The translations under genes were made by a program, and so were the position numbers. The notes under the pieces were generated by a model. It worked only from the letters and a program-made list of their open reading frames with translations, did not search any database and was not told the DNA's origin. From Nectonema munidae (taxonomy: Eukaryota; Nematomorpha; Nectonematoida; Nectonematidae), in the NCBI GenBank assembly GCA_030549495.1, contig JAUIRK010001056.1, forward strand, positions 731,001 through 795,000: a DNA stretch of 64,000 nucleotides. The letters run 5' to 3'. This document shows, one piece after another, positions 1 to 64,000 of this stretch (within the stretch, counting starts at the first letter, position 1; every line of letters begins with the position of its first letter).

Positions 1-1295
1 TAAGAATCTCCTTCGCTTATAACTTCACTTTTTTACGCGTATAGGGGAGCTGAACATTTTAAATATTGTAAGTCTCCCATTAGTGAGCATATCTATAGCA
101 CCTCTCGAGTCGCCAGGGTTTTCAGTGTAGATTCACTGTACATACAATTTATGATTTAAAAATGTAAATTAAGCTTAGAACAAAAAAGAGAGAGAGTAAA
201 AGATAGATAATGTTTTTATTAGCACACAAACATTTTGCGCTTTGAATTGTAATGGAAAGATATACGTTTGCATACATTTGGGGACCCATAGATTTTTGTC
301 TCGTCCCGAACTTGGATCGCGACCATTGTTTAACAATGGCTTACGTAATTTAAAACTTTAACATTGATTTTCTTAGAAAAATTTTAATGTGTGGTTGGAT
401 TAACAATTTTTTATAAAATCTTCATTTTTTTGTGTTATAAATTTTATAGTAATTCTTTCAAATATTATATCAAAAATTTAAACAAACATATACTTTTATT
501 ATTATTTAAAAATAAAATATTAATGACAATCTTTTTAATTTATAAAAAAAATTTCGAAAATTTAAATAAAATCAAAACATAATTTCGAATAAAAAACTTG
601 AAATTAAAGTTTTTTCAAAGAGACACGCGGGCCTGGTTGTTTTTAATCTTTCACTTAGACAAAATTATAACTGTAAAATATTATTTTCGCGGGTATGTGC
701 ATCACCGGTTAACATGCAACTAATGATGCAAGTTAATTAAGAATTTATAAAAGAGTCGCCTGCTTCAAGAGATCATGGAGTCATTATCATCTGTCAATCT
801 TGTTTTACGTCGTTGTGATTGGTGCAAAATATTAAATTTGTTTTTCAAAATATATCTGATGCACAGTAACTAAATGTATTTAAGATGAAGATTTATGTAT
901 CTGTTCAAAGCAATGAACTTTAAAGGATTTTTGCCTATAATTCCTTTAGAAATCTTTGGTGTAAGTAAATATGCGTAGAGTCCGTAAATCAAAGGTTAAG
1001 AAAAGGAAAACATTCGAAACGAGCGCTAATTTCTATTAACATTCTTAACATAGAGATAAACACTTGATAATTATAAAAGCAGTTATTGTCTTCTAAAGTC
1101 TCGTTTCATGTTTTTGTGAAAGGATTTACTTGGCCCTTGCAAAATCACCCCTACTTTTACGCTAACACGGAACTTGGTTATTCATACTCAACAGCTTTAT
1201 ATAAGTATACTAAGAACAGTCAAAATAGTAGTATTTAAGAGAGCTTATGGGAATTGGGCCTTTAAATAAAATAGATCAATATTAATTAGGAGGAA
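1..1295. other. AT-rich non-coding stretch, no gene seen
   Basis: Short open frames here have biased, low-complexity composition. I looked for the missing first coding exon(s) of the PP1 gene (the part ending just before the GDxHG motif) and did not find it. The stretch is probably PP1 intron or upstream sequence. Confidence 0.5.
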
Positions 1296-1297
1296 TT

Positions 1298-1500
1298 GGG
1301 GCGTCGGTGGCTTGATTGTTAAACCTCAGGGATTTCATTCTAAAAGTCTCGAGTTCAATTCCTGATGTACCCGAAATAGAATTTCTTATTTAATCTGATT
1401 CCATCCGGTTGACTTTAGGAAGGATCCACCACCGTTCAAATCAAAAGTCCCACAAATCTGTTCTTGTGAGGCAGAACGTCTTATCCCTTGTATTGCGAAG
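1298..1500 (+). repeat. tRNA-derived SINE-like copy
   Basis: A tRNA-like head is visible: an A-box-like TGGCTTGATTG is followed about 40 bases later by a B-box-like GAGTTCAATTCC. A tRNA-unrelated body follows. RNA polymerase III promoter boxes in this arrangement are the mark of a tRNA-derived SINE. Copies with the same layout lie at 19014-19196 and 39420-39565. The B box is degenerate here, so a functional tRNA gene is unlikely. Confidence 0.55.
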
Positions 1501-1821
1501 CAAAAGACAGGAGGAATTGAAATTGATCGTTATCGGCATCTTGTCCTTAAGTCAGGTTTGACTAGTTTATCAGTAAAAAAGTTGGATTTGAATACCTTAG
1601 TATACTGATTGCTAAGTTTTGTAAAAATTAAGGCAAACCATGTTTGTGCTAAAGCAAAGGATAAAATTAAAAGTGTGTGTCTAAAAGAATGTGTAAAATA
1701 TTCTAAAAGAAATAGTATCCATTTTTTCATCCTAACAAAAATAAAAACATTTTTTTAAAATATCATCTTCAACAATAAAAAGTGTTCCAATAATTATTCT
1801 TTTCAAAAATTGTCCTAATAA

Positions 1822-1900
1822 AGGTAAAAGTAAAGGTACCGTGGGTGTGTTTTCATTGACAAGGCACTGATGTACCGCTTATGTCAAACTATGAACAAAT
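1822..1900 (-). repeat. 3' fragment of the 39.4-kb SINE family, reverse orientation
   Basis: The reverse complement resembles the tail of the SINE at 39420-39565: a CATAGTT..AAGCGG block, then GTGCCTT, then TGAAAACAC and a run of GGTA/TTTAC. Only the tRNA-unrelated part is present, so this is a truncated copy in the opposite orientation. Confidence 0.55.
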
Positions 1901-2228
1901 TGGTATCGATGAGGAACCAACTCAAACAACCTGCCATGCCTAATAAAGTATAAATAAGTAAGTAATTTACTCAAATAAAGTATAGGTAATACATAAACTA
2001 AGATTGAATTGTTTAATCAGTTGATTACAGGTAAGGATAGAAAATAAGAGAGGAAATGTAGGAAAGGTGAAAAAAAATCGATTGAACTTTTAAGATGTTT
2101 CATCGCCAATAGAAAATTATGAATAAAAAACAAGGTTATGAGGTAGAATGTAGTAAATTCATGTGTTCTTTAGATATATGTGTTTCTACATTTGCCCAAT
2201 CATCGAAACTGATTTTTCCCTCGTTTAA

Positions 2229-2356
2229 CCCGTTAACGCCCATGTCGACTATAGTCGACTCTACAAAAATAAAATCATCTGCGTTTATCAAAGCTCTTTA
2301 ATACAAATCTTCTGCTTTACATTAGGTATCGTCTGATTATTCTGGTTGTTAACGGG
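2229..2356. mobile_element. 128-bp TTAA-flanked miniature element
   Basis: The sequence is bounded by TTAA on both sides (2225-2228 and 2357-2360). It begins CCCGTTAACG and ends with the inverted equivalent GTTAACGGG. TTAA target duplication with CCC..GGG ends is the signature of piggyBac-superfamily non-autonomous elements. There is no coding capacity. It lies just upstream of the first visible PP1 exon. Confidence 0.7.
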
Positions 2357-2480
2357 TTAAAATAACTATTTCATTAAACTTTTTTACATGGTAGAATGAA
2401 AAACTCAAGGAAAATTTCTAAAAATTGATTATAATTGGTGATAAAATTATTATAATTAATAATAAAAGCTTTCAATATGA

Positions 2481-10733
<8,253 letters not shown>

Positions 10734-12139
10734 AAAGCTTTCATACTTTATCTATCACTTACATAAACTTAGAAAATGAGACTATATTTGTTACTGTATA
10801 ATAATAATATTTTTTTCATTTAAGTTACTTTTATGCATTAAGTAAGTTTGTATAATGTATTTCCATAAATACTTAGTACTCTCCATTTTATACAGACGTA
10901 ATATCAATGTTTTAAGAAATAAAATTAATCCTTACTTTTTTATCTTTATTTTTTGTAACTCATTTTATACAATTAGCAGACTTATCTGTTTATTCAGGTT
11001 AAAATAAATAAAAAATATTCACCATCATAGTTGCTTGATTAAAGGAAAATTTGAAAGAATGAAGTTTTTTAATAGTTTACTTTTTTTTTAGATAAAAAAC
11101 CTTTGAAAACATTATTCCGTTATTATTTCAAAGGGAGCTTTCTATTATTACATAACATTATTCGACATTTACTCACGCCAAAGTTAGAGTTGATTTAAGG
11201 AAAGCACAAATTTTACTATATATAGTTACATAATTTTTTGTCAACCTTTCAATTATCATACCAATTATTTTATTACAGAATAAATATGAAGAATTAAAAA
11301 TTATGTTCAGAGATAAATTTTTTGAATTGATTTCGCACGAGAAAGTGAAAAAAAAAGTTAAAATTCATATTCCCAAAAATTTATTTTATTTAAAACAATA
11401 AAGAAAAAATCTTTTTTTTTGTAACCCTCGCACTACGGACCATGGCTTTTTACTCCACTTATCTATTTATACTTAATTTTAGTAGAAATAAAGAATATGT
11501 AACCTAGTCAAAAATTACCGTGTAATTTATGTTTAACAAAATTTTTTTGGATATGATCTTCATATTTTTTTTAAAATCAAGTCATCGACAGTTTAGTCAT
11601 TATAGAAAAAAATTTATGAATAGTCATAAAAACAAAATGATGATAAATTTGAAGTAAACATAAATATAAGAATTGTAAAATGAAAAAAATATTATTTTTT
11701 TGTAACTAAAAAAACAAAAAAGTTTTTTTTGTAAAAGTGGGCAAAAAATTTATCACAATTCATATTTTCTGTTTGATCTTACTCTTCCACAAATTGTATA
11801 ATTATTATTGCTAACCCCAGGGCCGTATCAAGGGATCGTAGCGCCCCAGGGGAAAGGTTCTGAATGAAGCCCCTCACCCCTTGCTCTTTCTTTTCTCACT
11901 CATCCCCACCCCATTTTGGCTTTAAAAGTGATTTAGAAAAAAAATGCTCACATTTTTATTAAGCCACATAATTCAGATATATACTGACTGAGTCGAAGAC
12001 AGACTCCATTAGATGTTCATTTTTCGTGTTTTAGCAGCAGCAAAATTATCGATGAATTTGTCAAAATCAACACAATCCAGAACTTCTTATAAGAGCCAGA
12101 CTTTGGAGGCGGGCTTGCCCCATAGTACATAGAATACTT
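10734..12139. other. PP1 3' UTR then intergenic AT-rich DNA
   Basis: AATAAA at 10918 probably ends the PP1 transcript. Beyond it the sequence is simple A/T-rich DNA. A GC-richer patch near 11818-11910 (AGGGCCGTATCAAGG and following) looks like the edge of a dispersed repeat. No gene is seen. Confidence 0.5.
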
Positions 12140-13101
12140 TTAGAAAATTATTGGAGGTGGGGGAAGGCCCTGGCTAACCCATTCACATAATTTATAAGAA
12201 GTAAGAAACCGATCCATTATTATGCCTATACCTTTGGGTAAATTTGAATCACTAACTAAGCGTTTTACTATACTTTTACCACTAAAATTGTTGCGATTTT
12301 TTAACATTAAAACGTATATTTGAGATGTTATAATATAATAACTTCTAGATTCATTACAATGGTATATTTTAATACCAAAACAACCAGGTTTCCAATGGTT
12401 GTAGATTTTAATTAGAAACCTCCCAAAGTTAACCAACTGCTCATCTATAGTAACAATATCATGAGGTGTATAATATATTGAAAATATATCATAAAAATAA
12501 TCATGCATATATATATAACTGGGGAAATCTTTTCTTTATTGTTTCTACAACATTTATCATTAAAACATAAATGTATAATATAAAAAATCTCTTGAAGTGA
12601 CTGCTTTCAAAAAAGGTTCTCCATGTTTTTCTAAAAAAAAGGTCCTTCAAATTTATTGATTGATTCTTAGAATGACCAATATGTAGTATACAAGCCCTAA
12701 CTTCAAACTTTTGATATGTGGAAAATAAATTCATATATTTTGGATTGGAACTTCTATAAAAAAAAACTTATTCGTAATTGTTTTTCATTTTTAGTTTAGT
12801 AAAGTTATATATGTGAAGAATCAGTTTCTGTCATAAATAATTAAAAAATATCAAGATTATCCTTCAATAGTTGAGCTACATTTTTACGATCAGCTGATTT
12901 TGATTGTGAAATATTTCAGATATTTCTTATTATCGGTCTTCCCGAAGTAGACTGCGTAGGTATCCAAGTAAAAACTGTGTTGTCAGGAGCAACAAAACTA
13001 TCAGAAAGGTCATAGGAATCATCTGAAGTTAAACTGTCACTACTGCAATAACTTTCTGATGAGTATGAGTAAGAATCGATAATTTCACTGATATCACTCA
13101 T
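12140..13101 (-). pseudogene. piggyBac transposase relic (N-terminal half)
   Basis: On the minus strand an acidic, Ser-rich start (13101-12916, MSDISEIIDS...) leads to SGRPIIRNI. A degenerate middle follows, and then a frame at 12508-12140 with the piggyBac catalytic context IVTIDEQLVNF, the KPGCFGIKIY block and the MDRFLTSYKLCEW block around the second acidic residue. The third catalytic region and the Cys-rich tail are missing, and at least two frame breaks separate the pieces. It is a dead copy related to the element at 25872-28756. Confidence 0.75.
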
Positions 13102-13661
13102 TGTCTTTTAGACGAAGGAAAAACAAATGTGAAAGATGAAATCATTTTTCATAGTTGTACAGATTGAATTGCAAAATATGAAAGGTATATTTATTTTGCT
13201 CTATCATGATTATTCGGTTACACGTGCAAAAACGAAAAACCATATAAACAGTAAATATATCACACTTCTTCGATTACTTATAAATTTTTATAGATTATAT
13301 TATATATCATTACTCGAAACGATGACTTTACAATAATCGTCATATTCATTCTTTACACATCACACACATCAATGAATGACCAACTATATGAAATAATGTG
13401 TACTCTTGCATGTAATTGCCAATAAATGCCTGGAAGATATCCATCGCTCAGTGTAATATGGGTTACTCTTGATTTTATCAACATCATGACGTTGCTCTCA
13501 TCGCACGATAAGTGTGTGGCGTAACAATGATATGGAGTTTTTTCCATTAGCCTGTTTTTCGAATGGGTATATAAATGGACTGTACTACGATTTCAATTAA
13601 TGAAACGCACCCTTTCCCTGTATTTTTTTAAAATTGACAATAAAATAAGATTTTTTTAAAA

Positions 13662-13754
13662 GTAATGTTGCACTATCCGTGCATCGATAAACGTCTTTCC
13701 TATGCAATTGGCTTTTTATCGATGCACGGTACTCTATATAGAGTGAAACATTAC
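13662..13754. repeat. 93-bp hairpin-forming inverted repeat
   Basis: The ends GTAATGTTGCAC and GTGAAACATTAC are near-perfect inverted repeats. An inner perfect pair, CCGTGCATCGATAAA with TTTATCGATGCACGG, flanks a short loop. It may be a very small foldback MITE. Confidence 0.6.
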
Positions 13755-15074
13755 AAGATTTTCATTATTGTTTATGTCCTTCCATAGGAAGATGTGCTAA
13801 CACTAATGATTATAGCAGTTACTCTAATACTTATCTTGTCCCACTTTACTCAAAAAAATTTACCTCCCTTTTTACATAATGTAAAAATCAAGTTGCAACT
13901 TAATAAATAATCAAAGAAATTCGATAATATTCTTTATAGATGATAAAGTTAAACTCATCATTAATATGGTTCTTAAGAACAATTATTTGCCTTTCAATAT
14001 TAGTTTCAATATTAAGATGCTGGAAAAGTCTATTTAGCAGTTTAGATTAAAAAATTGATTCATAGGCAAAGAAAAACAGTACTAATACTGTCATTATAAA
14101 ATTAGTCTTTTCTTATGAATTTTTCATTGTTTGCTTTTTTTCCAATTGGTGTAACAACCTATTTTAGTGAATATTTGTTCTAATTCATTTCTTTGGTGCA
14201 GTTTTACATGAAAACCTTAATGTAGCATTTTTATGAAACTACTCCAAGAATATTCTTCTTTCAAACCATTCTAATTTCCTGTTTAAATATACCATATTAA
14301 TATTAATGTTATCCCATAACAGAAAATTAATATTAAAATACTAAATATACCATTTAATAATTATTTTATTTTCTCTCTGTTATTCTTGTAAAATTTTTTC
14401 TCTACTTTTACACTCATATGGCCCTTTTTCCATTGTACAAATAAACTTAATTCTTCATACTCTTCATTTTCATTAATTTTGAAATTAATATGGATAAGTC
14501 TACTATATAAATCGCTATATAAATTTTAGAAATATAAAGCTTTTCGAGATAGCAAGCCAAATTCTTAATCTTTGTTAGTTATTTCCATTTTATATTCCCT
14601 CAAAATTAGATGATTATTTAATCAAAGATTAAATTCTTTGAAATATTTTTTTTGTTATCTGGAAAAATATTTTATTATTATTATTCTCCTCTATTTTAGG
14701 CAAATTTTCATCAATATGTCAGTTCACTTATCTAATTATTACAGCAGACACATTTTAAAAAAAATTTCAAAGAAAATAAGCATCCAATCCAATTTACATG
14801 TGACATTAATACAATTTTTAAGCAAAAAAAAATCATATAAATTAGTTGGTTGAATCTAGTTCTACAATCTAAAATAAATACTTTATTACTTTACTATCAA
14901 ATCGTTCTTTTAAAAGTTCCCAAAGTCTACAATTTTTCAAAAGTGATTTACGAAATATTTTGCATATTCTCCTAAATTTTATATATTCTTCATGGAATTA
15001 CTTTAATATTGAATATGATTAAAGAAATAGAGTCAAACCTGCCCTAGTGACCTACTGAATTTTAAAGACTCACT
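13755..15074. other. AT-rich intergenic DNA, nothing recognised
   Basis: Only low-complexity open frames rich in Ile, Lys, Phe and Asn are present. No splice-flanked coding block or clear repeat terminus was found. Confidence 0.5.
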
Positions 15075-15082
15075 GTCTAGAG

Positions 15083-17245
15083 GAGTTGTTCCCAATCTTT
15101 TTCCAGTGGCGACCCAATTTAAGCCTCACCAGACTTTCTGCGACCCCACACAAAGACCAAGACTATATTCATTGATTAAGGTATACATAAGAAAGCAAAA
15201 ACGAAAATATTCATTTATATACAATAGAATTAGCTCAAAATAACATAATTCAATGTTACTGATGCGAGTAATACAAGCTTTATTTTGATAATAAACAATA
15301 ATGTTCTTAATATCATGTTTGGTACTGTTTTTCTATCATCAACTTCTCAATCTGTGATGTTGTTTTGGATACAAGATAAAGTAGGTCATCTTCAGCATGG
15401 AGTTTATTTCTTAGCATTGATTTTATAAGTTGTAAAGATGAAAAGGTCACTTCACACATAAAGAAAAGGCATAAGAATTCTCAGCATACCTTCAGCCAAA
15501 TTTAGATATCGAAGTAATTGCTTGATCTAAAATTGATTCACTGCTATGGATTCAAAGTCAGTGTTTGCACAGTCAGATCTGATAAAATCAATGAATTCCT
15601 CTTGATATCTTTCAGGAACATCTTCAATTTTTGCAGCAAATCGTTTTCTAAGTAAGCTATGGGATAACTGAAGCATTTCTGGAAAATATCAACTAAACTC
15701 CCTTTTTGTCTCCAAGTGTTGGATCAGCAAACTTTGAAAACTGTTGTTGAATGGAACATCAGTCTCATTTTTTTCAACAAATGTATTTAATGTGGGAAAC
15801 GTAAAAATATCTCTTTTTTATCCTTGACAGCCAAAAATCCAGCTTCATTTGGAAGGCATTTGTTTTTCTGCAAAATCAAGCGTTGGAAGTCTTTCCCTGA
15901 AGTGAAAGATTATGGGAATTCAGAATTGTGAAGAAATCTACCAAGTATGCAGTTTTTAAGCAATCAACTCAAAAAATCTCTTCAATATTTTTCCTTTTGA
16001 CAACCACTTTACCTCACTGTGCAATAGAAGAACTTGCCGCTTGGAATCGATTTCTTGGCACAGTTTAGCGGACCAGCGATTGTTCAATGCGTTTTACCTT
16101 ATGAAGTTAACTGTTTTAACAATTGATTGCATAACATTTTTAAAATCTGTTGTCAATGTTTTTGAAGAAAATACTTGACAATGTATAATACAATGAACTC
16201 GAACAACTTATGGAGAAACATTCTTTACCATCTATTGAAACCCAGATCTACCGCCTAGCATAGACGCTGCACCATTAGTACATATGCCACCAACATTTTC
16301 CCACTTATTCCATCTTATTTCAGAAATGATCATAATTTATCATTTATCTGAATTTTAATTATTCACCAACAACTCATTTATTATTTCTTACAGATATCCG
16401 TGTCTCTTTCTTCAGCTTACTGTAGGTTTGTAAACATCAATATTTTTGGCATATATGACTTGAGATTAAAGTTGTTAATTTGCAGTTAAATTATCATTAA
16501 TATTCAGGGAATATCTATATTTTGAACGTAGTTAATAGAAAATTCAAATATCAGACAACTTTCTATTACACACAGAGACACGCACAAAAAAAAGAAATAA
16601 ATATGCACCTAAGTACAAAACCAAAACAAAATTAGTCCTTGAAATACTAACTATTAAAGCACAAGAGATAAATCAAATTTTCAAATATTACATCGCTCCA
16701 TACTTTCAACTTTCCAAATACAAATTCAGTGTTGGCTCAAACAGACTGGTAGCAGAATGACACGCAGAGATGCTAGATGCAAACTCTTAACTGACACAAA
16801 TGATCCGAGACAGGCATATATATATCCGAAGAACTATGGATACAGGTATAAATGGCTAAGAACCCGTGATCCCCACAAGGTAATGCTAGGATTAAAAAGG
16901 TCCTAAGAAAGAGGATAGACAACTGTACAATTGATTGCCCAAGTTAATCATGGCATTAAAAAGGGGAAATAGAACAGTTTGACCTAACGTATATTCTATC
17001 CTTTGTCTTTTAGTTAACAGTTTGACCTAACGTATATTCTATCCTTTGTCTTTTAGAATTAGACCTATATATACCGTCTCAGGTCAGAATGGGGCAAGGT
17101 TCAGGAAAAGCTTACTGAATCCTCTTAATCCATTGATATCAGCCAAATCCTTTATAAATCATTATCATTTATAATGTCTTGCGACCCCAAAAAAATTACT
17201 TGTCGACCCCAATTGGGTTCGCGATCACGGGGTTGGGAACCCCTG
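15083..17245 (-). mobile_element. hAT (Charlie-like) DNA transposon, degraded, 2.16 kb
   Basis: The termini GAGTTGTTCCCAAT (left) and, reverse-complemented, CAGGGGTTCCCAAC (right) resemble the common hAT end CAGNGGTTCCCAA. The flanking octamers GTCTAGAG and TTTTAGAG match at 6 of 8, as expected for an old 8-bp duplication. The transposase remnant is on the minus strand. A 41-bp sequence is tandemly duplicated inside, at 16973-17056. Confidence 0.8.
15330..16260 (-). pseudogene. hAT transposase pseudogene, SCAND3/ZBED5-like family
   Basis: Minus-strand translation gives, in shifting frames, blocks typical of hAT-Charlie proteins. These are a CIIHCQVFSSKTL block (the HC.IHREALASK region), then VMQSIVKTVNFIR, then LLLHSEVRWLSKGKIL (the HTEVRWLSRGK region). 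Near the C-terminus is VTFSSLQLIKSMLRNKL (the FSTL..IK.K.RNRL dimerisation region). Several stops and frameshifts make it non-functional. Confidence 0.8.
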
Positions 17246-17589
17246 TTTTAGAGAGTGACCTATATTTCTTCTGTCTTATGCAATCTTCATTCAGAAAGCT
17301 GTATTGATAATTTTTAATTTTTGCTTTTTGAAGTTTTAAATAGATAAAACGAAATAACTAATGAAAACAAGAATAAACTTTAGTATAAATATTAGTAAGT
17401 TAAGTTAATTAGTTTTAATTTCAAAAAATATTTCTTTTTTTCCTATATCTTTAAAGAGATTTCGTATTTATCCAGTAACAGTTTGAAAATAGTGAAGATT
17501 ATTAGAGAAATCGATATGATAAATGTTATCTTTATTCGTCTACAACTTATTCCCATGTTTAGGGTCAGTAATCTTGATCTTAAGTTTCC

Positions 17590-17830
17590 ATTTTTTTGTA
17601 TCTTTATCATCATTTTGCTTTAGACCAATTTCTCCTGTTTTTCTCTCATTCCATCTCTCCATCTTTTAAAACGTCGACGTCTTTTTCTTTTCCCCATAAC
17701 CGGATGTTCCGTTATTCTACGCACAACATCAGTTTCCTCTTTTCTCTTGACATGACCATACCAGCGAATTTTACTTCTTTCTATTACGCTTACAATATTG
17801 ATTTTGATTACTCTTATGTTTTATCACTTT
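17590..17830 (-). pseudogene. LINE 3'-end ORF fragment, copy 2
   Basis: On the minus strand the frame reads VSVIERSKIRWYGHVKRKEE and then KRWRDGMREK. This is the conserved C-terminal RWYGH..KRW.DG block of RTE/CR1-like non-LTR retrotransposons. It is a second copy of the block at 18481-18738, in the same orientation and about 75% similar by eye. Confidence 0.65.
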
Positions 17831-18079
17831 TTTTCTGTTTCTTTCTTTTAATGACAATTCCAGCATCTTGCTCTTCATACTCATTTCCGTAGTTGCAATC
17901 TTTCTTTCATATTTTTCTACAATCTCCAACATTAAGCTCCATATGTCATTCCTTCAACTTAATTAGCGTGTTTTTGTAATTCATAATTGTGTAAACTACC
18001 TTCTACTTTTTCAAATTGGCGTTTATTCTTTCTTAACTACTTCTGAAGCATTATTATTTTTCAGGTTCCTTTTCTTCTA

Positions 18080-18406
18080 GCTATGGCTAAAAATTTTCAG
18101 CTTCTTTCTTTTTTTATCGTGTATTTTTCTTTGTTCTTTGATTTTTTATATTTCTTAAAAGCCAACTTCTTTTCTCTAAAGGCATTCTTCACCCCAATAA
18201 CATTCTTCTTTTTCCTTACTTCATTATGTTCTTCTCAAAAGATTTTGACAACACCAATCAGAGTTTGCTTTATTTTTTTCTGAATTTCCACACTTAATGT
18301 CCTCCTTATTGTATATAAAATTTTGATCGTTAATCTTCTTTTTAAATTCCGCTTTAATTTCAGAGTCTTTCAGTTTCCATTTTGTAAGTCTTTTGATTTT
18401 CATCAC
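18080..18406 (-). pseudogene. LINE endonuclease-to-RT linker fragment
   Basis: The minus strand reads RLTKWKLKDSEIKAEFKKKI and, after frame changes, a stretch like NAFREKKLAFKKYKKSKNKE. These match the WKLKD.EV...F and KK.AF.KW..S..EE blocks between the endonuclease and reverse transcriptase of RTE-like LINEs. It is frameshifted and incomplete. Confidence 0.6.
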
Positions 18407-18480
18407 TTTTCGCTTCTGAGTTTTATTCTTTCATATAACTACCACTAGCATTCTATCTTCTTCTTCTTCTTCTTCTTCAT

Positions 18481-18967
18481 CTACACCTTATCCCCTAGTT
18501 GGGGGTCGGTGGCTTTGATCCTTTCTCTCCACAATTTTCTGTTTAGTGCATCTTTTTCATCTAGCCCAAGCTCCTGGAGTTTTTCTTTTAGCCCATCTTT
18601 CCATCTTTTTCGCTGTCTTCCTCTGCTTCTTTTGCCCTCCACTCCTTTTTCCATCACTTGACGTACTGGATCCTCTTCTTTTTTCTTTAAAATATGTCCG
18701 TACCATCGCAACTTACTTCGCTCTGCTACCGCCAACACGCTTACCTCAACTCCTGTCCTTCTTCTAATTACTTCATTTCTTATTTTGTCTTTGAGAGTTT
18801 TCCTATTACCACTACCATTCGATGTTGACTTGCAATTTTTGCCTTTATATTTTTCATTTCCTATAATAAATTTGAGTTTTATTTCCTCAGCTACTATAAG
18901 TTATAATGTGTTCCTTTTTTCCAATATTTTGTATTATAAACATACAACTCTCTTCTTTGTGCCATAA
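18481..18967 (-). pseudogene. LINE reverse-transcriptase 3' end, copy 1
   Basis: From the right the frame reads KIRNEVIRRRTGVE, then ERSKLRWYGHILKK, then GRQRKRWKDGLKEKL, and ends at DPQLGDKV. This is the standard C-terminus of RTE/CR1-like ORF2 proteins, after the reverse transcriptase palm. The open frame at 18738-18481 is uninterrupted for 85 codons. Everything upstream is broken, so this is a 5'-truncated or scrambled copy. Confidence 0.75.
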
Positions 18968-19013
18968 CTAAGATTTTTCTTCTTCACTTTTTTTTCATAA
19001 CCATATCCTCAAT

Positions 19014-19196
19014 GTAGGGACTAGAGCCACAATGGTTGTTAGGGTGTACCTCTCAGCTTAACAGTTGAAGGTCAGGGTTCGATCCCCAAGGCTCCCAACT
19101 CTAAAAACAAATTCACAAAAACTGTGATTAACCATCTCAAGCATAATGCGAGCATATTGCCTTACGGCTGAAAGTGCTTTGATATCTCCAACCAAC
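19014..19196 (+). repeat. tRNA-derived SINE
   Basis: The A-box region (ACAATGGTTGTTAGGG) and a consensus B box GGTTCGATCCC are correctly spaced. A non-tRNA body ends in a repeated CCAACCAACCAA tail. It has inserted within the LINE relics of this region. Confidence 0.7.
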
Positions 19197-19219
19197 CAAC
19201 CAATGTAGGGGGACCAGTA

Positions 19220-19683
19220 GCCATTTCTTTTTTTTCTACCTGACCATTTAAATCAGCTCTAATTAATAAAATTTCATTTTCCATCCCTTTATAAATTAAC
19301 TAATCCAAATCTTAAATAAAAGTCTCTTTCTCTTCTTCTTTATAACTTGAGGTACATACGCTGATACAATCAATATTATCTCGTTATCTCCTCTAATCTA
19401 GATTGAAATTAATCTGTCTTTGTTTCTCCTTACTTCAAAAACATTTTTTTAGCTCTCTGAAAAAAATAATTCTACTCCTTATTTATTTGGCCAGTAGAAA
19501 AAAACTTATAACCTCGGCCAATTTCTCTTGTTGCTTTACCTCTCCATTTTCTTTTTTATTTCTTTTGCAATCTCGTTTCCTTTCTTTTTCATGGAACTTA
19601 TATTCCACCTTACTGTCTAAATTTCTTCCTCTTTTTAAAACTTCCAGATAAAGCTGTACATTTACCCTTTTTACGATTGACAT
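19220..19683 (-). pseudogene. LINE endonuclease-domain relic
   Basis: Minus-strand frames contain VNVQLYLEVLKRGRNLDSKV followed by a degenerate stretch (SVCTSSYKEEERE). The order matches the endonuclease start (VNVRS...GK..EL) and the VVSAYAPQVG..EEEKE block of RTE-like LINEs. Many stops are present. It may belong to the same element as the 3' end at 18481-18967. Confidence 0.45.
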
Positions 19684-19689
19684 AATCTA

Positions 19690-20979
19690 CTTTCATTTTT
19701 TCGTAGGTATATAGGGGCAGCCGCTGAGTACTTTGGGCTAAACCCCGGCTATAATTGTTTTGACATATTTTACCAAAAGGATGCTCTTCCCGACCCTAAC
19801 TATATGTAATCAAAGTTTGAAAACTTTTAACCTTTATTCAATCAAACGTATAGCCACAAGGCATAAGGAATTTTAGACCAGAGTTATTTTCTCCAAGAAT
19901 ATCCAAAGCTAAAGAGGGTGTTCTAGCCGAAGCTACATCTTAAAGTACTTAGTACTCGCTTGCTTTCATCTCTAAAATCATTTAGTTTGAAAATAACTCC
20001 GCAAATGAGGCGGATTTAGAGATCTGCTTCTAAAGCTTTCTTTATGAGACATTTTATCTACAATAAGAACTTATCCTATATTCTATGTCTCACCATTAAC
20101 AGCTTAATTATTATATTAACTAAAAACAAAAATAAGGTGTTTATGAATTTATTTAGAAAAACAAAAGTAATTGGTTATTAATATTATATTGTAAAAATTG
20201 TTGATTTTTTTTATTTTGGACATCAAGTGGGAATGATTTATCCTGTTTCATGTTATTTTTCTTCAAAAAAATATGAATAAAAAACTAAATTGCATTATTC
20301 TTTGATAAGTATGTAGTTGATAAAATTAATTGATAAAATCAACTGTAAAGTCCTATCGATAGATTATGGAAGAAAGTAGTTTGAATATGATAGGAAAATG
20401 CATGTAAAGTTGTTGTAGATATGGTTGACAACTGATTGAAAACCCAGAACTTTTACTTTCCCACTGTCATTACACTAGCTCTATTCACAAATTTTTTTTT
20501 GTTTCTATTCACACAAAGTATAACTTTGAAATTTCGAAATTGTCTGAAGTGATACACAGTCCCAACTTTACACGCTCTTTCAATAAGAAAGCTATTAAGT
20601 CGATACTTATCCGAAAACTCTGAATCTTTACCTACAACAGTCTAATACTTTTTCACCCCCTTGTCCATCGTACTTTGTACCTTAGATTCTTCCATTATTT
20701 AACCTTTCTTATCTTTCTATTTGTTTCTTGTTTTTGTTTTTTTAAACAAATAAGCTGACATTCCTTCTTTTTTTAAACACCTTTTCTTATCTACAAGCAA
20801 ATGCGATCTTTCAAGACATTACGTCCTACAAGCTAAGTCAATCAAATCAAAAATCTTTATTAAACTTATGCTTCATTTATCAAAGTTCTAAAATGTCTAT
20901 TTTATCGAACAAAGAATTTAAAATATTGAAGCGAAAAAATTTCGCTATAAAATATATTTTTTAATGATATTAAATAATT
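19690..20979. other. Non-coding region upstream of the SLC3A2-like gene
   Basis: No exon or transposase motif was found. The 5' UTR and promoter of the downstream gene presumably lie here, but I see no TATA box or initiator I would defend. Confidence 0.5.
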
Positions 20980-21355
20980 ATGATTCCTAGTGATGATCGT
21001 GCTTATCATGAAGTATTGACATCAGAAGCATGTTCTGACTGTAATATAAAGCAAAACAGTCCAAAATCTGTTGATAAAAAATCAAAGTACAAAAATAAAA
21101 GCGAAAAATTTATTGGATTATCAAAAGAAGAACTTATAAAGTCTGATTCTGATCCTTTTTGGATAAAGACTAGATGGATATTATTCTTTTTATTCTGGGC
21201 AGTTTGGCTAAGTCTAGTGTTAATCATTGTTTATCTTATATTATATAGTCCTAAATGTGGAAGCATAAAGGATGGAGAACGTAATATGGTTATTTATCAA
21301 TTATGTCCTAGATCATTTATGGATTCGAATAGTGATGGCCTTGGAGACCTTAAAG
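20980..21355 (+). CDS. SLC3A2-like exon 1: cytosolic tail, membrane helix, start of amylase-like domain
   Basis: The donor is CTTAAAG/GTTAAT, phase 1. The exon encodes the N-terminus, the GLSKEEL..DPFW..R motif, the transmembrane helix, the SPKC cysteine and MVIYQLCPRSFMDSNSDGLG. The split Gly codon joins exon 2 to give GDLKGIISKITYLKEM, the expected barrel sequence. Confidence 0.92.
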
Positions 21356-24300
21356 GTTAATTTTTTTCTCATTATTTTTTCTGCTAATTGTAACTTATTT
21401 GTGATGTAGTGATTAAATCAGCATTGCTATTGTCTTTTTTGTTTGATTTGTATTGGTATTACCCTCTTTTTATTGTTTACCTATAGTACCAGTAGACAAA
21501 TTAAGGTTTTTTTTGTATAGCGCTTTGTACATATAACAGCCTTTTAATTAATGAAAGCTATTTTTAATTCATAAATCCAGTTACACAGTGGCGTATTAGG
21601 AGGGGGCCGTCCACCCTGTCTCACAAATTATATGTAATATCATCAAAAAAACTTAAACAGTAATGTATTAATAGTTTACTACACATTTTCTAATTTTTTA
21701 ATACCTGGTGCGCACATTTTCAAATAAAATTTTGAGAGAGGGTGTGAACTTTTTTTTTTATAATATTCAAAATTTATTATAAAAGAATTGTCCAATGAAC
21801 CAGTGGGGGATCCAGAAATCTTTTGTGGGGGGGGGGGGGGGGGGGGGGTATACTAATATTATCAAAATATTTTACACATTTTATTAGGGAAGAAATTTGA
21901 AAACGTATGTAAAATAAATGATTAAAATTATATTTGCTTTGAAAATCGATCAATGACTTCATCAATTTTGATTTCTATTTTAGGGTGGACTCCAACCTTA
22001 ATTTTTCTTGAATAGATTGCTGGTGGGGGGGGGGGGGGTATGCATCCCCTATCCCCCCTCTCGCTCCATCCCTGCAATGAACATACCACCTTTATTACCC
22101 AACTTTAAATTTGCATTTAAGCTCCCAATCCCACCATAACTGCACGGATTTTAAAGTTAAATAGTCTTTTTTGTAATGCTGATTGCATCACCACTAGCTC
22201 AGTGGTTCTCAAATCACTGCGTGTGGCCTGTGGACTGCGCTTTAGATAATACTGCCCTAGGAGAGCAGTTCTATGGGGAGCGAAAAGGGGCCATTCAATG
22301 TATCGTTTGCGAAACATATTGCACCCATATTGGGTCATTTGCGATTTTTGCCAATAAGTAACATTTAAAAGAATAAATAATTTAGTCGTTGAATTGAGTT
22401 TAACTATTTTTACTTCTTTTATTGCGTTTTAGGCATGATTTTATGGATATAAATGCCCATTTTTTAATGGCTTAAAAAAATGAAATATGACGCCTCATAC
22501 TTTAAATTTTGTTATACTGTCTTAACGTTTGGTTGGGAAGAGGAACCTAAGTGTCTTTTGTGTTCTGAAGTGTTAGCATCTACTTTTCTAAAGCTCAGCA
22601 AGTTAAAAAGACACTTGAAAATGAAGCACTCGAGTTCAGTTAACAATGCTATTGACTATTTTAAACATCACGCTGAACGATTGTACAAATCCAGATTTCA
22701 TAACAAGAATGTTTTTGCAAAACATTAAGTGTGGTTTCAAAGCCTTCTATAAAGTTTTAAAAATAACTGTTGTCAAATAGTCCCACAACATAGGAGAACA
22801 GTTGATATTACCTTACTCAAAAGATATTAAATGTGCTAAGAAGTTTTGAACTTGAAAAGTTGAAGCATATCTTTCTGTCAAACAATACCGTTAAGAGGCA
22901 ATTGCAGATGGTTTTATTGATTTGGAATTCGATTTTGAACTTTTTTTGCAATTCAACTTGATGAAACGAGGAATGCTGCAAACTTAGCGCAGTCTTGCGT
23001 TTATGTACAATATGTATATGACAAACACCTGGTAGACAAATTTTTGTTTTGCGAAACTCTTAGCAGTAAAACAACTGAAAGAGAAATATTTGACAAGGTG
23101 GGTAATTTTTTATAGCACATTATATTAAGCCAGAACATGCACTTCGAGTGTGTACTGATCGTGCTCTAGCAATTTCTTATTTTTCTAGTTTTCAGACTCT
23201 GCTTAAGTTAATATCTCCAGATGTAATTGGTACTCAGTGCGCTATTCATGGCCAAGCGGTAATAATGAAAATCATACCTGATGAGTTAAAAAATGTCCTC
23301 GATGAAGTAATTAAGACGGTAATTAAATAGTAATTAATTAGTAACGGGCTATTTCTATTTCCTTAGTGACGGGGAAGGGGGGTTTGACTTATTACTTATT
23401 GTTTTGCTTACAAATTCGCTATCAGCTTCTAAAATTAAAAATAAAAACTAGGATTTGTGGAGTTTGGGTGTTAAGCTGTTTTGGCTGGTTCGCTAATCGA
23501 TTTTTGCTTTATTTAGTTTTCTGAGTCTTCTCTTTAAATGTACAACGCAAAACTTAATCAATAAGTTACATTTTTTACGCCTTTTACTTGTGTTTTTTTT
23601 GCTTTTTTAATTTCAATCTCAATTTTTAGAATCGATTTCATGAAGTATTAAGATTCATATAAATTCAAGTATGCAAAAATTTGATGTTCATAGCAGCACA
23701 TTCAAAATCTCTTCGTTTGCAACAAAATATGCAGAAGATTGTAGTTTTTATTCTAAAACAAGTTTGTATTGTAAATTATGCGAGATAGAAGTAAAGTATG
23801 AAAGAACTTTCTTTGTTGAAAATCACCACTAATAAACATAAAAGATAGCTCAGCAATTTAACTGAAAATGAAAGTCTTGAATCATTTGTAAATCTCCTAT
23901 ACTCGTGTATACATATTACTCAAATATGTATACACGAGTATACGTGTACTCGATAGAAAATCTTTAATACATGTATACATATTAGTCCTTTGTATACGCA
24001 TTTCAGCTCTTTGATGAATTGCAAATATTTCAGGCAGACCAAAAGAAAGAGGTGGAGCAGTTGTTAAAGGAAATTCTAGAGCCATTTAAATGTAATGTTG
24101 CCTACTTTTATAGACGTATTCGAAGCTTTATAACCGCCAGCAATCACCTGGCAGAAATCACCATCATAATGCATACCAATGCTATCAAGGCTTTCCTTGA
24201 TAAGTGTTCACATCTAAAGTGCCACTCTTCATTCAGAAAATCAGTTTACCTTTGATAAAAATCTATAAAAAATTAAACTATGCATTGTTATGCTCAAAAA

Positions 24301-27300
24301 ATGAAGGATCGACGATTACACCCTGTCCAAATACGCCACTGCCATGGACATGGTGTGTAAACAAGATATATGAAGAGGTCATATATATAAAACTACAATA
24401 CGACATATGTACAGTCAAAACTGCTTAAAGATCAATAACTGCAAAATTCTGATTATTTTAACATGATACTGTTAACCTATTTTTCCTGCAACTTTTCTAT
24501 TCTGGCTGCAAAACAAGAGGTTGACGGATAGACGCCTCCAGGGTTGTGGAAGTCGCACGTTTTGAGAAGTAGTCGGAGTAGGAATATTGCGACTCTGACT
24601 TTGATTTTAAAAATAGTTATTTTCACATAAAAATAAATTCATAAACACTCACTCTCTTTAATGCCCAATGTTGCAAACACGCAACATAAGAATCTTTATC
24701 ATTTTGGTCAAACGTTATGCTTTTGCAACTCATAGAAAAAGGCTTAATTTTTTAAAAAATAATTTAGGATTAATTTAGTTTTTGAATGCTGTTTTGGCTT
24801 AAATGAAAAGGTTCTAGCTAGACAATAATTTGGAAATCTTTTTGTTGATAATGTAAGAAAGACACTAAACTAAAAATACAAAGTAATAAAACTTTTAATA
24901 AATTATTTTGAAGAAAATAGGTCAAACATTTTGCGTTGCAACATAAAGCAGAATTGTGTAAGATTCAGCTCACATCTTTCAATGGCATTCTAAAATCGAC
25001 ATTCACAAACAACCTTGAAGTATGGTACCTGTCATCACACTTTTAACATTAGTTATAGATAGAAAACTTACTAGCGAGTCAGTAATTTATAACTGATGTT
25101 TCTAAAGCAATTTTACATAACTTGAAGTTGGAGTCTCATAATATTTGAAACAGATTGCATAATTATAAATAGATGGGGTCATCGTTGTTAAAAATTATTA
25201 TACATAAATGGAGTTGCAGTCACAAAATCACAAATGAATGGAGTCGAAGTCGAAAAATTATAAATTAGTTGAGTCGGAATCGGAGTCGCAAAATTTTTTC
25301 CGAATCTGCAACTCTGCACTAGAGGCCTGTGGGGGAAGGGCCACTCGTGCGAGTTTGTCGGACCCACGCATAAATTGCTCGCGTTTGTTATTTGTTCAAA
25401 ACTTACCGCGGGGAGAGGGGGGTGTCGTTTGAATATTAGTAATGCGAGTTAACTTTTAAAATTGCGCGTATTTGCGAATTAATTCTTAAAAAATCGTATT
25501 ATTTAAAAGATATTCATTCATTCATAGTTCATATCTGATTGTATATAGTGTAATATCAAGAACATCACGATCACATCTCATACACACGCACACTGCCACT
25601 TTTACATCATCAAAGCTCCATTTGTTTCTTTAGTTGGTTAAAGTACATTTTTTGTTACGATATATTGAAGGAATTTTCCTACACTTTCTGTTGTTGCGCG
25701 TAATGTTTTATATTATAATGGCAACGAGTGCTGATAATAATGTGCGTGACTTCAGTCTTGCTGACCATTTTATTTCTGCAAACAGGTCAACAGAGCAAGA
25801 CTTAAAAAATTACCGAATCTACATAAAATAACCCTTTCGTGACCAGAAAAATCAGACGATATTTATTAACCCTCGCTTGACGGACTCAATGCTTTTTCGA
25901 CGCATCGGTCAGTTATTTAACAATAGCCAAAAATTTAACAAACAAAACTTTTACCAAATTTATATGTAAATATAGTAAAAAAAACAAGGAAAATAATGGT
26001 AAAATTTGATTTTTCTTAAGATAAGGTAAAAAAATTTATTTTGAATAAAAAGAATAAAACTGTACTTTTTTTGAAGATGGCGTTAAAATAAAACTAGCAA
26101 CAATTTGAGCATAACGTTTTTGAATGATTTTTACACACAGTGACTCCACATTTCTCACACCTTCTAGCTGTACGGCTTCTCTTCGAAATACATTTTGAGC
26201 AAGATGCTCTTTTTGATGATGAAGGCTGATTTTCAGTTGCTTGATCATACCCATAATATGCAAGTAAGTACTTTGTCTCCACCGGTAATTCAGACTGTTG
26301 GGCTCTCACTTTCATTGCTTCTTCACATAGATAAAAAGCAAGTCTTTTGATAAAATACTTTCTACCACTCTGTTTTGAAGATGGAAATTCATTAGGAGTG
26401 TTGAACCTTGCAATTATCCAGGTATTCATGACTGAAATATCCAGATAATTAGAAAACGCAGCATGTGTCCACTTACGATTAGGTTTATAAGACCTATAAG
26501 TTCTTATCATTTTGTTAGCAACGTCTACACCACATTTAGATTCGTTGTAAGCCAACAAACTTTCAGGTTTAGAGGCAACATTGCTGATTCTTACATTTTT
26601 ATGTTGTGAAGATAGAATATATACAGCCTTGAAGTTACGAGTAGCATGCTTTTTGGGTATATACGCTGATAAAGAAACGTAGTCTGAATAAATTGAAAGA
26701 CTCTCACATTCTTTTAACTTCAATGTTTTCAAGTGCTTTGGTCTGAATAGTGTTGGAACGAATCGTCTATTTGATGTAACTGTGCCGCACAAAGACAAGC
26801 TTTTTTGAGTACACCATACAGCAAGTTGATGACTTGTGAAGAATCTATCGGTATAGACGCCGCACCCAGTAGGAATATTGCTTTCTTGAATCATCTTTGG
26901 CAGATTTTGAAACTTGAGAAATAAGCTCTGTCCTCCAAACCGCTAACATATATTTCAGGCTTCAAAAAGTAGAAAAACTTTGCATCATTCAGGTGATAAA
27001 ACTTGATCCCATAGTGACCTGGCTTTTTGGGATCATATATTTTCAGATAACAATTACCTCTGAATGTTACTAATTGCTCATCAATCGTCACAGTGGAGTG
27101 TGGTGTCCAATAATAAGAAAAAATACTGAAAAAATGATCATGAATCTTTCGGATAGGACTCAATTTATCAGAAGCATCACGTTTTTCCTTGTCATCAAAT
27201 CGTAAAAAAACATGGACAAGGATAAACATATCTCGTCCAATAGAAGCTTTCAAAAATGGAGAACCAGATTTCGAGAATAATTCTGAAACTTTTATTTTTT

Positions 27301-30300
27301 GATCCCCATTTTGCCCAATATATATCAACGCTCCGAAATAGGATAATAGATGATGTAATTTGAACACTTTGTATGAGTGAAGTAGTTGTGCATATTTAGG
27401 ACACGGGGATCTAAAATTTGGGAAATAATTAAAATCCTATCTAAACAATTAAAAATCTTACTTATAGTTGGCTTCCATCTTGTGCAACGTTTTCGCATAA
27501 ATGTAGGAAATTAATTCAAAATTAAAAAAGTTTGAATATCGATAAAATGTCTTTCATATTTTTAGCCAATCCTTTAGGACCAGAAGGTTCCAGAACAATA
27601 TTTCGAATATTTAAGCTTTCAGGTCTCCCTGCTCCTTGATGTTTCGGGTCTCTAGTATACTCTGTTGCATCGGGAGCAACTAAAGTTTCAAGTAATTCCT
27701 CTTCACTTGTGTAAGAAGATATAGAAGAGTCGGTGTCTAAGCTATTGAAGGAGGAGAAGGAGTCAGTAGACAAAGAAGAAGAAGAAGACATCATAAAGGA
27801 AAGAAGAAAATCAATTTATTCCAAGTGAGAAAAAACGCACGGCTCAAGAAATAAGAAACAAGAGTTTGAGCGTGAAACAAAGTGATCAAAATGGTACTAG
27901 GTTTGAATAGTTGAGATCAGAAGTGAAGAAGTAAATTACATACATATATAAAATGTTTTTAAAATCGTTTATGATCATCCTTTATTGCTTATTATTCTTG
28001 ACAAATTGAAGAGAAACGTCATCACAACGCGTATTGATGTTGTTCATAGCTTCATATCTTTTATACAATAAACAAATCAATCCCAATAACAAATCTCATC
28101 ATGACATTGCCAAGTTTATTTATGACACGATATGTGGCATTTCAAATATAAAGATACTATGACGCAAATTTATCACAATTGTTCGATACCTTTCATCATA
28201 CCATTGCTCAATATTTATGGCATATGTCTTTGCATTACAAATTTGAAGTATTTATGACGTGAATCAATGAAAGAAATTATTTATGCTTTATACCAATTTT
28301 TGATACATTTACAGCAAAAAGTTGTAATATAAATTTTGTATGATATAATCACCAAAAAAAACAAAGTCCGGTTAAATAAAGAAAATTTACTTACAAATTA
28401 ATTTGTGAAAAAGAATGATTTTTCTCAACCGAAAAACTTTTTAATCGTTGCTATATATAAAAATTAATAATTATTATGCTAAGTACTATAGTAGCTTTTG
28501 AAATAATCTAACTCAAAATTTATGTTTTTTATACTAATTTCATAATAATATAGATGGCGTTAAATTAAAAATTAAAAACTTCCATAGATTTTTTAATATT
28601 TAGTTTTTATTTTGTTAAACAACAGAAAAACAACTATTAAATACTAAACTATATTAAAAAAAATTTGTAATCGTAATAGATAAGAAAAAAAAATTGGACA
28701 AAAATGTCATAGAGTCCGTCATCCGTGTTATATTTTATACGTCCGTCAAGCGAGGGTTAAAAAGCAGAAGATTCATATACAAAACTATTTGAAAAAGCAG
28801 ACGAAGGTAAAATTGTTTTATATATGATACGCTGGTCACGAAAGGGTTATAAAAAAGCAAACCTTCATTGATATTCTATTTTTAAACAGCACTATAAATA
28901 ATAAAACTTTGTTTTGAATCTAACATCATTTCAATGTATAAAAACAGTAGCATTTAAATTATATTTTTCTTTATCAAAATGAAATAGATATGCGTTAAGT
29001 TGGGCGGCTGAGGGTTTAAATTTAAAATTGCGGGTCTTAAAATGTTAAGTGCAGGGCGGTTGCTGGTTTTTTTAATTTTTTTTCGGAGCGACAGTCAGGG
29101 TTTCTGTTAACCCTTTGAGGACCAGAATTTTGAAGAATAATCGTCTGCTTTTTTTTCAATGGAATTTTGTATGTTGTAAGCAGACGATTATTATTTCTTG
29201 TTACACCGGTGTCATACTAAGCCTCAAAGGGTTAAGAACTACTGGTATATCAAATGCAATGCAATGCAATAAATTCTTAACAAATGTGCATATAAAAGAT
29301 TGAGAGAATTTAAATTTATTCAGAAGGAAGGCACTCCATATGTTTACAAAATTGAACATATTTTTTTTCATTTTTTTTAAAATACCTGAAAAAATGATGT
29401 TTTAATACTCAAAAAAATCCGACCCAACTCTTAAATTTCATTCAATACGACTCTCATTCCGATTCCTATTCCTTTAAAATTTTCCATTTCACTAACTTCT
29501 CTCTTCTGGTTTAATGAATACTGATTTAGCCTTTTTTGAGATTTGGAAACGTATTATATTTTGGTATTCTCCCATCACTAGTAAAAATCAGAGTTGCAGT
29601 GTCAGAGGGTAAAACCTCCAACTGTTGTACTTAAAATTGATCTCCCCACTTAGATTCCAATCTACATAAGCCCGAATCAAACTCCTAATACTCACAAAAA
29701 TTCGTACAAAATATTTGTATCGAGAAATAGCTTGCAAATTGTAAATCAGAGCCAGAGAAACTCTAATCTAACTAAAATTAAAACTCATTATTTTAATACA
29801 AATTTTTACCCGACTCCAACCTCCTCTCCTTCACAACCTTCGGTAAATCTGGTAAAAACGCATGCTTGCATATAGAAGACCAAGAGATGCTTTTTTTGTT
29901 AAAGAAATATTCGAAAATAGCAAGTAAACGTCACTTTTGTATAATAATATGTAGCATAGAATTTGTATCGCCTTACGGAGTAAGAATTGCAAATCGCATA
30001 TAAAAATGTTTTGGAAAGAATTGTCAATTCCTAAACTTGAATGTTCTGTTTGTATCGCAAATGCTGTGTGTTTCACGACCCAATCACAATAAGCTTGATT
30101 ACTTCTGATTGACATTATTCATATGATTTCAGTCTACATTGCTTCTTTTTTATTTTAAATGTTTAGGAATTATTTCGAAGATAACCTACTTGAAAGAAAT
30201 GAAGATAAATTCTGTCGTTATAACTTCAATATTTCAATCCTATCCAAAGTACGTTGATGATGCAGGCTACAACTTCAAAAGTATCAGTCCAGAGTTGGGT

Positions 30301-33300
30301 TCCTTCAAAGATTTTGAAAATTTAATTAAAGAGCTCTCAAATAATCAAATAGACGTTATTCTAGAGTTGCCGATCCTTGGAACAAGTTACAAACATCCTT
30401 GGTTTTTGAAAAGTGAAAAACAAAGAAAAAAATATGAAAATTACTATATATGGCGTAACTTTGCCAAAAATTCCCTAAAAGAAGTAGCACTTTCTCTTAT
30501 TATTTATCTACAACTAACAAATTTATAATGCTATTTTTTCGTATCCAGGATCTAACTTGGGGAATATCAGGATTTTCTAGTGACGATATATTTTCAAAAC
30601 ATTCTTACTTCTATTCATTGAACTCAAAAATCCCAGATCTCAATTTAACGAATGAGCATTTGTTGCGCGATATAGACGACATTTATGATTTTTGGATATC
30701 TAAAGGAATTTCAGGCTTCTTGATTCCAAACGCTGATCTCCTATTTTCCCAAAATAAATTTTATGATAAGGTTAACTAATTATATCTTTTGCTTTTTCTA
30801 CAAGCCTTCCCGCGTTATCTAAAAATCGACATTTTTATTTTTGTCTATTTCTCCTTTTATTTCCAGTATCACATCTACGGGAATAATGATCCAATGACAA
30901 TGAGAGATCGAACGCGGGATAGCAGAATCAAATCCCGGCGTTTCAACCACGGCTTGGGACTCAGAGAGAAAATGTCCGATTCCTACTTCCTAAAAAACCT
31001 CTTCCGACTTCTACTCCTAAATTTTATTAGATACCGACTCCGGCTCCCAAACCCTCGTTTTAACGACTAGGGCATATGTTCTAATGATAAATTTTTTTTT
31101 AAAAGTTGAATAATTTTACGCTAAGTAAATGAAAAATAAGTTTCTCAATTTCGAATTATCAATTAAAAAATTGATTGCTAATATCGATATATGTGATCAA
31201 TAAAATTTGTATACTGATTTTGATAAGTAATCAAAATAGAAATCCAAATAATAGGCTATTTTGGAGAATTTATTGGTTAGTATAATATGCATCAGGATTT
31301 TCTTTGATTGGTTGGCAATTGTTGTACCGGTAGAGAGCACATTTGGCATTTGTAGCCGCCATACAATTGCCATCATACCAGATTTTCATTTTTACAGCCA
31401 CACATTCGATAAATCCAAAAAGAGATTTCTTTACCTAAACAAATTGAAATCTTTTGAGTAAATTTGGTCTGATAAAAATTATTTAAAAATAATATCCATA
31501 ATGGTGAAGCAATTTTTGTGAAGATGAATAAAATTATTTGTTATGTTTTATTATAAAAGGAAATCAACTTAACTTCTTTTCAGATTTCTAACATTATCTA
31601 ACAGATTTCTAGAATTAATTTCCAGATTTCTATTTTGTTAAATCTGTCTTCAAAATTTTCCCCACAACTTCAAAGAAACTATATAATGTACTGAATTTTC
31701 TTAAAAAATAATTCTTAGCTCATAGTGATGTATCGGATATCCGCATATGGGGATCATTCGCAAAAAAATTCACATCGGCTTTGCATCCTCATTCGTGGAT
31801 TTTTATTATCTCAAAATCCGCATCCGTACTTTTTCTCTAATATCTATCTTAAAATATCGATTCCACTGGAACTGTGCTCCATTTGAGAGATGTCGTCAAA
31901 ATGAGTCGCACACGACCAATGCGTACCATTCCACATCATATTGCAGTAATTACAAGATTAGAAGGAGGAGATAAGAGAGATACGAAAAAGAGTAAAAGCT
32001 ACATACGCCTGATTTGCATTCTGAAGAGAGAGAGAGAGGGGAAGACAGAAACAGAAGCACATTGTGCAAGTCATAGACAACACAATGTTTAAAAATATAA
32101 TGCCTAATGAAACTTTTCTTGATCCAAGATTTAAAAGTAAATTTTTTACCGATTATGAAGTAACAAATAAAGTGAAAAATTTTCTTTTAAATTTATATGA
32201 TGAGGATAAACTCGATAACAATGGCAATGAAAGTAAAGTGACGACAAGCTGCAAAAAATGGGGAAAAGTGCTGATGAAGTTTATACTTCTTTGAACGAAG
32301 TTATGGATTCTATTTTAAATTCTAACATTGAAGAAGAAACGAGCAAGAAAATGAAGATAATGAGGTATCAAAAAGAAAAAAGAATCAATGGCAAAACTAT
32401 TCAAAGCTTGGATTGGTGGAAAATCAAAGAAGAATAATTTCCCTTTTTATCCAAAATTGCATGACAATATCTCACTTATCCTTCTAGCACTGTTCAAAGC
32501 GAACAGCTTTTCAGTACGGCTGGAAATATTTATAATGACAAAAGAAAAAGGCTACTAGGAGAAAAAGTTGAAAAACTTTTATTTATCTTAAACTATAATT
32601 ATTGTAAATAATTTTTTTTATTTAGTGTGATTTATATTTTTCTTTATTGTTGAATTAAAAAAAATAGAAAAATGAATGAAATAGAATAGTGATAAAATTT
32701 GAAAACATGTAATTTTTGAAACATTTAATATCCGCATCTGCATAAAAATTTTTTTTTCATTCGCATCCGCTCGGATGTCAAATCTAATATCCAGATCCGC
32801 GGATCTGAAAAAATTCATATCCGATACATCTCTAGCTCATATTACATAAAAAATTTTGGTTCAAAAGTATATCGACTTTTTTTTACATAAAATGTGGAAA
32901 GGCTTAACAATACTATTTTGCTATTACCTTTCATCATGATTCGTTACTTTTTTAGAGAAGGCTTTTGCATGATTTTTTTCGAAGAATGAGAAAAAAGCTT
33001 GGAGAGTAAGTAACTTTTCTGTTTATTTTTAATTCTTGCGTGAAATCTTTCGTTGTTTTTATGATTGGTCCTTTGTTCAAGGACCATCCATCAGTATGAA
33101 AGCAGTGTCCCTTGAAATGAAAATTGTTGCTTTAAATTCTGATCCTCAAACGGTTAATTATATTTTCTAATTTAGATTTTCTAGAATGACTGTCCAACAT
33201 TTTTCTATCATTACCCAATTTTAAACTAGAAGTTCATCTATCCACAGGGTCGTAATTCTGCTCATAAAGTTTCAAATGAAAAATTAAAATACACAACTTT

Positions 33301-36300
33301 ATTCTGACAAAATTTATTAAAATTTATGTGATTTCTGACATTAACTGTGTGATTTCTGTTAAACCGGTCTTCATTAATCCTAGTCCATGATTACTCGTAC
33401 AAATAATTTTTGCCTAAAGTTTTTCCTTTTTCTTTTTACCTTTGAATGCAGAAAAGATAAAATGATCAACATTTTTTATTGAAAATAATTAAGCATTTGA
33501 CGCTTTTGGTAAAATATTTGAATTATATTGGTGATATTATGGTATTGTATCAAGTCCATAAAATTTGATGGCAAATCATTGTTTTTTCACAATCCAAATG
33601 TTTCATTGTCCGAATAATTTTTTTATTCTTCGGATTTACGAGGATTGACTGTATTCACAGAAAAAAAACAAGATTGCTGCACTTTCCCAAAATGATCGAA
33701 TGCTTGAGAAGGAACACAAAACCTGGAAGACCTTTAGCAATGGGAGGGTATAAATTAGGATTCTGGATAAATAATGTTTAGCAATTACATTTAAAAACCT
33801 AAAAAGGGATGTATAGTATATTGATATAGTAGATAAAATGCATTCGAGTTTATTAATAACCATGTCTAGTTCGATTAGCAGTGTTCTATGAGATATAAGG
33901 TTCACAAAGGAGGAGACGCTCTAAATAGAGAGATATAATGGCTATGAAGATTTTGATGTAAAAGGGAAAGGCAGGGACAAGCAAGAAGAATATGGAAGGG
34001 GATTCAGTATTGGACAAGTATGATCTACATAAGGAATTGCTAGAGAGGTGAATACGATGAAAGTATAGCTTACAAGGACAGTGACCAGATAACCATCTAA
34101 TGAGGGGATGGGAGATAACAAGGTTTTGCTCTTTCCATAGGGTGTGCATTTGTGCAATATTGGGGATAGAGGAAACAATGCTAGCTGAAGAGTTGGAATT
34201 CGAGAAATTTTGTTTATTATACACATAGGAAAGAAAAGAGGCGTAAAAGACTTTAAAGTTGGCAAAAAAGAGCGGAAAAGCTTGCTTGGCCAGGATGTCG
34301 ACATAATCGTTTTTGTAAATGTTAGAGTGGGAAGGAATCCAAAAAACCAAATTTAAAAAACATAAAGTGAACTAAAAGTTTAGTGACTAAGGTATAAATC
34401 AGATAGAGAGTTTTTTATGAAGGTGAAAAATATTTTGACAGTCAGTGTAAAAATGCAAAGAGAAGTAAGAAGGGAAATTAAGAAATTATCCAAGATGTTG
34501 CAACAAGAATTAAATAAAGCAAGCGTTTCAGCTTCAAGAACAGAATGCAAGGGATCAATGGCTGGAGAGGATTTCATAAAGGGTTTAATTTGGAAGAGGT
34601 TAAAGACAGCAAAAGAACACATTTTGAAATGGTCTTGACGGAGTCTGTAAAAATTCGAAGAGATGAAGAGTCAATGCGTGAAGATAAAATTAAACTAGAA
34701 GCCATTTTCTTATTATGATGAGTGATATAGAAAAAGGAAGAGGGATATATGGATGAATAAGTGAAATGGGATTTAGGTAAGAGTGAACCAAGAGAAATAA
34801 AAGTGACAGAAAAAATTCATTAAGTAACAAATCGTAAAACAGTTGCTAGAAGGAAAGAGAACGGATGGAATAAAGGGGGGGGGGGTGAATGGATTTGTAT
34901 GTTAATAATAATTACCCTTTGAGTAGAGTTTTTTTGAGATGAAGATGAAAGCTATGAATATACAGATGATATATAATTCACACACATACTTTTGTGTACT
35001 TGTAAAAGGACTTAGCAAAACGTGATGGAATTAAATATTTGTTATGGTACAACTTACAGATTTTGTGTTCCCACCGAAATTTTTGCCACAAGTCGCCACC
35101 TATGTTTAAAAATACACTGCTCAAAATTAATTTTGCATGAGTATAAGGAAATAAAGTCTGTTCAAGAATTGACATAGTTTTAGATTTGTAAATTGGTGTA
35201 GTTTTAAGAATTTGCGATTTTTGGCCAAATCGTCGGAAAAACATAAGATGAGTCGGTGGGTCAAATATGCATCCTATTGTTGTACAATGTACACTTGTAT
35301 GCATAGATATAGACGGAGATCGAAGTTGAGTGTGTAACTCTACGTATGTGTGCAAACTTTATATTGTGAATAAAACACCTTTTGTTGGCGAGTTTGTTGT
35401 CTTTATCTATTTTTGTATGTGTTCTTTTGAAATAAAAAAAAATTAAATTGACTAATAACAACAAGATAACACACATGGTTTTTTTAAGTAGAGTTTGTAA
35501 CACAGTTCATATTTTTTTACTTTTCCAGTTAGAATATTCAGTGTGACTCTGGAAGAAGTAATTAATTTTGATAAATGGTAAAATGTATTGTAAATAAGCA
35601 TTTTTCCTGGAAAAATCCTTTAGTAAGACGATAACTACGGATTGTCAATAATCATTTTATAAAATTAATCTGCGAAATTTTGCAAATACAACAAATTTGA
35701 TTTACTGAAAATTTTCCAATATTAAGATTTTGTTTAGGCGTAAAATATTTGTTTCTCTCTTTAATGATGCTTTTCGAGATGATGACCTACTCTCCGGTGA
35801 CATCGATGTCATGTTCACCAAGGCGCTTTCTCTCATTTCGCCGAATTGTAATGGCAATTGTGTTGCTCACTTAATCAATTCAACCCTCAATTCTCTACGC
35901 GTTGACACTTCCGAAAAAATTGGCTGGATGGTCACTTTCGTTCTTCTCTTTTTTCCTTTACATGTTCCCTCTTTTCAAACATTTCAGCTGGCAAACAGAG
36001 ATTCGCCTTCAAGAATTGCTTCCAAATTCTCAGGAAACTACATCACTTCTTTAAATGCATTGATGCTGCTCAAAGGACCTTGGATGATTTTCTATGGAGA
36101 TGAGCTAGGCTTGGAAAATGATAACGATCGTAAAAATCATTTTTTCTGTGCCTCTCTTCCCAATCTTATGCTAAATGTAAAGCATCCATTTCTTTTCTTT
36201 TTATTCCTGATTCTTATTCATCAGAATGAACATAAATTGCCCTAAAAATTTGAAAGAACCGCCTTATGAAACTAGAAAAGGCAAAAAACGTTTAAACAAT

Positions 36301-39300
36301 TTAAGAGTCAAGTTCTTTCAGAGAATAATAAAAAAGATTTATTTTTTTAACAATTTTTAATTAAATTTAATCACTGATGACGATAATTTATTGGCAAAAA
36401 GTTGAAAATGAGGTTGAAATTACAAATTTTTGTGCATAAAAAATTAACAGAAGTTTTAGTGGGTACCCTTCTTCAAGTACGGACAAGCGCGGGTAAAAAA
36501 TTACTCGTAGCAGCAGTAGTCTGAATCAGTATTTGCAAATAAAAAAGAATGAACATGAAGAAAATTTTTTTATTTTTCGCACACTCTATTGCTCTTCAAT
36601 CCTGATGAAGTTCTTTAGATGCATCAAAAATGGAATTTTTTGTTCCATGTTTTTCCTGATTACTACTGAAGTATGCATAAAATAGATTTTTTTCTTCATT
36701 TTTTAATCTTTTTTTATTATGTTATAATTTAAAAAATACGAAGTTCATCAACCAATTGTCCATTTCTCTTAGGTTTTCTAGTCCCTTTCCATTGATATTT
36801 GCAATGATTCAATGCCTAAGAAGTTTAATGGAAAAAAGTCAGAATGCTAGTGAGTTCACACTTCACAAATCTAAGTGGAAAAAACCCACGTTGAAAAATT
36901 TACGGTTTGATCACTTAAATATGTAATAATCATGTACTTTCAGATACAGAGAGAAGTTTCGAGAATCTTCTTTTTTGAATATTACTTAAACTGAACTAAC
37001 TGCTAAAAAAATTATTTTTTTCCATATTAATCTCAACTTAACTAGTTGGAGCAGTTGAAAAAGAGTACAAATAGTTTTTCTTTAGAAAAAGAACTAAAGA
37101 ATTCTAATGTTTCACTATTTTTATCTGAACCAATTCGCTTTTATATTTTATAAATATTTTCCAAGTTCCCCTTTTACAACTCAAGTAACTACAATACTAA
37201 GTATCTTATCGAAAAATTTATTCTTTTAATATATTTGAGTTGATTTTAAAATGCTAAAATATTTATTAAAAGACTTAACATGTGTTTAAAGGTCTAAGAT
37301 AATCTAAATTCGTCCTTTTTTGGCATGTTAGCACAATTAAATTGATTCGAGATTTGGCATCCTTATACTTCCTTCTATGTGGTTCTGAGTTATCTGAACA
37401 TCTTGAGTTGATTCCACGCTCTAACAGCCTCATACACTTCCAGATCACTGGAGAGGAACACCCAGCAATTGATACGAAGCTGCGATGCCATCCTTCTACA
37501 GAATTATTTGTGTGATTAAGTTTATCGTTTGTTCTTACATACATATTCCACAGAAGTATGCTAAATGTGGGTTCTCGAAGTCCTCGTCTACATGGCCTGC
37601 CAATATAGTGATCCTCAATATATTCCAAAATTAGCATACTTTCTTCTGACGTCTTATCATAAAGTTCTTCAAACGCTTCATGAACGGATTCAGTGGGAAA
37701 TAAAGGCAAGGGCTACTTTCATTCTCATTTTTAGATAAAAATTTTACTTTTTTTTAAGTAAAAATATATTGCCTTGTTAGAAAAATGAGCAAATGATTAT
37801 ACTGCTATTTTTGTTAGACATTCTAAAAAGCTGAGACGGGAGATTTTGTTCTACGAGGGCTTTTGTTCTGACATCATATTTTAGTGTGGATTTAGGCATT
37901 TTGAGGCTTTAAAAGGGGGAATTTCATTGTTAATTTAAGAAGCTTGACTAGTCAAACATTGTATTCAAAAAGTGTTTATACCTAATAAATGCATAGTACC
38001 TTGATCTATTGAATTAATCATGATGCTTAGTGGCATTATCGAGTTATTATAGTCAGATTTCTTGCTACACTGCCTTTTAAGAGTACCTTTTATCTTCCTG
38101 ATCCTCACTATATTAGAAAAATTGTTCTGACATTGTGCGATCAAAGATGCCTTGGAAGTTCATTGGGAAAAAAGTTTCAAACTTGCAAACTTCTTATTCC
38201 AGTCTATTGGAAAATTTTAAACAAATCTCACGCCTAAGAGTCTTGGATCCTAAGGTTGCTGGCTTTATGCAAATTATCGATTCTCACCCCTCATTTTTGG
38301 TTTTCACTCGGCAATGTCCTGGTGACATCATGCACGTTGTTATTATCAATTTCGCCAAGGTAAACTCTTTTATCTTAAAAATTCACCTAAAGCCCTCATC
38401 TACAATATTTTAACACTATGAAGACTTTTTCTTTTTTGAAGACCTATTAAAAAATTCTTCCCTCGCATTTTTCCTACTTTTAATGTTAATACATGTTTAA
38501 TCACTTAATTTTAGAACTAAGTATACCTCCCTATGCTAACCTTATAATATATACGTTTGTATCTACCTATAGTCTGCATGCGGGTGTGAGTAGGGTTGGT
38601 TAGATCGTGGATTACAGCAGCGCAATTGGACCTTTTCGATTAAAACACCACATGGTTCCCTTACCTTTACATTAGCGGAATCAAGCGAAACCCAATCTAT
38701 TTATGTTCTTTTTATTTGCCAAGGTTTTTATACAGAAATCTGTAGCTTATGAATACCGAATGGTATCACAGATCAGACACTTTACTTTTATCACTGCAAA
38801 GTGTGTACAAAACGAAATTCACTGTCTTAAAAGATTTACAATTGTTATTTGTATCCAAGATTCTTTTTTATGAAGCATAACAGTTGTGTACATTATTAGT
38901 AGTAAATAAAGTGACATAAAAACTCAATTCAAAATTTTTGCATATTTATTATTTGGTTTGCTATTGAAACACTACGCCTAACGCTCCCATACAGAAACAA
39001 GCGCATATTTCCTGAAATATGAAAAGAAAACCTTGAATTAACAAAAGGCGTGTTAATAGCATTAGTATCACATCCTATTCATTTAAAATATTTGTTTTAT
39101 GTGGAGGTGCCTCAAATGGAATTTAAGTAGCATGAAAAATAGATTTTTGAATCAATACTATATAATATCTGTACATAAAGAAAATGTGGCTGAGATATTG
39201 TGAATAAAGTTCAAAGAGGGAAATGAGTAGAAAACAGTAAAACTTTTATTGAAATATCTTTTTCGAATCAAATCTGCCGTTGCAAGAAGGGAGACCGAGG

Positions 39301-41108
39301 AGCAGGGGGTGATGAAGAAGGAGGAACTGGTGAAATAATAATATCTATCCTATTTAATATTTTTTCTTTCTTCAAATATCGAAAATTTAATATTAGTTAA
39401 AAATTATAAAAATGAAGGGGCGTGAGTAAGGTTGGTTAGATGCTGGATTCGATAACTCAAGGTCTTGGGTTCGATTCCGCATCAAGCCTGCTTTCCTCAT
39501 AGTTCGATACAAGCGGCGCAATTGTGCCTTCTCGGTGAAAACACCCTATGACTTTACCTTTATAAAAATGAAATTAAATTTTTACTTGCTTTTTTACAAT
39601 CATAATGCTCATTTACTCATTTACATACATCAAGTGAAAAAACTTTCAAATAAAAATATTTTATCTGTTGTTTGAAATAGAGTTGCAGAATCTCAGAAAA
39701 ATGGCTATCCCTGATTCCTGAAATAAAAAATTGAGTAGCAGGATGAGGTTGAAGGAGTGGCATAATTTTTGTTGTAAATAAATATAACATACGAAAGATG
39801 TGGAAAGTAGTATGTCAATTCTTTTTATTAAAAATAGAATATTTCGACTTAATAAGTCTTTATCAACTGTTCGTCAAGCAGAAGGCTAACTTTAGGAAAG
39901 GTGTAAATTGCATTAAAGGTTTGCATAATTAACGCGTTTCCTAAGTTTAACAATCTTCTGCTTCACGAACAGTTGATAAAGGCTTATTAAGTCGAAATAT
40001 GCTATTTTTAATAAAAATAATTGGCATAATTGAGTTATTATTTAATATTTTCATTGTTTTTTCCATAAAGATAATAATAGCCTTTATCGATGTTTGAACT
40101 AGTGTGTCCACTTTAAGGTCTTTTTTTCATTCCCCGGGGAACGAGGACCTCGTAATTTTTGAAAATTTTCCCGAAGATTCCCCGGGGATTCCCCGGGGAT
40201 TCCCCGGGGAAGAAAAAGCGATTTTTTTACAGTAAAAACTGTTCAGAAAAGAAAATTTAAAAGTCTCATATAAGATTTTTATTGAAAAAAATTTAAATGC
40301 ATAAAAGATTTATGTTTTAAAAAAATATCTAAGAAAAATTAGAGCGTTCAAAGTTTCATCATTCAACTGGTTTTTTATTTTTGTAGAAAAATAACCCATT
40401 GACGAAAACACTCTTTCGGCATCCACAGAAGTTGGTTTTATGCTCTTTAAATTTTTGAATAAAGTTTCTAAAACTTCGGGCCTCCTATTTGTTTCTAAAT
40501 AAAGGTCAAATGTTTTTTTCATTATTTCCTCTATGCTTGAAATCTTGCTTTTAGTTTCACGTTCTTCATTTTCATTAATCTTCAGTAATTCCTCTAATTC
40601 CTCCTTCACGCTTTTCTTCTCTGTTTTTTGGTTGCTAACGATTAATGTTTCATCTTTCTTCTCCGCTACTTCGATATTTTTGTCGTCGGATTCGACAAAA
40701 TTTTTTTTCAAAAATTCCCCGAGGAAATTTAAAATTTTTTTTCGAGGACGAGGATTTTGAAATTTCACGATTCCCCGGGGACTCGAGGACGAGGAATCCC
40801 GGGGTGGACACCCTAGTTTGAACCTCTGTATTCGGAATCAGACGTTTTACCCTCAAACTTTGCGACTCTGGTTGGACACGCATTTTTGAAATCATTTAAA
40901 TTTACTTGCATTTTTATTTTAGGAAAATGTTACTTTTGTGCGTCCCAATTCACTTCTTGATCTTTCCTATCATTTGGTCTTTAAAAATTTCCTTGAACTT
41001 AAAATAGTTCCGCAAAGTATTAATCACGCTGATGAAAATATTGTAGATTTGAATGCAGCATTTAATATGCCACCTGGTGGAGTTGTAGTGATAAGATATG
41101 AACCGTAA
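20980..41108 (+). CDS. SLC3A2/4F2hc (CD98 heavy chain)-like amino-acid transporter heavy chain (seven exons)
   Basis: 4F2hc proteins are type II membrane glycoproteins that carry SLC7 light chains to the plasma membrane through a disulfide bond. Exons: 20980-21355, 30167-30483, 30549-30770, 35727-35930, 35988-36176, 38117-38359, 40923-41108; phases agree and give 578 residues. The cytosolic N-terminus ends in the family motif GLSKEELIKSDSDPFWIKTR. A single membrane helix (WILFFLFWAVWLSLVLIIVY) follows, then SPKC, the likely light-chain-linking Cys. The ectodomain is an alpha-amylase-like barrel: IYQLCPRSFMDSNSDGLGDL, PDLNLTNEHL, GPWMIFYGDELGLEN, then a C-terminal beta domain. The usual GFRxDA nucleophile site reads GFLIPNADLL, so hydrolase activity is not expected, as in 4F2hc. 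An in-frame TAA 9 nt before the ATG supports the start. Least certain are the acceptor of exon 4 and the junction of exons 5 and 6. Confidence 0.9.
21590..22090. repeat. Cluster of transposon-like termini with long G runs
   Basis: Terminus-like sequences occur at about 21592 (CAGTGGCGTATTAGG) and 21799 (CAGTGGGGGATCCAG), and an oppositely oriented C-rich one lies near 22040. Uninterrupted G runs of 22 (21827-21848) and 14 (22025-22038) bases follow. I infer overlapping non-autonomous elements with degenerate ends. Confidence 0.45.
22200..23340 (+). pseudogene. hAT transposase pseudogene, BED finger and DE(S)T region
   Basis: The left end CAGTGGTTCTCAAA at about 22200 is a classic hAT terminus. 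The frame at 22480-22728 has a BED-type finger (CLLCSEVLASTF..KLKRHL..KH). At 22944-23099 the frame FFAIQLDE.....NLAQ, then FLFCETLSSKTTEREIFDKV, matches the catalytic-Asp region of SCAND3/ZBED5-like hAT proteins. At 23148-23330 VCTDRA...GTQCAIHGQAV and DELKNVLDEVIKTV match the CTDGA and HC.IHRE regions. Frames change between blocks and the 3' end is missing. Confidence 0.8.
23670..23870 (+). pseudogene. CGGBP1-like BED zinc-finger fragment
   Basis: The frame reads SFATKYAEDCSFYSKTSLYC, then KLCEIEVKYERTFFVENHH. The spacing C-x2-C...H resembles the LFCR.CNV..D..R...I..H finger of CGGBP1-like hAT-derived proteins. It stops soon after. The frame at 24019-24255 may be part of the same element, but I do not recognise it. 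Confidence 0.4.
23898..23942. repeat. Perfect 19-bp stem hairpin
   Basis: TATACTCGTGTATACATAT at 23898-23916 is exactly complementary to 23924-23942, with a 7-base loop. Further TATACA-rich repeats follow at 23968-23998. It could be a foldback remnant. Confidence 0.7.
24538..25335. repeat. Dispersed repeat with GAGTCGGAGTCG motifs
   Basis: The left side (CAGGGTTGTGGAAGTCG) and the right side (reverse complement CAGAGTTGCAGATTCGG) share an inverted terminus. GGAGTCG/GAAGTCG words recur near the right end. Similar words occur near 5735-5770, 6610-6630, 29450-29480, 30985-31075 and 39675-39760. The flanking octamers do not match. Confidence 0.4.
25872..28756 (-). mobile_element. piggyBac transposon, 2.9 kb, with intact ends
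   Basis: TTAA flanks the element on both sides (25868-25871 and 28757-28760). The ends are perfect inverted repeats, CCCTCGCTTGACGGAC and GTCCGTCAAGCGAGGG. It encodes a minus-strand transposase at 26094-27794, now frameshifted. TTAA duplication and CCC ends are diagnostic of the superfamily. Confidence 0.92.
26094..27794 (-). pseudogene. piggyBac transposase, frameshifted
   Basis: Three minus-strand segments make up the gene. At 27794-27522 is a Ser-rich acidic N-terminus. At 27367-26891 is the start of the catalytic core, with TVTIDEQLVTF (first catalytic Asp) and KKPGHYGIKFY. At 26894-26094 lie GVYTDRFFTSHQLAVW (second Asp), SKCGVDVANKMIRTYR (third Asp) and a C-terminal Cys-rich domain (CSKCISKR..RRCEKCGVTVCKNH). 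A frameshift separates segments two and three near 26891, and stops break the first junction near 27370-27520. The fourth acidic position, often Asp, reads Asn in GVDVAN. Confidence 0.88.
29111..29231. mobile_element. 121-bp TTAA-flanked MITE
   Basis: TTAA at 29107-29110 and 29232-29235 flank the inverted ends CCCTTTGAGG and CCTCAAAGGG. Inner inverted words AATAATCGTCTGC and GCAGACGATTATT extend the symmetry. The CACCGGTGTCA word is shared with 8484-8542. Confidence 0.85.
30167..30483 (+). CDS. SLC3A2-like exon 2
   Basis: The acceptor is AAATGTTTAG/GAATTA and the donor AAAGAA/GTAGCA. The exon encodes GIISKITYLKEMKINSVVIT, DAGYNFKSISPELGSFKDF, and KHPWFLKSEKQRKKYENYYI. These are the barrel strands and the D..GY.F..I.PELG..DF signature of the amylase-like fold. 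An earlier GT after ATGGC would shift the frame and was rejected. Confidence 0.88.
30549..30770 (+). CDS. SLC3A2-like exon 3
   Basis: The acceptor is TCGTATCCAG/GATCTA and the donor GATAAG/GTTAAC, phase 0 at both ends. The exon encodes IPDLNLTNEHLLRDIDDIYD, then FWISKGISGFLIPNADLL. This matches the PDLN..N..V...ML..L.FWL..GVDGF region, with the catalytic Asp position not conserved. Confidence 0.88.
30900..31080. repeat. GACTCCG-type dispersed repeat
   Basis: Words like TTCCGACTTC, ACTCCTAAATTTTATTAGAT and GACTCCGGCTCCCAAACCC are shared, in either strand, with the repeat at 24538-25335. The right edge is near CTAGGGCAT (about 31068-31076). Confidence 0.4.
31724..32832 (+). mobile_element. hAT transposon, 1.1 kb, perfect 8-bp target duplication
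   Basis: TAGCTCAT is present exactly at both flanks (31716-31723 and 32833-32840). The ends AGTGATGTATCGGATAT and, reverse-complemented, GAGATGTATCGGATAT form the inverted repeats, with further CCGCATCCG words inside both ends. An internal transposase remnant lies at 32064-32610. The element lies in the third intron of the SLC3A2-like gene. Confidence 0.88.
32064..32610 (+). pseudogene. hAT transposase C-terminal fragments
   Basis: The frame at 32064-32294 includes NETFLDPRFKSKFFTDYE, matching the A.FLDPRFK..F block. At about 32430-32610 another frame gives PSSTVQSEQLFSTAGNIYND, then KRKRLLGEKVEKLLFILNYN. This is the hAT dimerisation motif (P..S...ER.FS.AG.I...R...L....VE.L.FL..N). The segments between are out of frame, so the gene is dead. 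Confidence 0.82.
33590..33652. repeat. Tigger/pogo-like terminus
   Basis: The reverse complement begins CAGTCAATCCTCGTAAATCC and continues with CCGAAGAA. The pattern (CAGT, then a short stretch ending AACCGAA/AATCCGAA) resembles Tigger-type ends. No partner terminus was found, so this is weak. Confidence 0.3.
33640..34622 (-). pseudogene. Non-LTR retrotransposon 3' part with RNase H domain
   Basis: On the minus strand 34622-34380 carries SVLEAETLALFNSCCNILDN, matching the second RNase H motif (F.AEL.AI..A). Then 34350-33886 gives VFWIPSHSNIYKNDYVDILA, matching the final W.PSH.GI.GNE.AD.LAK block. After it comes a GHCPCKLYFHRIHLSSNSLC stretch typical of I/Jockey-like elements after RNase H. 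Catalytic Asp positions are changed and frames shift, so it is a relic. Confidence 0.78.
35727..35930 (+). CDS. SLC3A2-like exon 4
   Basis: The donor GGATG/GTCACT leaves phase 0. The acceptor is either AATATTAAG/ATTTTG (35727, phase 0, keeps the frame with exon 3) or TTGTTTAG/GCGTAA (35738, phase 2). I prefer the first because no other exon supplies the needed phase. It encodes RRKIFVSLFNDAFRDDDLLS, then SLISPNCNGNCVAHLINSTL and SEKIGWM. Confidence 0.72.
35988..36176 (+). CDS. SLC3A2-like exon 5
   Basis: The acceptor is AACATTTCAG/CTGGCA, after a 57-bp intron. The exon encodes LANRDSPSRIASKFSGNYIT and LMLLKGPWMIFYGDELGLEN, the D..R..S..G..Y......LL..PGTP...YGDE.G block. The donor CTAAAT/GTAAAG is my best choice but is not certain. 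Confidence 0.8.
37275..37709 (-). pseudogene. MULE transposase C-terminal fragment (third MULE)
   Basis: The 144-codon minus-strand frame includes EAFEELYDKTSEESMLILEY, then LLWNMYVRTNDKLNHTNNSV followed by EGWHR. This is the C-terminal WN.Y.R....RTNN.VEGWH block of FLYWCH-type MULE proteins. The catalytic part upstream is not recognisable. It lies in an SLC3A2-like intron. Confidence 0.78.
38117..38359 (+). CDS. SLC3A2-like exon 6
   Basis: The acceptor follows a pyrimidine-rich tract, CACTATATTAG/AAAAAT, and the donor is GCCAAG/GTAAAC, phase 0. It encodes SLLENFKQISRLRVLDPKVA and FLVFTRQCPGDIMHVVIINF, the L...LR......G and F...R......L...NF pattern at the start of the C-terminal beta domain. 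Confidence 0.85.
38580..38690 (+). repeat. Truncated copy of the 39.4-kb SINE
   Basis: It shares GTGTGAGTAGGGTTGGTTAG, GGATTA, GCGCAATTG and AAAACACC...TTTACCTTTAC with 39420-39565. The B-box part is deleted. Confidence 0.55.
39420..39565 (+). repeat. tRNA-derived SINE
   Basis: A-box-like GGTTGGTTAGATGC and a consensus B box GGTTCGATTCC are spaced as in a tRNA. The body CAAGCGGCGCAATTGTGCC and the TTTACCTTTATAAA tail recur in at least two other copies in the window. Confidence 0.75.
39825..40014. mobile_element. 190-bp foldback MITE
   Basis: Two arms of about 75 bp are inverted copies of each other. They include TATTTCGACTTAATAAG, CTTTATCAACTGTTCGT and AGCAGAAG words. A 40-bp centre separates them, with no coding capacity. 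Confidence 0.8.
40100..40815 (-). mobile_element. 716-bp hAT element with perfect 8-bp target duplication
   Basis: GTTTGAAC flanks both sides exactly (40092-40099 and 40816-40823). The ends TAGTGTGTCCAC and, reverse-complemented, TAGGGTGTCCAC are the inverted repeats. CCCCGGGG palindromes recur near both ends (at least four on the left, more on the right). The interior encodes a shortened transposase. It lies in the last intron of the SLC3A2-like gene. Confidence 0.93.
40310..40768 (-). CDS. hAT transposase remnant: C-terminal dimerisation domain in a 152-codon open frame
   Basis: The protein begins MKFQNPRPRKKILNF in the terminal region. A Lys/Glu-rich stretch (about residues 35-90, possibly coiled coil) follows. 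It ends with KPTSVDAERVFSSMGYFSTK and LNDETLNALIFLRYFF, the hAT C-terminal dimerisation domain. The catalytic domain is absent. The frame is uninterrupted, as expected for an internally deleted derivative. Whether it is expressed cannot be told from sequence. Confidence 0.7.
   Translation of the reverse strand: MKFQNPRPRKKILNFLGEFLKKNFVESDDKNIEVAEKKDETLIVSNQKTEKKSVKEELEELLKINENEERETKSKISSIEEIMKKTFDLYLETNRRPEVLETLFKNLKSIKPTSVDAERVFSSMGYFSTKIKNQLNDETLNALIFLRYFFKT
40923..41108 (+). CDS. SLC3A2-like terminal exon
   Basis: The acceptor is ATTTTATTTTAG/GAAAATG; the frame ends PPGGVVVIRYEP and then TAA. It completes the C-terminal beta domain (compare L.P.E..LL.F at the end of 4F2hc). AATAAA at 41276 is a plausible polyadenylation signal. 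Confidence 0.87.
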   Translation, partial: ENVTFVRPNSLLDLSYHLVFKNFLELKIVPQSINHADENIVDLNAAFNMPPGGVVVIRYEP

Positions 41109-42808
41109 AAGATTTTTGCCTCTATTTCTCTTATAAAGTTTTATTTATTTTACACTTGTTATACTATACCTATATATTAGTATATTTATTTAACAATGTT
41201 ACACATTTTTATACAGATGAATCGATTACTCTTTATATTTTTTGATTGCATTCGCTTATAAGTATTAACTTTTTTAATAAATTACTTTATGTAAAATATT
41301 TATCTATCCAAATCTAAAGACAACATAAAATACATTTTGTTTGATCGCTCTTTCCTGCTGGCATATCATAGTTAGATCAGTAAGTTACGCTAACATTTTT
41401 AAAAGTACCCTTACTTTTTTTAGTGTTGCGAATTAGTCTAAAGAATGGAAGAAAACAATATAAGTAACCACTCTCGTGAAAAATAATGACTAATTACTAA
41501 TTCTAATTGACTATACAAATTGCTAGAATTGACTGTACAACAGAACGCAGCTAGCAGTTGCATTGTGGCGCCTTGAACCGCTGCATTAGATAAACAACTC
41601 ATCACATTAGTTCCGGAAATATATTTTCCGTCTCTGGCGCCATTGTTTTGAATCTGCTGGCTTCGGCCAAATAGCGTATTAATTTATTTGGTATGACCGT
41701 TACCATGAAACACCAGCCCAAATGTAGTTTCACAAATTTCTTGTTCTAATTATTATTTGATACAAAGCATTACGTTTAACTAAATTTAAAATGAAACAAA
41801 AGTTACAGCGAATATAAAACAAAGTGAAAAATAAACCCAGATCACAAATAATTAAATTCAAATTAAATTGTTTTATTGCCTCTTTCACATCTTCTCTCAT
41901 TGACGCTCCCAGATCAGAATGAACAATACGAAGAGGCGAAAACAATCGTTTCAGAATATTAACTTGAGTTGGGGCAACGCATTTATTACATATGCCACAT
42001 TTCGAACTATTCAGGGTAATGAGTTTTAGCCTCTAAGACATTCAACTTAGATGACCCATCTATTTTCTCCATTTCATTCAAAGCCTAGAAGTCGCGTTTA
42101 AATTTAGAAAGTGGGGATGCTTTTTGTTTAGATTTTAGAATTTCAACTCTCTATCCCTATTCGGAGGCGCTAGGTTTCAATATCAAGGTGTTTCTTAAAA
42201 TCTCGTATTTCGTTTTTAGTTTGTTAATTGGTTTTTTGTAAAATGATTATTCTTTTATTATCGCTTTTTTGTTCCATTTGTGGATTTGGCTGTTAGTTAT
42301 AATTTTTTATTTATTTAGTTAAATGTTTGATGAAGAAGTAACTTTTCACATTTTATGCTGTTTGCTAGTATGTTACCATTGTTACTACGTTTATGGATGA
42401 TTTAATATTGAGAGATGCCAAATATAAATTAGAAAATGGTTAGGAGGTGGAGCCATTAAAATTTCTAGTATTTCTGGATCTAGCTCCACTCAGTATGGTC
42501 AACTTGGTTTCGTCGCCAGCTCCTATTATTCCAAAATTAACCGAATTCTATTTTTGAATTATTTTCAGCAAGGATGTTTTGAAATAAAACATTACAACTT
42601 GTTCATGATAATTGAATACAAGTGGTAGAATGAACGCATCCTATTTGAAAATAAAAGCATATCTTATTGAACTTAAGATATTAATAGAAATCTATTGCGA
42701 TTTTTATTATAGCGACTGTATTGGTAAAAGATGTAAAAAAATTGAAAAAATACAAAAAAGAATTTGCAAAATGTAAAAATAACAAAATAACAATTAAAAA
42801 AAAAGTTT
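41109..42808. other. Gap between two converging genes
   Basis: The SLC3A2-like and protease genes end towards each other here. On the minus strand near 42030-41875 a fragment reads KCGICNKCVAPTQVNILKR, then HSDLGASMREDVKEAIKQF, interrupted by frame changes. I do not recognise it. The rest is AT-rich and featureless. Confidence 0.45.
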
Positions 42809-42874
42809 TCAATCAAAAAAGTCTTTGGAATCCTCTTTGAATTTTGTAATGTCATTAATTTCAATCTTTGCAAC
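42809..42874 (-). CDS. IDE-like terminal exon
   Basis: The acceptor TTTCTTAG/GTTGCA leads to VAKIEINDITKFKEDSKDFF, then D and a TGA stop. The I.D...FK pattern matches the end of IDE (..NMTEFK..). Confidence 0.82.
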   Translation of the reverse strand, partial: VAKIEINDITKFKEDSKDFFD

Positions 42875-43276
42875 CTAAGAAACAAAAATTAATTATTTTG
42901 AAAATTGGAATTTTTTCTTTATTAATATGAAATATAATAAAATTTAAAATTTTGAATGTGTTATAAAAATTTGTCGCAATGTCTAAAGAAAACTTACATT
43001 TGTAGAATCAATGATTTCATCTTTTGTTTCTTTCGTTATGTTGAATCCATCTTTTCCAACAAAACAAATTTTAAGGATACTCTTTGTACTGGAAGATTCA
43101 GAAAGATATTCCTAATATATATTTTACATCATATATATCATCATTCATCTTATAACATCATCTTCATCCACATCATCATCACCACATCATCATCATCCAC
43201 ATCATCATCATTCACATCATCATTATCCTAATCATCATCATCATTCACATCATCATCATCACCACATCATCATCCA

Positions 43277-43327
<51 letters not shown>

Positions 43328-46300
43328 CATAATCATCATTCACATCATCATCATCCACATCATCATCATCATTCACTCATCATCATCACCACATCATCAT
43401 CATCATTCACATCATCATCATCACCACATCATCATCATCCACATCATCATCATCATCATCATTCACATCATCATCATCATTCACATCATCATCATTATCA
43501 TTATTTTATAAATTAGAAAATAAATTGTATACATTATAGAAATCTTCTAAGTCCTCTTTCTTCAACTCTTTGCACATATCCGTGATTTTCTTTCCTAAAA
43601 TTAAACTTTGATAGAACATTTAATGACTATATTTGACATCACTTTTTCATTGAGACAAAAATTTCTGACACCACAAATTTTATAATGGAAAAGTGGGTTT
43701 TAAGAAACTGATATTACAATCATTCAATATAAAACCGTGAGACAATCTTATAGATTTATGAGACAGGCATCTCCGGCTCTCTTGTCGTACGGTGTCTTTC
43801 AAATTCAGAGACATATGGGAATTTGTCCGGGCCATAAAATAATTTAGTCTTTTTTGTCAAGATGGTTGATAAATTTCAAAAAAATCATACATTACGCATT
43901 TATCTGCTAAAAAATTTAAAATCCGGCAAACTCTTTCTACTTAAATGTTAAATTATAACGTTTGCCAAGACAGCACAAAATTTTATCAGATCATTAAGAT
44001 ATTCCAGGTTTATAATTTACTTATTATGCAATATTAAGGGCAATTTTTTGTTAAAAAATGATGCACTCTTGTTTAAATATGCAAAGTTGAAGTTATTTAT
44101 TTTCATCCGCAGTAATTGAAATAAAATACAAAGATGCAAAATTAATGTTTTAAAATAATATCGCTTAATTCATTCTGTATCAACAAAATGTTGTCTTCAG
44201 AAGAACGTCTCAAGAGTGCCTATCTTCCATTTAATATTTGAAAACTAAGCTAAAATTTCTTTCACTGGTAACTATATCATACAAAATCCTTTGAGAGAAT
44301 TCAAGATTAAAAGTTAGAGTAGATTTCGAGTTACTTTATAATGCCAAATTAATTTTATTCTACTACTCCAGATCTACTACTTACACAATTTTGATTAAGA
44401 TAAAGGAAAATTCAAAATTAATAATTCAAAAACTTACTTAATCCGAAATCAATATTCTTTTGAGTTAAACAATATTCTAGGAAGTTTGATTCATGATCAG
44501 CAGTATCAAAATTTCCTGAGTATGCTTCGATTACATTTTCTTTGAGCTTTGCATAGTCTTCCCTTGATAGGTTCGCTATTTTGCCCTGTAAATAAAATTA
44601 AAGGTATCCACTTGAAAAAGGGTAATTTTATCAATATGAATGATATATTAACTCATCTTGACAATCTGAGAAAATATATACCACATTAAATGCGCAATAA
44701 GACTCATTGTGTAAATATAGAAATCTAAAATTGGCAGTAAATACAAAGGAGAATGCGCCAATATTTTCAGAATTTGAAAAAATGGTATTTTTTGTTCAGG
44801 GCAAAATAAAGCCAAGGAAAAGGAGGCACGCGTGGTTTGGGGGTCATATGATCCATCTGAGAAGCCAAATAGCGCGCCTGAAGAATGAATAATTTTAGTA
44901 GAGAGCTTAACGCTAGCGACTTTCGATGGTGAGATAGTTACATCTACCCTTAAATCTAAAAACTTAAATTATTTGAAATAGGATAATGTAGGAAGAATTT
45001 TGAAAACATTATAAGATAAGTATTTATTAGAGTTTTGTGATAAAATAAATGTTAGAAAAGTCTTCTTGGGAAGATGAAAGTATGCTTGGATTTGACCAAG
45101 GGTCGCATATCGTACAATCGATGTAAACAAAATTTCAATTCTTTATTTGTGCTTCGTGTATCTTAAAATAGCACACCAAGATGAAATGGCATATGTAAAA
45201 GTTAGTATGATTTTGATTACACTCGTTAATAGAATTTTGAAAAAGGTGAAGTGATCTCCGGAGTTAAAGCTAAGGAAACGAAAGATGTTAAAAAAAATTT
45301 ACGCACCTAACATTTCTACTTTTAAAATGCGTGCTCCAATCAAGATTGTACAAGACTAAAGTTTTTTACGTAAAATTATATTCTTATACATGAAAAATTA
45401 TAGTATTATTCAAATGTTTATAATTTTTTTTTGATAATATTTGAAACATGTCTCAAATCAAAAATGTATGAAAAGAGGCTTTTTAAGATTACCTTATTTC
45501 AATTTTTTTAAAAAAATTTCGCATAAAATTTTAAGTTAAAATTTAAAAATTTTGACATAAAAATGATGAAAAAATGAATTAAAGCAAAAAAACATACCAA
45601 ATCTAAAATTTTTTAAGATTTGAAATTTTAAAATTGAATTATGCGATTTTACTTGGGATAAAGAAAAATTGAAATGTCAAATTTAATGAAATATGCCAAC
45701 TTTATGAAAACAAATAAATAAAAAAAAAATTTTAAATAGTCAAAATTTTTTGCTGACATTTTTAAATTAAAATTCTTTTCGGTATATTTCGTGTTTTTCA
45801 GTGTATTTTGCTATTAAGCGAAAAAAATCTATATTTGCTTGAAATCATTATAATATAGATTGAAAATATTTTTGTTATATAACAAAACAGGTTTTCTTAA
45901 ACACGTGTGCACTCATTGCCTGCTAGGGTGTTTTGAAAATTTGGAGATTTTAATTATAAACAGATGTTGTTATTAAGATGATGGTTTTGAAAGCAATTTT
46001 TTCAACATTGCATGCTGCTCAAACAAGAAGAGGAGAAAACTTAGATTTTAATTCCAATACTCAAAAAAAATACTTTGTTGTAAAAAAAAAATTGTATTCC
46101 AATACCTTTATTTCCGAAACAAATCGCAAAATGGCGCTCTCCACAGTAACTACATCTACTTCAGTTTGGATAAAAAAGCCAATATACAACACATTTCCAA
46201 TCGTTCTTACTTCCATATACAAATTATAACCTAAAAGAAATGAACATTTTACTTTTGTGTTGTTGTGTAAAAGCGACCGACGAAAACCCAATTAATATTA

Positions 46301-49300
46301 TTCCGAATCATTATTATTATTTCAGCTATTTAACATTGCTCTGACGATGAATGAGAATTCAAAATAAATTCTATAAACTTTGATAAACAAAATGGGATGG
46401 ACTCTCTGTTCGTTACAAAAGTATCTCTAAAGTTACAAAATTGGTTTTACAACAATTCAGTGTAAATTCATTCACAATAATTCCTATACAAAAAGATTTT
46501 TTTAAACATTTGGAATTTGAGTAATGTAAAATTTTTGAGAAAACTAGAGTCAACATAAGTCATTAATTAAGAAGTTATATAATTAGATATTGTTAAATAT
46601 ACAAAAATATATTGTGGAAAATAATTTTGTCTCAATTGTATCAAGAAACTGGGATTGATACTTTTTTAATCGATTCCCAAATGGTCTGACGGCAATTTAG
46701 AAAAAAACCCGTTCTTATTTGGAGAAAAAATCTTTTCGGAAAGTCCATTGAAAAATTAATATTAAATTGCAAACATCTTTATTTTTTAAACGCTTGAAAT
46801 TAGGAGATATCTGAGTTTTGTTTTGACCCAAGTGAATAAAAATGTAAGATATACCCAGTTGTTGTACTGTTCTCAATTCATGGAAGTAGTCTCCCTGTAC
46901 GAAGTAGTAGAGAAGTTTCATTAGAGTCAATTTGCGATATTCATAAGCTCCGATTTGGAAAAGAATATAGATCGCACCGCTCGCCTCTTCTTTGTTAATT
47001 TTCGTGAATTCACTCATACTGTCTAAATGCAAAGAAATATCTATTCATCACTGACAGATGCTTTGCTTGCACCTAAAAGGGAAATTTTGGATCAACTGAT
47101 CTTGTATGGATCAGTGTCTAAATCCTCAAGCGGCCTTTCAGGCTTTGATATGCACATTCAAACAAATTTACTCGTATTCTTTTGATAATCTCTTTTGATG
47201 TGCTCTTTGCTTATAAGCACTCATTTTTTTATAATCATTTTCAAATCTATATAACTTTTTTTGTGTTTGAAAATAAATCTTCTTCTTCTTCTTCTTCTTA
47301 GGTTCAAATCTCTTATTAATTAAATCATTTAAAGCATTTTGTGTAAAAAAATGTGGTTTTCAATTCAATTAAAAATCTGGTGGTATGTATTGGGAGTCCG
47401 TTTCTACCATATCATTTTCTTCTACATCATTTGAAAGACCTTCTGTAATTTTGATCAAGGATGGTTTTGTGGTATTGGAATCGAAAGTGAAAGTTTAATT
47501 GGGCGAGAAGCTGATTCCATATTAGGATATATATTTTTTAGTTCGAATAGCAGTCACAGTAATATCTGTCCAGCAAAAATAACGCAATACCAAATTGCAT
47601 TGGGTAGCTAGTTTTCTTCCATTTTATCAATCTAGGAACAGAATTAATGCAACAATATTCTGCCGCCCAAGTAGTTGAATCAGCGTTACTATCAAAGTTA
47701 GCTATGTAGAGAGCCTTCACATGAGTATAAAAAGTACGTAGATTTTTTTCCAAAATACGGTCCACAAATGAAACAAAATATGTTTTTATTATTTTTGCAA
47801 GTATACGAGTCATTTCTAGAAAAGAAGTCATTTTATTTTTAGTATGAAAGAAAAAAATGAAAAAACAAATCTAAAAAATTATTACTGTTTATAAAGTTTT
47901 TACTGTGTCGGCATCTTTTCCATGTAATTGATCGCGCTTTTGTAAAAATTTGCTCTTGTTTTTTTTTATAAAATAAAATATATTTTATTTCCCTTGTTTT
48001 CCCTATGTGTATTCACGAATTATTCACAAATCCAAGAAGTATAAGAAATTTTATATTCTTGATTCAAATTCCAAAAAGTTTTCCACTTTTTCGTGAAACT
48101 CCAAACTAAAGTAACAATAATTTTTATTTTATGATGTGTTACCATTATTTTTTTTTTATATTATTCAAAATTTGAGTTGTTTTTATTTTTTAGTTTAGTT
48201 ATATACAAAAATTTCTGTATACGTGATTTTACAAATGTATTTTATCTCATTTTTTATTAAATTTTATATTTGAAATTGTTTTTAGATATATACTTTGTTT
48301 GTACTTTTTTTACACATTCTCTAAGCTTCATTAAAAATGATTTATAAGCAACCTTTCTATTTAAAAAAAACTGGAAATAATAAAACAAGGTAAATTTTGC
48401 ATAATACAAAAATGAAAAATAATCCTAAAGTTAAATTAAAAAAAATTTTCTGGAAAAAGACTTAGAGTTATCCGGAGTTTCCTTATATTAAAATTATAAT
48501 ATTATTATATAATAAATTTTATATTTATCTCTTTGAAGATGAAACTCAATCTTTCTAAAGTTACGGTGCGGATTATCCACACATACTAGACATATTCCTG
48601 GAGATAACAGCTTATAATTGGGATCCTGGAACATCACGATGTTATATTTAAATATTCAACAGTGCAGCATTCACCTGATTCATCAAATCACCATTAATCC
48701 TACTGGACCTTCAATCATTCAACCACATTGTACATCACAACTTTTACACACACATGCAAAACATCCAAAGTTATCGAATTCACGATATACACTACCTGAA
48801 GCCATATTTTCTGTAAATCAAAAAGACTTCAAAAATATCCACGTTTCTTGTGCTCGTGGATATGCGAACGAAGAAAACACGTCTTTTTAAGGTTGTATGA
48901 AAATATATTCAAAAAGAAAACCAGAAGTATTATTTTCATAAACTAATGCCGGAAATGTTAAGCAAGTTTAAATTCAATGTCATCTTCGCTTTCCTGGATC
49001 AAAAGAAATTCCTTTGAGAGCGACACTTTTGCAAGAATATAATCGTTTGCTTCTCTTCCAATGTTAACTTTGTATATTTAAAGATGGAGATTTTAATTTC
49101 ATGGAACACTGCTCCCTAAAGGATCAACGAAGTAAATGGAATCGTGATAGGAAATCTCTCCCAAAACATGTTAAAAATTGAGAAATATGATTATAAGGCC
49201 TTTCTTACTTTTGCTCAGCTTTATCACTTTTCCAAAGTCATTGTTTCTTGCTTTCGAATGACTTTGCTTGAAAATTGACGCAATCATATTCAAAGTCTTT

Positions 49301-52300
49301 TTAAAATGTTCAGCTTTTTCATTTCCAAAGGATAACGCGTAGATGCGAGAAACGTGAAAAAGGCCTTCTTTTGCTCTTTCTACATCCTCGAAAGAAAGAT
49401 CTAAATATTGAAGAAAAGGCACCGTATTCACGAATTATTCACAAATCCAAGAAGTATAAGAAATTTTATATTCTTGATTCAAATTCCAAAAAGTTTTTCA
49501 CTTTTTCGTGAACTCCAAACTAAAGTAACAATAATTTTTATTTTATGATGTGTTACCATTATTTTTTTTTATATTATTCAAAATTTGAGTTGTTTTTATT
49601 TTTTAGTTTAGTTATATACATAAAAATTTGTGTATACGTGATTTTACAAATGTATTTTATCTCATTTTTTATTAAATTTTAGAATTTGAAATTGTTTTTA
49701 GATATATACTTTTTTTACACATTCTCTAAGCTTCATTAATTATGAGAAAAAAATAGATTTATAATCAACCTTTCTATTTTAAAAAACTGGAAATAATAAA
49801 ACAAGGTAACTTTTGCATAATACAAAAATGAAAAATAATCCTAAAGTTAAATTAAAAAAAAATAAATTACAAAATAAAAATTTAGTTTCACAAGTCACAA
49901 ATATGTTATAAATTATAGTGAGGGTGCATACAAATTATAAGAATTATTTATGGGTGAACTTACAAGTCCTTGAATTTACATTGATATATTTAAAAGTGAA
50001 GCAAGAATCCTTACTTCGACTAGCTTCTAGAAGTTCTTTCGCGTTGAAATACTTCGCATTGAGTATTTCTTCTGACAATATTTCCACCTGCATTTCGAGG
50101 TTGTGTTTTCCTTTGTTCTCGATATCTTTCTCCACTTCCTTTTTCTTGATGTCGTATCGATTTTTTCTTAAGTGAACTTCCTTAATTTTTCGCAAAATGG
50201 TTTCCAAAAATAAAGCTTGTTTGTCGTTATATCCTTTTATCGAAAAGGTGTATTGATTGTATAAAATATTCCATTTGAAATTGATGCCTGCCATTTCTCC
50301 TTCTTTGATATAATCATCCAGTTCTTCCATAACAAGGTTCAATGACAACATAAATGCCAAGTAAGATTCTTTGCTTCCATAAAACTTATCATTCATGAAT
50401 CGCAAATAGTGAAAGGCATTAGGAAGTTCAAAAATTTGATCCATTTTGTAGTAAGTTTGGAAGAAAGAGTCATTCTTTAAAAGGACAGCGTTTTTGTAAT
50501 CAAGAGTCTTCTCTTTATGGGGTTGTAGTTTTTTTGAAAAAATTGTAAAGTCTGAAGGAATCAATTTTGATCCTTTGGGAAGTCGGAAAAAGGGATTCCA
50601 GGAAGTTCTCCATTTTTTTAAGATGCTTTCAGGAATTTTCTTGACTGAATAATTGATCTCGAACCACTTTTCCCAAAATAAATTTTCTTCGTCCAAAGTA
50701 TCTGTTGCTTCTATAATTCTAGAAAGTGAAAGAAAACTTGTATTAACTGCATAATATTTAACAGCAAAATTATGGACTTTTCCACACTTTATAAGTAACC
50801 TTACAGACATCGCCTCAAAAGTCGTCATTGTAAAGATATTATTATTATTATTATTATTTAGAAATGATTTAAAAATTTTAAAGTTATGTTTAAGGGTACA
50901 TTTTTTTTTTATGATTTTTCAGCTCAACTTTTGATCACACTAGTAATCAGGAAGATGAGTTTGATCTGGCGCTGAATAAAATCAGGCCAACGTATTCCAA
51001 TTTTTATTCAATTCTGCATTTGAGTATAGTGAACGCGTAGCTGAGATTTTGGAAGTCTTTCTTTTGAATTTCGAGATATTATATAAGGAAAGAATAGAAG
51101 CTAATTGAAAGAGTATACCTCATGTAATCAGGCGTTAAGAAAGATAGAACGTATTGGTAGAGTGTGGCGTTGTATTCATTGATTAAGTATGCCTTGGGGA
51201 GAACTTCTTCAATTGAAAAATCCTAAGAATATGGATGAAGAAAGGATAATGATTATTATTAGTTAAGGTCATCAAATTTGCACTAAAAATTACTTTCATA
51301 TTTAGAGCTATTTTTTCAAGATATGGGATCAAGTTCTTTGATTTGAAACGGTAGTCGATGCTTAATCTGTCTCGAACTTGTTTGTAAAAATCATAAGGGA
51401 CGCTGTGTTTTCTAAGTAAAGCTAAATACTGGAACAATGCTTCTACCAATTTTTCTCTATGGTCTAAAAAATTGAACACTACAAGATTACTTAAAGTTAA
51501 TTTAAAGTTAGAAGAATCATTTTTGTATATGTTTTATTGGTTATTTTAAATATCAAGTTTCAAGAAGATTAAACTTGTATTTGATTTGAGTTTTCTAATT
51601 TTTCGATCATTATGTAAAAAATATCAATATATAGTAAGGAATAATTTTACTCTTGCATAGAATGATATTCTTTTTTTTCTTTTTATTATAATTTCAAGAT
51701 TTGTATACTTAAGATAAGATAAGATAAGATTTATTTTGAAAATGAAAAGAAAAAGTTAAAATAAAATAGGGAAACTGAGACATATATAAAGATTCAAAAA
51801 GATTTTCAACTCTTACATTTCCTCTCAATATTCCCAACTTCCTCCATGTTCTGATATGAACTGTTTCATTTGCTCTGATCCATGATAAGAGTTTCTCGTT
51901 TTCTTTGACTTCTTTTTTGCAGTGTGTATCCTTCAGCGGTTTCTATAAACCTTTGGATTTACACATAATTTTTATTCCACATATGCTTATTTTCTCATTT
52001 GCTCGTATTCCAAAATAACTGTTAAATACATAGATTATTATTTATTAATGTAATTTTGTTTTCCACAATATATATTCGCTATATATGTCTCAGTTTCCCT
52101 ATTTTATTTTAACTTTTTCTTTTCATTTTCAAAATAAATCTTATCTTATCTTATCTTATTACCCATGTTAATTTCGATAACAAAAAGTAAATCCTCAAAA
52201 TAAAGAAACAAATCGACGTTTTATTTTTTAGTAATAATGAAATTTAGTTATCTTAAATTCAAATAAGTTATTGTAATATAAAGGCAAATTTTAAATGAAA

Positions 52301-55300
52301 TAAAAAGACTTTTGTGAATTACAAATTCATTCAAAATAATTTGTTATTTTTTTGTTTGCAACTTTTAATTTTTGAGAACATTAACATTTCAGTAAATTCG
52401 CAAAGTGAAATTCTTTTACTTATTATATGAGCACCAAAATAATTTTACTTATTCTTTGCCAGATTTAGTTTCTTGGCTAAACGTATGGTTAAATAAAAAG
52501 TTTATTTTAAAAAAGTGCTCATATTTAAAAATAAAAGAAAGTTTTTAATAAAAAAACTAAGTATTAAGCTAATATTACAAAAATAATCGAGTCATAAGGA
52601 ACGAATTTAAGTTTTTTTGTACATGTGAATTCTGAACAATAGAAATATCTCGTCTTATAAAAGCAACAATAGTCAGATATCATTAAAGCACGCCATCGCC
52701 CTTGAAAACGGATTTATATTTCTTTGATATCCTGATGGAAACCCCAGTCTTGATCATCGCTAACGTCTCTAAGGTTTCAGGAAAACGATTCAATTGACTT
52801 CAATTTACTGATCGTAATATTTTCACCAAGAACACGCATACGATGAAATCAAATTTTCGACAACTTTTCACAATGTCTGATAAAGCTGTCCAAGTTGAAG
52901 CTTCAATTTTAACATTCTTTGCAAAAAATTCTAAAAGTATAGGAATTTGTGCCCCACCAAAATTTCCTGCGTTGAGTTTAATAAATGTCGAATATAGAAA
53001 ACATCACATATGTATTTGAAACGGTATTAGTACAAAATCACTTTGGGAACCAAATTTCCCAAGACAAAACTTCGCATGGAAAATCCCCAATGGAAAAATT
53101 TTAAAGTATTCCTGAATGAAAATGTAAACAAGAATTCATAGTGGTAATTTGATTGATAAAAAAATCTTAAATGGTAGTGCATTGATTTGCTAATTTTATT
53201 TTCAAAGACTTCTATATTTCTAAAGATAAATAAAACAAGATACCATATCACTCTTTTCTTTCTTTATAGTTCTAGTTTGCTTAAATGAATATTACTGACA
53301 TATCAGTAGTTTTGAGCTAATCAATTAATTCTTCTTAATAAGCTTACATCTAGAAATCACTCTACTTCCACCTGCATCCCAATAAATTTTTTTTAAGCAA
53401 TCAAATAACTAATGTTACTTCTTGCTTACATTTTCATGAACTATGAATATCCTTATAATAGCATAAACTTAAAAATAAAAAATATCTGTTTCCATTTACA
53501 AAAAATGTACTTGTACTTCTTATAACCTATTTTCAAATATAAAAATAGGTTATCAGCTTAATAGAATATTCAGAAGTAATAATAACTATGCAAGAGAAAT
53601 TAGTAATCCGGTTATCAATCGCGTGATAGCTATGATGAATTGAAGCCCTCTCTAACACTTTGATCGTGCCGCTTCTGCCTTGCAATGAATGCTGTCTAAT
53701 TTTTCTCATCATCACTTTATCGACGCACCTTCTTTTCCTCATCATTACTTCTTCTAAGGATGCGTAGCATTCACTACTTTTAGGAAAGATTTGGGGTTTT
53801 AAATCTGATGATCATGCTAATTGAGAATAATATGAAACACTGCGTAGTCAAAAAAATTTAAGTTTTATTTTTTCTTATGATCATGAGAATTTAGAATAAT
53901 ACGAAACACTAAGTAGAGAAAAACTTTTTTTTATATTTCTCATGATTTTGTTAATTGAGAATAATACAAAAAAACTGCGTAGACAAAAAACTTTTTATTA
54001 TTGTTTTTTGTATTTTTCGGTGGAAAACATGCAGTAGAATATCTAAAAATTACAACTGCAATCTAAACAGTATGTCCTAAAATCTAAACGTGCTAAAAAT
54101 TTTCAACGATTTAGTAATTAGTTAGTTATTAGTTAAGTTTTTGAATTAGTTAATTAAAAATTGATGAAAATTTAACTTAGATATGTAGTAGTAAAATAAA
54201 ATTTATAGATTCTAGAAAAAATTAAATTATGTACATTGTTAAAACAAAAACTCATAGTAGGTAAAAGCGTAATTATAGGTAAAATAGAAACCTAAATAAA
54301 ACTCTTCAAAGATGTAAACTATATCTTTAACTATATAAACTAACTATATAAAACTATATAGTGTTAAATGATTTAAACACTATATTTACTAGCCAAATAT
54401 AAAAATTAATTCAAAGTAAACAGAAAAAAAATTTATTTGTATAGTTAGTTCAGTTCAAAATTAACAGTCAATTGTTTAATATATTTGAAATGCTGAACGA
54501 AGATGAAGCATTCAATATTGAAAAATTTACACAAAATTCGTCATCAGTATTGGATGTTTCCATGTTCTGAGGAGAGGATATACATATTGAAATTCTACTT
54601 AAAAACATGTATAAGTTTTTGTCTACAAGATATGCTGCATATATTTCCTCAATCATTTTTTCTTGATCTTTTCTGTCTTTCTTGCCTCCACTCCAGTTAT
54701 ATTTTGAGTTTAATGACTCTATTTCAGGAACGTCAACCCAAAGTCTCTCCTCATCTTTAATAAAAAAATCAATCACTTCCCATGTTGAAGTCTTTTCATA
54801 ATTTAATGACGATTTCAAACTTAACAATGGTACAATTAAAGCAAATTATTTATACAAAAAAAATTCTCCTGTTGTGAAATCCTTCGCAATGATTGTTTGT
54901 TCTTATTTTCCTTTTAAAAACGTTCCACAGAATTATTCTATTGAGCCAGTTGTTTTCAAAATATAAAAAAAATTCTTCAAGATTGAAAATATTCATCATT
55001 CTTTTCAGCTTTCTATAAGCAACTTTGATCTTTGGTTAAAAACATATTAATATTAAAATAATTTAAGGTTAATATATGTGATAATAATTGTAATGATTAT
55101 AAACCAAAATGATACTTCATTCTCAGGTAAGAACGCTAAAGCAAGTAACATTTTTATGCTCTTTCTGAAGGATAAACTTTTTGAATATAAGGGACGGAAG
55201 CCCATTTCAGATAGCTTTCTGTATATGCTCTGGCAAAAATGAAAATAGCATCCGTGGTAGATAACGTTAGGAAACGACTAAAAATTTATGATTTCCTAAG

Positions 55301-58300
55301 TATAGAGTATTCATATATGTAAACTTACTTCTCGTGCAGCTGAAATGATCGCCTGCTCAAAATCACCAACTATAGTTTTCAATTGATTTGAATTTATAAT
55401 TTCTTTTAAATGATCGAAAATTAGTCTTAGATAGCAAAATACGTGTATAATATAGCAAAATACATATATGGTAAATACCTGTATGTCTGTTGTTTTTTGT
55501 CACAAGCAATAGCATATAAAATTGGTATTTGAGTAATATTTAAGAATGCGTGTATTGTTATAATTTGATAGAAGTGACACGGCGCTTTTTTAAAAGTTCC
55601 ATCTATGTATATTTCGAATAAATTTGATGTTTGAACTAAATGAGTAAGCATTTTTCCATTAAAAATAATCAATCTTTTATTCTCATTTGTAAAACAGTCT
55701 AACTTTAGAAAATTAACGCCATTGGCTTTAGTGTACTTTTCAGGTATATCAAAATGTAAATTGGAAGGAGGCTTGACTCCCTTTTTGTTGTAACGAATTT
55801 TTCGTAGAATACTTCTTTTGAAACTCAGCAGCGTTTCTCTGTCTTCCCGATTTAACTTTGTTATGTTTTCTCTTTAAAAAGATAAAATAAATACACACGC
55901 TAAATTTAGAAAAAAAAGTACTGATATATTTGGATAGTTGACTTATTTGAAGTTAGTGCTTCCAGTTTTATATTTTCATTAAACTTCTCTATACGCTCAT
56001 TTATTTTTTCATGATTATGATCAAAAAACTTGAGAACATCATTGGAGCCGTCATTTTTGACAATAACTTTTCCTAACAAAATAAAAAACTACGACATAAA
56101 ACGACTTCCAGTTTATTTAAGAAAATGAAAAAATGATTTTACCCTAGGAAGCCCAAAAATTTTACCTACCTAGAAAGCCCATACCGGTCAATTGACCGGT
56201 TTAAATTTGTTTACAGTTTTTTTTAAAATCTAGAAACTATACAGCATTTAAAAATACTGATTTATTTTTTTTGAACACGCTGTAAAATATATTACATAAA
56301 ATATAAAAATTAAAATATTATTTTAATTTTTTTTACTAAAATATATAATTTTTAAACTAAAAATATTTTTAAACTTTAAAATAAAATGGCGTGGAAAATG
56401 ATTAATATTTCAAAAAATAAAAGTTTGCTTTTAAATGATTCCGATTCAATAAGTGACAGTTTTCAATCCGAAAATTCTTTTTTTTCTTCAAACAATATTT
56501 CAAGATATAGTGAAACAAGTTCTCAAAGTGAAACATCTTTAGAAACAGAACATATTCGCTTATTTGAAACATACTTTGAAAGTTAAGATGGAAGTAAATG
56601 GAGTGAAAATCCTTGTAGAACAACAAAAAGTTCAAGTAAAAATATTGTTCATCAAAGAGGTGGTCCAACAAAATTTATTTCTTCTAGAACTCAAAGCATC
56701 AAAGATGTTTTTGAAGAACTATTTGGAATACATAATATAAATATAATTGTGCAAAAAAACAATAGAAAAAGCACAAAAGCACAACGACATAAATTTTAGT
56801 ACTGATGAAGTGGAATTGAAGGCTTTTTTTGGCTTGTGTATTTTGAGAGGCGTTTTGAAAAGGAAAAACGAACCTTTATATACATTTTGGGAGGAAAAAT
56901 ATGGGAAGAAAATCTTTAGAGAGACTTTTTCAAAAAATAAGTTCAAAAGTATTCTTAGGTATATAAGATTTGATGATAGCAGTACGAGGATATCTAGAAA
57001 GCGATCCGACAAATTTGCTCCCATGCGTGATTTATGGAAATCAGTTATGAAAAACTGCGAAAAAAGCTACAAACCATATTTTAACGTTACGATTGACGAG
57101 CAATTATTTCCTTGTAAGAGTAAATCTTCATTTATGCAATATATGCCATCTAAGCCGGGCAAATTTGGTATCAAGTTTTGGATGATTTGCGATACAGAAT
57201 CTTATTACATTCTAAACACCTATCCATATATGGGAAAAGAGGAAAGAATCGGTTCGTTATCAGAAAGTATCGTCATGAATCTGATTGAACCGTATAAAAA
57301 TCAAGGATTAAATATTACCGTTGATAATTTCTTTACAAATCTGAATTTAGCACAAAAACTTCTACGACAGAAAACTAATTTAGTAGGTACTATGCGGTCC
57401 AATAAAAAAGAAATTCCTACTGAAATTAAAATGAACAAAAGTAATCACCTTTATGATACCAAATATGCTCTTACCCTTGATGATAACATATCTCTATTAT
57501 GTTATAAAGCTAAAAAAAATAAAGTGGTGTACATCCTATCATCCATGCATGATAAAATCGAAATTTCATCATCTAAAAGAAAGAAACCAAACACAATTTT
57601 ATTTTATAATTCCACAAAAGGAGGAGTTGACACAGCAGACGAAATGTTGAAAATATATTCAACTAAATGTGCCACAAAAAGGTGGCCTTTATCAGTATTT
57701 TTTAACTTGATAGACATTATCTGCCTAAATTCTTTTATAATATGCACAAAGCTTGAAATATTTACGGCAAGCAGAAGAAAGTTTCTTATTGAATTAGGAG
57801 AAACTCTATGTGAAGATAATATAAATCGAAGGAAAACTAATTCTCCTAATTTACTTATCGCCAGATCTTCAACAAATAATATTGAAAAAGAAACACGAAG
57901 AACAACATGTAGAGTATGTATGAAAAATAAAACAAAAGTAAGTTGCTATGGATGTTCGAAATACATTTGTGGTACTTGTTCAGTAAAAGTTTGTGAAAAG
58001 GGCATTTTGAAAAAATAAATTCAAATTGAAAATTTTATTTTTTAGTTTTATAAATTTGTTTTTTAATAAATAAAAATGATAATAATAATTTAATTAACAA
58101 ATAGAGATTTTTAAGTTTACATAATTCTATATTATGCAGACCGATCAATTGACCGGTCTGGGCTTTCTAGATATATTTGGAATCAGTGGTAAGACTTTTG
58201 CCAACCATGACAAAATTTTTACTGTATACCGTAGGGAACAATGTTAAATTTAGACTTGTGAAGTATCCACTGAAAATAACGGGAATTTTTTTGCAATGAA

Positions 58301-61300
58301 GTTTTTAAATGAATCTAGCGGTCAATTGACCGGTATGGGCTTCCTAGGGTTAAAACGTTTAATATTTTCTAATTTATTATAATATATACCCGGACAGTTC
58401 CTTTTTACACAGCGATAATGAATTGTAGAATTGAACACTCTGTTAATATGATACTTAAAATCTTCAATTATTATCATTTTGGGGACTCGGTACACACAAG
58501 TAATGATGATGAAAAGAGCGTGAGTCGATAAAGTGATGAGGAGGAAAATTAGACAGGTTTTACTGCATTGTTGTTTAAGAAGGCAGAAGCGAAACGATCA
58601 AAGTGTTAGAGGGAGCTTCAATTCATCATAGCTATCATAGCTATCACGCGATTGATAAGTGGATTAAATTGTAGGCAAAATCGCCATGTAGGCAAAATGT
58701 CCGTTTGCCCGTTATGATAGTATCAAGGGCTTCTCGAACTGCTGGAAGCTTTGGAATTTTAACAACTAAATCATTTTCTTCATTAGCCTTCTTTGTGTCA
58801 CCATTAGGAACTTCTTCGACTCTTTCTTCATCTGTCATAACATGATGACCAGGGTCTTCTTCTGTTTCTTCTAGCCACTCTCTTACATATTCCAAAGAAA
58901 CATGTTCCCCGCTCTTTTGAAGAGACAATGAAAATCATTTGGGTCAAAATCTTCAAAATCGTACTCAACATCATCAGTATCATACAGAAGTTTTTTCCAT
59001 GCGTTGGCCCGGGTTGTTGCTTTAACGTCTTTCCATGCAGCTCAATATTGAAAATGGCCCCTTTTATGTTGTAGTTCCTGAAATTTTCTTTTGTTTTTTT
59101 TCCTCTTATATCAACTCCAACATCCTCATCATCAATGACATACAGCACGTCTTTTACAGGAATAAATCACACTCTGGTCCATTGGCTGAATCAGAGATGT
59201 AACATTCGGAGGCAAAAAAAGAACTATAATTTTTCCATTATAACTAACAAGGCTTGATTCATTAGGGTGGGCAGGGGCATTATCTAAAATTAACAAAGCT
59301 TCTACATATTTAGGAGCAATTTTTAGAATATTTTTTTGAAATTTCTGAACTTCTGGTAGAAAATGTTTAAAAAACCAATCTTGAAAAATTTCCATGTTAA
59401 ACCAAGCCTTTTTCGAGTTGTAGTAATGAACGGGCAGGCAATTCATACCATCTTTCAAAACTCGCGGGCGCTTAGACTTGCCCACCACAGAGAGAGGTAA
59501 ACGATGTTGACCATCTGCGTTGGCGCAACACAAGAATGAAATCCTTTCTTTACGTATCTTTTCACCATGATTATCTTTTTCATCTCTAAATGCCTGCGTA
59601 TTTTTTGGGATACAACGCCAAAAAAGACCACTTTCATCAGCATTGTAAAGTGTATAACTAAAAAGTAGGAAAAAATGCCTCCAATTAAAAAGTAGGAAAA
59701 ATTGCCCCCTAATTTTTGATTTTCAGATTTTTTTATATTATATAAATATTTTTATTTGGTACCGTTTTGAAGGGCTAAATTTCTAAAATTTCTTAATCTA
59801 TAGGGTTTTTTTCTTTATAAAGTTCTTAAAAACAATAGCAAAGGTGCCGATTTGTGGGAATGTGTCCTTAAAATCAGTTAAAACATAAATTATATTTAGA
59901 AAGTGTTCTGATACACACAAAGTCCAAAAATATTTGCTGTTTTATAAATTATTTTTGTATTTAAAAAATTGTCGTATGCTGAGTTTTTTAGTTTACTTTA
60001 ATTAAATTATAAATGTTTTAGATGAAAAGTTAACTTTTTGTTTTTTTTTACAAAAAAACTTTATTTGACATATCTTTGAAATTTGAAAAAAAAATTTATA
60101 AGTACCATTAACAAATTGTTAAATTTTATTTAGGTTTACAAACTAGTTATTAAATGAATAAAATCATGAATAAAAAAATTAAAGATAGGAAAGTATAATT
60201 ACATTTGGTTGTTAGAAGTAAAATTCAAGTTGTAAAAAAATTTGATTACTCGTAGTTAAGTAAAAAGTTTTACTAACCTAGTCTTTGGGATATAAAAACA
60301 CAAAAAACACTTCAAATTTTCCCAAAATATTTAAAATCACAAAGCACATCAAAACATTACAAAGCCTATAAAACGTCAAAAAAAATTATTCCTATTTTAA
60401 ATTTATTTTAGTTTTCGGCAGTTTTAAACAAGTTTGTCAGTTTTTAAATGTTTTTTATCTTAATTTTGAAGCTTCCTTGCTTTTTTAAGTATTTAAATGT
60501 TTTCCGTGATGTTATGAGATGTTTATGGGTTCTGTATCGCTGGGAGATTTTTTGCAAACTTTTAAGGAGTTTGTGGTGTTCATTTAAAGTTGTGGCAAAT
60601 CATAATATTGTAATTATTTTTCAGTGTTTTATAACATTCTGTTCTGTTTTCAGGTGCCTAGTATTGTTTTGAAACACTGAAATTTTCAAAAGCCAGACAA
60701 AAAATTAACATATGAGAAAAAAGTGTAAAAATATCATTACAGCTGGTTACTCAAATCATTTTCGTCAGCAATGCATGTGAAGGAGCAAGAAAGTTATAAT
60801 AAATCAAGTGTGTGAAGAAATCATAAACACTTGTTTTGAGAACTCATTAGTCTTTCTATTTCTTCACATAGCTTCTTTGCTGTGCACATAAATAAGTAAG
60901 GATTTTCATTTACGTAAATGTGTTCTTTATTTGTGTTATTTAGGTTTTCTTTTAAATGGACATCATAAAATCTAGCAAAGGTAGTCAAAAATTATGTTAC
61001 GAAGGATATATGTACACTAAGCAGAAAAGTAATAAAAAGTCGATATTTTGGAAATGTGTCGGTAGAACTAATGGTTGCAAGGCAAGAATTAAAACATCGC
61101 CTAATAATGATAACCCTGTTATTGTAACAAATCATGATCATGAACCAGATCAGACGAAGATCAAAATCTGCAAAGCTCGCACTATTATGAAAGAAAGAGC
61201 TAAAAGTACAAATGATAAACCAGCCATTATTTTTTCTCAAACGGTTCAACAACTTGATCAAGTGACGCAAATGCAGATTCAATCAGATTCTACTTGCAAA

Positions 61301-63810
61301 AGGAGCATTCAAAATCAAAGGAGTAATGCATTTCCTCCGATACCTCAAACTCTGCAAGATCTTGATTCGAAATGGGCGTAACAACTGGGCCAAATCCGAG
61401 ACGCCATCCGAGTCAAATCGCCGAATCATCGTGTACGCGACAGACGAACATTTGGCCAAACTGACTGCTACAGAGACATGGTTTATGGATGGCTGCTTTT
61501 CTATGGCACCTCCAGTTTTTCTTCAGCTATATGTGATACATGCATCACTGGGAAAAAGTTAAGTTCCAGTTGTATATGCATTTCTTCAACGAAAAACTCA
61601 AGATGCCTATGAACAACTTCTGAAAGTTGTTGTTGATCGTTGTGAACAACTAGGACTTGACGTGAATCCAGTTACCATAAAATGTGATTTTGAGTGCTGT
61701 GTAATGCAAGATATTCCATTAATTCTTGGAACTGATGTTCAAATTTGAGCATATTTTTATCACGTGACACAATCAACTTGGCGCAAAATTCAAGAGTTGG
61801 GATTAGTCAACCGTTATTGCTGTGGTATTGACTTCAAACACTTTTGTGGAATGATGGACGGCTTGGCATTTTTACCAATGAATGAAGTTTTTCTTGGTTA
61901 TGTAATTGTGCGCATCCGGGAAGAGAAGAACTTCTTAACTACTTCAACGCTACCTACATTAACGGTTCATACCGGCAACGTAATTGAGTTGAAAATACTG
62001 AAACTCAGGTACGCTTAAGGCATATTCCTCCTCGTTTTCCACCGAAAATTTGGAATGTTCATGAAGAAACTTTAAATGGCGATCCTCGAACGAACAATGT
62101 TTGCGAAGGTTGGAACAGTAGGTTTAGCAAACTTGTAAGTCTCACCCATCCTTCAATATGGCGTGCGATACACTACATCCAGATGGAGGAAACGAACGCT
62201 GAAGCAAAAGTTTTACAATATGATTTTGGAACGGAGATGGAAAAAAGAATTAAGCGTGCTCAACAGCAACAGCAGGAAAGCTTGAAATGTTTATGTAATA
62301 GATATGATGCAGGTGAATTACAAATTGAAGATTTTTTAAAAGGTGTTGCTCACAACACTCATCTAGGAAGCAGATAGGAAAGACTTTCATTTGATAAAAA
62401 AAAACAAAAAAATTGCTTGATATCATAACGCTGTTAGTAAAAAATAAAACTGTAAATAATTTTTATTCTTTTTTATTTTAGAATACAAATGTATACCTGA
62501 CTTAATTTAGAGGAGCTTGAACTATTGAATTTTTAAAAGAATTTTGGTGTCGAGTAAAAAAGTTTAAAAATAAGAAGCAATACACTTCAAGTATATAATA
62601 ACTTAATTATATTTGAAAATTTATAATTATTTTATCTAATTGCTTTGAATGCCTTAATTTTTCAAAATCCGTCATAATTGTACATTTTAAAGGCACAAAA
62701 TATCAAAAAGGTATATTAAAGTTTTATCATAAAAAAAGATCCTAAGAAAAGATCTTTATATATATATACACAAAATTTGAGAAGTAAAGGAATTGCGATG
62801 AAAATACTTAACGATGAAAATACCAACGATGTATTGCATCACAATGAATTTACTATTCATTAGATCTAGGGTAAAAATTTACAATAATTAGATCTAGGGT
62901 AATTTTCATCTAGGGTGAAAATTTCCACCATGAAGTTACTACGATGAAATTACAGGATACCACTAATTATTGTAAAGTTAAAAGACTAAATATATTTGTA
63001 GTATGTAATTAAAAAATAATTTCTAAATAAATAATATAATTTAACTAATAATGTTGAAAAATTAATAATTTTTTGAAATTTTTTGTGTTAGGGCATTTTT
63101 TCCTAATTTTAAATTGGGGGCATTTTTTCCTGCTTTTTAATTGGGGGCATTTATTCCGCGGGCATTTTTTCTGCGCACCCATTTATTCAACCACTAGAAT
63201 TATTTTTTTTCAAAAAAAGCTATTTACGTTTTTGCTTAAGTTAAGTGTTTATCTTAACAAAAACCAAAAACAATAACTTTAAAAGTTTAAAAGAATAAAT
63301 GTTTTCCTTCATTTTTAAGTGTCCGATTAGCAAAGTTAAAAAAAAGAATTTTTGATCAGTTAATTTTATGTTGATGTGAGTAAAAACTTATGGATATTCT
63401 TCCAAAATTAAATATTTAAATTTATGCATAGGACTTATTTTTTTCGATATAATAAAAGATTTCGCAAAATCAAATTTCTTCAACTATCTCATTTCTACGA
63501 GATTGGGGAAAATAAAATCTTCGGTATAATAAAAAGTTCGTTATAATGACGTTCAACTGTGATAAAACATTTTTATAATTTTTTTATAAATTTGAAGTTT
63601 TTTACATCTTATTAAAAAATCGATATAGAAACTGAAAAGAAATGTACCTTTTCCCAATTCTGTAAGATCGTAGTGCATCACAAAAATTTTAAACGTTTTG
63701 TAATCTTGGATGAAAATGTTTTGTTGCGTAATTAATCCTTTATTCATTAAGTAACTATTCAATCCTGTCTTATGACCACTTTCAAGGCATCTTTGGATCA
63801 TTAAATCAGG
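42809..63810 (-). CDS. Insulin-degrading-enzyme-like M16 metallopeptidase, C-terminal two thirds (eleven exons, 5' part off window)
   Basis: Insulysin-type M16 enzymes are zinc peptidases that enclose peptides in a two-half chamber. Exons in transcription order: 63810-63648, 51463-51294, 51222-51119, 50718-50015, 49400-49209, 47022-46855, 46230-46106, 44585-44438, 43594-43533, 43111-42998, 42874-42809. Every junction is GT-AG and in phase, giving 671 residues, close to the same part of human IDE. Landmarks in order: GHKTGLNSYLMNKGL and VMHYDLTELG (compare GPGSLLSELKSKGW and NVDLTEEG), FSIEEVLPKAYLINEYN, SIKGYNDKQALFLETIL (compare SVKGYNDKQ), and LRTVQQLGYNLYMEV, holding the Arg and Tyr of the substrate-binding LRT..QLGY motif. 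The HxxEH zinc domain must lie beyond the right edge. Divergence is high but no lesion is seen. Nardilysin is less likely. Confidence 0.9.
42998..43111 (-). CDS. IDE-like exon
   Basis: The acceptor is ATATATTAG/GAATAT and the donor ACAAAT/GTAAGT. It encodes EYLSESSSTKSILKICFVGK, then DGFNITKETKDEIIDSTN, the A....R.KLSVHV.G strand of the last M16 domain. It is phase 0 on both sides. Confidence 0.83.
43128..43503. repeat. CAT/ATC microsatellite with a longer repeat unit
   Basis: About 375 bp of CATCATCAT is interrupted by CACA, CCACAT and TTCACAT. The array has a higher-order pattern of roughly 12-20 bp units. It lies within an 0.4-kb intron of the protease gene. Confidence 0.95.
43533..43594 (-). 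CDS. IDE-like short exon, 62 nt
   Basis: The acceptor is TTAATTTTAG/GAAAGA and the donor TATAAT/GTATAC. It encodes KKITDMCKELKKEDLEDFYN, matching the L..LTKEDI..FY block of IDE. Confidence 0.82.
44438..44585 (-). CDS. IDE-like exon
   Basis: The acceptor is TTATTTACAG/GGCAAA and the donor GGATTAA/GTAAGT. It encodes GKIANLSREDYAKLKENVIE and ESNFLEYCLTQKNIDFGL, matching the MTEEAF......L.......L..E...YW..I....Y.F region. Confidence 0.85.
46106..46230 (-). CDS. IDE-like exon with LGY..Y substrate loop
   Basis: The acceptor is TTTCTTTTAG/GTTATA and the donor ATAAAG/GTATTG. Joined to the previous exon it gives LRTVQQLGYNLYMEVRTIG, then VLYIGFFIQTEVDVVTVESA. This corresponds to LRTKEQLGYIVF...R..NG..GL.F.IQSE in IDE. 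Confidence 0.9.
46855..47022 (-). CDS. IDE-like exon
   Basis: The acceptor GCATTTAG/ACAGTATG (phase 1) and donor CAACTGG/GTATAT are in phase with both neighbours. It encodes EEASGAIYILFQIGAYEYRK, then LTLMKLLYYFVQGDYFHELR. This is the N..I.IYYQ......EN..LELF......F..LRT block. A second acceptor 4 nt downstream would break the frame. Confidence 0.88.
48009..48447. repeat. Direct repeat, copy A (partner 49424-49862)
   Basis: About 439 bp, nearly identical to 49424-49862 in the same orientation. Both start GTATTCACGAATTATTCAC and end in AAAGTTAAATTAAAAAAA. A few small indels separate the copies. Confidence 0.9.
49209..49400 (-). CDS. IDE-like exon
   Basis: The acceptor TTCTTCAATATTTAG/ATCTTT borders repeat copy B and the donor is GCAAAA/GTAAGA. 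It encodes LSFEDVERAKEGLFHVSRIY, then ALSFGNEKAEHFKKTLNMIA. This matches the LPRL..F...LLS.LHIEAL..GN region. Confidence 0.88.
49424..49862. repeat. Direct repeat, copy B
   Basis: Partner of 48009-48447, 1415 bp away. Its left edge is about 24 bp from the acceptor side of the exon at 49209-49400. Confidence 0.9.
50015..50718 (-). CDS. IDE-like large exon (704 nt), start of C-terminal half
   Basis: The acceptor is CACTTTCTAG/AATTAT and the donor AGTCGAA/GTAAGG. It encodes WFEINYSVKKIPESILKKWR, then FRLPKGSKLIPSDF (compare LP..NEFIPTNF), GEMAGINFKWN (compare AELAGLSYDL) and TFSIKGYNDKQALFLETILR. This is the third M16 domain of insulysin-type enzymes. Confidence 0.93.
50805..50813 (-). CDS. Possible 9-nt microexon of the IDE-like gene
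   Basis: GCGATGTCT is preceded by ACTTTTGAG and followed by the strong donor GTAAGG. Its inclusion keeps phase 2 on both sides and adds three residues (MRRCLIIEA instead of MRIIEA), which fills a gap against the PENVRVAIVSK strand of IDE. Skipping it is also in frame. Confidence 0.35.
51119..51222 (-). CDS. IDE-like exon
   Basis: The acceptor is CATATTCTTAG/GATTTT and the donor ACATGAG/GTATAC. It encodes FSIEEVLPKAYLINEYNATL, then YQYVLSFLTPDYM. This matches YPLEEVL.AEYLLEEF......VLDKLRPEN. Confidence 0.9.
51294..51463 (-). CDS. IDE-like exon
   Basis: The acceptor TTCAATTTTTTAG/ACCATA and the donor ATGAAA/GTAATT bound it. It encodes HREKLVEALFQYLALLRKHS, then FYKQVRDRLSIDYRFKSK. This matches the H.EDII...FQYI..LR......WVF.E.K.L....FRFK..E region. 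A 12.2-kb intron lies 5' of it. Confidence 0.88.
51711..52158. mobile_element. 448-bp foldback element with 77-bp inverted arms
   Basis: The left arm 51711-51787 (AAGATAAGATAAGATAAG, then TTTATTTTGAAAATG and AAATAGGGAAACTGAGAC) is the inverse of 52082-52158, almost perfectly. The outer ends are (AAGAT)n repeats. The centre is non-coding. Confidence 0.88.
52680..53250. other. Degenerate repeat-like stretch, unassigned
   Basis: Its composition is less A/T-biased than the surroundings and frames are long but broken on both strands (minus 53251-53027 is open for 74 codons). It looks like a decayed mobile element, but I recognise no domain. Confidence 0.3.
54468..58477 (-). CDS. MULE 1 transposase gene, spliced, apparently open
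   Basis: Exons in order: 58477 to about 58360, 56072 to about 56007, 55871-55479, 55425-55329, 55277-55116, 55008-54856, and a last one within 54827-54468. The first two make a FLYWCH zinc finger (FKYHINRVFNSTIHYRCVKR..C, then FFDHNHEK). The third has the first catalytic Asp in YIDGTFKKAPCHFYQI. The fourth has GDFEQAIISA (second acidic pair). The fifth has CYFHFCQSIYRKL and LLALAFLPENE. The sixth has YFENNWLN..LWNVF..K.RTNNHCEGFHNR. The first six join in phase with GT-AG borders. The junction to the seventh (WEVIDFFIKDEERLW) is unresolved. Introns are 51-118 bp except the one holding the piggyBac. Confidence 0.78.
56142..58349 (+). mobile_element. piggyBac transposon, 2.2 kb, young, inside MULE 1
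   Basis: The ends CCCTAGGAAGCCCA (left) and TGGGCTTCCTAGGG (right) are perfect 14-bp inverted repeats. TTAA follows on the right (58350-58353); the left flank is TTTA, one change away. Next to each end lies a palindrome CCGGTCAATTGACCGG, with AGAAAGCCCA repeats nearby on both sides (56170-56200 and 58137-58170). The transposase reads outward on the plus strand, opposite to MULE 1. Confidence 0.94.
56386..58018 (+). pseudogene. piggyBac transposase, nearly intact (one stop, one frameshift)
   Basis: The frame starts at 56386 (MAWKMINIS, acidic Ser-rich N-terminus) and meets a TAA at 56584. It then continues through RGGPTKFISSRTQS and DVFEELFG. A shift near the A run at 56752-56758 moves it into the long frame 56747-58018. 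That frame has FNVTIDEQLFPCK (first Asp), KPGKFGIKFW, ITVDNFFTNLNLA (second Asp), KGGVDTADEM (third and fourth Asp) and a Cys-rich finger CRVCMKN...CYGCSKYICGTC. All catalytic residues are kept. With only two lesions in about 540 codons this is a recent loss, or a functional copy with sequencing errors. Confidence 0.92.
58664..59645 (-). pseudogene. Tigger/pogo-type (DDE_1) transposase relic
   Basis: Minus-strand frames contain NADESGLFWRCIPKNT (first catalytic Asp), EKIRKERISFLCCANADGQH, LPVHYYNSKKAWFN, and LLILDNAPAHP (second Asp), then VLFLPPNVTSLIQPMDQSVI (third Asp). A frame change then leads to a charged tail ending EALDTIITGKRT. The order is that of Tigger/Jerky DDE_1 proteins. The N-terminal HTH/CENP-B DNA-binding part is missing: the fragment stops where MULE 2 begins. 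The other end stops at MULE 1. Confidence 0.88.
59655..63178 (+). mobile_element. MULE 2: second FLYWCH MULE, inverted ends built of tandem units
   Basis: The left end (59658-59715) has two direct units of AAAAAGTAGGAAAAAATGCC and similar. The right end (63075-63178) has about four units in inverse orientation (GGGGGCATTTTTTCC...TTTTTAATT). Between them lies a decayed MULE transposase (60956-62377). The ends differ from those of MULE 1. I could not define a target duplication. Confidence 0.7.
60956..62377 (+). pseudogene. MULE 2 transposase pseudogene
   Basis: Four plus-strand pieces in different frames make up the gene. At 60956-61381 is a FLYWCH finger (YEGYMYTKQKSNKKSIFWKC, then GCKARI...HDHEPD). 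At 61326-61562 are TWFMDGCFSMAPPVFLQLYV (first Asp) and ASLGKS. At about 61560-62018 are PVVYAFLQRKTQDAYEQLL, KCDFECCVM (second acidic motif) and STWRKIQELGLVNRY. At about 62030-62377 are RTNNVCEGWNSRFSKLV and the C-terminus. Stops at 61381, 61560, 61747 and 62018, with frame changes, mean it is inactive. Confidence 0.87.
63200..63557 (-). mobile_element. Possible 5' end of the Tigger element
   Basis: On the minus strand the sequence from 63557 starts CAGTTGAACGTCATTATAAC and continues with GAAC and TATTATACCGAAG. CAGT-starting ends followed by AACGAAC-type words are seen in Tigger/pogo elements. Between this and MULE 2 there is only non-coding sequence, so the N-terminal coding part was lost. 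Confidence 0.4.
63648..63810 (-). CDS. IDE-like exon (most 5' one in the window)
   Basis: The acceptor is TATTTTAG/CCTGAT and the donor GGGAAAAG/GTACAT, phase 1. It encodes PDLMIQRCLESGHKTGLNSY, LMNKGLITQQNIF and FKIFVMHYDLTELG. This matches NPGHYLGHLIGHEGPGSL..ELKSKGW and the INVDLTEEG strand of IDE. Confidence 0.88.
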
Positions 63811-64000
63811 CTAAAATATTTACAAACGCAACTTTAAGAAATATAAAGTAAATTTTGTTTTCTAGAAGCAAAATAGATATAGGTTTTTTTCTTTTTCACT
63901 TATATAATGAATAAGAGAACAAAGAAAAAAAAGTTTTGAAAAGAGCAGAAATTTATTCAAAATACAATCATTTTTGAAGTAAAAGTTAAAAAATTATTAA

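Follow-up and report, generated by a model that had tools for sequence, protein, structure and literature searches.

The available text on Phantom-type MULEs, a group of animal elements, gives target duplications of 8-10 bp and a FLYWCH domain, a SWIM domain or neither (PMC6446971). Tm1 of root-knot nematodes is Phantom-like, and in what is accessible of its description one copy has lost part of its 5' repeat and lacks a duplication, while a nested element is described in a relative (PMC3169594). Deletions adjacent to maize Mu elements are put at no more than about 1% of gametes in the part of the source available (PMC2774946). As for one element traveling in another, MER6 is summarized as a mariner-type MITE carrying a SINE V domain (PMC6887750). 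A literature search at mostly abstract level, with subscription papers largely outside it, did not bring up any account of a MULE with a piggyBac inside it.

We describe an intron of Nectonema munidae in which MULE, piggyBac and Tigger elements are stacked. The window is the whole stretch of DNA analysed, 64,000 nucleotides of contig JAUIRK010001056.1, and it lies within the 211.6-Mb host genome that was searched. Such nesting within an intron is ordinary, and all three families are known ones. More unusual are a near full-length piggyBac spread as the cargo of a MULE, and the frequent loss of one end in that MULE family.

The host intron and its unoccupied duplicate

The intron covers 51464-63647 on the minus strand (12,184 bp), with GT...AG splice signals read from the sequence. 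The exons joined across this splice match insulin-degrading enzyme (E = 8 × 10−5), and a downstream exon has an M16 middle domain at 49944-50918 (Pfam E = 7.3 × 10−39); the host gene is an insulin-degrading-enzyme-like (M16) protease gene. The splice signals and the joined-exon match bear out a preliminary description of this DNA, which had placed the stack inside one 12.2-kb protease intron. From left to right the order is ancestral intron, a fragment of a repeat called R4, MULE1 with piggyBac inside it, Tigger, a short filler, MULE2, and ancestral intron again. MULE1, piggyBac, Tigger and MULE2 are all repeat families in the host genome.

What is ancestral can be read from a duplicate of the locus on contig C569, which aligns with window 49158-53438 as four main pieces (84.7-94.2% identity). 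Ancestral intron common to the two covers 52213-53438 on the left (84.7% identity), and on the right 63180-63973 is common to them (89.1% identity), being intron to 63647 and exon beyond. Between the equivalents of 53438 and 63180, C569 has 1,899 bp where the window has the stack. When six element pieces were compared with the C569 stretch, R4, both parts of MULE1 and MULE2 had no match, and piggyBac and Tigger had one match each, of 37 and 39 bases. On two further contigs, C58 and C621, a left flank like that of the window continues into sequence like the 1,899 bp of C569, which indicates that this sequence was lost from the window rather than gained in C569. On either flank the window stands at a distance of about 0.08 from C569, which makes about 4% for each lineage, more than the private change of any element in the stack. 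Misassembly over a 5-kb repeat was also considered, and is argued against by the colinearity of C569 with the window on both sides of the stack. The right limit of the stack had been given as 63557, which is too far right, since MULE2 stops at 63179 and ancestral intron begins at 63180.

Positions 51491-52212 of the same intron include two 79-bp arms (51710-51788 and 52080-52158) that are perfect inverted copies of each other. This segment is missing from the C569 duplicate and for that reason is probably another insertion. Window 48113-48447 and the sequence from 49527 onward both match one stretch of C569, a pattern that suggests an internal duplication near the protease exons. Further broken piggyBac-type transposase frames (DDE_Tnp_1_7) are found in the window at 26094-27436 and 12140-12535, both on the minus strand, and the end of a hAT-type transposase at 40310-40837 (minus strand) scores exactly at the Pfam cut-off.

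The joint between MULE1 and Tigger

The element at 58710-59648 on the minus strand has a DDE_1 transposase (E = 3.6 × 10−31) and is of the Tigger/pogo type; comparison with other copies makes it an internal fragment. Among seven fetched copies, the match to the window starts at 58710 in five, and at 58723 and 58727 in the other two. A near-complete copy, L002 1116-3169, is about 2.05 kb long with TACAGTAGACC ends, and it runs beyond both window joints, by 385 bp left of 58710 and by 716 bp right of 59649. TA-flanked ends of the TACAGTAGACC...GGTCTACTGTA type are found in L002-L005, with one base changed in L004, and the window fragment has neither terminal inverted repeat. The outer parts of Tigger were sought in the window and in the fetched C569 stretch, giving chance-like matches only (best E = 0.001, 68 bases at 75%). 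That Tigger copies might simply end at 58710 is ruled out, as copies continue past it. Intact copies ending at the joints, which the preliminary description had named as evidence against insertion, were not found; the near-complete copies pass both joints. Since only part of Tigger is present here, we infer, rather than observe, that it inserted into the intron instead of arriving as an already cut piece.

MULE1 occupies 53604-58709 overall, on the minus strand, with piggyBac dividing it in two. The left part (53604-56141), which has transposase exons on the minus strand, has lost its left terminus, and inverted-repeat matches place the truncated left terminal inverted repeat at 53604-53750. 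The right part (58350-58709) has its terminus GTCCGTTTGCC intact, as judged from other copies, which end in the same GTCCGTTTGCC, corresponding to window 58709, and have different right flanks. When putative exons of the window and of copy C342 are joined, the resulting frame scores above cut-off for the MULE transposase domain (PF10551, E = 2.1 × 10−8); two single window frames of MULE1 gave no Pfam match. The FLYWCH domain of MULE1 is weak, at E = 0.018 below the Pfam cut-off in the spliced translation of copy C342, whereas that of MULE2 has E = 3.8 × 10−16, so that the earlier naming of two FLYWCH-MULEs is sound for MULE2 and sub-threshold for MULE1.

The end of MULE1 at 58709 and the start of Tigger at 58710 are fixed independently from other copies. 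Tigger had been given as 58664-59645; the left edge falls 46 bp inside MULE1, and the fragment runs instead from 58710 to about 59648. The sequence 58664-58709 matches other MULE1 ends, and was never joined to Tigger outside the window among the 40 of 41 candidates scored. The claim that Tigger stops exactly where each MULE begins is thus correct at the MULE1 terminus, and fails at the MULE2 joint, where there are about 8 bp of filler and the MULE2 terminus is missing. Within 50000-64000, CGTTATGAT occurs only at 58710, leaving no second target copy for the window MULE1. Because a precise MULE1 right terminus adjoins internal Tigger, and private divergence is 2.6% for Tigger versus 0.4% for MULE1, Tigger predates MULE1, in the order first proposed, and the sequences support a precise insertion of MULE1 in a Tigger.

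On its other side MULE1 is adjoined by R4 (53439-53602, 164 bp), an internal fragment of a fourth repeat that is cut at both ends. The piece is found in at least 17 other places in the genome among the best 40 of 58 candidates scored, and the fetched copies share sequence past its left end in 6/6 cases and past its right end in 5/6.

piggyBac as the cargo of MULE1

The piggyBac element (CCCTAGG...CCTAGGG) lies at 56142-58349 on the plus strand and, as first described, is carried by a MULE, namely MULE1. It has a broken transposase frame matching DDE_Tnp_1_7 (E = 3.6 × 10−68), with a longest stop-free stretch of 423 aa (56747-58018); 506 relatives were found. Junction reads and empty sites give TTTA at 56138-56141 as the left target copy and TTAA at 58350-58353 as the right one.

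The preliminary description had piggyBac arrive last, and this is contradicted by its presence at the identical MULE1 site in at least 10 other copies (C607, C146, C577, C596, C601, C722, C583, C78, C215 and C473), which with the window makes at least 11 genome places for the MULE1::piggyBac composite, with different flanks. These counts are lower bounds, with 40 of 141 candidates scored in the MULE1 search and 40 of 106 in the piggyBac search; the piggyBac scoring leaves out MULE1 copies C645 (ends complete, piggyBac not seen), C622 and C605. Since the same MULE1 site is occupied in 10 other copies with different flanks, piggyBac reached this intron as MULE1 cargo, acquired before MULE1 arrived here. 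The left piggyBac junction reads TTTACCCTAGG in 9/9 other composites read, and in C78 a deletion spans the left junction and the right one is intact. The empty site, TTTTAAAA, is present in MULE1 copies C342, C167 and C398, and the C162 MULE1 has no room for piggyBac. FLYWCH-like translation on both sides of the site in C342 suggests that piggyBac lies within a short intron of MULE1, close to its edge. Segmental duplication of the composite was tried as an account of the copies; right flanks differ in 14/14 read, and left flanks differ too, except in C146, whose 42-bp left end is common to C697 and C191.

Could piggyBac have entered different MULE1 copies repeatedly, at the same TTAA? piggyBac elements need TTAA, and free copies exist on C50, C623, C358 and C536, differing from that of the window by 1.5-2.0%. 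TTAA flanks C623 on both sides, and the other three deviate on one side or both. Because C50 and C358 also have TTTA on the left, the left TTTA of the composites is not diagnostic of a single insertion, which leaves room for repeated entry. Yet site and orientation are the same in every composite read, with no other orientation or site seen, and the divergence intervals of MULE1 and piggyBac overlap. Moreover, a tree splits seven near-full-length composite piggyBacs from five free ones (including C664, 15.8% distant) with support 91, as expected from one insertion. We therefore give repeated insertion next to no credence, and a single entry of piggyBac into MULE1, before the composite spread, is strongly supported. 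One copy, C398 (106279-113387), is without piggyBac yet lies 1.0-1.5% from ten composites in the tree, roughly the distance that separates the composites from one another, and is a candidate for precise piggyBac excision, indistinguishable from never having had piggyBac.

MULE2 and the relative ages of the pieces

A filler of about 8 bp, read from the sequence at 59649-59656, separates Tigger from MULE2 (59657-63179, plus strand). MULE2 has a FLYWCH frame at 60956-61381, and two of its window frames joined across a stop match PF10551 below cut-off (E = 0.003). Its right terminus, CTGCGCACC, is intact and its left terminus is lost, other copies beginning with GGTTGTAGG, a start that the window copy does not have. 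In C569, where the site is unoccupied, CATTTATTC is read once at the point where the match resumes; in the window, the right end of MULE2 is followed by CATTTATTC (63180-63188), the sole remaining MULE2 target copy. Within 50000-64000 this word occurs there and at 63148, inside the MULE2 right repeat, with no target copy on the left side of MULE2. The family makes target duplications of 8-9 bp elsewhere, with GATTATTC in L036 and ATATTCGAT in L043 and L044, the latter one base off in L041 and L042, although L041-L044 share one host repeat and are perhaps one event; with 40 of 1005 candidates scored, the MULE2 counts are lower bounds.

Private substitutions number 22/839 in Tigger (2.6%, 95% interval 1.6-4.0), 9/433 in MULE2 (2.1%, 0.95-3.95, first 460 bases only), 11/2529 in MULE1 (0.43%, 0.22-0.78) and 16/2204 in piggyBac (0.73%, 0.41-1.18). 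Terminal branches in the trees, at 0.0276 for Tigger, 0.026 for MULE2, 0.0036 for MULE1 and 0.0035 for piggyBac, agree with these counts, the MULE1 tree being nearly star-like and poorly resolved. Left out were C624 (near identical to C203) from the Tigger count, C664 from the piggyBac count and C744m (a multi-copy array) from the MULE2 set. None of the 12 piggyBac copies examined has a long whole transposase frame, the longest being the 423 aa of the window. Tigger and MULE2 have both changed more in the window than MULE1 and its piggyBac. The order of Tigger and MULE2 cannot be set, because their age intervals overlap.

Taken as a whole, the order first proposed, with Tigger followed by both MULEs inserting into it and piggyBac entering MULE1 last at this locus, is correct in having Tigger older than MULE1, whose right terminus adjoins it exactly. 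Beyond that it is contradicted by the shared piggyBac site, and it is not supported for MULE2, whose terminus is missing where it meets Tigger and which has no Tigger on its far side: ancestral intron lies directly right of 63179, and the MULE2 target word is unoccupied in C569. We regard that order as very improbable.

A different account would have a single break repaired as a patchwork, with pieces of R4, MULE1::piggyBac, Tigger and MULE2 copied end to end in place of 1.9 kb. In its favour, neither R4 nor Tigger is more than an internal fragment, ragged joints make up three of the five, and the host intron has had 1,899 bp replaced. What makes it improbable is that the joints of MULE1 with Tigger and of MULE2 with CATTTATTC fall exactly on element termini, that the pieces are about three- to six-fold apart in private divergence, and that the MULE1-Tigger joint is at none of the other listed places (40 of 41 candidates scored).

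Loss of the left end in the MULE1 family

The lost left terminus of the window MULE1 is shared by most of the MULE1 copies read. Left ends were read in 17 MULE1 copies and are complete in four (C607, C722, C342 and C645), replaced in one (C146) and truncated in 12, the loss being deep in 3/12 (no end within 1.5 kb in C583 and C398, and none in the approximately 180 bases read in C622). Right ends are complete in 14 copies, truncated in one (C162) and not found in three (C215, C605 and C622). C162, whose left end could not be read, was left out of the left-end count, and C697/C191 were treated as a separate element. Where both ends were read (n = 14), 10 copies have the left end lost or altered and the right kept, and the reverse was not seen (sign test, 0.002, copies treated as independent); with the three unfound right ends counted as lost, Fisher p is 0.002, on the same treatment. 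The copies were gathered by the left part, so bias, if any, favours left ends. A search with the complete left terminus (26/26 candidates scored) gave the same four complete ends and a short solitary piece at C694. The window composite at 53604 and that at C601:24722 break off at one and the same base of the left end (TAATCCGG) and differ in their flanks, and the piggyBac tree groups the window with C607 and C146, not with C601, despite the shared cut.

Loss extends to the target, as seen at the two composite sites with readable empty sites. The C577 target lost 19 bp (empty sites C656 and C314), and the C607 target lost 183 bp as compared with C607:1552, C672, C674 and, within a base, C17; at C673 (two places) and C532, the C607-type target shows intervals that differ in being shorter. 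At C601, most flank matches stop 19 bp short of the joint. The empty-site search scored 40 of 219 candidates, and the C577 query was 13 bases short of the prepared flank.

A 2.07-kb element on C697 (L090/L092) and C191 (L091/L093), in two copies 99.8% identical, is partly MULE1-like and makes normal 8- and 9-bp duplications; an end related to its 42-bp left end lies beside C722. Related MULEs on C596, C649 and C382 have no single intact transposase frame.

These patterns raise the possibility of one-ended integration, in which the right end alone joins the target and the left is attached by end-joining at insertion, giving no target duplication. Such duplication is absent from 8/8 composites with both flanks compared, related MULEs do make 8-9 bp duplications, and C607 has a complete left terminus and yet a 183-bp target deletion. 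However, ordinary insertion followed by adjacent deletion would give the same products, C342 and C645, with both ends complete, have matching 8-bp flanks of low complexity, and composites share words away from the ends, of 8 bp in C596 and 7 bp in C722. We consider the one-ended route rather unlikely. Equally unlikely is its extension to the whole lineage, that the piggyBac-carrying MULEs habitually integrate by one end, with a precise right joint and a left joint at which end-joining costs both element and target some DNA. If that were true, each jump would be a local deletion, here of 1.9 kb of intron and most of a Tigger.

A proposed history for the locus

At this locus the left joints of MULE1 and MULE2 read as deletion scars, because the outer parts of Tigger are absent, R4 adjoins MULE1, and both MULEs are without left termini. 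The simplest reading is two deletions, each from or in a MULE left end.

The explanation that we hold with good confidence for the whole is as follows. Tigger and MULE2 would have inserted in the intron first, and the MULE1::piggyBac composite then in Tigger. A break at or near the MULE1 left end, and another at the MULE2 left end, would have removed adjoining DNA, so that both MULEs lost their outermost bases and their left target copies, and all but the present fragment of Tigger went together with the larger share of the ancestral stretch. The MULE1-side break would have been patched with the 164-bp R4 piece, which needs an extra step in this history.

Deletions adjacent to maize Mu elements are explained by transposase cutting. 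Since such deletions are documented, the recurrent loss in the MULE1 family is likeliest to reflect a cut at one end that is then repaired imprecisely; the transposase would cut at the left end, with resection and end-joining after it.

Comparison with known systems

The locus illustrates that the nesting visible at one place can mislead about order, since the innermost element may belong to the older association. Here two DNA transposon superfamilies spread as a composite unit, and the same genome also offers empty sites, copies that are dated and a duplicate of the locus free of the stack. With end loss falling on one side, the manner in which animal MULEs cut their two ends and join them becomes a testable question.

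The MULEs resemble the Phantom type in the FLYWCH domain of MULE2, the MULE domain of MULE1 (from joined pieces), the inverted repeats, and the 8-9 bp duplications made by the MULE2 family and by the MULE1-related element on C697 and C191. They depart from it in MULE1, where FLYWCH is sub-threshold and most copies read no longer have the left terminus. Tm1 differs in that 45 of 53 complete Tm1 elements keep their 8-10 bp duplications in the available description (PMC3169594). The piggyBac is like its superfamily in the DDE_Tnp_1_7 transposase and in the TTAA on both sides of free C623, and unlike it in that the left TTAA of the composite reads TTTA. As in the adjacent deletions of maize Mu, the deletion begins at one element end; unlike them, one end of one family is favoured here, and the deletion often cuts into the element. 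Finally, the composite is like MER6 as outlined in its source (PMC6887750), in that one element has spread by riding the burst of another. In MER6 the passenger is a piece of a SINE in a MITE, whereas here it is a near full-length DNA transposon inside a DNA transposon of another superfamily.
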